This document shows, one piece after another, positions 1 through 55,796 of a stretch of 55,796 nt of DNA. This stretch comes from Clostridiaceae bacterium. Its GTDB lineage: Bacteria > Bacillota > Clostridia > Saccharofermentanales > DTU023. The position numbers and the translations under genes were made by a program. The number at the start of each line of letters is the position of its first letter. The first letter of the stretch is position 1. The stretch covers positions 1 to 55,796 of the forward strand of contig JAAZMK010000072.1 in the NCBI GenBank assembly GCA_012798865.1, written 5' to 3'. The notes under the pieces are model-generated. The model saw only the letters and a program-made list of their open reading frames with translations. It had not been told where the DNA came from and ran no database searches.

Positions 1-1033
1 GACCGAAGACACTGACGGGTCTCGAGACAAAAGTCATAAAGAGCATAATGGCGAGCGCGTAGGGGAACGCCTTGACGATTCCCTGTACATTGGATAACAA
101 TCCCAAGATGAAGAAGATCAGAATCTGCGCGAGCATATTGATTCCGTCGAAGTACGCTACAAGGGCACGCTTTGAAGGGAATTCCTGATTTCCGAGCACG
201 ATCCCGATCACGTAGACACTCAAATAACCGTTCCCGCCCAAGATCTCAGCGACGGCGTATCCGAGCAGCGCGATGGCAGTCGTGAATACTTCATTGCCGC
301 CACCTTTGAACGCGATATTTTTGCGGAGCAAAAAGACGAAGAGGACAGCCGTAGCCCCACCGACGGCGACACCGACGGCGACCTGTAAAAAAAGCATCAA
401 GAAAGCTTGTCCCGCTTTAATGCCTTCGAGCATCAACGACAAGCAGACGACGGTGAGAATATAAGAAAAAGGGTCGTTCGAGCCCGATTCAAGTTCGAGC
501 AGTGAGTCGGTATTGTCTCTGAGAGACAATTTGCGTCTTCTCAAGATAGAGAAAACGGATGCGGCATCCGTCGAGCCAATAACACTTCCGAGTAGCATGG
601 CTTCCAAAAGCGGAAATCCAAGCACAAAATGGACAAAGATCCCCGTGATGGCGGCCGTGGTAAAAACACCGAATGAGGCGAGTACGAGCGCTCTGCCCGC
701 GACCGGTTTCGCCGCGCTCCATCTCGTCCCGAATCCGCCGTAAAACATGATGAAAATCAGCGCGATCGAACAAACCTCGTTAGCAAGTTCGAAATTGTCG
801 AACGATTCCAAAAGCCCCGAGCTGCCGACTGCGATACCGAACACGATAAAAAAGAGCAGCATGGGAATGCCGAACTTATCCGATACTTCGCTTAGGAAGA
901 CGCTGACCAAAACAATGATACCTATGAATATTAGAGCGTTTACAATCAAAACAAACTTGCCTCTGACAGTTGACTTTCTTAAGAGTGAGAGCCCGCTAAA
1001 AGACTCTTCTAAACAGTATAGCCTGAACGCCAT
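1..1033 (-). CDS. Na+/K+:H+ antiporter, CPA/NhaP2-like, truncated at left window edge
   Basis: Not in the ORF track because no stop lies in the window. Reverse translation from CAT at 1031-1033 gives MAFRLYCLEESFSGLSLLRK...IFIGIIVLVSVFLSEVSDKFGIPMLLFFIVFGIAVGSSGLL...GSVIGSTDAASVFSILRRRKLSLRDNTDSLLELESGSNDPFSYIL, with the antiporter motifs STDAASVF and ESGSNDP. Exact start uncertain. Confidence 0.85.
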   Translation of the reverse strand, partial: MAFRLYCLEESFSGLSLLRKSTVRGKFVLIVNALIFIGIIVLVSVFLSEVSDKFGIPMLLFFIVFGIAVGSSGLLESFDNFELANEVCSIALIFIMFYGGFGTRWSAAKPVAGRALVLASFGVFTTAAITGIFVHFVLGFPLLEAMLLGSVIGSTDAASVFSILRRRKLSLRDNTDSLLELESGSNDPFSYILTVVCLSLMLEGIKAGQAFLMLFLQVAVGVAVGGATAVLFVFLLRKNIAFKGGGNEVFTTAIALLGYAVAEILGGNGYLSVYVIGIVLGNQEFPSKRALVAYFDGINMLAQILIFFILGLLSNVQGIVKAFPYALAIMLFMTFVSRPVSVFG

Positions 1034-1128
1034 TTCCTTGCATTGCGAACATTGGACAAAAGACTGACCTTGGAAAGAAAAAATGTTAAGGATATTATAA
1101 GTATTCCGGGAAAGGATGATCCTGCCTG

Positions 1129-3141
1129 TCAGCGGGTTATCACGTAATGGAAACGCCTTCTGATTCCATATTCATTGACAGCAATCAGAGCGAAAACATC
1201 ATCATCGATCAGCTTCGGGTTGCCGTCGTTATACAGTGTGAGGGTGCCGGCATAAGAACTGATGTCGTAGTTGTGGAGGTAGAGAATGTCGCCGTTCCGT
1301 GTGACGGTGTAATCATATAAAACATCCGATACCCTCGTTCTATTCCCGTTCTTAAACATCTTCAACGTGCCGCAATTCATTTTTTCATTCCAATAGGTGA
1401 AATAGAATACAGCGCCATTCTCTAATCGGGGACGGAACCTGATATCTACGGCAAAATCAATTTCCTCCCCGTCGACAAAGAGATCGCCCATGTTTTCGTC
1501 ATCGCGTACACTCTTGTAGTAGACGATATGATCGTCGTCAAAGAAAATCGAATGGTCACTGACATCGCTGGCGTAGAGTTCGCGTTCTCCTATCTGATCG
1601 TCGGTGATATTAATCTTGTAAAGATCGCTGTCGCCCTTTTCGGACATGTTATCGAGGAAAAAAACGGCGCTTCCATCGGAGGAAATACAAAAATATGAGG
1701 CGTTGGTCTGTTCGATGACGGACAACTTGGAACCGGCAGCGATGTATCGATCGGAGGAAGCCTCAAGCGCTTCCCACACCGGGTCTCGCACCTCAAAAGC
1801 GGCGCTGATTTCCGAAAGTTTTATTTTCAAATCGACGGGTTCGTTACATGCGCTGAAAACGATGACAGGCTTCTCATTCGCCCAAAAAACATGGCTCTCG
1901 CCGTTTACGCCGTCGGCAACGACGGTCGCCTCAGTGCCATCGAAATAATACAGCGCATAGTCGGTGATGATTGTTTCACTTTTCAATTCTTCACGAAGCC
2001 GATCTCTTTTGAGTTTTGAGTAATAGTTGCCCAGTTTGGCATTGTTTACCCCATCTATTTGCTGGCAGGCAGCTATGTACGCTGCGATATCAATCTCGTA
2101 CTGGTCCCATACCGCCTCGTATTCCGCTTCGGTGTCATAGTCAATCCGAGACGGACATGTGGGCTCATCGGGATACCCGGGGTGAACAGGTTCCGTCATA
2201 GACGCGTCGGCGGATGCCACATCATCGGTCACATAGTCCATGAGCGTTTTCCCCGCCTGTTCAACCTTGGTGTAATAGATTTCGCCGGAATTATAGATGG
2301 CGATGACTCTGGAAACATCCGACGCGATCATTGTCTCGTGTTCGCCGTCTTCGGTTTGCCTGAAAAGAGAATTGCCCTTCATGTAATAAAACACTGACAG
2401 GTCTTCCGCGACATAGGCAATGTAGTCAACCTCGTTCGCCAACGTAACGGTGCCCCCGTTCGCACGCCACAGATAGTAGTCGCCCATATAATTCAAATAA
2501 CCGATTTTATTGAGGTCAGCGGTCACGTCAAAGTATAGGACGTTCTCGGCGATTTTCTCTTTGTCGGTCAGGTCGTGGAGAAACAATTCATTGTCCGCTC
2601 CCGAAGGAAAGTTAATCTCCGATCCGGGTTGCGCCGAATACGTATATTCTAAGTTGTTGACGATATAGGCGACGCGAGTTCCCTCGCTATTGATGGCATA
2701 CGTTGTCACCTTAGAATCGATTTCTTTAGCGTCTTCATCTTTCTTGTCGATATCGCGGTAGTATAAAGTCCCGCCGTCAAAGGGATTATTAAACCCGTCG
2801 AAGAAGAAGACGCGGTTGCCGTCATCGCTGAAGGTGATGTGAGAACCGAAGTTGGAAGCGATCATCGCTATGCCGGGGTAGATGACATCAGCGTCATACA
2901 GCGGTTGAGCCGGTTGAGCCTTCATGTCATACGGCGGGGGAGACGTAGTGTCATATAACGGTCGAGGCGAAATTTTGACGATGCCTTCTTTGGAAAAATC
3001 TGTATAAAACAGTTCGCCTTCTTTGAGATAAAGACAGAAATCATCTTTGCTCCCATTGCCACGCAGAAAGAAAAAAGCGGTCAGGGCGATCGCCAGAATG
3101 ACCATGATGATGCCTGAAACAACGACAATTTTCTTCCTCAT
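1129..3141 (-). CDS. Membrane-anchored extracytoplasmic protein of unknown function, possibly beta-propeller-like
   Basis: Single 670-aa ORF, N-terminal signal-anchor (IIMVILAIALTAFFFL), repeated short aromatic/Asp-rich strands (e.g. LYYFDGTEATVV, DLFVDGEEIDF). Upstream AGGAG-type RBS. Confidence 0.6.
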   Translation of the reverse strand: MRKKIVVVSGIIMVILAIALTAFFFLRGNGSKDDFCLYLKEGELFYTDFSKEGIVKISPRPLYDTTSPPPYDMKAQPAQPLYDADVIYPGIAMIASNFGSHITFSDDGNRVFFFDGFNNPFDGGTLYYRDIDKKDEDAKEIDSKVTTYAINSEGTRVAYIVNNLEYTYSAQPGSEINFPSGADNELFLHDLTDKEKIAENVLYFDVTADLNKIGYLNYMGDYYLWRANGGTVTLANEVDYIAYVAEDLSVFYYMKGNSLFRQTEDGEHETMIASDVSRVIAIYNSGEIYYTKVEQAGKTLMDYVTDDVASADASMTEPVHPGYPDEPTCPSRIDYDTEAEYEAVWDQYEIDIAAYIAACQQIDGVNNAKLGNYYSKLKRDRLREELKSETIITDYALYYFDGTEATVVADGVNGESHVFWANEKPVIVFSACNEPVDLKIKLSEISAAFEVRDPVWEALEASSDRYIAAGSKLSVIEQTNASYFCISSDGSAVFFLDNMSEKGDSDLYKINITDDQIGERELYASDVSDHSIFFDDDHIVYYKSVRDDENMGDLFVDGEEIDFAVDIRFRPRLENGAVFYFTYWNEKMNCGTLKMFKNGNRTRVSDVLYDYTVTRNGDILYLHNYDISSYAGTLTLYNDGNPKLIDDDVFALIAVNEYGIRRRFHYVITR

Positions 3142-3250
3142 GTTCTCTCCTTCTTACATGAACCCGATAAGGATGAGGAGAACATCCCGCGTGTCATGTT
3201 ATCCGAAGAAATATCGCACGATTCATTTTACACTCTGAGCGGGGCATACC

Positions 3251-3535
3251 GGTGAGTTTTTCAGTTAATATCGAATTTTTGACTTTACGTCGACGCCCAT
3301 GTGCAATTTTTCAATTAATATCGAATTTCTGAATTTTGTGCCTACGCCCATGTGCAGTTTTTCAGTTAATATCGAATTTCTGAATTTTGTGCCTACGCCC
3401 ATGTGCAGTTTTTCAGTTAATATCGAATTTTTGACTTTACGTCGACGCCCATGTGCAGTTTTTCAATTAATATCGAATTTCTGAATTTTGTGCCTACGCC
3501 CATGTGCAGTTTTTCAATTAATATCGAATTTCTGG
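3251..3535. repeat. Tandem repeat array, six copies with 50- or 51-bp period
   Basis: Conserved core cccatgtgcagtttttcarttaatatcgaattt; 'gaattt' at 3273, 3323, 3374, 3425, 3475, 3526 (spacings 50,51,51,50,51). Linkers come in two types: ttgactttacgtcgacg and ctgaattttgtgcctacg. Confidence 0.95.
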
Positions 3536-3568
3536 ATTCTACGTTCTCCGTTTCCACAAAAGGAAAGA

Positions 3569-3613
3569 GGCTGTTTCACTCCCGCTGCTATTTAGCGGTT
3601 TTGAGACAGCCCC
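3569..3613 (-). terminator. Probable terminator of the ABC-2 exporter operon
   Basis: Nested inverted repeats: GGCTGTTTCA...TGAGACAGCC outside, CCGCT...AGCGG inside, just downstream of the stop at 3654 (minus strand). Confidence 0.55.
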
Positions 3614-3653
3614 TAGAGGAATTGATGTGTTTGCGTATACGCTTGCCGCGAAG

Positions 3654-4835
3654 CTATGCGAAACTGCGTTGGCGGCTTTTTCGCAACACGAGGGTGAGGC
3701 ACAGGAAGGCAACTGTCATCAGAGTCATAATGCCCATCGCTTGCCAAACAAAAGAATAGTCGGGCGCCTGCTCGGGCATATGGACGATGGCGTTGTTCGC
3801 CTTGACCGCCCAGACGGTCGGCATGAAGCTGGCCACCTTCTGCACTGGCGCTTGAATTAATTCCAAGGGTACGAAAACACCGGAGGTAAAGGAGACCGCC
3901 AGGCTGAAAACCGTCGAGAAGAAATTCAGCGCTCCTTTGTTGCGCATCAGGGTGATGAAAAAATTGGCAACGGCAAGCACGGCGACCATGTGAACAAAGC
4001 TCACGCCGATCAGCCACAGGCTCCTGGTATCGGTCAGCAAGTCGAAACCAAGTTGGGTATACATGAAGACGATCAGGAAAACCCAGAGGACGACGCTGAA
4101 GAGCAGGGTTGCCAAAAAGATACCGAAGGTTCGCTGCCGTTCGGGGATGCCGGAAACCAAATCGCGATTCTTGACTGACTGGTTTTCCATGGCGATCAAT
4201 GTACTGCCAATCACCGAGGTGAGCAACGCGATGAGGATATAAAACGTGTTGTTGAAAGAGGTTCCCAATAAGGTGATTTTATATGTTTCCCCTGATAGGA
4301 AAGCGCGAGTGGAAACCTCAGCCTGCAGATCGGTTCGGATCAGATCCAATGTATTCTCTAACTGCTCTGCAGGAATGCTGCCGCCGAAGGCCTGCTTGTA
4401 TACCTGAAAGGTCTGATTGTACCTTTCGACGAGTTGAGCCGAAACGATGGAAAGATGCACATAGATCGAGCCTTGTGCATTCAATTCGGCGTCATTCCGT
4501 TCCGGATCCAGCATCTGTTTCCCGAAGTCCTGCGGAATCCGAATGACGTAGTAAGTTTCTCCGTCAAAGAGAGCGTCGTTGATGGCGATCTCGGTATCTT
4601 CCAATTCGACGATTTCGGCGTGCTCAGTCAAATAGGCGGTGAATGCCTTGGAGACCGGTGATTCGTCGGCATCAAAGACGGTAATCTTTGGTTCTGCAAT
4701 TTTCAGATCGGCTTCTTTACTTGGTAATTGCGCGTTGATGACGAAATTTGCGATGACGACGAAAATGCCGATATAGGTCAGGATGGTCGCAAGGCTGCCG
4801 CGCATCACTTTAAAATAGAGTTTAAATGCTCTCAT
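3654..4835 (-). CDS. ABC-2 type transporter permease
   Basis: 393 aa, N-terminal TM, large extracytoplasmic loop, C-terminal TM cluster; adjacent to a second permease and an ATPase. Confidence 0.85.
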   Translation of the reverse strand: MRAFKLYFKVMRGSLATILTYIGIFVVIANFVINAQLPSKEADLKIAEPKITVFDADESPVSKAFTAYLTEHAEIVELEDTEIAINDALFDGETYYVIRIPQDFGKQMLDPERNDAELNAQGSIYVHLSIVSAQLVERYNQTFQVYKQAFGGSIPAEQLENTLDLIRTDLQAEVSTRAFLSGETYKITLLGTSFNNTFYILIALLTSVIGSTLIAMENQSVKNRDLVSGIPERQRTFGIFLATLLFSVVLWVFLIVFMYTQLGFDLLTDTRSLWLIGVSFVHMVAVLAVANFFITLMRNKGALNFFSTVFSLAVSFTSGVFVPLELIQAPVQKVASFMPTVWAVKANNAIVHMPEQAPDYSFVWQAMGIMTLMTVAFLCLTLVLRKSRQRSFA

Positions 4836-6045
4836 AGTTCGATCTCCTTAAACCGATGATGGTGAGTACGATGGCAATGACAAGAAAAATGCTCAGGCGG
4901 ATGACGATGTCAAAATACCGATCCAAAGTCGAGTAGTTGTACAGGCTGTACAACCCCTCTGCCACAAGAGAGACCGGATTGATTTTTTGTAAAAACGGGA
5001 TCGAATTCTTGACCAGCTTGCGGATCTCGGAGGCCATCATGCCGGAGAAAAATCCCAAGACCAGTGGCAGTCCGATACCTAGAGCAGTTTTGATGCCGGT
5101 AGAGCCTTTGAATAGTGAGCCGACGGCAGTACCCATGAAGATTCCCGTGAGTGTGCCCAGGAGCAACAGGACGAGGATGTAACCCGTACGAGGACCTAAG
5201 TCCACGCCGAGGACACCGAGATAGTAGTAGATGATAACAATCAGTATGCTGTACAGGACGACGTTTGGCGTTATTTCAGCAAAGAAACGCTTCCACATCG
5301 GGTATGGAGCCAGCCAGGAGCGGGCAGCCCGGGACGATTGATTGGCCTCAAGTTCGGCAACCGAAGAGATTGAGCCTGCCATCGGGAAGATAGACAGGTA
5401 ACCCAAGAGAGCGAAGAAGTAAATCAGTACATCTCCCTTTTTTGTTCCTTGGTCTTCCTCGTGTAGTCCGGTATCCGACTCAAACGCCTTCCGGATTCTT
5501 TCCTCGAAGTCTCGTCCCGGTCGGATGGCGCCCGATGTCACTAAGTTTTCGATGGAATTCATTGTGTTTTTAATCTGTGTATAGCGTTCGAGGAGGGAGC
5601 GCAGGACGCTGCCGTTCAGCGAATTAGAGCTATTGAGTATATTTTTTGCTGTCATCGTAACCGTCTCGCCTACCTCGACAAAAGCGTAGACTTGATTCTT
5701 GTCCAACAATACACGCGCCTCTTCCGGCTCTGCTTTTATATAGATGATGTAGGCATTCTGAGGATCAGTATCGACCTTTAACGGTCCGTCGTTTTCGTCC
5801 GGGGTTCCGGGGACGCCTACATAGTCGAGAAAGGTGTCGAAGGCTTTTATCTCTTCTTGCTTGGCATCCCCTGTCACGACGGCAACGGTAACCGGATCAA
5901 ACCGATAGGTATCGGAAGAAAACATTCCCGACATGGCGAGGTGGAAAACAGTCACCAAGACGAGCGGGAAAAAGAGAGTCCAGAACAGCGAGGAGTGATC
6001 TTTAACCAGAGCCAGTGTCTTGTATTTGGTGATGTGCCTAAACAT
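4822..6045 (-). CDS. ABC-2 type transporter permease
   Basis: 407 aa, same architecture as the neighbouring permease; overlaps it by 14 nt. Confidence 0.85.
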   Translation of the reverse strand: MFRHITKYKTLALVKDHSSLFWTLFFPLVLVTVFHLAMSGMFSSDTYRFDPVTVAVVTGDAKQEEIKAFDTFLDYVGVPGTPDENDGPLKVDTDPQNAYIIYIKAEPEEARVLLDKNQVYAFVEVGETVTMTAKNILNSSNSLNGSVLRSLLERYTQIKNTMNSIENLVTSGAIRPGRDFEERIRKAFESDTGLHEEDQGTKKGDVLIYFFALLGYLSIFPMAGSISSVAELEANQSSRAARSWLAPYPMWKRFFAEITPNVVLYSILIVIIYYYLGVLGVDLGPRTGYILVLLLLGTLTGIFMGTAVGSLFKGSTGIKTALGIGLPLVLGFFSGMMASEIRKLVKNSIPFLQKINPVSLVAEGLYSLYNYSTLDRYFDIVIRLSIFLVIAIVLTIIGLRRSNYESI

Positions 6046-6982
6046 CGTCTCTCAACTCCTTTCCCGTAATTTCCAAGAAGACATCGTTCAGGGTCGGCTG
6101 CTTGGAGCTGATTTTCGTCATGGGAATATTATGGTGTTCGAAATAGTTCAGGATGTCCAAGAGCCCGTTGGTTTTGGCTTTCATCTTGAGAACGAGTTCA
6201 GCCTGTTCGTATTCCAGTGACTCCACCGTGGGCAACGCCTCGATGGCTTTCAAATGAGATTCATCCAGATCAAAGGTCTCGACCCTGACCGTCTCGCCCG
6301 AGCGGCTGATAGCTTTAATTTCATCCGAAGTGCCCGTGATCAGGATTTTGCCGCGATCCATAATGGAAATGCGGTCACAAAGAAACTCCACCTCTTCCAT
6401 GTAGTGGGTGGTGTACACAATGGTCGAACCTTCGTCCCGGAGTTGGAGGATACCCTCCAAAATCCTGTTTCGTGACTGCGGATCCACGGCTACCGTCGGT
6501 TCGTCCAAGAAGATTAGGCGAGGTTTATGGGCAATCCCACATGCCAGATTAAGCCTTCGCAAGAGACCGCCAGACAGCTTTTTCGGACGAAATTTGCGAA
6601 ACTCGTCCAACTGAACAAATTCAATGACCTCCTCCACCAATTTTCTCCGGACGGCTTTATCGGGTACGTAAAGACCGCAAAAGTAATCGATGTTTTCGTA
6701 AACCGACAGCTCATCGTAAACCGCCGGCTCCTGGGAGACCACCCCGATGTTCTGTTTGAGGTGGTGGGCGTCCGGTCTCATCGGTTCGCCGAAAATCTCA
6801 ACCTCACCCTTTTCGTAGCGTAAGAGAGAAAGAATACAGTTGATCAACGTAGTTTTGCCCGACCCATTCGGACCCAATAACCCGTAAATTTCCCCTTTCT
6901 GAATCTCTAAATCCAGATGATCGACGGCGACTAGGTCCTTGTAGCGCTTGACCAGATTGCGTACACGAACTTCTGTTTGCAT
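6038..6982 (-). CDS. ABC transporter ATP-binding protein, LnrL/DrrA-like
   Basis: Walker A GPNGSGKTT, signature LSGGLLRRL, Walker B LIFLDEPT. Confidence 0.92.
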   Translation of the reverse strand: MQTEVRVRNLVKRYKDLVAVDHLDLEIQKGEIYGLLGPNGSGKTTLINCILSLLRYEKGEVEIFGEPMRPDAHHLKQNIGVVSQEPAVYDELSVYENIDYFCGLYVPDKAVRRKLVEEVIEFVQLDEFRKFRPKKLSGGLLRRLNLACGIAHKPRLIFLDEPTVAVDPQSRNRILEGILQLRDEGSTIVYTTHYMEEVEFLCDRISIMDRGKILITGTSDEIKAISRSGETVRVETFDLDESHLKAIEALPTVESLEYEQAELVLKMKAKTNGLLDILNYFEHHNIPMTKISSKQPTLNDVFLEITGKELRDDV

Positions 6983-7095
6983 ATGACTCCTCCTTCGCAG
7001 GACGACTTCCCGCCCTTCCGATTATTTCGTGATTTCAACCTCAGTTTAATGTCCGGTAGACGCACGGAGAAGTGAAGGATGTCACCAATCGCAAG

Positions 7096-7107
7096 TGACA
7101 ATTGTCA
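7096..7107. promoter_or_regulatory. 12-bp perfect palindrome in the divergent ABC exporter / histidine kinase intergenic region
   Basis: TGACAATTGTCA, between ATPase start (6982) and kinase start (7181). Confidence 0.45.
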
Positions 7108-7180
7108 TTTCTCTCAATCGGACGGTGCCGTTTGAAACTGCCAAGCTGTATAATTAAAAAAACATGCGGGAGGAAAATGT

Positions 7181-8260
7181 GTGGATTTGCTCATCAATTC
7201 CATTTTAATTACTGCCCTCTCGACTTTGGGCGCGACGCTCTCGCAGCCAGACGTTCTTCCGATCGTCGAGTTCTTTTCCTCTCTGATTTTGGCGGCTATT
7301 CCGCACTTGATAAGGACTGCCAAAGACCCGAAGTGGCACCGTTTCACCAACGCCTGCGCCGCCCTGTTTATCCTGCTGCTCGTTCTGCTCTCGTGGTGGA
7401 AGCCGGCTTTTTTATACTTTATCCCGCTCCTCATCGGTTCTATCGACTGCGCACCTTACTTGTACGCGTTTCTTGCCGTCCCGTTATTCTGGATCATGCA
7501 ACCGCCTCCTATCCACGCTGCTGCCCTTCTAGTTCTGACCTCCGTACTGACCTTCATTCTCTCTTATCGCACCCGCCGCGAACTCGGCTTTACCCGCAGA
7601 CACTTCGAGACCGTCGATGACCAGAGGCGACGGGTGCGCGATCTTCACCGACAGAATCGCGAGCTTATCGCCAACCGCGAACTGGAGATGTCAAATGCGA
7701 GACTCCGGGAACGAAATCGTATTTCCACCGAAATCCACGACAACGTCGGTCACCTGCTTTCTTCCTCTATCCTCCAAGTCGGCGCCTTGGAAACCATCGC
7801 GAGCGAATCCGAACGACCCTATATCAAAAGCCTGCAGCAGACTCTGAGCGACGCCATGCAGCAAATCCGTGACAGCGTCCATGATATCCATCGCGACTCG
7901 TTGGATATTCGCCGGGAATTGCAGCAAATTCAGGAGAATTTTGCCTTCTGCCGCATGACCTCAAACGTAGCGATTGAACAGGAGCCCGATGCAAAAGTTC
8001 ACTACACACTGCTTGCCATTGTGCGGGAAGCACTGACCAACACCATAAAACATTCCGACGCCACCTTGGTCACGGTGTCACTCACCGAAGTAGCCCGTCA
8101 GTACCACATGATCGTCACCGACAACGGCAAGCCCAAAGATCCCCGTCCTGACGAAACAACCGGCATCGGACTGGTGACCATGGAAGAGCGCGTCCGCGGG
8201 CGGGGATGCGGTCGACCGCCTGTCCGCTGTTTTGACACCTCAGGAAATCAGTCTCGTTGA
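7181..8260 (+). CDS. Sensor histidine kinase (HisKA_3/HATPase), C-terminus abnormal
   Basis: N-terminal TM segments; H-box RNRISTEIHDNVGHLLSSSILQ; N-box REALTNTIKHS; DNG...GIGLVTMEERVR, then out-of-family tail RGCGRPPVRCFDTSGNQSR. GTG start after GGGAGG. Confidence 0.8.
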   Translation: MDLLINSILITALSTLGATLSQPDVLPIVEFFSSLILAAIPHLIRTAKDPKWHRFTNACAALFILLLVLLSWWKPAFLYFIPLLIGSIDCAPYLYAFLAVPLFWIMQPPPIHAAALLVLTSVLTFILSYRTRRELGFTRRHFETVDDQRRRVRDLHRQNRELIANRELEMSNARLRERNRISTEIHDNVGHLLSSSILQVGALETIASESERPYIKSLQQTLSDAMQQIRDSVHDIHRDSLDIRRELQQIQENFAFCRMTSNVAIEQEPDAKVHYTLLAIVREALTNTIKHSDATLVTVSLTEVARQYHMIVTDNGKPKDPRPDETTGIGLVTMEERVRGRGCGRPPVRCFDTSGNQSR

Positions 8261-8414
8261 ACAGGTCGCCGAAGGAAAAAACAACAAAGAAATCGCCGAG
8301 GCTTTACACTTCAGCGAAGGAACGGTGCGCAACTATATTTCGACGATATTGGAAAAACTGGACTTGCGTGACCGTACGCAGTTGGCGGTCTATTACTATA
8401 AGAATCGAGGCTGA
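8232..8414 (+). pseudogene. Response-regulator remnant: LuxR/NarL-type HTH only, no receiver domain
   Basis: LTPQEISLVEQVAEGKNNKEIAEALHFSEGTVRNYISTILEKLDLRDRTQLAVYYYKNRG is a full LuxR HTH. The same frame reads upstream as AGGDAVDRLSAV, overlapping the kinase ORF in another frame. Confidence 0.8.
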
Positions 8415-8418
8415 TTAT

Positions 8419-8445
8419 TCAGCTTCTAAATGTGTTTGAAGCTGA
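8419..8445 (+). terminator. Inverted repeat after the response-regulator remnant
   Basis: TCAGCTTC...GAAGCTGA perfect 8-bp stem; no U-tract, so weak. Confidence 0.3.
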
Positions 8446-8552
8446 GTGACCAACTTAAAAAATATTCTAAAAGGGCAGGTCCGGATGAACACGCTCAGCA
8501 CGTTCCAAAATGAAAAAATTTGAAACAATATGCCATAAAGAAACGCATTTCA

Positions 8553-8581
8553 TTGCATTCATTTTCACCGTACGTTATAAT
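8553..8581 (+). promoter_or_regulatory. Sigma-A-like promoter for the 8638-12722 operon
   Basis: TTGCAT (8553-8558), 17-bp spacer, TATAAT (8576-8581). Confidence 0.6.
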
Positions 8582-8637
8582 TTAACCATCTATTTCCACC
8601 TTAGCCTAATGCTTTCCAAACTTAAGGAGGTTCTCTT

Positions 8638-9783
8638 GTGAAACAGTTCAAAACATGTGTCATCGGCGTCGGTTTTATCGGCGCCGCTCATATTGAAGCG
8701 CTCCGCCGCCTCGGATATGTCGATGTTGTCGCACTGTCCGACGTGGTTGATCCGGAGGCAAAAGCGGCGGCACACGGCGTCCCCAAAGGTTACGAGGATT
8801 ATCGAGAGATGATCGACCGGGAGAAGCCGGACGTCGTACACATCTGCACGCCCAATGTGGACCACTATGACATGGCGATGTACGCGATGGAGCGCGGCAT
8901 AGCGGTCGTCTGCGAAAAGCCAATGACTAAAACAGTCGATGAAGCCAAACGTCTTGCCGACTACGCGAAACAAAAAGATATCGTAACAGGGGTCAACTTT
9001 AACTACCGCATGTACCCGCAAATTATGCAGGCGAAGGCGATGGTTGATTCCGGCGAAGTAGGCGACATTTACACCATCCATGGAGGCTATTTGCAGGACT
9101 GGCTTTTCTATGAGACTGATTACAGTTGGCGCCTTGAGCCGGATATCAGCGGCGAATCTCGCGCGTTTGCCGATATAGGATCTCACTGGATCGACGCGGT
9201 GGAATTCATTTCCGGTCTCCGAGCCGTGGAAGTATTCGCCGATTTTGAAACATTCCATAAAATACGTAAGAAACCTTTGAAGGCCATTGATACGTATTCA
9301 GGCATGACGCTCCGCCCTGAGGACTACGAAGAGAAACACATCGATACGGAAGATTACTGCACCGTACTCTTTAAATTTGATAGCGGAGCGCGCGGCACGT
9401 GTACCATCAGTCAGGTCTTTGCGGGAAGAAAGAATCAGATGCTCGTGGATATCGGCGGCAGCCGGTGCGCCTTGCATTGGGACAGCGAACACAGCAACGA
9501 TCTTTGGATCGGCAGACGAGATACGTTCAATCAGACCGCCACGAAAGACCCCTCTACGCTAAGTCCGCTTGCCGGTTCGATCATCGGCTATCCAGGCGGA
9601 CATGTTGAAGGCTTCCCCGATACGTTTAAGCAAAACTTTAAAGCCATCTATGCAGCCATCGAAAAAGGCGATACCGGTCAACACCTTTTTGCGACGTTTG
9701 AAGACGGTCTGAGGGAGATGCAGCTTTGTGATGCGATTGTAAGAAGCGCGAAAGAGGACCGCTGGGTCCGAGTGGAGGGCTGA
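8638..9783 (+). CDS. Gfo/Idh/MocA family oxidoreductase
   Basis: Rossmann GVGFIGAAHIEALRRLG; VCEKPMTK; GTG start after AAGGAGG. Confidence 0.9.
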   Translation: MKQFKTCVIGVGFIGAAHIEALRRLGYVDVVALSDVVDPEAKAAAHGVPKGYEDYREMIDREKPDVVHICTPNVDHYDMAMYAMERGIAVVCEKPMTKTVDEAKRLADYAKQKDIVTGVNFNYRMYPQIMQAKAMVDSGEVGDIYTIHGGYLQDWLFYETDYSWRLEPDISGESRAFADIGSHWIDAVEFISGLRAVEVFADFETFHKIRKKPLKAIDTYSGMTLRPEDYEEKHIDTEDYCTVLFKFDSGARGTCTISQVFAGRKNQMLVDIGGSRCALHWDSEHSNDLWIGRRDTFNQTATKDPSTLSPLAGSIIGYPGGHVEGFPDTFKQNFKAIYAAIEKGDTGQHLFATFEDGLREMQLCDAIVRSAKEDRWVRVEG

Positions 9784-9788
9784 TCTCC

Positions 9789-10640
9789 ATGTTCAAAATA
9801 GGTACTCTTGCCGATTGGTTCGGTCTTGGATTGCTTGAGGGCATTCGAGAATCGTCGCGATGTGGCGCCACGGGCGTCCAGATTTATGCGGCGGGTGAAT
9901 TCGATCCGCGATCGACCGCGACAGATTCCGTCGTCAAAGAAGTTATATCCGTCGCACGCGCGTCGGGTCAGACGATCACGGCGCTTTGCGGTGAACTCGG
10001 CGGTTATGGTTTAGAAAAGCATCAAGACAACGCCGAGAAGATCGATTACCTCAAACAAGTGTTGATCCTCGCAGATCGGTTGGACTGTCGTATCGTCACG
10101 ACACACATCGGTGTTGTGCCTAAAGACCGTTCACATCCGCGCTACGAGGTGATGCTCAACGCGCTGGGCGAATTGGCGTATTTCGCAAACCGCCTTGGCT
10201 CCTATGTCGCTGTCGAGACAGGACCGGAATCGATGACGATTTTGCGGGCATTTGTTGACGAGTGCGGTCCGGGGGCTGCCATCAACTACGACCCCGCTAA
10301 TCTGGTCATGGTGGGTGCCGACGATGAGGTTGAAGGCGTCAGAATCGCCGGCTCCGCCATCGTTCATACCCATGCCAAAGACGGACGATCTCTCAAACAG
10401 ATCGACCCTGAAGATTTTTACCATCAGTTTGCCGAAGGCGGTCTGGAATGGGCGGCTCAATCAGGCTGCTCGGAGGAAACGCCTCTTGGCGAAGGGAGTG
10501 TCCGTTGGCTGCCGTATCTGCGCGCACTACAGGATATCGGATATAACGGTTACCTGACCATTGAGCGCGAAGTCGTCAATGGCTCGGAAGACATACGCAT
10601 GGCTGTGCAATTCTTGAAAGAGTGTATAGAACAACTATAA
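9789..10640 (+). CDS. Sugar phosphate isomerase/epimerase-like TIM barrel (xylose isomerase-like/AP endonuclease 2 fold)
   Basis: TTHIGVVP, AVETGPE, INYDPANL, VHTHAKD, GEGSVRW, YLTIERE. Confidence 0.88.
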   Translation: MFKIGTLADWFGLGLLEGIRESSRCGATGVQIYAAGEFDPRSTATDSVVKEVISVARASGQTITALCGELGGYGLEKHQDNAEKIDYLKQVLILADRLDCRIVTTHIGVVPKDRSHPRYEVMLNALGELAYFANRLGSYVAVETGPESMTILRAFVDECGPGAAINYDPANLVMVGADDEVEGVRIAGSAIVHTHAKDGRSLKQIDPEDFYHQFAEGGLEWAAQSGCSEETPLGEGSVRWLPYLRALQDIGYNGYLTIEREVVNGSEDIRMAVQFLKECIEQL

Positions 10641-10692
10641 AACTAACATCGCGTCCCTAATGGACACGACGACACAAGGAGGATATCGAAAC

Positions 10693-11607
10693 ATGATGAA
10701 GCTCGGTTTGTTGTCCGCGATTTTGCCGGACTATACGTTTGAAGAAGTTATTGACTACGCCGCAAGCGTCGGATTTGAATGTGTGGAGGTATGTTGTTGG
10801 CCCAAAGGCAAAGCCGTCCGCCGATATGCCGGTGTGACACACTTCGACCTTGACGAATGCGATGAGAAACAATTGCTGGCGTACAAAAAATACGCCGAAG
10901 ACCGCGGTATTGAGATTTCATCTCTTGGCTACTACCCGAACCCCATGGATGTGAATCAGGAAGCGGCTGATGTAGCGGTGCAGCATCTTTACAAAATGAT
11001 CGACGCCTCCGCCCTGATGGACGTCAACATGATTACTACGTTCATCGGGCGTGACAAAACGAAAACGGTCGAAGAAAATCTCGATAAATTCGAGGTTGTC
11101 TGGACACCGATCGTTGCCTACGCCGAGTCGAAAGGGGTCAGAATCGGCATTGAGAACTGTCCGATGCTCTACACGAAGGACGAATGGCCCGGCGGGAACA
11201 ACCTGGCGCACGCTCCTTATATCTGGCGTGAAATGTTCCGACGCATTCCGTCAAAGGCATTGGGTCTGAACTTCGACCCTTCGCACCCCTATCTGATCGG
11301 GGCGAGCTATACGAAGCCTCTCTATGAATTTAAGGACCGCATCTTCCACATTCATTTCAAGGACATCAAGATTTACCAGGATAAACTTGATGAATACGGT
11401 TATTTTGCCTATCCCTCGCTCTGGCATTCACCGAAGCTCCCCGGAATGGGCGGTGTGGACTTCGGCGCTTTTATCTCGGCGCTCAACGACATCCGATACA
11501 CAGGTCCCGCCTGTCTCGAAGTTGAAGATAAAGCTTATGAGAATTCCGTCGAGGATGTGCGTGCTGGCATAGAACAGAGCTATCGTTTCCTCCGCCAGTT
11601 CATTTAG
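10693..11607 (+). CDS. Sugar phosphate isomerase/epimerase-like TIM barrel
   Basis: ORF opens at 10660, but AAGGAGG precedes ATG 10693. Motifs GIENCPM, LNFDPSHP, FHIHFKDIK, CLEVED. Confidence 0.88.
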   Translation: MMKLGLLSAILPDYTFEEVIDYAASVGFECVEVCCWPKGKAVRRYAGVTHFDLDECDEKQLLAYKKYAEDRGIEISSLGYYPNPMDVNQEAADVAVQHLYKMIDASALMDVNMITTFIGRDKTKTVEENLDKFEVVWTPIVAYAESKGVRIGIENCPMLYTKDEWPGGNNLAHAPYIWREMFRRIPSKALGLNFDPSHPYLIGASYTKPLYEFKDRIFHIHFKDIKIYQDKLDEYGYFAYPSLWHSPKLPGMGGVDFGAFISALNDIRYTGPACLEVEDKAYENSVEDVRAGIEQSYRFLRQFI

Positions 11608-11642
11608 GCGTTGCGGAAGAAGTAAAAGTAAGGAGGATCACA

Positions 11643-12722
11643 ATGGTCAGAACAAAAGTTGCGCTATTAGGAAGCGGATTCATCGCCGATATCCATGCGG
11701 AATCGTTTCGGCGCTTTGTACCGGACGCGGAAGTGACCGCCGTCTATTCGCGGAACATCGATAAGGCGCGGGCTTTTGCCGATGCGCATGGCATACCGGA
11801 AGCGTACGACGATATACAAGAGCTTTTGGATAAGAGCGATATCGACATTGTCGACATCTGCCTTCCCAACGACCTGCATCATCCTGCCTGCATCCAAGCC
11901 GTAAATGCGGGGAAGCACGTCATCATCGAAAAGCCGTTCTGCCTCTCCCTGCGTGAAGCGGACGAGATGATCGAGGCGGCAAAAGAGAATAACGTGTTGC
12001 TCATGTACGCGGAGGAATTGTGTTTCGCGCCGAAATACGAGCGCGTCCGCGCCATCGTCGAAAGCGGTGCGCTCGGACAGATTTACATGCTCAAACAGAG
12101 CGAAAAACATTCCGGTCCGCACAGTCGTTGGTTCTATGAATCGAAGCATTCGGGCGGAGGCGTGATGATGGACATGGGTTGTCATGCGATCGCTTGGTTT
12201 ATGTGGATGCTCAAAGACTACAACCCCGTCAGCGTGTATGGACACTACATGCGCGTTTATCACGATACGGATGCTGAGGATCATGCGCTCACACAATTGG
12301 AATTTGAGAAGGACGGTCGTACGATCATCTGTGTCGCTGAGGACAGTTGGGTCAAACACGGCGGCATGCAGGATGCCATTGAGGTTTACGGCGATGAGGG
12401 CGTCTGTTATTCCGATCTATTCCAAGGCAATTCATCCCAGCTTTACAGCTTGCGGGGCTACGACTACGCGAGCGAGAAAGCGGGCGCGACGACAGGATGG
12501 ACTTTCCCCATCTTTGAGGAAGCGTTCAACCAAGGCTACCCGCAGGAACTCGCTCACTTTGTGGACTGTGTGCGAAACGGTAAGAAGCCTCTTACCGATG
12601 GTCAGTTGGGGCGCGCTGTCATAGCGGTTATTCACGCCGCCTATGCGTCCGCCCGCGAAGGACGTAAAATTACTTTGCCATACAACTCAACGGCGGAGCG
12701 TCCCGTGGATAACTGGCGCTAG
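11643..12722 (+). CDS. Gfo/Idh/MocA family oxidoreductase
   Basis: GSGFIADIHAESFRR; IIEKPFCLSLREADEM; GGGVMMDMGCHAI. Confidence 0.9.
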   Translation: MVRTKVALLGSGFIADIHAESFRRFVPDAEVTAVYSRNIDKARAFADAHGIPEAYDDIQELLDKSDIDIVDICLPNDLHHPACIQAVNAGKHVIIEKPFCLSLREADEMIEAAKENNVLLMYAEELCFAPKYERVRAIVESGALGQIYMLKQSEKHSGPHSRWFYESKHSGGGVMMDMGCHAIAWFMWMLKDYNPVSVYGHYMRVYHDTDAEDHALTQLEFEKDGRTIICVAEDSWVKHGGMQDAIEVYGDEGVCYSDLFQGNSSQLYSLRGYDYASEKAGATTGWTFPIFEEAFNQGYPQELAHFVDCVRNGKKPLTDGQLGRAVIAVIHAAYASAREGRKITLPYNSTAERPVDNWR

Positions 12723-12746
12723 AAGTCAAAACATTAAGAAAAGAAA

Positions 12747-12791
12747 GGGGGCGTCCTTTACCGGAGATCGGCGTGCAGGACACCCCTTTTT
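12747..12791. terminator. Bidirectional intrinsic terminator between convergent operons
   Basis: GGGGCGTCCT...AGGACACCCC stem followed by CTTTTTG; A-rich tract on the other side. Confidence 0.75.
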
Positions 12792-12814
12792 GATTGGTCG
12801 AATTATCGTATGAA

Positions 12815-13804
12815 TTACTGGCGAACTTTCTTTTCGCGGTTATAGAAGATCAACAGCACGATCATGATTAGACCCATGAATACGTTGCGTGTCGGTTGTG
12901 CTAGACCCATCGCCGTCAGCAAGTTGCTGAGCACGACCATGACAAGCGAACCGGCGATGCTTCCCGTATACGTTCCGACGCCGCCGGAGAATGATGTGCC
13001 GCCGATAATGACAGCGATCAGCGAGTTGTAAGCGTATTCATCGAAGATCTGGCAACGCGCGGCGTTCATATAGGCTGCGCCCAGCATACCGGCAAAAGCG
13101 GCAAACATCCCCGAAAATACGTACGTCAGAATCTGTATGCGATTGATATTCACTCCGTTCAGTCGAGCGGCAACGGGGTTATTTCCAAGGAGGTAAACTT
13201 GTTTCCCGAAACGCGAATGGTTCAAAAGGTAGAAGACCAGCGGTATGATGATCAGCCCATATAAGATAATCGACGGCAAGAATTGCAGACCGAACAGCTT
13301 GGATGTCACGGATTTAATGAACGACGGTGAAGCATATCCCATGGGGCTTCCCTGTGTCAACACGTACTGCATGCGCGTGATCACGTTTGAGATAGCCATC
13401 GTGACGATGAGCGGCGGAAGTCCGATTTTAACAGTACAAATGCCGTTCAAAAGACCGACAGTCGCTCCCATGGCAAGTGCCGCGAAAAGCAAAGGGAAAA
13501 AGCGACCATCCTGACTGTTCATGATGGTCGTCGTCAAAATAGCTGCCGACGACATGACAGCGCCAACTCCGAAATCCATGCCGCCCCCGATCAAGACGAT
13601 CGTTTGACCTGCAGAGGCAATACTCAGAAGCAACGTAAGCATGACGATGGATCCGATGGCGCTCGCATTGAGTGAGCCAGGCGAGATCATGACCGTTATG
13701 GCATACAAAACTAGTGCGATGAGGAACGCCATCCGCGCCGGACTCTTCTGCATGAAGAGCTTTGAACGCTGACCCAGTGTCAAGGTGGATTTAGTGCTAC
13801 TCAT
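12815..13804 (-). CDS. ABC sugar transporter permease, RbsC-like
   Basis: Polytopic; family segments IGGGMDFGVGAVMS and AVIIGGTSFSGGVGTYTGSIAGSLVM. Confidence 0.9.
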   Translation of the reverse strand: MSSTKSTLTLGQRSKLFMQKSPARMAFLIALVLYAITVMISPGSLNASAIGSIVMLTLLLSIASAGQTIVLIGGGMDFGVGAVMSSAAILTTTIMNSQDGRFFPLLFAALAMGATVGLLNGICTVKIGLPPLIVTMAISNVITRMQYVLTQGSPMGYASPSFIKSVTSKLFGLQFLPSIILYGLIIIPLVFYLLNHSRFGKQVYLLGNNPVAARLNGVNINRIQILTYVFSGMFAAFAGMLGAAYMNAARCQIFDEYAYNSLIAVIIGGTSFSGGVGTYTGSIAGSLVMVVLSNLLTAMGLAQPTRNVFMGLIMIVLLIFYNREKKVRQ

Positions 13805-14888
13805 GCGTCGTTACCTCCTTTCCCTCTGATTCCTTCGGACTCTTTCGGTAGTCAATGCGCTTAAACTGCCTGACAATGCCTTCTCTCAGGACTTCTTGCC
13901 TTCCCTTTGCGGTGACGATGGTCATCAAGAGACCGAGGAAGATGATGACATCGGATACGAAGTTCTGCCAGTAGCTGGATACGGAGAAGCCGGGGATCAG
14001 ACGCACCAAGAGAGAGAAGAAGTAGTAAACGGAGTTCTGAATCAGAACAAAAAACCCGCTTCCGAAGACGGCGCTGGCCACCGAACCCCAACCGCCAAAG
14101 CCGAGACCGCCGAGGATGCAAGCCGAAAGCGAGCGAATACCGTAATCTTCCGCCTGAAGCGGATTGCCTGCAGCGATCATCAACGTCAGGCAAAGACCGG
14201 CAATACCTACGATGACTCCCTTAAGAAGAAATGCTTTCAACTGAACTTTAACGGGACTGATGCCCGCGGCGAATGCATTTCTCGGATTGCCGCCGACAGC
14301 GTAGATGTGCGACCCGAAAGGAGTTTTGCGGGCGAAACGACAGATCAAAAGCACACCGAGGACCGCGAAAAAGGAAACGGGAATCAGTCCGAAAAGCTGA
14401 CTGTCGTACGCCATATACCACTCTTTCGGCACTTTGCCTTGCGGAACGCTCATGATCATGACGTTAACCCCTCGAATGACATACGTCATGGCATAACTTG
14501 CAAGGAGAGCCGGTAATCGGAATACGGAACAGCAGACCCAGACCGCGATCGAGGCGAGGACCGCCGCGCCGATACCCAAGAGACAGGAGAGAGCAAATGG
14601 AATGCCCCATACCTGATGGGTCATGATGGTGACAACGTTGACCAAGGCAAGTTGAATCCCGCAAGAGACATCCATTGTGCCCGCGATCAATAACAAACTC
14701 TGACCGATCGCGACCAGAATGAACGCGGCATTTTTTGCAAAGAGCGTATTGATGCTTTTAACGCTGAAGAAGGATGCCGGTCCTTGTAAAGCCGCATTGA
14801 GTACCAAAGCGATGATGAATAAAACGAAACCGGCAAAAAATGATGAGCGTCTTAACCGTGTGAAACTATTTTTCAAAGTATCGATCAT
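13797..14888 (-). CDS. ABC sugar transporter permease, RbsC-like
   Basis: IAGTMDVSCGIQLA, CILGGLGFGGWGSVASAVFGS; overlaps downstream permease by 8 nt. Confidence 0.9.
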   Translation of the reverse strand: MIDTLKNSFTRLRRSSFFAGFVLFIIALVLNAALQGPASFFSVKSINTLFAKNAAFILVAIGQSLLLIAGTMDVSCGIQLALVNVVTIMTHQVWGIPFALSCLLGIGAAVLASIAVWVCCSVFRLPALLASYAMTYVIRGVNVMIMSVPQGKVPKEWYMAYDSQLFGLIPVSFFAVLGVLLICRFARKTPFGSHIYAVGGNPRNAFAAGISPVKVQLKAFLLKGVIVGIAGLCLTLMIAAGNPLQAEDYGIRSLSACILGGLGFGGWGSVASAVFGSGFFVLIQNSVYYFFSLLVRLIPGFSVSSYWQNFVSDVIIFLGLLMTIVTAKGRQEVLREGIVRQFKRIDYRKSPKESEGKEVTTHE

Positions 14889-16438
14889 GCCTTTGCCTCC
14901 ATCGTCGAGACGATCTCTTGATCTTCCGACATCCCCATCATCGCAGCCACGAGTTTCTCGGGCGTTTTATTTTCACCGGTCAATTGCGCGCTGACACATC
15001 CTTCGTAAAAGACATAAATGACATCGCATAGACTTAACAATTCTTCCGATTCGCTTGAAGAAATCAAAATGGTCATTCCCTCGTTCGCACATTCTTTAAG
15101 TATTTCATGGATTTCGAGACGTGAATGAATATCGACACCTCGCGTCGGATCGTCCAAAAGCAAGAGCTTAGGCTGCATCGCGATCCATCGTGCGACGACG
15201 AGTTTCTGTTGGTTGCCTCCGGACAGCGAGCTTGCGGGGTGATTCAGAGAACCGATCACAATATTGTATTTATCGACGGCACGTTGCGCAAATGCGCGAT
15301 TCGCTTTAGCGGGCATATAGGCGAAAGTCTTACCTTTGGCGACTTTGCCGGCGAGTATGTTTTCCAACACGGTACGTGCAGGGAAAATGGCTTCCCGGTT
15401 GCGTTCACCCGAGATAAAGCCCATACCGTTTTTTACGGCTTTCGAGGGTGATTTTAAAGTAGAAGGCTCGCCGTCGTAGATAATTTCTCCCTCTTCATAA
15501 CGGATGGCGCCTAGAATGGCGCGTATCAATTCCGGCTGTCCCTGTCCTTGCAGACCGCCAATACCGACGATTTCGCCTTTGTGAGCGCGAAGCGAAATAT
15601 CATGCACTTTCGGGAAAATAGAAAGATTCTTGACATCGAGTACGATCTCGCGTCCCTCATCCGAGTGCATGTGCACTACATCCTTTTTGCTTTTGTCCGG
15701 ACGCTGTCCCGTCATGTAATAAACGATGTCATCGAGGCTGAAGTCGTCCATCGGTCCCGTGATCACCGATTCACCGCTTCTCATGATGGTCGTCCTGTCG
15801 CATACTTCAAAGACCTCGTTCATACGGTGCGTCACGTAGACCATCGCGATGCCCTCTTCCTTTAACTCGCGCATGACGGAAAAAAGGACCTGTATCTCGT
15901 CGTAGTGCAACGCGGCCGTTACCTCGTCCAGAAGCAAAAGACGCGGCTTCAAAGCGACGGCTTTCGCCACTTCAAGCATCGTCTGAGTAGATGGCATCAA
16001 GGTTTGGACGTAATCGTCCGGATCGCAGTCGATCTGGAAACGTTCAAGAAGGCGGTTAATGATCTCATCGCTGGCCTTCTGATCGACGAACCCCAGTGCA
16101 TTTCTCGGCTCATTGCCTAAAAGGATATTGTCCCGAACACTCATGGTCGGTATGAGACTTAAATCTTGGAAAGCTGTCGCGATCCCCAACTTGCGTGAAT
16201 CGTACCCATTGCGTATTTCAACCGGGTTTCCATCGATCAGAATCTCGCCGGCATTCGGGTTGACCAGACCTGCCAGAATCTTGATCATTGTGGATTTTCC
16301 GGATCCGTTTGATCCGAGAAGCGCATGTACTTCACCCGGTTCTACACTTAAGGAAGCATTGTTGAGCGCGACGACTGCGTCAAATCTTTTGTCGACTCCG
16401 CGTAATTCAAACATGTGTTGACATCCCGTAGATAACAT
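14885..16438 (-). CDS. ABC sugar transporter ATP-binding protein, RbsA-like (two nucleotide-binding domains)
   Basis: GSNGSGKST Walker A, LLLLDEVTAAL, second domain LSGGNQQKLVVARWI and DDPTRGVD. Alternative start ATG at 16414. Confidence 0.93.
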   Translation of the reverse strand: MLSTGCQHMFELRGVDKRFDAVVALNNASLSVEPGEVHALLGSNGSGKSTMIKILAGLVNPNAGEILIDGNPVEIRNGYDSRKLGIATAFQDLSLIPTMSVRDNILLGNEPRNALGFVDQKASDEIINRLLERFQIDCDPDDYVQTLMPSTQTMLEVAKAVALKPRLLLLDEVTAALHYDEIQVLFSVMRELKEEGIAMVYVTHRMNEVFEVCDRTTIMRSGESVITGPMDDFSLDDIVYYMTGQRPDKSKKDVVHMHSDEGREIVLDVKNLSIFPKVHDISLRAHKGEIVGIGGLQGQGQPELIRAILGAIRYEEGEIIYDGEPSTLKSPSKAVKNGMGFISGERNREAIFPARTVLENILAGKVAKGKTFAYMPAKANRAFAQRAVDKYNIVIGSLNHPASSLSGGNQQKLVVARWIAMQPKLLLLDDPTRGVDIHSRLEIHEILKECANEGMTILISSSESEELLSLCDVIYVFYEGCVSAQLTGENKTPEKLVAAMMGMSEDQEIVSTMEAKA

Positions 16439-16442
16439 AGTT

Positions 16443-16616
16443 CTGCAGCGCGACGAAAACCGGATGCTTCCGCATATCGCATGCCCGCGCGCTGCAGAGA
16501 CGTTTCGTTTGTCGGAAGAGCGGAATCAAACCCGACTCTTCCTTTCTCATAAAACCTGACCGGCGGATTTTGCGCCGGTCAGTATTTCATGGGCTAATTC
16601 GCTTTAATGTAAAGCG
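16443..16616 (-). other. Strongly structured intercistronic segment between substrate-binding protein and ATPase genes
   Basis: Four inverted repeats: 16600-16616 (CGCTTT/AAAGCG), 16556-16582 (CTGACCGGCG/CGCCGGTCAG), 16513-16542 (GGAAGAG/CTCTTCC), 16443-16497 (CTGCAGCGCG/CGCGCTGCAG). Confidence 0.7.
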
Positions 16617-16618
16617 GC

Positions 16619-17716
16619 TTATTTGAAGTAGGCTTGTGCCACTTCGTCGATGGTCAGCCAATACGTAAGCGCGTCACCGGGCTTCATCGTATTTGCGTAG
16701 TTGAGGAACTCCTCATTTTCGATGTCGTCATAGGTGAAGCTGAGCTTCGAAGGCAGACGGATGGCGTGAATTTCAGGAACAGTGTAAATATTGTCCTTCA
16801 ACTCTTTGCCAAGAAGCATATTCAAACCGAAGTTCAATGCGCTGGCGCCGACACCTGGAGGATTCGAGAGAACCATGAAGTCCATCTTTCTCCCGTCCTT
16901 GTTGATCTCAAGCACGCGCTGCATGAACTCACCTGTGTCATTGAATCCGACGAATTCAGGATACGGTTTGCCCGCCGCATCGTAGGCAGCCAGGATGGCT
17001 TCCGCACACTGCGATGTCAACACAGCGTCAAATTCCAAGCCGGAGTTCAGGATTTCTGTCATGATCTGTTGCGCTTTTACCGCGTCCCAGTCGTGGTTGT
17101 ACTGTCCGCCGACGACAACGAGTCCTTTCTCATCGAAAGCTTTCTCGAAGCCCGCCTGACGGTCAGTGTTGGCCTGGTTGCCGTCAAGTGCCGCGATCAT
17201 GATAATCTTCTTACCCGCGCCGAGGACTTCTCCCGCGTAGGTGCCGGTCTTATAACCGAGGTAGTACTGGTCGGTGCTGACATTCAACACGTTGACGTCG
17301 GTCGAGGTGTACTCGCAGTCCGCGTTGATGTAGACGATGCCGGCTTTCTGTGCTTTCTCGATGATCGGGTCAAGACCTGTCGGAGAGACGGGGTTGACCA
17401 GAATCACGTCGTAGCCTTCATTAATGCTGTTCTCGATTTGCTGCGACTCAGTGGCGGCATCCCAGTTCGAGACGAAAGACGCGTATTTGACGTCCAGTCC
17501 ATGGCTGGCAGCGGCTGCTGCGGCCTCTTGGATGTCTGCCTCATAGCGCACCCGGTAGGGGTTTCCTTCGATAATCGCATTGTGAGAGGCCAGTTTAACT
17601 ACCTTCACATCACCCCCTGGCGGTTCGGTGCCGGTGGTATCGGGATCTTTAGGACCACAAGCAACGGCGACTAGAACCATCATGAGGGCCAAAAGGATCA
17701 CTAGATATTTTTTCAT
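16619..17716 (-). CDS. Sugar ABC transporter substrate-binding lipoprotein, RbsB-like
   Basis: Lipoprotein signal LMMVLVAVACG; periplasmic-binding features (DVILVNPVSPTGLDPIIEKAQKAGIVYINAD). Confidence 0.9.
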   Translation of the reverse strand: MKKYLVILLALMMVLVAVACGPKDPDTTGTEPPGGDVKVVKLASHNAIIEGNPYRVRYEADIQEAAAAAASHGLDVKYASFVSNWDAATESQQIENSINEGYDVILVNPVSPTGLDPIIEKAQKAGIVYINADCEYTSTDVNVLNVSTDQYYLGYKTGTYAGEVLGAGKKIIMIAALDGNQANTDRQAGFEKAFDEKGLVVVGGQYNHDWDAVKAQQIMTEILNSGLEFDAVLTSQCAEAILAAYDAAGKPYPEFVGFNDTGEFMQRVLEINKDGRKMDFMVLSNPPGVGASALNFGLNMLLGKELKDNIYTVPEIHAIRLPSKLSFTYDDIENEEFLNYANTMKPGDALTYWLTIDEVAQAYFK

Positions 17717-17743
17717 TTCTTTTCCTCCTGTTTTTCTATCATC

Positions 17744-17759
17744 AAGGGGAATTCCCCTT
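17744..17759. promoter_or_regulatory. 16-bp perfect palindrome in the 5' leader of the sugar-binding-protein gene
   Basis: AAGGGGAATTCCCCTT, 28 bp upstream of the start codon of 16619..17716. Confidence 0.5.
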
Positions 17760-17940
17760 AACTAGCATATTGAACAAACGGATTAACGTCGTATGGGAGA
17801 ATTATACAAATGTCGCACATGCTCGCGCAACGCTTTCCTTTCAAATGACGATTTCTTTTACAATTTGAAAATTTATTGCTAATAACGCCAATAGAATACC
17901 ATACTAAAGACGTGATTTGCAATTCTTTTTGCAATTTCTT

Positions 17941-18897
17941 TCAAATTGCCATCACATTATCTTCAATCAATGAACGCAAGTACTTCTCAGCGATCCGAAT
18001 TTGGTCTTCAATGAAGTCGTTATAGCCGAGTACGCGACCGTCGTGAAACGGCATATGGCAGAACTCGTAATTAATATAGCCGTCGTACCCCTCTTCTTTC
18101 AGAGCCTTGATAAAAGCGGGATAATTTGTAAGTACGGGCTGAATATGCGGGTCGAACGAGATCATGCGAATATCGCCGTTTGCCTCTTCTACGAACTCGC
18201 CGTTGGCGTGTGACAGCACCTGTCGTTTGCCGACGTCTTTGACAGCCTGCGCCACATAGGCATCGCTTTGACGTTCTTCCGTCCAGCCGAGACAGGGTGC
18301 GTCAAGGCAGCACTGCACCCATGGCGAATCGACCCATCGTACAAAGTCGAGCATGTCACGATAATCCTCAATAATGGGGTGATGATTTTGGAGAGCAAGC
18401 ACGACGCCGGCGTCTTCTGCCCATACCGCACATTCTTTGAGACATTCGACGATGTTTTGACGCAATTCGTAATCGAGGGCGCCATAGTAGGTATGATACG
18501 CTTCAGGAACCTCGTACGTCGCAATGCCGTTTCTCATGACGACACCGCGCCACGCCGCGAACACGCGCAGTACAGGCGCGCCAAGTTGGCGCGCGACACG
18601 AATCTGCTCGCGGACCATGAGAAGTTCATTTTCAATGTGTTCAGGCACCACCGAAGCGAAATTGTTGTTCGCCGCGACGGCGGCGATCTCAAGACCCTTG
18701 CTTTCGGCGTAGGTCTTGATTTCAAGACAGCGCCGCTCATCAAGATCCAAAGGTGAGCCATGCGGGCGTTTCAGGTCAAGTTCTACACCGTCGTAACCGA
18801 ATTTCGCAGCCGTATCGATAAACTCTTCAACTGTTAAGGGCGGTCTGTCATTGAACCAGACGCCCGAACAGGAGATCGAGTATAATCCGACTTTCAT
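17941..18897 (-). CDS. Sugar phosphate isomerase/epimerase-like TIM barrel
   Basis: MKVGLYSISCSGVWF start preferred over the 18924 ORF start because GGAGGTAA precedes it; ALQNHHP, LSHANGEF, YINYEFCH. Confidence 0.87.
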   Translation of the reverse strand: MKVGLYSISCSGVWFNDRPPLTVEEFIDTAAKFGYDGVELDLKRPHGSPLDLDERRCLEIKTYAESKGLEIAAVAANNNFASVVPEHIENELLMVREQIRVARQLGAPVLRVFAAWRGVVMRNGIATYEVPEAYHTYYGALDYELRQNIVECLKECAVWAEDAGVVLALQNHHPIIEDYRDMLDFVRWVDSPWVQCCLDAPCLGWTEERQSDAYVAQAVKDVGKRQVLSHANGEFVEEANGDIRMISFDPHIQPVLTNYPAFIKALKEEGYDGYINYEFCHMPFHDGRVLGYNDFIEDQIRIAEKYLRSLIEDNVMAI

Positions 18898-18920
18898 ATG
18901 TTTACCTCCATTTGTTAGTG

Positions 18921-20048
18921 TCACTTGCCGACAATCTCATCGGCAAAAACTTCGCGTCCAAGCTCGGCGGAACGATAAAAGCCGTCAATGATTGCGGTGA
19001 CATTCAGCGTTTCCTCGGGTTGAACCATGAGAGGCGTCCCTTTTTGCAAGTGATCGACCGCATTTTCCATCAGGAAAAAGTGACCGGGGAAGACTTCGTT
19101 CGCATAAGGTCTCTCTTCAGAAAATACGCGCGGTCGGACATCAGCCTGATAACGACCCATCGATGTCAGTAATGTCATCTCGGGGAGCACGAGACCGCCC
19201 AGACTGCCCGCAAAGGTCATGCCGTATTCGTTCGGGAGGTTGATCGCCCAAGATGTCTTGAAATGAATGGATGCGCCGTTGTCGAGGCGAATCATGCCGG
19301 CGGCGAATTCGTCCACATCGAATTCTTTCGCTGAATAAGGCGGCATGTTCGGTACGCCGGCAGGTGCGCCGGATTCCGGCACGCTCGTGAGAATCTCCTC
19401 GCCGCTCCGGGCGATGACCGAAGACGTTACGCCCGACACAGAAGTGAATTTTGGACCGCCCATAACCCAAAGAGCGGCGTCGACAAGATGCACACCGAGG
19501 TCACAGAATACGCCGCCGCCGTTCGTTTCTTTCTTATGGAAAGCGCCCCACTTTGGAATGCCGCGACGACGGATCAGCACCGACTCGCTGAAATAGATAT
19601 CGCCTAGTCGTCCTTCGTGAGCCCATTCGTGCGCGAGTTGGTATTCGGTGTTGTAACGCAGTACCTGACAAGCAAACAACACCAAGCCTCGCTCGCGTGC
19701 GTATGCGTACAATTCACGCGTGTCGTCGTAGTTTAACGCGACGGGCTTTTCGCAGGCGACATGCGCGCCGTGCCTCATCGCCAACATCGCCATCGCCTTA
19801 TGGCTGGCGTTTGACGTACACACGGAGACGATATCCGGTTTTTCCTTGATAAGCATGTCCTCGGCTTCGGTATACCAGCGCGGAATAGAAAAACGCTCAG
19901 CCGTTTCGCGCGCGGAATCCGCTCTTAGATCTGAAACGGCACATAAATGCACGCGTTCACCCAAATTGAGATAAGCCGGGATATGCGCCGTATTGGCGAT
20001 CATGCCGCATCCGATGATCGCAACCTTTAGACGACTGTTAGTATCCAT
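18921..20048 (-). CDS. Gfo/Idh/MocA family oxidoreductase
   Basis: GCGMIANTAHIPAYLNLG; VACEKPVALNYDDTRELY; GGGVFCDLGVHLVDAALWVMGG. Confidence 0.9.
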   Translation of the reverse strand: MDTNSRLKVAIIGCGMIANTAHIPAYLNLGERVHLCAVSDLRADSARETAERFSIPRWYTEAEDMLIKEKPDIVSVCTSNASHKAMAMLAMRHGAHVACEKPVALNYDDTRELYAYARERGLVLFACQVLRYNTEYQLAHEWAHEGRLGDIYFSESVLIRRRGIPKWGAFHKKETNGGGVFCDLGVHLVDAALWVMGGPKFTSVSGVTSSVIARSGEEILTSVPESGAPAGVPNMPPYSAKEFDVDEFAAGMIRLDNGASIHFKTSWAINLPNEYGMTFAGSLGGLVLPEMTLLTSMGRYQADVRPRVFSEERPYANEVFPGHFFLMENAVDHLQKGTPLMVQPEETLNVTAIIDGFYRSAELGREVFADEIVGK

Positions 20049-20122
20049 TGGTCCACCACCATTTCTATGATTTTGTTTATGTTTATAGACATGCGTGACG
20101 TTGTATCACGTCGTGACGCACT

Positions 20123-21571
20123 TTACCAAGTGATATCGAAGTCTTCGTCTTTATCCAACGCTTCAAGTGCTTCTGATACTCGAGTCACAAAGGACTCTTT
20201 CATCGAGAACTCGGAAATGCCGTTGATATAAACGCGCACACGTCGGTCCTCCTCGTGGTAGAGCGCCATGACGTCGTCATGTTTTTCCCCGGGATACCGG
20301 TATGTGATCCTCATAAGCGGGACTTCGTCCGGTTGTTCCTTCGCGGGAAGCAGACGACCGTCCGACGCGGCACTTCCAAGCAAACGGAAGAGCAGTCGGA
20401 ACCGGTCGATGTCGAGCGGTTCGCCGTCCATCGTTACGGACGGTTCGCGCGGATTCTCCTGATCAAGCGCGAATGTCCGATGACCTTCCGGCATCTCGAT
20501 CTCAATGGCGCTTACATCCATGAGCAACGGCGACAAAAACCAACGCAACAACAACTTCTCGAACTCGATGTCCATGAACGGCTGACGTTTTATCGTATAC
20601 ACGAGGGGGCTGCCTTCTGCGTTTACATAAAACAAGGAGCCGTCGTCGCCGACAGGCTGAAATCTCAATATATAGCGCATGACCTCATCAGCACTGTTGC
20701 GATAGCCAAAGGAGACATTGAGCCACGGGTCGTCAAAGCCGTATTCTCTTTCAAGTTCTGACGTGAGGTGCTGTTCCGTAATCGTTGCTCCTCGCATTCC
20801 GCAGAGAGGTGCCAAAACTTCCAAACCGTACGTCGCGTCAAGCTCATACAGACCTGCCGACACCACGAGGTGCGTTGGCGCTCCGAATGAGATTGCCGCC
20901 GATTTGAGAGCGTCGTTACCCGCTTGCACGGAGAGGATGACGATTGGCGAAGGTCGTTCCTTAAATACAAACGTCACGTCCTGCAGTGCCGAAAGCGCGC
21001 TCGACAAGGCAAGCTTAGGCGTCACCCAAAGGGAAAGCAAGTCATTCTTAGCTAAAAGGAAGAAATCCGCCTGTTCGCTTTCGATCAGATATATGCCGTC
21101 GTGACCTTCCGCGGTACAATAGCGGTCGCCGGAGATCGGTTCTTGCATGCCGAGGGAAAGCGAAATTGTCGCGCCGTCCATGTATTCTACATTGAGCGTC
21201 GCCTCGGGGGTGTCAAGTCCGTACACTGCTAAGTTGTCCGGCTTTTTTACGACGAGGGGAAGATGGCGAATGTCGGCGCAAGCGCCTAGAAAGTCAATGA
21301 AATGTTCGATATCGACGTACTCGGAAGGGAGATCTTCGATGACATAGCCTCCTTCCGCCATACCGACTTTCCACGTGCCGGACGCATTGGTGAGATGTAC
21401 CGCACGCACGTCAGTCACTTTCCTGTCCGAAAGGGTTAGCGTCAGTTCTTCGGTCTTTTGTGTGCTCCGAAGGAGCAGCAGCAATGTTACAGCAAGTACG
21501 ACAGCAAGTATGGCAAGCCCCGTTGTAAACTGCATAAGCCTTCGCATCACTGGTACCTCCGGTAAAGCCAA
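20123..21571 (-). CDS. DUF4340-like extracytoplasmic protein of a Gld-type ABC system
   Basis: N-terminal TM; 'AVYGLDTPEATLNVEYMDG' style DUF4340 motif; position after GldG-like gene. Confidence 0.7.
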   Translation of the reverse strand: MALPEVPVMRRLMQFTTGLAILAVVLAVTLLLLLRSTQKTEELTLTLSDRKVTDVRAVHLTNASGTWKVGMAEGGYVIEDLPSEYVDIEHFIDFLGACADIRHLPLVVKKPDNLAVYGLDTPEATLNVEYMDGATISLSLGMQEPISGDRYCTAEGHDGIYLIESEQADFFLLAKNDLLSLWVTPKLALSSALSALQDVTFVFKERPSPIVILSVQAGNDALKSAAISFGAPTHLVVSAGLYELDATYGLEVLAPLCGMRGATITEQHLTSELEREYGFDDPWLNVSFGYRNSADEVMRYILRFQPVGDDGSLFYVNAEGSPLVYTIKRQPFMDIEFEKLLLRWFLSPLLMDVSAIEIEMPEGHRTFALDQENPREPSVTMDGEPLDIDRFRLLFRLLGSAASDGRLLPAKEQPDEVPLMRITYRYPGEKHDDVMALYHEEDRRVRVYINGISEFSMKESFVTRVSEALEALDKDEDFDITW

Positions 21572-23034
21572 ACGCCTATACCTGTCAGCAAGATAGCGAG
21601 CGGAATAATGCCGCCCAGAACGACGCCCAGTCTCGTCACTTGTGATGATGTCGCGCCGAGTGTTTTTCCTGCAAGAGATTTCGGTGTGATGGCGGGTCCC
21701 TCTTCGCGCCCTGCCAAGTCGTTCATCATATTGAGCAGGTAGGCGCTGTTTGAGAGAGAGGTGTTGTGAAGCGCGATCGGTTCCAGCATATGATGTGAAC
21801 TCGAGACGACGATCGAAGATTGACGCGCTAATAATCCGTCTTCATAGAAACGGCGTGAGGCTAATACGAGTGCCGGGAACGGTCCCCGCTCCGTAGCGTC
21901 ATCGGCGGTGAATTCATCCGACGCGTTTGGCGGTCTAACTGCCGCAGTTTCTCCAAACGTCAGCAGCGTCTCCGTAAACTGATGATCGCGAACAGTGAAT
22001 ATTGTCTCTAAGGGTCGCGCCAAAGGCATCAGCATCGGTGCGTTTGGGTCGACAAGCATATCGCGGTAATGAGTTTCCGCGAAGTCGGCAATGGCGTAAA
22101 ACGGCTGACGCTGATAAGTTCGTTCCGGTGTCGTCTCAAACACGGAGCCTTCGCCGACAGAAACGCCCCATTCGGCAAGAAACGATTCGATCATGGGAAG
22201 GGACGCCTGAGTCACAGAAGCCGTATAGAACAACGTTTTGCCGTAGTTTCCGTCATTGTAAAGAAAGGCGTCCAGCGCACGGATATCATCAGCGGAGAGG
22301 TCATTCTGCGGCGCGAAAAGGAATAGGACATCGTAGATGGAAAGATCATCGGTTGCCGGCACAGCGTTTTCCAAAACGTAATAGTTGTTGACGAGCAGCG
22401 TTGTGAACGCTTCCGCTTCCGGACCTCCGTTTCCTACAAGTACACCGCATCGCACATCATCCCCGCTCAAAACGTTCATGATCGCGCTCGTGATCGCCTC
22501 TTCAGCACGCGACGATTCAATTATGATCGAGCCTGAGGCGGTAGGAGTGTAGTTGAACAGAGACGAAAGAGGTATCTGTTTGACGCGGTCGCCCGAGGAA
22601 ACGATCAGATCGCCTTCGGAAAGCTTGAGATCGGGTCGGGTTGCCGCGTAACTCGGATCGGCTGCATAGTCGATGTAGTGAACCGTTACGCGCGAAGAAT
22701 GGCGTTCGTATTGTTCCAGGATTTTCATTGTCTGAACGAGATACGCATCGCCCGTAAACATCTGTTCAGGGGCGAGGATATCGATGGTGACCGGTTTTAC
22801 GAAATGATCGAGCATCGTTTTAGTCTCTTCGCCGATGTTGTATGCCGCGTTGGCAGTAAGGTCCAAGGAAAGCGGGAATCGGTTGGATAATACGAGCGCC
22901 ACCGCGTTGAGGAGAATGAACACTACCACAAGAAGCGTGATCGATACCGCGAAAAGCGCGTTCATGCGCCGACCGGTCGTATTAGTTGTTTTCTTCATGC
23001 CGCCCCTCCTTTCAGCTCCACCGGCGCTTTTCAA
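21547..23034 (-). CDS. GldG-like ABC-associated protein (IFT52/GIFT-like domain with TM at both ends)
   Basis: SLDLTANAAYNIGEETKTML, YIDYAADPSYAA, LFLFAPQNDLSADDIRALDAFLYNDG; C-terminal TM. Confidence 0.8.
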   Translation of the reverse strand: MKSAGGAERRGGMKKTTNTTGRRMNALFAVSITLLVVVFILLNAVALVLSNRFPLSLDLTANAAYNIGEETKTMLDHFVKPVTIDILAPEQMFTGDAYLVQTMKILEQYERHSSRVTVHYIDYAADPSYAATRPDLKLSEGDLIVSSGDRVKQIPLSSLFNYTPTASGSIIIESSRAEEAITSAIMNVLSGDDVRCGVLVGNGGPEAEAFTTLLVNNYYVLENAVPATDDLSIYDVLFLFAPQNDLSADDIRALDAFLYNDGNYGKTLFYTASVTQASLPMIESFLAEWGVSVGEGSVFETTPERTYQRQPFYAIADFAETHYRDMLVDPNAPMLMPLARPLETIFTVRDHQFTETLLTFGETAAVRPPNASDEFTADDATERGPFPALVLASRRFYEDGLLARQSSIVVSSSHHMLEPIALHNTSLSNSAYLLNMMNDLAGREEGPAITPKSLAGKTLGATSSQVTRLGVVLGGIIPLAILLTGIGVWLYRRYQ

Positions 23035-23716
23035 GACCTGCGCCGGTCAAGAGCACAAAAAGTGCGGCGATGCTTAAGAAAAACACCACGTTGGAAAAAT
23101 CGATGATGCCGATGGTGAAGCCGTGATAACGGTTATTGAACGACATATACATAAAAAGAGTCTTAAACGTCTTTCCTGAAACGACACTTACCAACGCATC
23201 GATCAGGACGAGCGACAGACTTGCCGCGAAGCCGCTGACAGCGGCGATGACTTGGCTTTCAGTCAAACCGGAAAGGAAAAGGCAGATGGCGATGAGCGAC
23301 GCCCCCAGCAACATCAGTCCGATTAAGTGACCGATGACGACGGGCCAATCCGTCTTTGAGAAGTATTCGACGATCAGCGCCATGATGAGCGATCCCGAGA
23401 TGGACATCAGGTACACGGCGAGCGCGGCGAAATATTTTCCGCAAACGATGCCTAAGCGTGACACGGGCGATGTAAAGAGTATTTGATTCGTGCCTGCACG
23501 CTGATCCTCGCTCATGAGCCGCATCGTCAAGATGGGCACTAAAAACAAGACGACGGTAAACAACTGGTTGAAGAGAAACGACATGTCTGTCGTATTTTTG
23601 ACGAGATTGCCCATGAAGAAGTAGTAGGCTGTGAAAAAATACATGACGGCAATAAAAACGTAGCCGAGCGGTGAGTGAAAATATGCGTGAAACTCACGTT
23701 TGAAAACAGCGATCAT
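23012..23716 (-). CDS. ABC-2 permease, GldF-like
   Basis: FKREFHAYFHSPLGYVFIAVMYFFTAYYF; MRLMSEDQRAGTNQILFTSPVS. Confidence 0.85.
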   Translation of the reverse strand: MIAVFKREFHAYFHSPLGYVFIAVMYFFTAYYFFMGNLVKNTTDMSFLFNQLFTVVLFLVPILTMRLMSEDQRAGTNQILFTSPVSRLGIVCGKYFAALAVYLMSISGSLIMALIVEYFSKTDWPVVIGHLIGLMLLGASLIAICLFLSGLTESQVIAAVSGFAASLSLVLIDALVSVVSGKTFKTLFMYMSFNNRYHGFTIGIIDFSNVVFFLSIAALFVLLTGAGLEKRRWS

Positions 23717-24693
23717 CGGAGTTCCTCACTTTCCGAGATGGGCGTTGTATCCTGATCTGTTCCTGTGACATGGAGGAAAACGTCTTCCAAAGACTGCTCG
23801 CGTCGAGTCGTTTGGAGGAGCGGAAGATCCGCATGAGCCAGAGCATGAAAAACGGCTTCGCGGATATCGGTTCCGGAGACTCCTTCGATCCGATAGTCGA
23901 ACGCGCCCGGCTCCTTCTCTAGGAGGGCTTCGACATGCTGAACGGACGGCACAGCTTGAAGCGCGTTCAAGACATCGTCTTTCGCTCCTTTAATACGCGC
24001 GACCATGCGATGGGTGGACATCATCTTTCGAGAAAGTCCTTCGGGCGTATCGTCCGCGGCGATTTTGCCTTGGTGAATCAGGATCACGCGGTCGCACATG
24101 AGCTGAATTTCGTGCAGGATATGCGACGAAACAATGACGGCACTTTTTTTGCCCGCCTCGCGAATCAGCTCGCGCATATCGACGACTTGCGACGGGTCAA
24201 GGCTTGCTGTCGGTTCATCGAGTACGAGAAGCGAAGGGTCGCCGATGAGAGCCTGCGCAAAACCTACACGCTGCCGATACCCTTTGGAAAGATTGCGAAT
24301 CATACGACGACGTTCATCGGCAAGACCGACTCGCTCACAGATGTCAGAAAGATGGTCCTCTCTCTCCTTGTGATTACGCATCACGCCCTTCAAATCACAG
24401 ACGAATGAGAGGAAGTCATTGACACGCATTTCAGGATAGAAGGAAAAAAGCTCCGGTAAATAGCCGATGTGTTTTTTTGCGTTAGTGGCATCGGCGAGGA
24501 TGTCATAGCCGGCGATACGCACCGTTCCGGACGTCGCGGCAAGGTAACCGGTCAAAATGTTCATGATCGTCGATTTTCCTGCGCCGTTAAGACCTAAGAG
24601 TCCGACAACCTGGCGATCCGCAATCGAAAAGCTGATGTCATCGAGGACTTTCTTTTCGCCGTAATATTTGACTAGATGTTCAACGTCGACCAC
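23713..24693 (-). CDS. ABC ATP-binding protein, GldA-like
   Basis: GLNGAGKST, LSKGYRQRVGFAQALIGDPSLLVLDEPTASLDP. Confidence 0.92.
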   Translation of the reverse strand: MVDVEHLVKYYGEKKVLDDISFSIADRQVVGLLGLNGAGKSTIMNILTGYLAATSGTVRIAGYDILADATNAKKHIGYLPELFSFYPEMRVNDFLSFVCDLKGVMRNHKEREDHLSDICERVGLADERRRMIRNLSKGYRQRVGFAQALIGDPSLLVLDEPTASLDPSQVVDMRELIREAGKKSAVIVSSHILHEIQLMCDRVILIHQGKIAADDTPEGLSRKMMSTHRMVARIKGAKDDVLNALQAVPSVQHVEALLEKEPGAFDYRIEGVSGTDIREAVFHALAHADLPLLQTTRREQSLEDVFLHVTGTDQDTTPISESEELR

Positions 24694-24905
24694 GCTCTTC
24701 GTTCTCCATTCCGGTGCCTCAAAAGGATTCGAGTTTTATTATGTGACATCTCCCATAATTTTGCAAAAACGCGACCGAAGAAAATGTATCTGAGAAAGAT
24801 TTGCAACTGTATAAAGGGTATTATATTTAAAAATATAATGGTATGTGGCGCGGTGATCGTGACTCGTTCGAGTCCCTGAAATGTCGCATAAAAGGCGTAC
24901 AAGTA

Positions 24906-25232
24906 TTATGTGTTTTGTGATGCTTCTGTGAACAGGATACGCAGATAGTCTCTGCGACCGTATAGTATCCGGTCGATGAAAACGTCTTTATCGACTACTC
25001 GGTAAAATACAAGATAGTTGCCGCTGACAAGATAACGGTATTCGCTGTTGACCTTAGCGATAGCGGAAAAAGGCGCGCCAATCAGCGCGTGTTCACGCAG
25101 TCTGCGGATGGTTTTTGTGATTTTTGCAACTGTGGAGAGCGCAGCCTGCGGGTTTTCCAAAATTTTTTCAATATAGTCTTTGATTTCATAGAGATCTTTC
25201 TCCGCGTTTGGAGATAGATGCAGGTTATTCAT
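24906..25232 (-). CDS. RelE/ParE superfamily toxin
   Basis: LSPNAEKDLYEIKDYI...YRYLVSGNYLVFYRVVDKDVFIDRILYGRRDYLRIL; overlaps antitoxin gene by 8 nt. Confidence 0.88.
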   Translation of the reverse strand: MNNLHLSPNAEKDLYEIKDYIEKILENPQAALSTVAKITKTIRRLREHALIGAPFSAIAKVNSEYRYLVSGNYLVFYRVVDKDVFIDRILYGRRDYLRILFTEASQNT

Positions 25233-25479
25233 GCACGATTCCGAGATGTTCTTCTACGGCCTCCAAAGTCAACCATCCTTTTTCCTCGCCGGATGTACGC
25301 CCTTTGACAAGTTCGTTCATCAGTGTAATGATTGCCTGCGTCTTTTCGTAGTCATGTATATCTACAATGGCGTATCTGCCTCGTCCATTCTTCGTTAGAA
25401 AGACGGGAGCGCCGACATCTACTTCGCGCAGCACCTCAGAATAATTGCGGAGATCGGAAATAGGTTTAATGTTTGGCAT
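25225..25479 (-). CDS. Phd/YefM family antitoxin
   Basis: MPNIKPISDLRNYSEVLREVDVGAPVFLTKNGRGRYAIVDIHDYEK; AAAGGAG before ATG at 25479. The ORF-track start at 25551 reads through the operator. Confidence 0.88.
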   Translation of the reverse strand: MPNIKPISDLRNYSEVLREVDVGAPVFLTKNGRGRYAIVDIHDYEKTQAIITLMNELVKGRTSGEEKGWLTLEAVEEHLGIVHE

Positions 25480-25501
25480 AATTCTCAACTCCTTTATGTG
25501 T

Positions 25502-25530
25502 AGTATAGGTCGGTTTGCTGTGAAATTCAA
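25502..25530 (-). promoter_or_regulatory. Promoter of the toxin-antitoxin operon
   Basis: Minus strand TTGAAT (25525-25530), 17 bp, TATACT (25502-25507). Confidence 0.65.
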
Positions 25531-25549
25531 CTGCGAATTTACAGCAAAC
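25513..25549. promoter_or_regulatory. Long inverted repeat overlapping the TA promoter, probable autoregulatory operator
   Basis: GTTTGCTGTGAAATTC-N6-GAATTTACAGCAAAC; near-perfect with one 1-nt bulge; spans the -35. Confidence 0.7.
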
Positions 25550-25603
25550 ACGCACGCGTTTTATATTTGTGTTCATATAGCGGATTAAAGTATGAAACTT
25601 AAT

Positions 25604-26563
25604 CTAAGGAGAAAATAGAAACGCCCTCGCCTTGCCCCGCAGCAAAATAGATTCCTGTGAGGCGAGAAAGGCTGTCTGCCCCGGTGTGAGCAGGAGTTCG
25701 TCTTCTCCTGTTTGTCTGCTTTGAGGGCGCCACGAAACGGCACGGCACTGACCTTTAACGAGGAATAGTCCGGCGAATTGTCGTCTCGGCACATCCACGA
25801 CGCCTTCGCCGTTCAGTGTGAGTTCTTCCATGGCAAATTGGTCGCAACAGACTATCATGCGACGCGTCAGACCTTTTATCGTCCTCGGCTGTCCAAGACC
25901 GGGAATCTCTCGCGGCGTGGGCGTAAGAGTCGCGACGTCAAGTGCCTCTTGTAAATGGAGCCTCCGCGGCTTTCCCGCATGGTCGCGTCGATCATAGTCG
26001 AAAACGCGGTACGTCACGTTTGAGCTCTGTTGCAGCTCAAAACAGAGAATGCCTCCGCCGAGAGCATGCAGAGTGCCTGCTGGAATAAAAAAAACGTCGC
26101 CTGCATGGACGGGCACCTTTCGGAGTACCGATTCAATCGTGCCTTCTCGCACATGCTGTTCCAATTCCGTTCGCGTCAATGATTTACGAAGACCATGGTA
26201 AATCCAAGCATCGGGATCCGCGTCGAGAATATACCAGCATTCTGTTTTTCCCGATAATTCGCCATGGCGGCGCGCACTGTCCTCGTCGGGATGGACTTGT
26301 ACGGAGAGCGGCAAGCGCGCGTCGATTAGTTTCGCCAAAATCGGAATCGTGCCGTCCTGATGTGCCGAACCGCCCGCCAACCACGGCTCCATTGACAGAC
26401 GATCCTGAAGGGTACGCCCGTCGGAAAGGCGTGAATGACCGTCCGCGTGAGTGGAAAGCTCCCAGCTCTCGGCGAGCCGTTCTCCCGAACCCTTGCGATA
26501 TCGCTCAAAGAGCCGGAAGCCGCCCCAAATCGCGTCTTTAAGAGAGGGTCGCAAAGATAGCAT
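25604..26563 (-). CDS. manA: Mannose-6-phosphate isomerase, class I
   Basis: LRPSLKDAIWGG, LSVQVHPDE, GKTECWYILDADP, FFIPAGTLHALGGGILCFELQQSSNVTYRVFDYDRRD. Confidence 0.92.
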   Translation of the reverse strand: MLSLRPSLKDAIWGGFRLFERYRKGSGERLAESWELSTHADGHSRLSDGRTLQDRLSMEPWLAGGSAHQDGTIPILAKLIDARLPLSVQVHPDEDSARRHGELSGKTECWYILDADPDAWIYHGLRKSLTRTELEQHVREGTIESVLRKVPVHAGDVFFIPAGTLHALGGGILCFELQQSSNVTYRVFDYDRRDHAGKPRRLHLQEALDVATLTPTPREIPGLGQPRTIKGLTRRMIVCCDQFAMEELTLNGEGVVDVPRRQFAGLFLVKGQCRAVSWRPQSRQTGEDELLLTPGQTAFLASQESILLRGKARAFLFSP

Positions 26564-26564
26564 G

Positions 26565-27470
26565 TCAGCCTCCGATCCGAATGTCCAGCCCCATCCGGCG
26601 ACCGAGAGCCGCCGCCTCGCTCATATCTTCCGGTGTCAGGGTCTTCAGGTGCTCCAGCGTATACGGCTGACCAAGCTTCGCATACTTGGCGCGTCCAAGT
26701 TGGTGGAATGGCAGCAATACATACGTTGTCACACCCAACGCAAGGGCAAGGTGAAAGATGCTCCGCAATGTAGGAAGGTCGTCGTTGTACCCGGGGATGA
26801 CCGCGGTGCGAAGCGTCACGTTGGCGCCGTCATCCATTAACTTGCCGATATTCGAAGTGACAAGATCAAGGTCGGCGCCCGTTTCGCGCAAAAGAACGTC
26901 GCGATCCGAGTGTTTCAAATCGATGTAAAAAAAGTCAACGTACGGCAACACGCTTTCCAACACTTTGTAGGAAAGTGCTGCCGTCGTTTCCACGCATGTT
27001 GTAAGACCCGCCTGTTTCGCTTGGGAAAGCAACACCTCCACCCCTTGCTGACAAAAGGGCTCTCCCCCCGAAAGTGTCAGACCGCCGCCCGTCGCGCGAT
27101 AATAATCGGCATCTTTCATCACGACGGCGAGAATCTCTTCGGACGACATAATCTCTGAGGAAAGGGAATACGCCCCACCGGGACAGACCGGTACACAGCG
27201 CCCGCACGAAATACATCGCGAGCGATCCACATGGAGTCGTCCTTCACGTAAGGAAAGCGCCTGTTGGGGGCAATGCGGCACACAGTTACCGCAAGCGACA
27301 CATCGCCTGCCATCGTGCAAGAGGACGGGGCGAAAAGGTTGCGTTTCGGGATTGCAACACCAAGCGCAGTGCAAAGGGCACCCTTGGAAAAAGACGACCG
27401 TGCGCAGTCCCGGACCGTCATGATAGGCGCCGCGTTCAATGCTGGTGACAAAAAACTTGGGATTATCCAT
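26565..27470 (-). CDS. Glycyl-radical enzyme activating protein (radical SAM with ferredoxin-like insert)
   Basis: CPLHCAWC (CX3CX2C) followed by two 4Fe-4S motifs CVACGNCVPHCP and CISCGRCVPVCP; TLSGGEPFCQ. Confidence 0.93.
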   Translation of the reverse strand: MDNPKFFVTSIERGAYHDGPGLRTVVFFQGCPLHCAWCCNPETQPFRPVLLHDGRRCVACGNCVPHCPQQALSLREGRLHVDRSRCISCGRCVPVCPGGAYSLSSEIMSSEEILAVVMKDADYYRATGGGLTLSGGEPFCQQGVEVLLSQAKQAGLTTCVETTAALSYKVLESVLPYVDFFYIDLKHSDRDVLLRETGADLDLVTSNIGKLMDDGANVTLRTAVIPGYNDDLPTLRSIFHLALALGVTTYVLLPFHQLGRAKYAKLGQPYTLEHLKTLTPEDMSEAAALGRRMGLDIRIGG

Positions 27471-29739
27471 AGAGCACTCGACTCATCAGCTCTTCCTGGA
27501 TATCAGTTTCGAGGTTGACGAACACCGCTGAGAACCCCGATACGCGGACAAGCAGATCGCGGTAAGCATCGGGATTCTTCACCGCTTTCTCAAGTTCCCC
27601 TCGATTCACGATCGTGACCATTAACTGGCATCCGCCGCGGTCGAAATAGACGCGGAACATTTTCTTGACCAAATCGCGGTGACCGTTGAAAAAATCAGGT
27701 GTGAACTTGATGTTCTGGAGACTGCCGCCGTGAAGTCCCGCATCAAAACGCGTCAGAGAATTGAGCATGGCGGTGGGACCGCTCGTGTTGGCGCCTCCTT
27801 GCGGATTGTTCGCGGGATTCATAAACTGCCCTTTTCTGCGTCCATCGTAGGATGCCGCCGTGCGCCGTCCCCACTCAGTATTCAACTGGTTATTGCTGAT
27901 GACGATCAGAAAATACGTCATGCCCGCGTTGATGCCTCGATCGCGAATGCCGTTTGCGACAAATTCAAATACTTCGTTTGCCATGGTGTCGGCTTCGTCG
28001 TTGTCGTTCCCGTATTTCGGCGCTTCCCAGAGATGTCGGCGAAGCAGCATGTTGCCGTCAAAATCGCGGTTGACAGCGTCTCGCAACGCCGAAAGTGTGA
28101 CCCGTTGATCTTCGAACACAACCTTTTTTATCGCCGTGAGGGAGTCAGACACGTTGATGTTGCCGTACGTTTCAACTGTTCCGCCCAGATACCTGATACC
28201 CCCGTCCAACACGGCTTTGCCGCGTTCAATGCAATCGTCCATCAAGATGCTTGTGAATAGGAATGAGACTTCCTGATTCATAACCTCGTAGGAGAGCAAT
28301 TGACTTTCAATCGAGAGATCAAAGTAATGGTCGAGGAGTCTCTTGTATTGAGAAAACAGCACATCGAAAGACCCAATCTCTTCCGCGGGAAGAAGCGGTA
28401 CACCGTCGCTTTTGTCGATGCCGTCCATCGGATCGACGCCGTTATTCAGCGCTATTTGAAGTATTTTTAATAGATTGATGCAAATATTCGGCGTGCCGAC
28501 GCTCTGTCCCTGAATGACAAATTCTCCGCACCCGAACGGCACGTACTGTTCCGCCGTTTTTTCATCGACACGCATCGCGCGCATGACGGCGGGGACATGG
28601 ACATCGTCGTTGTAAAGTGTCGGGTACGTCGCTCCGCTTCCGATCGCGTCAAGTGCGGCGTCGATGATGTCTTCAGGCGTTTCCCGATCGAACCGCAATG
28701 TGAATTGCGGCTCGACATACCGGCATGAATGAGCGACATCCATCGCGATTCTAGTGAAGATGTCGGCAGATTCAGGATCTCGGCGACCTCGACCGCCTAC
28801 GATAATGCGACCGTTCACCGTCGTGCGGCGGTTTTCGATCATCGTCCAAAGCGATTGAAGGAGAGAGAAAGCCTCGTCTTCCGTAAGACGCCCCATACGC
28901 AAATCGCGCGCGAGAAATGGACCGAGGACATCGTCCATGCGACCGTAATTGATAACGCCGGCGAGGAGCGCATAAAGCCAAAAGAGTTGTAAGGCTTCCA
29001 CGAAGGTTTCCGGTCGATCGTTTCGAATATGAAGGAGTGCCGCCTCCATGCGCAGAAGTTCTTCCCGCCGCTTAGGCGTCGAGCCCTCCATGGCGGTGCG
29101 GGTCTTGTCGGCGAGGTGGTCGCAGCACGAAGAGAATAAATCCAAGGAAGCCAGGGACGCCCGGTAAAAGTCGTTGTCTTCCAGTTTTTCTTGTTGTTCG
29201 CGAATGCGTTTTCGAAGACCGTCGATACCGAGTTCCATGAGCATGTGGTAATTGAGCATCATGCCGGAGAGCCGTGCCGTCACGATAAGAGGGTACTCAC
29301 AATCGATGAACATGCCGACTACGTCATCCTTTAAGGCCTGTCTGCAATACTTCGTTTTCAGATCGTGTTCAAGCCAGTAATCGTAAAGCGCATCGACGCG
29401 TTCGTGTTCGTCAGGGGGGAGGAGATCTTTAAAAGCGGTCAGCTTGTTAAACACGCAATAGTGACCTACGCCGCCGATGGAGGTCACGCAGCCGAAACCG
29501 ATCGGCAGAAAATCCAGTCTGCCCGCAAAGAGATCGTCAGGTTCAATTGAGCGAAAAAGCGCCGGATACAGGACGCGAAGACAGGCGATCTCTCGTTCCT
29601 CTCGCGATTTTCCCTCGTAGGCGCGATGTGTTGCCGTATAGCGCTCCATGAGCTCCAGTTGATCCATCGGCGACATTTCCGGAGGTATTTTGATGGAAAC
29701 AGCGACATTTTGCGGAGTTTCAACGCTGAACTTCGGCAT
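27463..29739 (-). CDS. Glycyl radical enzyme, PFL-like (substrate unknown)
   Basis: Glycyl loop VRVSGFSAVFVNLETDIQEELMSR (Gly codon 27535-27537); active-site motif FGCGEF (Cys codon 28528-28530). ORF-track start 29874 lies inside nanE; MPKFSVETPQ at 29739 with AAAGGAG is preferred. Confidence 0.92.
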   Translation of the reverse strand: MPKFSVETPQNVAVSIKIPPEMSPMDQLELMERYTATHRAYEGKSREEREIACLRVLYPALFRSIEPDDLFAGRLDFLPIGFGCVTSIGGVGHYCVFNKLTAFKDLLPPDEHERVDALYDYWLEHDLKTKYCRQALKDDVVGMFIDCEYPLIVTARLSGMMLNYHMLMELGIDGLRKRIREQQEKLEDNDFYRASLASLDLFSSCCDHLADKTRTAMEGSTPKRREELLRMEAALLHIRNDRPETFVEALQLFWLYALLAGVINYGRMDDVLGPFLARDLRMGRLTEDEAFSLLQSLWTMIENRRTTVNGRIIVGGRGRRDPESADIFTRIAMDVAHSCRYVEPQFTLRFDRETPEDIIDAALDAIGSGATYPTLYNDDVHVPAVMRAMRVDEKTAEQYVPFGCGEFVIQGQSVGTPNICINLLKILQIALNNGVDPMDGIDKSDGVPLLPAEEIGSFDVLFSQYKRLLDHYFDLSIESQLLSYEVMNQEVSFLFTSILMDDCIERGKAVLDGGIRYLGGTVETYGNINVSDSLTAIKKVVFEDQRVTLSALRDAVNRDFDGNMLLRRHLWEAPKYGNDNDEADTMANEVFEFVANGIRDRGINAGMTYFLIVISNNQLNTEWGRRTAASYDGRRKGQFMNPANNPQGGANTSGPTAMLNSLTRFDAGLHGGSLQNIKFTPDFFNGHRDLVKKMFRVYFDRGGCQLMVTIVNRGELEKAVKNPDAYRDLLVRVSGFSAVFVNLETDIQEELMSRVLYG

Positions 29740-30488
29740 CAGTGCGCACTCCTTTCCGCATCGCGCCAGTTCGTTCGGAAACCGTTCATCAAATCGGTAA
29801 ACCGTTTCGCCGTAAGATGCGGTCTCGTAATGGCGCTTCCTACGACCACGGCGTGCGCGCCTAGATAGAGGCACTTGATCGCGTCTTCAGGCGTGTAGAC
29901 ATGTCCCTCCATAATCATGTACGTGTCATCGCCGAAATCTCGACACATGCGGGCGAACTCGCGTGCGTTAAAGTGCTCGATATCCCACGTCTCTTGGGTA
30001 TAACCGTAAAGAGTGGGCGCCACCATGTCGGCACCCAGTTCGATCGCGCGCGCCGCCTCTTCGTAATTTGAAATGTCCGCGAAAAAAATGGCATCCGGAA
30101 ACGCCTTGATTGCCTTGGGCAATAGTTCCCAAGCGGGACGTCCCTCCGCCGTAAGCTGATCGGTGCAGTCAAGTGCGATGATTTCCGCTCCAGCCTCGTA
30201 GACTTCGCGTACGGCGTCAAACGTGGGCGTAATAAAGACGTTGGATCCCTCATGCCACTGTTTGTAAAGACCGATCACGGGAAGATCGACGGCAGCCTTG
30301 ATGTCGCGAATCTGGCTTGGCGAGTTCGCACGGATGCCTACCGCGCCGCCCCACGCCGCAGCCTCCGCCATCTTGACATGCATATCCGGCGTGCTGATCG
30401 GATCGTCGTCCTGTACTTGACAGGACACAATGAGACCGTTTTTTAGCGATTCGATTAACGCTCTCTTTCGCGGATCATTCGTTTTCAT
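29739..30488 (-). CDS. nanE: N-acetylmannosamine-6-phosphate 2-epimerase
   Basis: GGAVGIRANSPSQIRDIKAAVDLPVIGLYK; IIALDCTDQ; GHVYTPEDA; AVVVGSAITRPH. Confidence 0.92.
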   Translation of the reverse strand: MKTNDPRKRALIESLKNGLIVSCQVQDDDPISTPDMHVKMAEAAAWGGAVGIRANSPSQIRDIKAAVDLPVIGLYKQWHEGSNVFITPTFDAVREVYEAGAEIIALDCTDQLTAEGRPAWELLPKAIKAFPDAIFFADISNYEEAARAIELGADMVAPTLYGYTQETWDIEHFNAREFARMCRDFGDDTYMIMEGHVYTPEDAIKCLYLGAHAVVVGSAITRPHLTAKRFTDLMNGFRTNWRDAERSAH

Positions 30489-30520
30489 ACAGTTGCTCCT
30501 GCTAATTTGTTCATAATATG

Positions 30521-30549
30521 AGTGTAGTACTTTGTGTTTGCAAAGTCAA
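30521..30549 (-). promoter_or_regulatory. Promoter of the nanE-GRE-activase-manA operon
   Basis: Minus strand TTGACT (30544-30549), 17-bp spacer, TACACT (30521-30526). Confidence 0.65.
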
Positions 30550-30564
30550 TCATTTATTTGCAAA
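30537..30564. promoter_or_regulatory. Twin TTTGCAAA palindromes, candidate DeoR-family operator
   Basis: TTTGCAAA at 30537-30544 and 30557-30564, exactly 20 bp apart, with a further half-site GCAAA at 30570. Confidence 0.6.
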
Positions 30565-30659
30565 AACGCGCAAATATTAAACGCGGTGTTGTGATTGTCC
30601 TACACCACTGTGAAAGTGTTTTAGTGCGTTATGCTTAAGAAAGCGTCACAAATCAGATG

Positions 30660-31430
30660 TCATGTCTTTTCTTCAACGAACACGACGTTTGACGGGAATT
30701 CTTCTTCCGGCGGCGGTCCGTCAAGATAAACAGTTGTAAATGAATCTAAGCCTGCAATTCTACAAAGACCTACTTTAGACAGTTTGGAGCGATCGGCAAG
30801 AAGATATGCATCGGTGGCATTTTGAAGCGCGATCTGTTTGATGGCGGTCACGTCCATATCGGTTGCATAAACGGTGTTATTGTGGATATCAAGCCCCATA
30901 CAGCCGATGAAAGCATGATGCAAACCGAATTTTTTCAGTGCACACTCCGCGAGGGATCCGACAATCATTTGATCGGCGGGCATGTATCGACCGCCCACGA
31001 CGAAAACTTCCGCTCGCGCATTCGGTTTCATTTGACGCAAAACCATCGTATTGCATGTTACGATACGAATCGGCATGGCGAGCAGTATCGGCGCCAACGG
31101 TGCGATACTCGTACCCATATCCAGGAAAACACATTCACCGGGTTGTACAACCTCCGCAGCGGCACGGGCGACCATTTGTTTGGCTTCCGTATTCACCGTG
31201 TGCTTTGACTGCATCGACAGTTCTACCTGATAGTTATTCTCGAGATCTTCCTCCGAGCGAATGGCGCCGCCTTGTACGCGTCGAAGAGATCCTTGATTTT
31301 CAAGTTTTATGAAATCACGGCGAACGGTCGCTTCCGACACGTCAAGTTCGCGGGCGATGCTCTTGTAATCGATAATGCCCAACTCGTTCAGTCTTTTGAT
31401 GATGTAGAGTCGTCTCGCGGATGCAATCAT
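30660..31430 (-). CDS. DeoR-family transcriptional regulator
   Basis: RRLYIIKRLNELGIIDYKSIARELDVSEATVRRDFIKLENQGSLRRVQGGAI; ATG at 31430 or TTG at 31445. Confidence 0.92.
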   Translation of the reverse strand: MIASARRLYIIKRLNELGIIDYKSIARELDVSEATVRRDFIKLENQGSLRRVQGGAIRSEEDLENNYQVELSMQSKHTVNTEAKQMVARAAAEVVQPGECVFLDMGTSIAPLAPILLAMPIRIVTCNTMVLRQMKPNARAEVFVVGGRYMPADQMIVGSLAECALKKFGLHHAFIGCMGLDIHNNTVYATDMDVTAIKQIALQNATDAYLLADRSKLSKVGLCRIAGLDSFTTVYLDGPPPEEEFPSNVVFVEEKT

Positions 31431-31450
31431 GTTTATTTTCCTCAATATTT

Positions 31451-32395
31451 CTATATATCGCCTAGATAAGCCGCGCCAATCGTGCCCGCCGCATTGCCCA
31501 ATGCGGCTTTCTCGATGGGCGGCGCCCCGATGATGTCGTGGGCAAAGACGAATTGTTCGACTTTCTTGCGAACCGGCTCCAAAAGCGTGTCGCCTGCTCC
31601 CGACAACCCGCCTCCTAACAGCACAATTTCCGGACGGAATATATTGATGAAGCCACCGATTCCTGCTGCAAGATAGGTGCAGTATTGATCGACGACTCGC
31701 ATAGCGACGACATCGCCTTTACGTGCACAATCGAAAGCCGTGCGACCTGAGACGCCGCCATGTGCCGCGGCGTGCGCGTGCATCCGCGATTCGGGGTTTT
31801 TCGACATGGCTTCTTCCGTCTGACGGATCAGCGCCGTCACGGACGCGTAGGCTTCGAGGCATCCATCGATGCCACACGTACACGGTTCTCCTTCTGCGAC
31901 AAGAGGTGTGTGACCGAGTTCCGCACCCATACCGTCACCTCCGCTGAAAAGACGTCCGTTAATGATCAAGCCGCCGCCTACGCCTGTGCCCAACGTCAGC
32001 ATCAGTACATGGCGATAACCTTTCGCCGCGCCGGCGAGCATCTCTCCGACGACGGCGCAGTTGGCGTCGTTTTCGATAAAGACCGGCACGGGGATATGTT
32101 TCTCAAGTTCTTGCTTCAGCGGCATGTTCCGCCAATTTGTATTATTTGAAAAAACGAGAAGTCCCGTGTAGGGATTGATACAGCTGGGCGAACCGACGCC
32201 GACCGAAGGGAAGTCTTCCAAGCGTAGTCCTGCTTTCTCTGCCGCTATGCGCGCCGTTTCCGCCATATCGGCAACGACAAGCTCGAATCCTTCCACTGTC
32301 GGCTGCTGATGGCTGCAAATGACTTGATACGTTTCATCCACGATACCGACCTTGATGGCGGTGCCGCCTAGATCAATTCCGATCCGATACTGCAT
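31451..32395 (-). CDS. ROK family sugar kinase
   Basis: IGIDLGGTAIKVGIVD; ENDANCAVVGEMLAGAAKG; GTGVGGGLIINGRLFSG; CTCGIDGCLEAYAS zinc motif. Confidence 0.93.
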   Translation of the reverse strand: MQYRIGIDLGGTAIKVGIVDETYQVICSHQQPTVEGFELVVADMAETARIAAEKAGLRLEDFPSVGVGSPSCINPYTGLLVFSNNTNWRNMPLKQELEKHIPVPVFIENDANCAVVGEMLAGAAKGYRHVLMLTLGTGVGGGLIINGRLFSGGDGMGAELGHTPLVAEGEPCTCGIDGCLEAYASVTALIRQTEEAMSKNPESRMHAHAAAHGGVSGRTAFDCARKGDVVAMRVVDQYCTYLAAGIGGFINIFRPEIVLLGGGLSGAGDTLLEPVRKKVEQFVFAHDIIGAPPIEKAALGNAAGTIGAAYLGDI

Positions 32396-32483
32396 GTTGT
32401 CACCTCGTTATCAATGATCTTTTATTCTTTGTGCTTCTTCTGAGAAGATGACTTTAACTTTCTTTCCTTTGAACCGCTCTCGA

Positions 32484-33386
32484 CTACACACCGACGCGTT
32501 TCAACGTATCGACGATGAAACGTTTGGCTCGGTCGATATCCCCCTCATCCAAGTGCTCGATGATGAGCGGGATGTTGGGATTTTTTTCGGCAAGGCGCTT
32601 CACGTATAAATCGTAGTTAAGAATGCCCAGTCCGGCGGCTGGCAGCTCAACGGCGCCTGATCCGCGGAATGTGTGTGATGCGTCCGCATCGATATCGGCA
32701 TGTTTTTCGCCTAAATCCTCCGTCAGATTGATATCTTTGGCGTGGGCGATGACCATGTGGTCGCTTAAGCGGTCGAAGATATGGTTTAAAGTACCATCGA
32801 TATCTTTGATCGTGTTTTCGTCAAAATAGTTCGTCGGATCGCAAATGAGTCCGAGATGATCGCATCCCACTTCTTTGAACATCCGCTCGACCTGTTCGAC
32901 CGAGCCGATCACGTTATTGACGTAATTTTCGACGATGAATGTCGCGCCCCACTCTTTTGCGTACGCGACCAGATCTCGAATAATCTCAATGGTTTCTTCA
33001 AATACTTCGGGGCTTGCATTTTTGTCATGCCATACCCAATCGCTTTCTCGATTGTACGTGCCGGTTTCGCTGGCGACATAAGGACATCCGAGGTCGCGGG
33101 CGTAGCGCATCATCATCTTGAGGTAATCGATATTCTTCTTGCGGACATCCGGATCGGGATGAATGAAATTTGTGTAAGCGGATACCGCGACGATGGGAAG
33201 GTCGGCTTCTCGGAAAGCGTCACGTATTTCATTCGCCTTCTTTTTTGTGAGCGGCTCCTTTGCCGCATCGAAATCCTTAAACGTGACGTCCAGCTGGACA
33301 CAATTGAAGCCGGACGCTTTGATGCGGCGAATGACCTCCGCCATTGTGTAAGGATAGTACCCGGTAAAAATGCCAATGCTAATCAT
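32484..33386 (-). CDS. Sugar phosphate isomerase/epimerase-like TIM barrel
   Basis: FIVENYVNNV, LICDPTNYF, VIAHAKDI, LIIEHLDEGD. Confidence 0.88.
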   Translation of the reverse strand: MISIGIFTGYYPYTMAEVIRRIKASGFNCVQLDVTFKDFDAAKEPLTKKKANEIRDAFREADLPIVAVSAYTNFIHPDPDVRKKNIDYLKMMMRYARDLGCPYVASETGTYNRESDWVWHDKNASPEVFEETIEIIRDLVAYAKEWGATFIVENYVNNVIGSVEQVERMFKEVGCDHLGLICDPTNYFDENTIKDIDGTLNHIFDRLSDHMVIAHAKDINLTEDLGEKHADIDADASHTFRGSGAVELPAAGLGILNYDLYVKRLAEKNPNIPLIIEHLDEGDIDRAKRFIVDTLKRVGV

Positions 33387-33405
33387 AATGTCTCCTCTCT
33401 ATACT

Positions 33406-34509
33406 TTAAAAACCGAACTCGTCAAAGCGTACCGTTCGTTTCTCTTCAATGGATCGGTAGCATCCTTCCACGCACGCGATGGTCCGAACATTGTCGCGTG
33501 CGGAGATCTCTGGCTCATCATCCTGTTCAACGGCTCTGAGAAGGCTCGTCATCGTGCCTTCGAAGGCATCGGGAAACCAGACCGTATCCCAGACTGGGGC
33601 GATCCATTGGTGCGGATAATGTTTAGACGTGAATTGCAATGTTGACGGAGCGCGCATAGGGTAATCAGGCCAACCGATCGTGCCTTTGACCATGCCGTCC
33701 ATTCCCTCGACACGCCATTTTATGTAAATATCCTTTTCGCACGGTTCTTCCGGCCATGCCCACACGTCGTCAAGTGACGTCGCCAATAGATCGCTCGGAT
33801 ACTTGAACGTGAATTGCGTTATGCCGTCTACGTGCGGGAAACGAGTTCTCGGATCAGGGCGGCAAACACAAGTAATCTCTTCGGGATCGCCAAATAGGAA
33901 ACGAAATATGTCAACGTGGTGGATGCCCATGCTGAAGATTTCCAGTCGGTCATACTCCTCTAAAAAGGGTTGCCAGTGCGGGATCGCACGCATTTCAATC
34001 GTGGCGAGCACAGGCTCGCCGAGAATGCCTTCGTCGAGCAAATACTTTAGAGCGCGCATCGACTGATCACAGCGCATATTGGAATTGACGGCAATTTTCT
34101 TGTCACTTTCGTCGCCAAGACTCGCAATCTCTTTTGCATCTTCCAACGTCATCGCAACCGGTTTCTGACAAAGGATGCCCTTGATGTGGTCGCGTTTCAC
34201 CGCCTCGCGGACGATGTCAAGCTGTTGATCAGGCGGGTAGGCGATATCAAGTATCTCAATCGACTCGTCATCCAATAGCTCTCGCCATGTGTCGTACACA
34301 TTCGGGATCGCATGACGTTGGGCGACTGTCTCGGCGTGTGACGGCGTGCGCGACGCGATCGCCGCCGGTTGAAGCCCCGCATTGCGATATGCGACGAGAT
34401 GACAGTCCGCCATGATGAAACCGGCGCCGATACAACCGATCCGCCAGTCCTTTCTTTGAGGCGGTTCATATCGAGTCGCCTCAACCAACCGTTGCTCAAT
34501 AACGTTCAT
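33406..34509 (-). CDS. Gfo/Idh/MocA family oxidoreductase
   Basis: IGCIGAGFIMADCHLVAYRNAG; LCQKPVAMTLEDAKEI; MGIHHVDIFRFLFGD. Confidence 0.9.
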   Translation of the reverse strand: MNVIEQRLVEATRYEPPQRKDWRIGCIGAGFIMADCHLVAYRNAGLQPAAIASRTPSHAETVAQRHAIPNVYDTWRELLDDESIEILDIAYPPDQQLDIVREAVKRDHIKGILCQKPVAMTLEDAKEIASLGDESDKKIAVNSNMRCDQSMRALKYLLDEGILGEPVLATIEMRAIPHWQPFLEEYDRLEIFSMGIHHVDIFRFLFGDPEEITCVCRPDPRTRFPHVDGITQFTFKYPSDLLATSLDDVWAWPEEPCEKDIYIKWRVEGMDGMVKGTIGWPDYPMRAPSTLQFTSKHYPHQWIAPVWDTVWFPDAFEGTMTSLLRAVEQDDEPEISARDNVRTIACVEGCYRSIEEKRTVRFDEFGF

Positions 34510-34548
34510 CGGGTAGATTCTCCTTTCAAGAGTCTGTATATACGATGC

Positions 34549-35307
34549 TTATTTCGCCTCTCGCGCGGCGATTACGGAGGCAAGCTCCGTATTATCGGTG
34601 ATTTTGGGAAGAACCAATGTGCCTTCCGCCTCTCTTCGGTACGCGTCGTTCATAATCGTCTCGGTTCGTGTGCAGCCGAATCGCGATACGCCGACGGCAC
34701 AGACGATCAGTGCGTCGTCGAGAGTTCGTACGCCGCCGGCAGCTTTGACACGCATGGAAGACGGCGTATTGGCGCGCATCAGTTTCAGATCATGGACGGT
34801 CGCGCCGCCGGGCGCATAGCCGGTCGACGTCTTCGTAAAATCGGCACCGACGTCTGTACAAATACGGCATGCCAACAGTTTTTGCTCGTCAGTCAAATAG
34901 GCGTTCTCAAAAATAACCTTGACCAAAGCATCGGAAGCGTGTGCGGCGTCCACAACGGCACGCAAATCCTTACGCACATAGTCTAAGTTGTCGGAAAGAA
35001 GCCGTCCGATGTTCAAGACGACATCGACTTCCACACAGCCGTCATCGATGGCTTTTTGCGTCTCAAAGACTTTCGTCTCCGTATCGTTGGATCCGTGAGG
35101 AAAACCGACCACTGTCGTCAATTTAACGTCACTTCCCTTGAGGATATTCGCGGCGAATCGGACATCCGCCGGGCGAAGACAAACGGATACGCAACGATAC
35201 GTCATAGCCGTTTCGCATCCTTTTTCGATCGTATCCAATGTAAACGTCGGGTTGAGTAAAGAGACATCAATCATGTCGGCGATTTCTTGCGCAGTTACTT
35301 TATTCAT
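34549..35307 (-). CDS. deoC: Deoxyribose-phosphate aldolase (DeoC-like)
   Basis: DVSLLNPTFT, TTVVGFPHGSN, EVDVVLNIGRLL, TKTSTGYAPGGATV, VKAAGGVRT. Confidence 0.9.
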   Translation of the reverse strand: MNKVTAQEIADMIDVSLLNPTFTLDTIEKGCETAMTYRCVSVCLRPADVRFAANILKGSDVKLTTVVGFPHGSNDTETKVFETQKAIDDGCVEVDVVLNIGRLLSDNLDYVRKDLRAVVDAAHASDALVKVIFENAYLTDEQKLLACRICTDVGADFTKTSTGYAPGGATVHDLKLMRANTPSSMRVKAAGGVRTLDDALIVCAVGVSRFGCTRTETIMNDAYRREAEGTLVLPKITDNTELASVIAAREAK

Positions 35308-35712
35308 TTTGCCTCCTCATCGGAAAATCAATGATTATCAGGATGTTGTCGCCATGTATCTGAGTCGGGTGTGATTATTCTGCTCCCAATTAGGAAAGTA
35401 CGCACAAATCTCATCCAAACGATCGTTAACGCATCGACCATTGTCCCGGTGATTTTCCTTTCATTGAAAAGAGTATCAAAACGCCCAAAAGAGACAGTAT
35501 TTCAAGCGTTTTTTGAGATAATTTATTATATCATGAGTTTCAGGAGTGAACAAATCATTTCAATTATTTTCAGTTCTTTGAAAGACCACAAGAAATAGAG
35601 GTCGATAGTCAAGTTTCTTTTGGTAACATAATAAAGGGCTGCACCTTATATTTACATTAATATAAACGCGAGCAACAAAAATAAGCACCGATCGGAAGGG
35701 AAGCAAATCACT

Positions 35713-36834
35713 ATGACGGTCTTATCGAATCTCAGACTCTTTGACGGTACGCGTTTTCTTGATGAGACGGCGATCTCTTTTGACAACGGTACGATCACGG
35801 CGCTCGGCACTATGACGGACGGCATCGATATGGGCGGACGTCTGCTCTCTCCCGGATTGATCGATCTTCATATGCACGGTCAAATGGGCGAAGATAACAT
35901 GCGTCCGGGCGGGACGACGCGCATCGCGACCACACAGCCGCAATTCGGCGTCACATCCTTTTGCCCGACCTCCGTCACCGATTCGGACGAGCAAACACGC
36001 GTTTTTCTGGAAAATGTACGCCAAGCGATGGAATCAGCGCAGGGCGCGCGCGTCTTGGGCGCATATTTGGAAGGACCTTATCTCGATCATGATTTACGCG
36101 GTGTCCACGACGAGCGCTTCCTGAAGGAGCCGTCCGTTTCCGATTACCGCGCGCTCGTTGAAGGTTACGAAGACCTGATCGTTCGCGTTACGCTCGCACC
36201 TGAAAAAAATGGCGGTATGGAGTTGGTGCGTTTTCTTGCCGATCAGGGAATTACCGTGTCGATCGGACACTCGGCTGCCACTGCCGACGAAACGGCGGAG
36301 GCTGTCAGGCTCGGCGTGAGTACGACGACACACACATTTAACGCCATGCCCGCGCTCCATCACCGACAGCCCGGCGTTCTCGGTGTCGCTCTGACCCATC
36401 CCGATCTCAAAGCGGAATTCGTCGCGGATATGGTTCATATACATCCTCTTATCGTGAAACTGATCTACCTTGCCAAGGGTGCGGAAGGTTGTTTCTACTG
36501 TACGGATTCCATGGAAGCAGCCGGAATGCGGGACGGCATTTACCGCCTTGGCAATGGGGCGGTCTCCGTGCAAGACGGCATCGCGCGGAAAGGTGAACGG
36601 TTGGCGGGAAGCACGCTCACAATGGATCGGGGTCTTCGTCTTCTTGTCGAAGAGGCGGACATTCCCCTGCATGACGCGCTGCGCATGGGAACTCGCAACC
36701 CCGCTGACGTCATCGGTCGCCCCGATCTCGGACGCCTTGTTCCCGGTGCCAAAGCTGATTTCGTACTTTGGGATGATGCGCTTCATGTCGAGGCTACGTA
36801 TATTGAAGGTCGCTGTTTCTATCGTGCCGACTGA
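35713..36834 (+). CDS. nagA: N-acetylglucosamine-6-phosphate deacetylase
   Basis: SPGLIDLHMHGQMG, GAYLEGPYL, VSIGHSAA, THTFNAMPALHHRQPG, YCTDSMEAAGM. Confidence 0.92.
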   Translation: MTVLSNLRLFDGTRFLDETAISFDNGTITALGTMTDGIDMGGRLLSPGLIDLHMHGQMGEDNMRPGGTTRIATTQPQFGVTSFCPTSVTDSDEQTRVFLENVRQAMESAQGARVLGAYLEGPYLDHDLRGVHDERFLKEPSVSDYRALVEGYEDLIVRVTLAPEKNGGMELVRFLADQGITVSIGHSAATADETAEAVRLGVSTTTHTFNAMPALHHRQPGVLGVALTHPDLKAEFVADMVHIHPLIVKLIYLAKGAEGCFYCTDSMEAAGMRDGIYRLGNGAVSVQDGIARKGERLAGSTLTMDRGLRLLVEEADIPLHDALRMGTRNPADVIGRPDLGRLVPGAKADFVLWDDALHVEATYIEGRCFYRAD

Positions 36835-36970
36835 ACTTTAATTTAAACTGATTGATTAACTGTCTAGAATAGTTGAATCCGGTTTCGTCAGCTCGAGACG
36901 GGAGAGAGGGTAAGTGTGGTAGAATACTTTAGCTTTAACGCATACAGGATTTTACCGTAGGAGGACGAAT

Positions 36971-38350
36971 ATGACGTCACAGAAGGTTCAAGAAGAGAAT
37001 AGAACGATCAAGTTCGCGGTCGAAGTACCGGCGGATGAATTTAAAAAATCGCTCCAAGCCGCCCATCGGAAACTGGCTAAGCATTTCCAAGTCCCGGGGT
37101 TTCGCAAGGGCAAGGTTCCTTATCCGATCGTGGTCAATCATTATGGCGAGAGCGTTCTCTATGACGACGCGCTTGAAGAAGCGTTGCCGAAAGTTTACGA
37201 AGAGCTGCTCGCTCAGCATGAGATAGAGCCATATTCGGATCCGAGATTCAATATCCGTGAAATTGGCGGAAGTGTCGGGTTAAAGCTTGACATCAGCGTC
37301 GCCCTTAAACCGGTGATCGAGCTCGGCGAGTATGAGGGACTCGAGGCGTACCGACCCCCCATCGAGATCGACGACGAGGAAATCGATCAAGAGATTGAAA
37401 CCGCTCGCATGCGCGTGGCGCGCCTCGTGCCGATCAAAGATCGACCGATCCAAGAAGGTGACCACGTCACCATCGATTACACGGGTTTGAAAGACGATGT
37501 GCCCTTTGACGGAGGAACGGCGACAGGGCATAAATTGGAGATCGGTTCCGGCTCTTTCATTCCGGGATTTGAGGAAGGATTGGTCGGACGCATGGTGGGC
37601 GGTACACTCGATCTACCGCTTACGTTTCCCGAAGAATACCACGCGGAAGAACTCGCAGGCGAAGATGTCATCTTTTCCGTTACGATTCATGAAGCGCTTG
37701 AACGGGAGATCCCGGAGCTCAATGACGATTTTGTCCATGATGTCAGCGAGAAGAGCGATACGGTCGAAGAGTATCGTGAGGAGATCAGACAACAACTTGA
37801 GAATAAGAAAGCAGAGGAAGCAGACCGCGTCTATGACGACGGAATCATCGGCGCTATCGTTAAAAGTTCAAAGGTCGAACTGTCGGATCTTATGGTCGAC
37901 GATGAAGTCGAAAGCAGGATTGAACAGCAACAGAGACAGTTTTCTATGTACGGGATTAATTTCACGGACTTTTTGCGGTACTCCGGACAGACGATCGAGG
38001 ACTACAAAAACTCGCAGTCGGCAAATGTGCGGCGCATGCTTGAGAGTTCATGGGTCTTGAACGCCGTGCGCGAGCGCGAGCATGAGCGGATCGAAGTGTC
38101 CGACGAAGAGTTTGAAGAGAGCGTCAGGGAGGCAGCGGAAGACGCCGGCATCACTGAAGAACTCTATGAGGGGCAATACCTCAAAACTGATTACGACCGT
38201 GATCGATTCCGGCATGAACTGGAGATGAAAAAACTGCTCAGCTGGTTGCGCGAAGTCAGCGTGGTGACCGATGTCGAGCCCGAGCCTGACGAAGAACCGG
38301 AAGAAACGGAAGATTTGGCGGAAGAAGAGGAAGGCAGCAATCTCGCTTAA
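36971..38350 (+). CDS. tig: Trigger factor
   Basis: FKKSLQAAHRKLAKHFQVPGFRKGKVPYPIV; FKBP domain; conserved tig-clpP-clpX order. Confidence 0.95.
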   Translation: MTSQKVQEENRTIKFAVEVPADEFKKSLQAAHRKLAKHFQVPGFRKGKVPYPIVVNHYGESVLYDDALEEALPKVYEELLAQHEIEPYSDPRFNIREIGGSVGLKLDISVALKPVIELGEYEGLEAYRPPIEIDDEEIDQEIETARMRVARLVPIKDRPIQEGDHVTIDYTGLKDDVPFDGGTATGHKLEIGSGSFIPGFEEGLVGRMVGGTLDLPLTFPEEYHAEELAGEDVIFSVTIHEALEREIPELNDDFVHDVSEKSDTVEEYREEIRQQLENKKAEEADRVYDDGIIGAIVKSSKVELSDLMVDDEVESRIEQQQRQFSMYGINFTDFLRYSGQTIEDYKNSQSANVRRMLESSWVLNAVREREHERIEVSDEEFEESVREAAEDAGITEELYEGQYLKTDYDRDRFRHELEMKKLLSWLREVSVVTDVEPEPDEEPEETEDLAEEEEGSNLA

Positions 38351-38366
38351 GTCCATGCCTTAAGCG
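38344..38366 (+). terminator. Hairpin at the tig stop codon
   Basis: CGCTTAAG-N7-CTTAAGCG, first arm overlaps the TAA stop; no long U-tract. Confidence 0.4.
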
Positions 38367-38465
38367 TTTCCGCTGAACGATATGTTTTGCTGGAGACCGA
38401 AGAGAGAATGGAACACCGTAAAGAAAGAGGATATGACTACTTTTGATATCGGAGGTCACAATAGA

Positions 38466-39083
38466 ATGAATACTTTTGAAAAAAACAATCACGTGGATAT
38501 GAATCTCGTTCCGATGGTCATCGAGCAGACAAACCGCGGAGAGCGTTCGTACGATATTTTTTCGAGGCTGTTGAAAGAACGCATCGTGATTTTAAGCGAT
38601 TCTGTCAACAACGTGACGGCGAATCTCATCGTTGCTCAGCTTCTATTTCTTGAGGCGGAGGATCCGAATAAGGATATTCAGTTCTACATCAACAGTCCCG
38701 GCGGCGAAGTGTCGGCAGGGCTCATGATTTATGACACGATGCAGTACATCAAGCCGGATGTGCAGACGATTTGCATGGGTATGGCGGCAAGCATGGGCGC
38801 TTTTCTCGTGGCGGCAGGAGCGAAAGGCAAGCGATTTGCGCTTCCCAACGCTGATTTGATGATTCATCAGCCGTCGGGCGGCGCCCAAGGACAGGCGACG
38901 GACATTACCATTGCCGCCGAGTATATTCTCAAGCTGAAGCAGAGACTCAATCGCATTCTCGCCGAGCACACGGGACAACCGATCGAGGTGATCGAACGCG
39001 ATACGGATCGCGACACATGGCTTTCGGCGGAGCAGGCAATCGAATACGGCTTGATCGACAAGATTATGAGCAAGCGTGAGTAA
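38466..39083 (+). CDS. clpP: ATP-dependent Clp protease proteolytic subunit
   Basis: [38 protein letters not shown] (Ser), [13 protein letters not shown] (His). GGAGG precedes ATG at 38466. Confidence 0.96.
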
Positions 39084-39128
39084 TACGTGAACGCAGGCGA
39101 CCATTGCGATTTCTCGGAGGAAAGTTGA

Positions 39129-40427
39129 ATGTCTGATAGAAAAGATAATGACAGGTCCGGTACCTTGTACTGCTCCTTTTGCGGCAAAACAGAGGATCAA
39201 GTGGAGCAGCTGATCACGGGTCCCGGTGTCTGCATCTGCAATGAATGTGTCATGCTCTGCGACGCGATGCTCAATGAAACTCCGATGTTCCGCCATTCGA
39301 ATCCGAAAGGCGATCGGTCGGAGGAGATGAACTTGTTGACACCGCAGCAGATCAAGGAAAAACTCGATGAGTACGTGATTGGTCAGGACGACGCGAAGAA
39401 AACGCTCGCCGTCTCCGTCTATAACCATTATAAGCGCGTCTACGCCGACTACATCGAAGATGAAGATGACGGTGTGGATTTGGCGAAGAGCAACATTATG
39501 TTTTTGGGACCGACAGGTTCAGGCAAAACACTTTTGGCGCAGACGCTCGCGCGGATCTTGCACGTTCCTTTCGCCATTGCCGATGCGACGGCTCTCACGG
39601 AAGCCGGATATGTCGGTGAGGATGTCGAGAATATTCTCCTGCGTCTCATACAGAATGCTGATTATGACATTGCTCTCGCAGAACAGGGCATCATCTATAT
39701 CGATGAAATTGATAAGATCACGCGTCGCTCCGACAATCCGTCGATCACGCGCGATGTCAGCGGAGAAGGTGTCCAACAGGCGTTGCTGAAGATTCTCGAG
39801 GGAACGGTGGCGAACGTGCCTCCACAGGGCGGACGTAAGCATCCGCATCAGGAATTTATTCAGATCGATACGACGAATATTCTGTTCATTTTAGGCGGAG
39901 CTTTTGACGGTATCGATAAGATCGTACGCGATCGAATAGGTCAAAAATCGATCGGTTTCGGCGCGGAGATCGAAGGCACAAACAAGATGGAAAACAAAGA
40001 GCTTTTCTCGCATTTGTTGCCGGAAGATTTACTGAAGTTCGGACTGATTCCCGAATTTATCGGTCGCGTTCCCGTAGTCGTTGCGCTGGAAGACCTCGAC
40101 CAACAGGCGCTTGTGCGTATCTTGCAGGAGCCGAAAAATGCGTTGCTGAAACAGTACAAAAAACTGATGCGTTTCGATGATGTGGAACTCATTTTTCATG
40201 ACGACGCCGTTCAGGAAATCGCCAAGGAGGCGATCGCGCTGAAGACAGGCGCGAGGGGATTGAGAACCATTCTCGAGCGCTTAATGCTCGATATCATGTA
40301 TGATGTTCCCTCTTGTGGCGATGTCCAACAAGTGATCGTAACGAAGGCGAGTGTGAAAGGTGAAGAGCGACCGATTCTTGTGCATCGCGTCGAGCAGGCG
40401 GAAAAACGCGAGGTCAGCAATGCATAA
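39129..40427 (+). CDS. clpX: ATP-dependent Clp protease ATP-binding subunit ClpX
   Basis: N-terminal zinc finger [11 protein letters not shown]...[25 protein letters not shown]. Confidence 0.97.
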
Positions 40428-40463
40428 AGCGATATATAACGCCCGCTTTGACTGTTATTGACG

Positions 40464-40492
40464 AAAAAAGCCGGAGAATCACCGGCTTTTTC
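40464..40492 (+). terminator. Intrinsic terminator after clpX
   Basis: AAAAAGCCGG-agaatca-CCGGCTTTTT. Confidence 0.9.
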
Positions 40493-40549
40493 CTTCGTCG
40501 CGGAACATACGATGTTGTCGTTATCAGTCTATGACAGAGGGCAACAATC

Positions 40550-41539
40550 GTGGGAGCAGAAAACGAAGGAAATATGGTCGTGGCGGCACTTGGGGATGAA
40601 TGGTGTGTAGGTGGCAAAGAGCACAGGATGACCGTTTTGGGTGATGGACGGCGTGTAGCCGTGAAGCCAGAGTATGAATGTGCCGATCCGCGCATCGCTA
40701 GACTGCTTTACGACGTACGTTCGCCCTTTTTGCCGAGATGTCTCGGCCTGACATCTCCCGAGAGAGGAGATGGCGTCGTTTGGAGGGGCGAAAGGAACTC
40801 GATATTCTCTGTGCAAGAGTGTCTAGATACTCGCTTTTTAGAGGGGCGCGAACCGCTGCCTTTTCTAGAATGCTATCCATCGCCCGCTGTGCCTTCAATT
40901 GTTTTTGAATGGGTTGACGGACAAACGATGCGCGATATCGAAAAAAGTGCATTGTCGTCGACACGATTAGAAAAATGGTTCGACGATATCCTTGACGGTC
41001 TGGCGTGGCTCAGCCGATGTGCCGGCAACCCGATTGCCCATCTCGATATTTCGCCGGATAACATCGTCATCGCGCAGTCGGGCGATGCCTTGCTGATTGA
41101 TTTTTCCGGCGCGCGCGTGCTCGATGGCTGTGCCCGAGCGCCCGAGGCATCACGTATTTACAAGGAAGGTTATGCGGCGCCGGAAATCTTTCTGGGCGAT
41201 CTTTTGCCTGAAAGTGACTTGTATGCGCTTGCCAAGTCAATCCTTTCCGTTTGGTGCGATGAATCGGCGAAGACATTGACTCATTCCTCAATAAGGGGAG
41301 CTTTATGCAAACTTGACCTGCCATTTTCCGAGAGATTGCGATGCTGCCTGTCTGATGATCCGGTGGTGAGGCGCGATGCACTGCGCGATTGTTCGTTGAA
41401 ACCGGTCACGGAGGAAAGACAGCTTCAATGCATAAAATGTGAACCGGATCAAATGCCGACCCGCGATGATGATCCGTGCCCCTATTCACTTGCTACGTGT
41501 CCGTTTCTTGAAGTCGCAGATATCATTTGCGGCGAGTAG
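40550..41539 (+). CDS. Eukaryotic-type Ser/Thr protein kinase-like protein
   Basis: VAVK; catalytic-loop HLDISPDNIVI; DFSGAR; GYAAPE; SDLYALAKSIL. No TM/PASTA; Cys-containing C-terminus. Confidence 0.75.
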   Translation: MGAENEGNMVVAALGDEWCVGGKEHRMTVLGDGRRVAVKPEYECADPRIARLLYDVRSPFLPRCLGLTSPERGDGVVWRGERNSIFSVQECLDTRFLEGREPLPFLECYPSPAVPSIVFEWVDGQTMRDIEKSALSSTRLEKWFDDILDGLAWLSRCAGNPIAHLDISPDNIVIAQSGDALLIDFSGARVLDGCARAPEASRIYKEGYAAPEIFLGDLLPESDLYALAKSILSVWCDESAKTLTHSSIRGALCKLDLPFSERLRCCLSDDPVVRRDALRDCSLKPVTEERQLQCIKCEPDQMPTRDDDPCPYSLATCPFLEVADIICGE

Positions 41540-41615
41540 TTTGTCGTCAATGCTTCAAGATTCATGCTAAGATAAAGTCAACACTTGAATTGGATTACGA
41601 CACAAGGAGAAAGAC

Positions 41616-42470
41616 ATGGCGAATATTTTGCTTGGTAAAGACGTCGCGGATAAGGCGACCGAGTTGCTGATTGAGCGTGTGGAGAAGCTGAAGGCAAAAG
41701 GTATTGAGCCGACTTTGGCGATCGTTCGTGTTGGAGAGAATGAAGACGATCTCTCTTATGAGCGTGGCGCTTTAAAAAGAGCGGAGAGAGTGGGCGTCAA
41801 GGTGGATGTTCGTGTTCTGCCGATCGATATTTCTCAAGCCGCTATTGAGAAAGAACTCGAAATGATTAACTATGACGCATCGATTCACGGGTGTCTTCTT
41901 TTCCGTCCTCTGCCGAAACATCTCAACGAGAAGAAGGTCTGCGATACTCTTCGTCCCGAGAAAGACGTCGACGGCATCACGTCGGCCTCGATGGCGGGCA
42001 TCTTTATGGGAGTCGACACCGGTTTTGCGCCTTGCACGGCGGAGGCGGCGATGGCGGTATTGAAGCATAATGACATTCCGATTAAAGGAGCGCGAGCCAT
42101 CGTGATCGGGCGCAGTCTTGTGATCGGGAAACCCGTCGCGATGATGCTCCTCAAGGAGAACGCAACAGTGACCACATGCCATACGCGCACCGTGGACTTG
42201 CCCGGCGTGACGCGAGAAGGCGACATCATCATTGCCTGTGCGGGTGTGGCGGAGATGGTGACGGCTGAGCACGTGAAGCCGGGTCAGACCATCATCGATG
42301 TCGGGATCAATTTCACGGATGACGGGCGCCTCGTCGGCGATGTCGCATTCGATGAGGTGGAACCCATCGTGGAAAACATTACGCCGGTGCCGCGCGGAGT
42401 CGGGTCTGTGACGACGACGATCCTGATGCAGCACGTTGTCGAGGCTGCTGAAAGGGCTTCCACGGCGTAG
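41616..42470 (+). CDS. folD: Methylenetetrahydrofolate dehydrogenase (FolD family; cyclohydrolase residues substituted)
   Basis: EKDVDGITSASMAGIFMG, RAIVIGRSLVIGKPVAMMLL, TTCHTRT, VGINFTDDGRLVGDV. Confidence 0.93.
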   Translation: MANILLGKDVADKATELLIERVEKLKAKGIEPTLAIVRVGENEDDLSYERGALKRAERVGVKVDVRVLPIDISQAAIEKELEMINYDASIHGCLLFRPLPKHLNEKKVCDTLRPEKDVDGITSASMAGIFMGVDTGFAPCTAEAAMAVLKHNDIPIKGARAIVIGRSLVIGKPVAMMLLKENATVTTCHTRTVDLPGVTREGDIIIACAGVAEMVTAEHVKPGQTIIDVGINFTDDGRLVGDVAFDEVEPIVENITPVPRGVGSVTTTILMQHVVEAAERASTA

Positions 42471-42482
42471 TTCGGAGTTATG

Positions 42483-42512
42483 TTGACGCAGAGGTTGTTC
42501 TTTCAGTATAAT
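42483..42512 (+). promoter_or_regulatory. Promoter upstream of rpmH
   Basis: TTGACG, 18-bp spacer, TATAAT. Confidence 0.65.
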
Positions 42513-42585
42513 TTTAACGTTATGCCTACATACAAACGGATCATTGTCCATTAAATAATAAATTAACCTAGTTTAGGGGGAATAT

Positions 42586-42720
42586 ATGAAGCGCACCTAT
42601 CAACCGAAGCGCAAGCAACGCTCGCGTGAACACGGTTTCAGAAAAAGAATGCGAACAAAAGCCGGACGCAACATATTGAAAAGACGCAGGCTTAAGGGTC
42701 GCAGCAGAATCTCGCTGTAA
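42586..42720 (+). CDS. rpmH: Ribosomal protein bL34 (absent from ORF track, 44 aa)
   Basis: [53 protein letters not shown]. Confidence 0.97.
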
Positions 42721-42723
42721 TTG

Positions 42724-43095
42724 ATGTTATCGAAGACGGCGAGCGCTGATCGTTTAAAGCACAACCGTGATTTTTCCCGTGTTTATCGATATGGAAAATG
42801 TTACAGAGGTCGTTGGCTCAGTCTTCATGTCAATAAGAGGCGTGGGGCTCAGTCGATTGCGAATCCGCGTGTCGGATTTGCAGTGAGTCGCTCCGTTCGC
42901 GGGGCCGTTCAACGGAACAGAGTCAAGCGATTGCTGCGTGAATCTTTTCGCCTTAGACATGTCGACTTGATACCGGGTTTTGATCTTATTGTGACGAATC
43001 GTTGGAAACACGCGGTGGAACCGGCATTGAGCGCTTTAATCGAAGAGATGGATCGACTCCTGATTGAATCGGGCGTCGGCAGACCGCCGGTGTGA
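42724..43095 (+). CDS. rnpA: Ribonuclease P protein component
   Basis: LKHNRDFSRVYRYGK, RVGFAVSRSVRGAVQRNRVKRLLRESFR. Confidence 0.95.
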   Translation: MLSKTASADRLKHNRDFSRVYRYGKCYRGRWLSLHVNKRRGAQSIANPRVGFAVSRSVRGAVQRNRVKRLLRESFRLRHVDLIPGFDLIVTNRWKHAVEPALSALIEEMDRLLIESGVGRPPV

Positions 43096-43122
43096 CTCGC
43101 TGAGTCCGGAGGTTGCTGATCG

Positions 43123-43506
43123 ATGCGAAATAGCGTACACAATCACAGAACAGATGACTCCGGCGCGGATGTGTCGGTGTTGACACGCGATCAAATGCGA
43201 AAGCCGTCTGTTGCGGTTTCCTGCTTGCTGTATCTGATCAGTTTTTATCAACGTTTTATATCTGTGGGAACCCCGGGATGCTGTCGGTTCGATCCCACCT
43301 GCTCCGTCTATGCCGCTGAGGCAATTCGTCGACATGGGGCGCTTAAAGGTGGGGGTCTTGCGATATGGCGAATCCTGCGATGCAATCCATTTTGCCGGGG
43401 AGGATACGATCCCGTTCCCGACAAAAAATCAAATGACCATTCCGCGCAAAGAACGTCTGACAGGTTTGACGGTAGAGGGCGGAAGGCAAGAAAAGAGGCG
43501 ACATGA
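43123..43506 (+). CDS. yidD: Membrane protein insertion efficiency factor YidD
   Basis: [62 protein letters not shown]. Confidence 0.95.
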
Positions 43507-44600
43507 CATCATTTATTTCGGTTCAACTCGGTTTGTTGGATCCGCTATACTCGCTGTTCGGGTGGGTTCTGGGTGCACTTTATTCGTGGTTGAACAATTA
43601 CGGACTCGTTATTATCCTTTTCACCGTGATCATTCGCGCACTCCTGTTGCCGCTCGGTCTCAGAAGTCAGCGGGGTACGCTGCGTCAACAGACGCTGCAA
43701 TCCGAGATCAACGAGATCAAGCGCCGTTATCCTGACAATGCGCAGAAAGTTCAGGAGCTCACGCAGAAACTTTACAAGGAAAACGGCATTTCGATGACAT
43801 CGGGGTGCTTGCCCTCGATTCTCCAGTTGGCGATTATTTGGCCGATTATTTACATTTTCCGTGCGCCTCTACGTTTCATTACGAATGTCCCCTTCTATAA
43901 CGTGACAAAGATAGGCGAAGTGCTGGAGGCACAGGGATTGATGACAGCGGCTCAAGTCAAGAATCTCGCCGTCATGGATATTCCGATTCTGAACGGGCTG
44001 CGTGATTCCGGTTCTGCGCTCCAGCAATCTGTTCAGGAGGGGTGGATTCAGCTGCCGCAGGTGATCAATACGAATTTTCTCGGCATCGATCTCGGGATGA
44101 CGCCATCTTTCAAGCCGTGGGAATGGTTCGGTGCCGACTGGCGCGTCCAACTGCCGCTCGTTTTGCTGATCTTGATTACGATGTTTACGTACTGGTTGCA
44201 GATGCGCGTCATGCGGATGAGTACGGCTCGCCCCGAGAAAACAAAAGAAGAGAAAGCGCGTGAAAAGGCGAACCCTGCCAAGCGCGGTCAGAATCCCGAC
44301 CAAGCTGCCGGCATGATGAAGACAATGAATATTTTCATGCCGATCGTTATGCTGTTTACCATGTTCAGCATGCCTTCAGCGATGTGCCTGTACTGGCTTT
44401 TCCAGAACATCATGTATTTGATTCAATCGTTACTCGGTTACAAGTTTTATGTGACGCCCCTGCGTCTCGCATATGCAGAAGAGCAAGCATCATTCGATCG
44501 CTCACGTGGGAGAAGTGCGGATTCATCCGCTGATGGAGAAAAGGACGGTTTTTTCAAAAACCTCGTATCGAAGTTTAAGAATCGCGAAAAGCAGGGGTGA
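43503..44600 (+). CDS. yidC: YidC/OxaA membrane protein insertase
   Basis: [62 protein letters not shown]; conserved gene order. Confidence 0.95.
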
Positions 44601-44739
44601 TTCTTTAAATAAAGCGCGTCGGCGACGCGGAAAAATAAACGAAAGCGACGTGAGACATCGAGACGCACGATCCAAGTGGTTTTAGCAGGTGTGTCGATGT
44701 TGCGAAAAGCTTTGCGATGTGCGTGAGGAGGATACCCGA

Positions 44740-45537
44740 ATGGAACGCACCATTGAAACAACAGGCAAGACAGTCGATCAAGCTGTCAAGCAGGCATTAA
44801 ATGAATTATCCGTCAGCGAAGACAAGGTGCTGATCGAGGTGTTGGATGAAGGGGAGACAGGCGGTTTGCTTGGTTTCGGGCGCCGTCCGGCATGTGTGCG
44901 TGTGACGATACTCGATGACGATATGAATTATGAGGATGACGACGAAACGTTTGAAGATGATGACGACGAAGACGATTACGAACGCGTCGATCTCGATGAT
45001 GAGGATTTCGATATGGAGTCATCCGATGAGAACGGCTGGCGCGTGCCGGAAGATCAGCGAGGTCTTATTCCCGCCGAGAATGCCGCACTCGATTACGTGC
45101 AGGATATGTTGTCCGGGATCGGCATCCACGGGCGCATTGAATCGTACCTCGGAGGTGACAACACGCTTCATATCGACATTATCAGCAACGACGGCGGCGT
45201 TGCGATCGGTCGTCACGGTGAGACGCTTGACGCGATTCAGTATCTGACGAATATCGTTGCGAATCGGTGGATCGATGAGTATTTAAGAGTCGTCGTCGAT
45301 GTCGGCGATTACCGCCGCCGCCGCGAACAGCGGCTGCAGCAGACAGCCAGAAAGATCGCTGACCGCGTTCTTGACAGGGGGCGAGCATCGAAGATGAAAC
45401 CGATGTCGCCTGCAGAGAGGCGTATCGTCCATATAGCACTTCGCGACATGGACGGTATTACGACGTACAGTGAAGGCGTCGATCCGCGCCGCTATGTCGT
45501 TATCGCACCGACGGCAGGTTTGGAGATTATTGACTGA
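44740..45537 (+). CDS. khpB: RNA-binding protein KhpB/Jag (Jag-N, KH, R3H)
   Basis: MERTIETTGKTVDQAVKQALNELSV; GRHGETLDAIQYLTNIVANR; MSPAERRIVHIAL. Confidence 0.93.
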   Translation: MERTIETTGKTVDQAVKQALNELSVSEDKVLIEVLDEGETGGLLGFGRRPACVRVTILDDDMNYEDDDETFEDDDDEDDYERVDLDDEDFDMESSDENGWRVPEDQRGLIPAENAALDYVQDMLSGIGIHGRIESYLGGDNTLHIDIISNDGGVAIGRHGETLDAIQYLTNIVANRWIDEYLRVVVDVGDYRRRREQRLQQTARKIADRVLDRGRASKMKPMSPAERRIVHIALRDMDGITTYSEGVDPRRYVVIAPTAGLEIID

Positions 45538-45541
45538 CACC

Positions 45542-47011
45542 ATGACTAATATGGATCTTGATACGATCGCGGCATTTTCGACACCGCCGGGCGAAAGCGG
45601 CCTGGCGGTGCTTCGCATTTCAGGTTCTTTTGCGGCTTCGATATGCGATTGTCTGTTTGTGCCCTCATCCTCGCGATTCAAAAAACCGTCCGATATGGAA
45701 GGTTATACGCTTGCCCACGGCTATTGGGGCGCAATCGACGAGGTGGTGCTCGCCTGTTTTCGAGCGCCTTATTCGTACACAGGTGAAGACGTCTACGAAA
45801 TTTCGTGCCATGGCGGACAGGCAATTCGCCAAGCTGTTCTCGACAGCGTGCTCGCTGCCGGCGCCCGCGCTGCAGGTCCCGGAGAGTTTAGCCGTCGCGC
45901 GTTTTTCAACGGGAAGATGGATCTCACGGCAGCGGAAGCCGTGATGGATATGATCGGCGCTCAAGCCGAAAAACAAGCGCAGGCGGCGTATCGGCAATTA
46001 ACGGGCGGCGTGTCGCGTGTCATACACGAAAGGACCGATCATCTCTACGGAGCGCTCGCCCGGCTTGAAATGTTATTGGATTGGGATGAAGAGGAGGAAC
46101 GCCCGGAGGATCGTGAACTGCTCGTGCATGAATTGGAGCACTCGGAGCGCGAGTTACGTCTCTTGGCAGACAGTTTCGCCGGCGGACGCATCATACGTGA
46201 AGGACTCGCCGTCGTGATCGCGGGCAGTCCCAATGTCGGCAAATCATCGATCCTCAACGCTCTTTCAGGACATGACCGTGCGATTGTCAGCAATATCCCC
46301 GGCACGACGCGCGATACGGTCGAGATCGATCTCACGCTGAACGGATACCTAGTTCATCTGACCGACACGGCAGGGCTTGCGATTGACAGTCAGGATCCCA
46401 TTGAGCGCGAGGGAATCATGCGCGCGGAAAGCGCGCTCCGCGCGGCGGACCTCGTTTTGTGGGTTTTGTCGCCGCCTTTGCTTCCCGAGGATGAACGCCG
46501 GCAGGAAGAAACTCGGATTGAGAGATGTCTCGAGGAGGGTAAGGAGCTTCTCCTTATATTGGGCAAGGATGACTTGCGTCCGTCACTTCCTGCAGAGGAA
46601 GATCCTGCGCTTTATGCTGCCGAACGTTTCCCGGATTTGCCGACGCTGACATGGTCGGATCGCTCCGAGGATGATTTACAACGCCTTAGGGAGATGTTGG
46701 TGCGATTTATTGAAGGCGGCAGCCTCAACTCTGCGGAGGAAACTCCCTCCGTCACCCGTCACGAACAAGTGAAATCGCACGGTGAAGGACAAAGTCACAG
46801 TATGCTGACGCATGCGCGCCACAAGGTTGCCGTCGACCGCGCCGTTGAGCTTGTCGGTCGTGCGAGAGCTGATCTTCAGGCCGGTCTTTCGTTCGATCTG
46901 GTCGCCATTTCATTAAAAGAAGCGCTGACGGAACTCTCGACCATTACGGGCGAAGACGTCTCCGAGACCTTAATCGAGCAGATATTCAGTCGGTTCTGTA
47001 TCGGTAAATAA
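45542..47011 (+). CDS. mnmE: tRNA modification GTPase MnmE
   Basis: DTIAAFSTPPGESGLAVLRISG; GSPNVGKSSILNAL; NIPGTTRDTVE; C-terminal FCIGK. Confidence 0.95.
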   Translation: MTNMDLDTIAAFSTPPGESGLAVLRISGSFAASICDCLFVPSSSRFKKPSDMEGYTLAHGYWGAIDEVVLACFRAPYSYTGEDVYEISCHGGQAIRQAVLDSVLAAGARAAGPGEFSRRAFFNGKMDLTAAEAVMDMIGAQAEKQAQAAYRQLTGGVSRVIHERTDHLYGALARLEMLLDWDEEEERPEDRELLVHELEHSERELRLLADSFAGGRIIREGLAVVIAGSPNVGKSSILNALSGHDRAIVSNIPGTTRDTVEIDLTLNGYLVHLTDTAGLAIDSQDPIEREGIMRAESALRAADLVLWVLSPPLLPEDERRQEETRIERCLEEGKELLLILGKDDLRPSLPAEEDPALYAAERFPDLPTLTWSDRSEDDLQRLREMLVRFIEGGSLNSAEETPSVTRHEQVKSHGEGQSHSMLTHARHKVAVDRAVELVGRARADLQAGLSFDLVAISLKEALTELSTITGEDVSETLIEQIFSRFCIGK

Positions 47012-47013
47012 CG

Positions 47014-48942
47014 ATGTTGTCACTCGCTGAAGCACGCAATCAAGAAAACGCCTTTGTTGCCGGAGAAGCCGACATCATTGTTGTTGGCGCCGGTCACGCC
47101 GGTTGTGAGGCGGCGCTTGCGGCGGCACGTCTCGGGCGCCGCGTTCTGCTGTTTACGATGACGCTCGACAGCCTTGCCAACCTGCCATGCAATCCCAACA
47201 TCGGCGGCACGGCAAAAGGTCAAATGGTCAGGGAGATCGACGCCCTCGGCGGCGAGATGGGGCGATTGGCGGATCGCCATATGATCCAGTACCGTATGCT
47301 GAACGCGACAAAAGGTCCTGCCGTCATGTCGCCTCGCGCGCAGATGGATCGTACGGGCTACCAACGCGGGATGAAAGAAGTGCTCGAATCGGAACCCCTT
47401 CTCTCGTTGATTCAGCAGGAGATCACGGGGCTTCTTGTGGCAGGCGAGAAGGGTAAAAGAAAAATTGAGGGTGTTGTTGCGGCGACCGGTTCGCTTTACG
47501 TGGCGAGCGATGTGATTCTCTGTCCCGGTACCTTTCTCGATGCGCGCGTCATTATCGGCGACTCGGTGCGCAGCTCCGGTCCTGATCAGCTTGCTCCGGC
47601 TTCCGGGCTGGGTGACGCTTTGACGGCGCTCGGATTGCCGACTCGACGTTTCAAGACGGGGACGCCCGGAAGATTTCACAAGCGCAGTGTCGACCTTGAA
47701 CAGATGGAGCTTCAAGCAGCCGACCGCAATGCGAGACCTTTCTCTTTTGAGCATGAGGACGACCCGTCGTGGCGCCCCGCGGCGGAACTCGCCTGCTATA
47801 TTACGTGGACAACGGATGCGACGAAACAGCTTCTTTCCGACAACATGGACCGTTCACCTCTATATTCCGGAGTGATCGAGGGGGTCGGACCGCGGTACTG
47901 CCCATCCATTGAAGATAAAATCGTTAAATTCCCCAACCATTCACGCCATCATGTTTTTCTTGAACCGACAGGTTTAGATACGCAAGAGATGTACGCTTCC
48001 GGTCTCTCAACGTCCATGCCTGAGGAGATTCAGCGCGCGATGCTCAAAACAGTCCCGGGGATGGAAAATGCCGAGATCATGCGTCCCGCCTACGCCATTG
48101 AGTATCTCTGTGTCGATCCGACCGTCTTGGAATTATCTCTTGAAGTGAAAGGGATCGAGGGTCTGTTTCTCGCTGGTCAAATCAACGGATCGTCGGGATA
48201 CGAGGAGGCGGCGGCACAAGGGCTTATAGCAGGCATAAATGCCGTCAGGAAGCAACAAGGAGAGGAGCCTCTCATCATTGACCGTTCGGAAGGTTATATC
48301 GGCGTTCTGATCGATGACCTCGTGACGAAGGGCACGAACGAGCCGTATCGCCTGATGACCTCGCGCGCGGAATATCGCTTGCTTTTACGCCAAGATAATG
48401 CGGATGCCAGATTGTCGCCGATCGGATACGAGGTCGGTCTGCTCTCGGAAGAGCGTTGGCAGCGCTTTCTTGAAAAACAGCGGATGATCGATGGCGAGAA
48501 GGAGCGCTTGAGCGAGGTGCGTGTCCGCAAGTCCAAGCTGTCGGATCGTATTTTGCAGGACGCCGGGAGCACGCCTCTCAAGGCGACGACTCGACTGTAC
48601 GATCTCCTCAAGCGACCTGAGCTCAATTACGAGATGTTGGCGCCGCTCGATCCTGAGCGTCAGGAATTGCCGCCGTCAGTACAGGAATCGGTCGAGATAC
48701 AGATTCGGTACGAGGGTTATCTCAGGATGGAGCGAGATCGCGTGGAGAGATTTAAGAAGCTGGAGCACAAGCGCCTCCCGAGCGAGATCGATTACGAACG
48801 CATCAGAGGTCTTCGCCTCGAAGCGCGACAGAAACTCAGCGAGCGCCGACCTCAATCGATCGGTCAGGCGAGCCGCATCTCGGGCGTCTCTCCTGCCGAT
48901 ATTCAAGTGTTGCTCGTCTATATGGAGCAGTGGAACGGGTAG
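47014..48942 (+). CDS. mnmG: tRNA uridine-5-carboxymethylaminomethyl modification enzyme MnmG
   Basis: VVGAGHAGCEAALAAARLG; NPNIGGTAKGQMVREIDALGGEMG; GQINGSSGYEEAAAQGLIAGINA. Confidence 0.96.
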   Translation: MLSLAEARNQENAFVAGEADIIVVGAGHAGCEAALAAARLGRRVLLFTMTLDSLANLPCNPNIGGTAKGQMVREIDALGGEMGRLADRHMIQYRMLNATKGPAVMSPRAQMDRTGYQRGMKEVLESEPLLSLIQQEITGLLVAGEKGKRKIEGVVAATGSLYVASDVILCPGTFLDARVIIGDSVRSSGPDQLAPASGLGDALTALGLPTRRFKTGTPGRFHKRSVDLEQMELQAADRNARPFSFEHEDDPSWRPAAELACYITWTTDATKQLLSDNMDRSPLYSGVIEGVGPRYCPSIEDKIVKFPNHSRHHVFLEPTGLDTQEMYASGLSTSMPEEIQRAMLKTVPGMENAEIMRPAYAIEYLCVDPTVLELSLEVKGIEGLFLAGQINGSSGYEEAAAQGLIAGINAVRKQQGEEPLIIDRSEGYIGVLIDDLVTKGTNEPYRLMTSRAEYRLLLRQDNADARLSPIGYEVGLLSEERWQRFLEKQRMIDGEKERLSEVRVRKSKLSDRILQDAGSTPLKATTRLYDLLKRPELNYEMLAPLDPERQELPPSVQESVEIQIRYEGYLRMERDRVERFKKLEHKRLPSEIDYERIRGLRLEARQKLSERRPQSIGQASRISGVSPADIQVLLVYMEQWNG

Positions 48943-48950
48943 AGCCGATC

Positions 48951-49652
48951 ATGGACGAGGGCATTATCGTCAAAGCGCTTGAGCGTGCGGATATCGCCGC
49001 ATCGCCTGAAGTCGTTCGGCGTACTGCACTTTTCGTTGAGCATTTGAAGAAAGTCAACGAAAAAATTAATCTGACGGCGATCACGGATGACGAATCGATC
49101 GGGACGCGTCATCTCCAAGATAGCTGGATGCTCTGTTCCTATATACCAAAAGGCTCGACGCTGATTGACGTCAGCTCCGGAGCGGGTTTTCCCGGTCTTG
49201 CGCTCAAGATCGTTCGTCCCGACCTCGATGTCACGTTGCTCGACTCCGTTCGTAAGAAAACTGACTTCCTTGATAACGCGGTTGAACTTCTCGACCTCGA
49301 CCAAGTTCGCGCGATTCACGGTCGTGCGGAAGAGCTCGGCAGAGATCGTTTGTACCGTGATCGATTCGACGTCGCCGTCGCGCGAGCCGTCACGGCATTG
49401 CCGACACTGCTGGAACTATCGCTCCCGCTCGTCAGACCGGGCGGTCTATTCATCGCCATGAAAGGTCGAGACGATGAAACGGCGGCATCGAAACGAGCTC
49501 TCGAAGAGCTAAGGGGAAGAATTGAAAAAGTCGTCCGTTACGAGCTTCCCGACACCGATCATGCGCGTTCACTCGTCATCGTAAAAAAACTTTTCCCCAC
49601 ACCTTTACGTTATCCTAGGCGAATGGCAGCCATCAAAAAAAGTTCCCTTTGA
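48951..49652 (+). CDS. rsmG: 16S rRNA (guanine-527-N7)-methyltransferase RsmG
   Basis: NLTAITDDESIGTRHLQDS; DVSSGAGFPGLALKIVRPDLDVTLLDSVRKKTDFL. Confidence 0.93.
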   Translation: MDEGIIVKALERADIAASPEVVRRTALFVEHLKKVNEKINLTAITDDESIGTRHLQDSWMLCSYIPKGSTLIDVSSGAGFPGLALKIVRPDLDVTLLDSVRKKTDFLDNAVELLDLDQVRAIHGRAEELGRDRLYRDRFDVAVARAVTALPTLLELSLPLVRPGGLFIAMKGRDDETAASKRALEELRGRIEKVVRYELPDTDHARSLVIVKKLFPTPLRYPRRMAAIKKSSL

Positions 49653-49665
49653 TTCATCCTTAAAC

Positions 49666-49697
49666 AACGCGCTGATGCACGGCTCATAGCGCGTTTT
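49666..49697 (+). terminator. Terminator after rsmG operon
   Basis: AACGCGCT...AGCGCGTT followed by TTAG. Confidence 0.6.
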
Positions 49698-49812
49698 AGA
49701 GGCTGATATTAAGCATTTTTGCGCACTTTTTTACAGGTGTTTTACCGTCGTCTATGGTAAAATATATATGACATAAAAACTCGAAAATGTTCTCTTTTTA
49801 AAACTATTTTCC

Positions 49813-52440
49813 ATGAAGAAAAGGGAGGAATTTATGGCATCGGAGCCAAACATCAAAAACGATTATCAGCAGCGCGAAGAAGCTGTCGACGCGGCATTTC
49901 AGAACCCGGATAATGTCGTTATACCGGTCGATCTCGACCAGGAAATGAAAAAGTCCTTTATCGATTATGCCATGAGCGTTATCTCGGACCGTGCGCTTCC
50001 CGATGTGCGCGACGGACTCAAGCCCGTACACCGGAGAATCCTATACTCCATGTATACGCAAGGGTTTACCGCGGACAAACCACATCGCAAAAGCGCGACG
50101 ACGATCGGTGACGTGCTCGGGCGTTTTCATCCGCATGGCGACCAGAGTGTCTACGATGCGCTCGTTCGATTAGCGCAAGATTTCTCGATGCGTTACCCGC
50201 TCGTCGACGGTCATGGCAACTTCGGATCGAGAGACGGCGACCCGCCTGCTGCCTATCGTTATACGGAAGCGCGTCTGACACGTCTCGCAGGCGAGATGAT
50301 GTCCGACTTGAACAAGGATACGGTCGATTTTAAACCGAACTATGACGATCGCTTTGAGGAGCCGACCGTCTTGCCGGCGGGATTTCCTAACCTGCTTGTG
50401 TCAGGTTCTACGGGCATCGCTGTCGGGATGGTGACGAATATCCCACCGCACAATCTGCGCGAAGTGATCGCGGGTACGATTTTTCTGATCGACAATCCCG
50501 ACGCGACGGTTGATGATTTGATGGAGTTCATCCCGGCGCCCGACTTTCCGACGGGCGCTCAGATCATGGGCGTCTCGGGAACGCGTGCTGCTTACAGGCG
50601 CGGTCGCGGACGCATCGTCGTACGCGGTCACGCGGAGATTGAGGAAATCGCCAACAACCGTTATCGCATCGTCATCAAGTCGCTTCCCTATATGGTCAAT
50701 AAAGCGCGCCTGATCGAAAGGATCGCGGACTTGGTCAAGGATAAGCGCATTGAGGGTATTTCCGACGTGCGCGATGAGTCGGATCGTCACGACGATATCC
50801 GTATTGTTGTGGAGCTGCGGCGCGATGCGACCCCGATGGTCGTATTGAATCAGCTTTACCGGCATACGCAATTGCAGGATACGTTCGGCGCGACCATGCT
50901 CGCACTTGTGTCCGAGGACGGCAAGTATGTACCGGTGCTTCTCAGCCTGAAAGATATGCTCGAGCATTTCATCAAGCATCAGGCGGAGGTCATCACGCGC
51001 CGCATCAGCTTTGATTTGGCGCGCGCGGAGGCGAGGCTCCATCTTGTCGAAGGATTGCAGCTCGCGATTGATTACATCGACGAGGTCATCACGATCATCC
51101 GTCAGTCCGCCGACGAGGAGACGGCGAAAGCGCGTCTCTGCGAACGTTTCGGATTGTCCGAGAAGCAGTCGCAACACGTCGTCGACATGCGTCTCGGTCG
51201 ACTCTCCGGTCTTGAACGCGAGAAGCTGTTGGCGGAGAACGTCGATTTAACGGACAAGATCAAAGGGTTCAAGTTGATCCTTGGCGATGAATCGCTCCTT
51301 CATGTAGAGATGAAAAAAGAGCTGCAGGCGATCGCGGACAAGTACGGCGATGACAGGCGAACAGAAATACTGCCTGCCGGAGAATACGAGATCGATGACG
51401 AGGAATTGATCGAAGAGGAGCAAGTCGTTATTGCCATGTCGAAAGCCGGCTACATCAAGCGGATGCCTGTCGATGTGTACAGCGCTCAGCACCGAGGCGG
51501 GCGCGGAATCACGGCGATGCAGACGCGAGAGGACGACTTCGTCGATACGATCATCATCACGTCGACGCACCAGACGCTGTTATTCTTTACCGACTTTGGG
51601 AAAGTCTACGAACTCAAGGGATATCAAGTGCCTGAGTTCAGTCGGACGGCGCGCGGGATCGCGATTGTTAACCTGCTGCATCTTGACCCGGAAGAAAAAG
51701 TCCGCACATTAATTCGTATCGACTCATACGACCAGGGCGGCAATCTCGTCATGGCGACGGCGGACGGTCTCGTCAAGAAGACGTTGCTATCCGACTACAG
51801 AAATATTCACAAGGGCGGTCTAATCGCGATCAAGATGCGCGAGGGCGACAGACTCGTCAATGTACGACTGTCCGACGATGAAGATGATATTCTGCTCGTC
51901 ACGCGCAATGGGTTGTCGATCCGTTTCAATGAATCGTCCGTCCGCGCGACGGGAAGAAATACGATGGGTGTCAACGGCATCAAACTGAGCGAAGACGATC
52001 AGGTGATCGGCATGATCACGACAGACGGCGACGGGACGCTTCTCGTCGTCACTGAAAACGGATTCGGCAAGCGTACTTCTCTCTCGGAATACCGCGTTCA
52101 AAACCGCCACGGCGTGGGGCTTATCACTTATAGGACGACAAGACGCACGGGAAAACTGATCGGTGTCGCAGAGGTGACAGACGAAGACGATGTTCTTCTT
52201 ATCAACGATCACGGTATCATCATCCGTTTCCGTGCGAGTGAGATCCCCATTATGGGGCGCATCACGTCAGGCGTCACGCTGATGAAAGTCCGTGAAGGGC
52301 TGGTCGTCGATATGTCTGTCGTCTCGCCCGATGAGGAGTGTGAACATGAAACTGTCAACGGCACCGCGCCGGATGACCTGAACGACGAAGCGTATGTCGA
52401 TGATTTGGAAGAGAGTGCAGACGAAGAGGAGCTTTCCTAA
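49813..52440 (+). CDS. gyrA: DNA gyrase subunit A
   Basis: [86 protein letters not shown] at 49834 is an alternative start. Confidence 0.97.
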
Positions 52441-52580
52441 GAGGACGCTCCTGAAACTGAGATTGTGTTTTTCGACCAACTCTCGTAGAGCTTTCCTAAG
52501 AGGACACTGCTGAGACTGAGATTGTGTTTTTCGACCAACTCTCGTGGAGCCCTCTTAAGAGGACGCTGCTGAAACTGATT
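52429..52580. repeat. 59-bp tandem repeat (two full copies plus partial third) starting inside the gyrA 3' end
   Basis: Copies start at 52429, 52488 and 52547; consensus gagctttcctaagaggacrctgctgaaactgagattgtgtttttcgaccaactctcgtr. Confidence 0.93.
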
Positions 52581-52694
52581 CGTGAAGGAGTTAACGTGCA
52601 AGCGCGCCAAGCGACAAAAACGCTTGTCAGTTTAGAGTCATACGAATAAGATGGAATCAGAAAAAGAATAATAGAAACGGGGGAGAGATTATCC

Positions 52695-54548
52695 ATGTGG
52701 ATAGACACTCAACTATTTGAACAAGAACAACGAGAAGCAGAAGAATCGAGTTCGGTTAAGCAGCTCCATCGCTCCGAAGTGCCGGTCGAACAGACATGGG
52801 ACATGACGACTGTTTTCCCATCCGTGGAGGCATGGGAGGAAGCTTTCGCGGAACTCTTGCCTAAACGAGAATTATTGACAGAGTACAGAGGGCGGCTGAC
52901 CGAGTCGGCAGACACGCTGTACAAGGCCATTTGCACACGCCAAGAGTTCATGATTGAACTCATGAAAATCGGTGCATACGCTTTCCATCGCGCAGATGAA
53001 GACACGTCGGATACCACCTTTCTCGCGATGAAGGGGCGCCTCGGCGCGGTGATCGCGTCCGCTATGGGCGACGATGCTTGGTTCGAGCCTGAGGTGATCG
53101 AGATTCCGCCGGAAACATTGGAACGTTTCATCGAGGAAAAGCCTGAACTTGCCGAGTACCGCCATGCCTTCGAGATGATTCTCCGAGAGAAGAAATACAA
53201 GCTTTCGCAGGCGGAAGAAGTCCTCTTGGCCAAGGCGTCCCAGATCTTAGGAGCGCCCGATGAGATTTTCGGCATTTTATCGAATGCCGACATGACATTT
53301 GATCCCATCGTCAACGAAAAGGGCGAGACGGTTCCGATGTCTCATTCGCATCTCGGCGTGTATCTTGAGAGCCGTGATCCGCGCGTGCGCCGTGACGCTT
53401 TCAAGAGCATGTACAAAACATTCGGTCAGTTCAGGAACACATGCGCGACGACACTGCAGAACGCGATCCGCGTCGATACGTTTAACAAGAACGTGCGCGG
53501 CTTTACGACGGGACGCGAGGCGTCTCTATTCAGAAACGCCGTGCCGGAATCTGTTTACGACAGTTTATTGGAAGCTGTGAACGAGCGCTTGCCGCTCTTG
53601 CATCGCTATGTCCGTATGCGCAAACGTATTCTCGGCGTCGACGAGCTCCATTCGTACGACATGTATGTCTCGCTCGTCAAAGAAATCGACTTGCATTTTA
53701 CATTCGATGAAGCCAAGGAGATCCTGTACAAGGCGCTCGCACCTCTCGGAGAAGAATACATCGGATTGCTGAAGCGCGCGTTTGAAGAGCGCTGGATCGA
53801 TTGGGCGGTGAACACGGGCAAGCGTTCCGGAGCGTATTCCGGCGGCACTTACGCTACAAATCCGTTCATTCTGATGAGCTGGCAGGGAACATTTGATAAC
53901 CTCTTTACGCTTGCACACGAATTGGGGCACAGCATTCACTCGTACTACACGCGCAACGCGCAGCCGTTCCAGTACGGTCATTACCCGATTTTCCTCGCGG
54001 AGATCGCTTCAACGTGTAACGAGATCCTGTTGTCGAATTATTTGCTCAAGACAGCGGACAGTGACGAGATGCGCGCCGCCGTGATCAGCCACTACCTCGA
54101 CGGAGCCAAGGGAACCGTGTTCCGGCAGACACAGTTTGCCGAATTTGAGCACATGATCCATCTTGCCGATGAAGCCGGCGAGGCACTGACGGCAGATTTT
54201 CTAAGCGAGAAATACGGCGAGCTTAACAAGAAGTACTACGGCGAAGCGCTTACATTCGATCCCGATATCGCCAACGAGTGGGCGCGTATTCCGCACTTCT
54301 ATTACAACTACTATGTTTTCCAGTATGCGACGGGATTCTCCGCCGCGACGTCTTTCGCGGATGCGATCCTGACCGAAGGTCAGCCCGCCGTCGATCGTTA
54401 TCTCGGATTCCTCAAGGTTGGATCGTCCGACTGGCCGATCGATGTGCTGAAAAATGCCGGCGTCGACATGACGACACCCGAAACGATCGTAAGAGCTCTC
54501 GATGCCTTCGAACGAGGTCTCGACGAGTTGGAAGCGCTGATGGGATAG
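52695..54548 (+). CDS. pepF: Oligoendopeptidase F
   Basis: HELGHSIHSYYTRNAQPFQYGHYPIFLAEIASTCNE (HEXXH M3 family); WDMTTVFPSVEAWEEAF. Confidence 0.94.
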   Translation: MWIDTQLFEQEQREAEESSSVKQLHRSEVPVEQTWDMTTVFPSVEAWEEAFAELLPKRELLTEYRGRLTESADTLYKAICTRQEFMIELMKIGAYAFHRADEDTSDTTFLAMKGRLGAVIASAMGDDAWFEPEVIEIPPETLERFIEEKPELAEYRHAFEMILREKKYKLSQAEEVLLAKASQILGAPDEIFGILSNADMTFDPIVNEKGETVPMSHSHLGVYLESRDPRVRRDAFKSMYKTFGQFRNTCATTLQNAIRVDTFNKNVRGFTTGREASLFRNAVPESVYDSLLEAVNERLPLLHRYVRMRKRILGVDELHSYDMYVSLVKEIDLHFTFDEAKEILYKALAPLGEEYIGLLKRAFEERWIDWAVNTGKRSGAYSGGTYATNPFILMSWQGTFDNLFTLAHELGHSIHSYYTRNAQPFQYGHYPIFLAEIASTCNEILLSNYLLKTADSDEMRAAVISHYLDGAKGTVFRQTQFAEFEHMIHLADEAGEALTADFLSEKYGELNKKYYGEALTFDPDIANEWARIPHFYYNYYVFQYATGFSAATSFADAILTEGQPAVDRYLGFLKVGSSDWPIDVLKNAGVDMTTPETIVRALDAFERGLDELEALMG

Positions 54549-54808
54549 AACGACGCCTGATCTCGTTTCTATCATCAGATTCACCCCTGTCATGGCGGCG
54601 GTCATCGGTATGATCGCCGTCCTGCGAAAATAGCAGAAGAAAACCAGGGATGGCATGACGGGATTAAAAGAGAAAGATAAAAGATAAATGTCGTGACTCG
54701 AGAAAGCTGATGATTGCGAGACAAAGGTCAACAGAGAAAGAAAATAGATGAATGGTGCGACCCTCAGACTCGTGATTCTACGACGTGATACATGACAGGA
54801 GAGTGTAT

Positions 54809-55303
54809 ATGAGATTCCATCTTAAGAATCTGTTTAGCGGCGAACCGATCGCCTATCGCAGCCGTGTGATACCCACACGTCCTTTGGGTGCCGGTGTCGG
54901 CGTCACGTCGGCACCCGTTCTCATCAAAAATGCTGAGCAGTTTAATAGTTTTGTGGACGGGACCCGTTACGGCTGGCAGTGGGATCAGGCACGTCTCGAT
55001 GAATTATTCAAGAAGTATAAGGCAAGTTTTTTTGAGAACCGCGTTCTGGCGGCGGGCGTCGTGAGCGCCGGTTCCGGTTCGACACGGGTAACGGTCTCCA
55101 ATGTTATCAAGACAGATACAGGCGTACAGATCATATTACGACTTGAATCGCCTGAGATCGGAACGACCGATATGATGAGTTGGCATTATTTCGTTGAGCT
55201 GCTCGCCGAAGATGTGGGCGATGGCGACGTGTCGACCAATCTTCCTGTATCTAAAGGCAGATCGAGAAGAGGATTTCCTGACGTGATCGTCGCTGACCGC
55301 TGA
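54809..55303 (+). CDS. Hypothetical protein, weakly PrcB-C-terminal-like
   Basis: MRFHLKNLFSGEPIAYRSRVIPT, with FFENRVLAAGVVSAGSGSTRVTVSNVIKTDTGVQIILRLESPEIGTTDMMSWHYFVELL. RBS AGGAG precedes ATG at 54809; ORF-track start is 54785. Confidence 0.45.
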   Translation: MRFHLKNLFSGEPIAYRSRVIPTRPLGAGVGVTSAPVLIKNAEQFNSFVDGTRYGWQWDQARLDELFKKYKASFFENRVLAAGVVSAGSGSTRVTVSNVIKTDTGVQIILRLESPEIGTTDMMSWHYFVELLAEDVGDGDVSTNLPVSKGRSRRGFPDVIVADR

Positions 55304-55650
55304 GCGACATTTGTTAAAGGTCTGTTCGGATCGCGTCGGGCTGTGTTTGAGAGCAAACGGCATGACGTTTTCCTCAATGTATTTCTGACTATTTCCGCAT
55401 TATTTTGTATTCATATGCACAGAAAGATACGCTTTCAGCGATCGCTAACGAGTTGTTTTGCGCACTTGCATTTCTTCACAGTCTTGATGTAGAATTCTAC
55501 TATAAATGGCGGATTGTTCCGTTGCTTGTTTGGCATGGAAGCGTTCCGCCCTTTTCCGATGTTCATTTGATATCTGAGGAGATGATTTAGATTGAGTAAC
55601 ACATCGACAAAACTGTATCAAATTGATAGTGGATTTAGTACGCATTAAAC

Positions 55651-55682
55651 TCGCATGTTCAGAAGAACTGCGGGTTTTTTCG
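55651..55682 (+). terminator. Intrinsic terminator
   Basis: AACTCGCA...TGCGGGTT stem followed by TTTT. Confidence 0.7.
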
Positions 55683-55699
55683 TGGAGAGGAGTACAAGG

Positions 55700-55796
55700 A
55701 TGAAAAAACATATGAGAAAAGCGCTTTCGTTCGTGCTGGTTCTTGGTTTGTTGTTTTCTGCAGTAGCTGTGTCCGCATTCTTCATGCCGTCACCGA
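55700..55796 (+). CDS. Secreted protein N-terminus, truncated at right window edge
   Basis: MKKHMRKALSFVLVLGLLFSAVAVSAFFMPSP, a signal peptide with ACAAGGA upstream. Confidence 0.6.
   Translation, partial: MKKHMRKALSFVLVLGLLFSAVAVSAFFMPSP

Follow-up and report, generated by a model that had tools for sequence, protein, structure and literature searches.

A glycyl radical enzyme outside the characterized classes and its NanE-like epimerase partner: a possible module of sugar catabolism

Several described enzymes stand close to the system presented here. CutC, the choline TMA-lyase, is a glycyl radical enzyme (GRE) and eliminase with a CxE motif that releases trimethylamine from choline. The clostridial B12-independent glycerol/propanediol dehydratase is a second relative; His164, His281, Ser282 and Asp447 (GDH numbering) are the substrate-binding residues of the diol dehydratases. 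PflD and YbiW are 1,5-anhydromannitol-6-P and 1,5-anhydroglucitol-6-P lyases, with established chemistry (PMC12441222) and structures containing bound AG6P and AM6P (8id7, 8id0). On the epimerase side, the reference is NanE, the ManNAc-6-phosphate 2-epimerase. The roles of the catalytic residues Gln11, Arg40, Lys63, Asp124, Glu180 and Arg208 have been described for the Staphylococcus aureus enzyme (SaNanE), in which Tyr149 packs on the acetamide methyl (PMC8482478). Many of the GREs that abound in gut bacteria still lack an assigned function (PMC11574389).

The window analysed here is the whole 55,796 nt stretch of contig JAAZMK010000072.1 (assembly GCA_012798865.1), and the locus of interest spans positions 25604-36834. 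All ten genes of the initial annotation were recovered at the positions and on the strands given, with strong family matches. They are given below in order of position, preceded by a transporter from elsewhere in the window.

12815..17716, minus strand: probable sugar transporter with two permeases, ATPase and ribose-type binding protein (PF02653 twice, ABC_tran, Peripla_BP_4)
25604..26563, minus strand: ManA-type class I mannose-6-phosphate isomerase (TIGR00218, 116.7 bits, cut-off 116.2)
26565..27470, minus strand: GRE activase of the radical-SAM type, carrying two 4Fe-4S ferredoxin-type clusters (TIGR02494, 275 bits, cut-off 174)
27463..29736, minus strand: GRE of ~757 aa (PF02901, E=5.5e-121; Gly_radical PF01228, E=3.2e-21)
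29739..30488, minus strand: NanE-like aldose-6-phosphate 2-epimerase of a non-canonical subfamily, directly upstream of the GRE (PRK01130, 227 bits, cut-off 189)
30660..31445, minus strand: DeoR-family regulator (PF00455/PF08220)
31451..32395, minus strand: ROK sugar kinase, nearest to the glucokinase-type subfamily (PF00480; TIGR00744, 251 bits, below the cut-off of 260)
32484..33386, minus strand: xylose-isomerase-like TIM barrel (PF01261; a 68% relative in locus L236)
33406..34509, minus strand: Gfo/Idh/MocA oxidoreductase (PF01408)
34549..35307, minus strand: DeoC deoxyribose-phosphate-type aldolase (TIGR00126, 226 bits, cut-off 117)
35713..36834, plus strand: NagA-type deacetylase, a divergent and lineage-specific neighbour (TIGR00221, 268 bits, cut-off 226)

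The GRE reading frame as listed was over-long; translation probably begins with the ATG near 29736, just past the end of nanE. Wherever we examined them, the catalytic residues of the locus genes were intact. In the alignments, K159, D95 and K188 of DeoC correspond to the Schiff-base Lys167, Asp102 and Lys201 of the Escherichia coli enzyme, and the metal and catalytic residues of NagA also match those of E. coli. No second PFL-like GRE was found in the genome (1.56 Mb, 93.5% complete), and the window genes searched included neither a member of the FSA/transaldolase family nor nanA. The functional unit probably reaches beyond the ten genes and takes in the ribose-type ABC transporter. Relatives of this transporter (36-53% identity) lie directly upstream of ROK-deoR-nanE-GRE in L039, and L238 and L239 contain an analogous SBP-ABC-permease set.

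The GRE fits no characterized class and forms a clade of its own in which the GRE catalytic core is kept. The radical motif (RVSGFS) contains a glycine, Gly734, that is invariant in the family, as are C403 and E405 of the GCGEF motif (CxE type) in 32 members. In profile searches the protein fell far under the cut-off of every NCBIfam GRE model (332 bits against a cut-off of 678 for the general PFL2-3 model), and the solved GREs were only distant matches, at 235 bits for the best and ~181-220 bits for the solved CutCs, whose genomic context also differs. In the tree it belongs to a separate group on a long stem, apart from PflD, YbiW and HypD (SH-aLRT 92; one very long row of odd composition, L006, was disregarded). 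The initial annotation had named clustering within a characterized GRE class as the outcome that would count against it; no such clustering was seen, and its statement that no established pathway fits the locus holds as well. In the collection of papers searched for a GRE connected with ManNAc, anhydroglucitol or GlcNAc-6-P, none describes this enzyme.

The AF2 model of the GRE (pLDDT 88, pTM 0.90) had its best fold match in the glycerol/propanediol dehydratase (1r8w, TM 0.84 by query length), and C433 and E435 of that enzyme are conserved. In contrast, the His/His/Ser/Asp set of the diol dehydratases is not retained, with H164 replaced by Gly, H281 mostly by Gly, S282 by Val, Cys or Ile and D447 by Pro (positions assigned in an alignment of 24 rows), and the gene partners are different. 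Two arginines, R155 and R310, are invariant in the family, yet these positions are neutral in the other GREs compared, which makes an anionic substrate plausible.

The partner of the GRE is, as judged from the alignment, a distinct NanE-like subfamily that is predicted to be a 2-epimerase with its catalytic residues intact. Q11, R40, K63, D124, Y149, E180 and R208 (SaNanE positions) are all conserved and the signature VG(S/G)AxTR is present as VGSAITR. The first NanE signature, XPXIGIXKZ (Z being basic), is not satisfied. The window protein reads LPVIGLYKQ, and the subfamily has GLxK followed by Q, I, V or M where NanE has GIxK and a basic residue. Identity to the canonical NanE paralogues of the same genomes is just 37-44%, and the subfamily differs from NanE also in being tied to the GRE.

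Co-occurrence was followed in sets of 245, 338 and 334 genomes. Among the 245 Erysipelotrichales genomes, 34 had both genes, six the GRE only, two the epimerase only and 203 neither (Fisher p=4e-33). Both epimerase-only cases are located at or near contig ends, and three of the six GRE-only genomes have a diverged relative of the epimerase. The coupling was complete in Lactobacillales (3/3), and seven Lachnospirales genomes contained both genes. Some genomes keep the two although they are far apart, and in one (G063) both are broken. The firm partner of the GRE is this non-canonical NanE subfamily, and not nagA or deoC.

Outside nanE-GRE-activase the gene content differs between loci. In the 60 loci of clade A, the activase was found near the GRE in 53 and a DeoR-family regulator in 33, followed by ManA (nine), Gfo (eight), deoC (seven), nagA (three, with conservation in L013) and FSA (one). 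The association of the GRE with an amino-sugar-type enzyme that had been pointed out initially stands for nanE, whose pairing is conserved across genomes. NagA, and DeoC, once suggested as the aldolase of the pathway, are occasional neighbours, rejected as core partners for their rarity. Recurrent additions to the operon are ROK, ManA and Gfo, plus a ribose-type ABC transporter or a PTS. ROK adjoins the nanE-like gene in L013, L014, L039, L089, L235 and L237-L240, and other Gfo enzymes belong to the operons of L235, L237, L238 and L240.

A way to glimpse at the substrate is provided by the clade-A loci that have no epimerase (L031, L181, L233 and L234). All four carry a fructose/mannosylglycerate-type PTS upstream (MngA-like in L031 and L233), against one distant case of a fructose-family PTS in the remaining 56. 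Besides its mannosylglycerate-type PTS, L234 has in the GRE operon a GH38 enzyme whose nearest relative is mannosylglycerate hydrolase. With GH92 in L032, GH130 in L036, a lyxose-isomerase family member in L223 and the ManA genes, the neighbourhood probably points to mannose-type sugars.

We tentatively favour, though with less than even confidence, an undescribed sugar-catabolic module in which the GRE would act on a manno-configured hexose-6-phosphate supplied by the epimerase, ManA or a PTS. The ABC transporter would import a hexose that the ROK kinase would phosphorylate at C6, and the NanE-like enzyme, together with ManA from the fructose side, would provide the manno epimer with its axial C2 substituent. 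This epimer, mannose-6-phosphate or a close analogue, would be the GRE substrate. The Cys403 thiyl radical might abstract a hydrogen next to C2; Glu405 would accept the proton of the hydroxyl, and loss of the substituent at C2 would give a 2-deoxy carbonyl sugar phosphate. Reduction by a Gfo-type enzyme and cleavage by a DeoC-type aldolase could then lead to acetaldehyde plus a tetrose phosphate. Regiochemistry and downstream steps are the weakest part of the proposal and must be considered doubtful. The low frequency of deoC and Gfo near the GRE speaks against the proposal. Since ManA already handles mannose-6-phosphate, a radical route needs a reason, for example electron balance. The specific version in which mannose-6-phosphate itself is dehydrated, a repurposed NanE-type 2-epimerase feeds it from glucose-6-phosphate, and a DeoC-type aldolase splits the 2-deoxyhexose phosphate into acetaldehyde and tetrose phosphate appears unlikely.

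The conserved Tyr149 would suit an N-acetylated substrate, counter to the manno-hexose reading, and so would two PTS IIC proteins whose best score was with the N-acetylgalactosamine IIC model, albeit far below its cut-off. The NanE-like protein could then be a true GlcNAc-6-P/ManNAc-6-P epimerase, its catalytic residues being conserved, and the GRE a C-N lyase that eliminates the acetamido or another N-linked C2 group of a hexosamine-6-phosphate, as CutC does with choline. The divergent nagA of the window and L013 and a nagA-like gene in L195 and L197 agree with this. We regard it as unlikely: the MngA-type PTS, GH38, GH92, GH130 and ManA indicate a nitrogen-free mannose, nagA is rare, the first NanE signature fails, and the ordinary NagA/NagB route would do the same job more profitably.

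The initial annotation had put forward, as one hypothesis, a lyase like PflD/YbiW that opens a 1,5-anhydrohexitol-6-phosphate to 1-deoxyfructose-6-phosphate before an aldolase cut. The likeness is real in the GRE fold, the Gly radical, the Cys and CxE, the radical-SAM activase, the sugar setting and the PTS of some relatives. Moreover, a PhyH-family gene lies beside the GRE in L031 and L090, much as ybiU (DUF1479, presumably a 2OG-oxygenase-type family) adjoins YbiW, as though one inert compound could be reached by an aerobic and an anaerobic path. Clustering and active site do not support the analogy. The GRE sits in a separate clade (~26% identity to PflD-type matches), H164 of PflD and YbiW is a Gly, and the gene has NanE and ROK/ABC partners and no adjacent FSA aldolase. 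A PflD-type module (GRE, activase and FSA) coexists with the present GRE in L021 and L201 (genome G106), and an anhydrohexitol lacks the aldehyde that a NanE-type 2-epimerase requires. This explanation is quite unlikely.

Even less probable is that the GRE acts on an aglycone or a whole glycoside (e.g., a hexosyl-glycerate, with release of the hexose) and that the epimerase and ManA merely dispose of the freed mannose-6-phosphate. The GH38 enzyme and mannosylglycerate-type PTS of L234 and the MngA-like PTS of L031 and L233 would be in keeping with it, and R155 and R310 might serve to hold a carboxylate, but no glycosidase is found near most clade-A loci. Chance neighbourhood without any pathway is hardly credible in spite of the variable gene content past nanE-GRE-activase, given the co-occurrence over the three genome sets, including the widely separated genes and the doubly broken pair.

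For an uncharacterized GRE, the locus offers the prediction of a fixed two-enzyme pairing with a sugar-phosphate 2-epimerase. Among the carriers are gut Erysipelotrichaceae and Lachnospiraceae, together with Enterococcus and Parabacteroides distasonis, the latter with a ROK-nanE-GRE-activase operon (L089); several are in culture. If the manno-hexose reading is true, it would add manno-type hexose phosphates as a new class of GRE substrates and an oxygen-sensitive branch to sugar fermentation, and a nanE annotation adjoining a GRE should then not be equated with sialic acid catabolism.

The clade B GREs (33-43% identity) have neither such an epimerase nor an adjacent 6-kinase, so their substrate may differ. 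Two other links were discarded: one to trehalose (treC/treB near L015, L016 and L031), seen at three loci only and outside the GRE operon, and one to heparan at L015, ruled out by the sequences of its neighbours. A corrinoid-methyltransferase island was also observed near L194, L196, L198 and L207; it is taken as a separate system because another GRE type accompanies it in L196, L198 and L207.

All ten genes of the layout proposed in the initial annotation were found by gene calls and family matches: manA, activase, glycyl radical enzyme (GRE), nanE-like, deoR, ROK, TIM barrel, Gfo/Idh and deoC on the minus strand, and a divergent nagA. The GRE, activase, nanE, deoC and nagA products passed or strongly resembled the curated models, and manA barely exceeded its cut-off. 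The mechanically listed GRE reading frame (803 aa) runs into nanE; starting from the ATG just past the stop codon of nanE, the protein would have about 757 aa. It is the only PFL-like GRE found in its genome. A sister genome (L013) has an identical gene order, with most genes about 90-99% identical and manA 79%.

The GRE falls well short of every cut-off of the NCBIfam GRE models, and its relatives of solved structure score at most 235 bits. The predicted structure is the GRE barrel (mean pLDDT 88, pTM 0.90), with a TM score of 0.84 against glycerol dehydratase and also 0.84 against YbiW with 1,5-anhydroglucitol-6-phosphate. In a 66-row tree, 32 family members form a single group with a long stem (SH-aLRT 92), separate from PflD, YbiW and HypD. 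By identity to the window GRE we have separated clade A (47-96%; Bacillota, Parabacteroides, a Spirochaetaceae and Vibrio) from a looser clade B (33-43%; Ignavibacteriota, Cloacimonadota, Bacteroidota, Verrucomicrobiota and Lachnospirales). Cys403, Glu405 and Gly734 are invariant in the family alignment, and the CxE motif suggests an eliminase-type enzyme, working like other eliminase GREs. Diol dehydratases differ at the active site and do not include it: at the positions of glycerol dehydratase His164, His281, Ser282 and Asp447 (letters confirmed in the alignment; presumably substrate-binding), the family has Gly, mostly Gly, Val, Cys or Ile, and Pro, respectively. Several residues, among them R155, R310, R318, Q344, N615 and N616, hardly vary within the family and seldom or never occur in the remaining GREs of the comparison; the two arginines, R155 and R310, suggest an anionic substrate.

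The module is real, recurrent and uncharacterised.

Genes near the GRE in 60 non-redundant clade-A loci (lower bounds, since reading frames were picked mechanically and several loci are short)
activase: at least 53
nanE-like: at least 42
deoR: at least 33
ManA: at least 9
mannose-family PTS: at least 9
Gfo: at least 8
ROK: at least 7
DeoC: at least 7
fructose-family PTS: at least 5
NagA: at least 3

The Lachnospiraceae operons are compact, and the P. distasonis record labelled a plasmid may be a chromosomal piece, because it carries ftsH, lon and dnaG.

Operon layouts (SBP, solute-binding protein)
L238 (Lachnospiraceae): SBP-ABC-permease-ROK-nanE-GRE-activase-Gfo
L239 (Lachnospiraceae): SBP-ABC-permease-ROK-nanE-GRE-ManA-activase
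L237 (Lachnospiraceae): ROK-nanE-GRE-ManA-activase-Gfo
L039: SBP-ABC-two permeases-ROK-deoR-nanE-GRE; transporter genes related to window 12815-17716
Parabacteroides distasonis: ROK-nanE-GRE-activase-sugar O-acetyltransferase

The NanE-like proteins of clade-A genomes are 57-83% identical to that of the window, and the paralogues of canonical NanE type that these genomes carry only 37-44%. Pairing with the GRE persists where genomes keep the two genes far apart. Among 245 Erysipelotrichales genomes, 34 have both, six the GRE alone and two the epimerase alone (Fisher p = 4e-33, a value inflated by shared ancestry). Despite this inflation the exceptions are telling: in G144 and G253 the epimerase, accompanied by the neighbours one would expect, lies close to or right at the end of a contig; it is present in diverged form in G082, G102 and G256 (adjoining the GRE in the first two); both genes are interrupted by stop codons in G063, and a contig end cuts the GRE itself in G055. 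Only G084, among the 245, has the GRE and truly lacks the epimerase. In Lactobacillales both genes occur in the same three of 338 genomes, a fourth epimerase match (a 50% relative, in G517) being without GRE. Seven Lachnospirales have both, one (G781) the epimerase alone and two (G677, G770) a clade-A GRE alone; the clade-B GREs of this order have no accompanying epimerase of the window subfamily. Some copies look irregular: L192 (G256:C69, 1-9225) holds four tandem copies or pieces of the GRE (45-51% identity), one of them interrupted by a TAG, and its genome also has two diverged nanE-like genes in tandem; a Lactobacillales GRE (G442:C1:245017-247278) has a single internal TAG, by decay or sequencing error, the epimerase of that genome being intact.

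The catalytic residues of Staphylococcus aureus NanE are defined, and its Tyr149 packs on the acetamide methyl (PMC8482478). In the alignment the NanE-like subfamily keeps every one, Tyr149 included; it does not keep the first NanE signature motif. Since these residues are all conserved, the protein very probably functions as a 2-epimerase on some aldose-6-phosphate.

Four of the 60 clade-A loci (L031 from Vibrio, L181, L233 and L234) yielded no window-type epimerase. All four have a fructose-family PTS upstream, versus one of the 56 others (unlinked, 5.6 kb off). The top-scoring model for the PTS of L031 and L233 is the mannosylglycerate PTS, and the GH38 in the L234 operon matches only mannosylglycerate hydrolase in NCBIfam, all under cut-off. 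Clade-B loci add a GH92 (L032), a GH130 (L036) and, in L223, a cupin of the lyxose-isomerase family accompanied by a PfkB kinase and a class II aldolase. Together with ManA, these clues point to a hexose of manno configuration as what the loci share; a cell would need the epimerase if the sugar enters in gluco form and could do without it if it enters as mannose-6-phosphate. Against this preference, the epimerase residues and the IIC similarity also suit N-acetylhexosamines.

We propose that the sugar would be imported, phosphorylated at C6 by ROK or a PTS and epimerised at C2, after which the GRE would carry out a radical elimination at C2. Which bond is broken is speculative, as are the later steps, in which Gfo might act as reductase and DeoC as aldolase; the catalytic residues of the window DeoC are intact in the alignment. 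The PflD/YbiW-like opening of an anhydrohexitol-6-phosphate, suggested initially, now appears improbable: the GRE lies outside the PflD/YbiW clade, has no fructose-6-phosphate aldolase partner among the window genes searched, and the pathway needs an anhydrohexitol, which a NanE-type epimerase could not use. We still grant it a slim chance because of two parallels in E. coli. There ybiU (DUF1479) lies near ybiW, as a PhyH-family gene lies near the GRE in L031 (8095-8892) and L090 (14215-14967), an O2-using oxygenase next to an O2-sensitive enzyme. In K-12 (L220, 4616000-4622000) yjjI, a DUF3029 gene that we take to encode a GRE, adjoins deoC, so the window may not be the only place where a GRE neighbours a deoC-type aldolase.

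Four loci (L194, L196, L198 and L207) contain a corrinoid methyltransferase island with URO-D, a B12-binding protein, a RACo-like protein and DUF1638, in some also HPS, PHI and DeoC. In the last three it includes another GRE type (25-26% identity) with its activase, and in L198 and L207 a nanE-like gene sits within it. In the window, two more sets of Gfo/Idh/MocA and xylose-isomerase-like TIM barrels (8638-12722 and 17941-20048) look like a glycoside-oxidation island; the top model for the Gfo at 8638 is levoglucosan dehydrogenase (181 against a cut-off of 650). A protein-kinase-like reading frame (PF00069, 40550-41539) is flanked by clpX-type and folD-type genes. By eye, 24906-25551 holds a small RelE/Phd-like toxin-antitoxin pair, between manA and an ABC transporter, and 20123-24693 an ABC ATPase with three membrane proteins of gliding-type ABC-2 look, a set that L012 and L013 also have beside their GRE operon.
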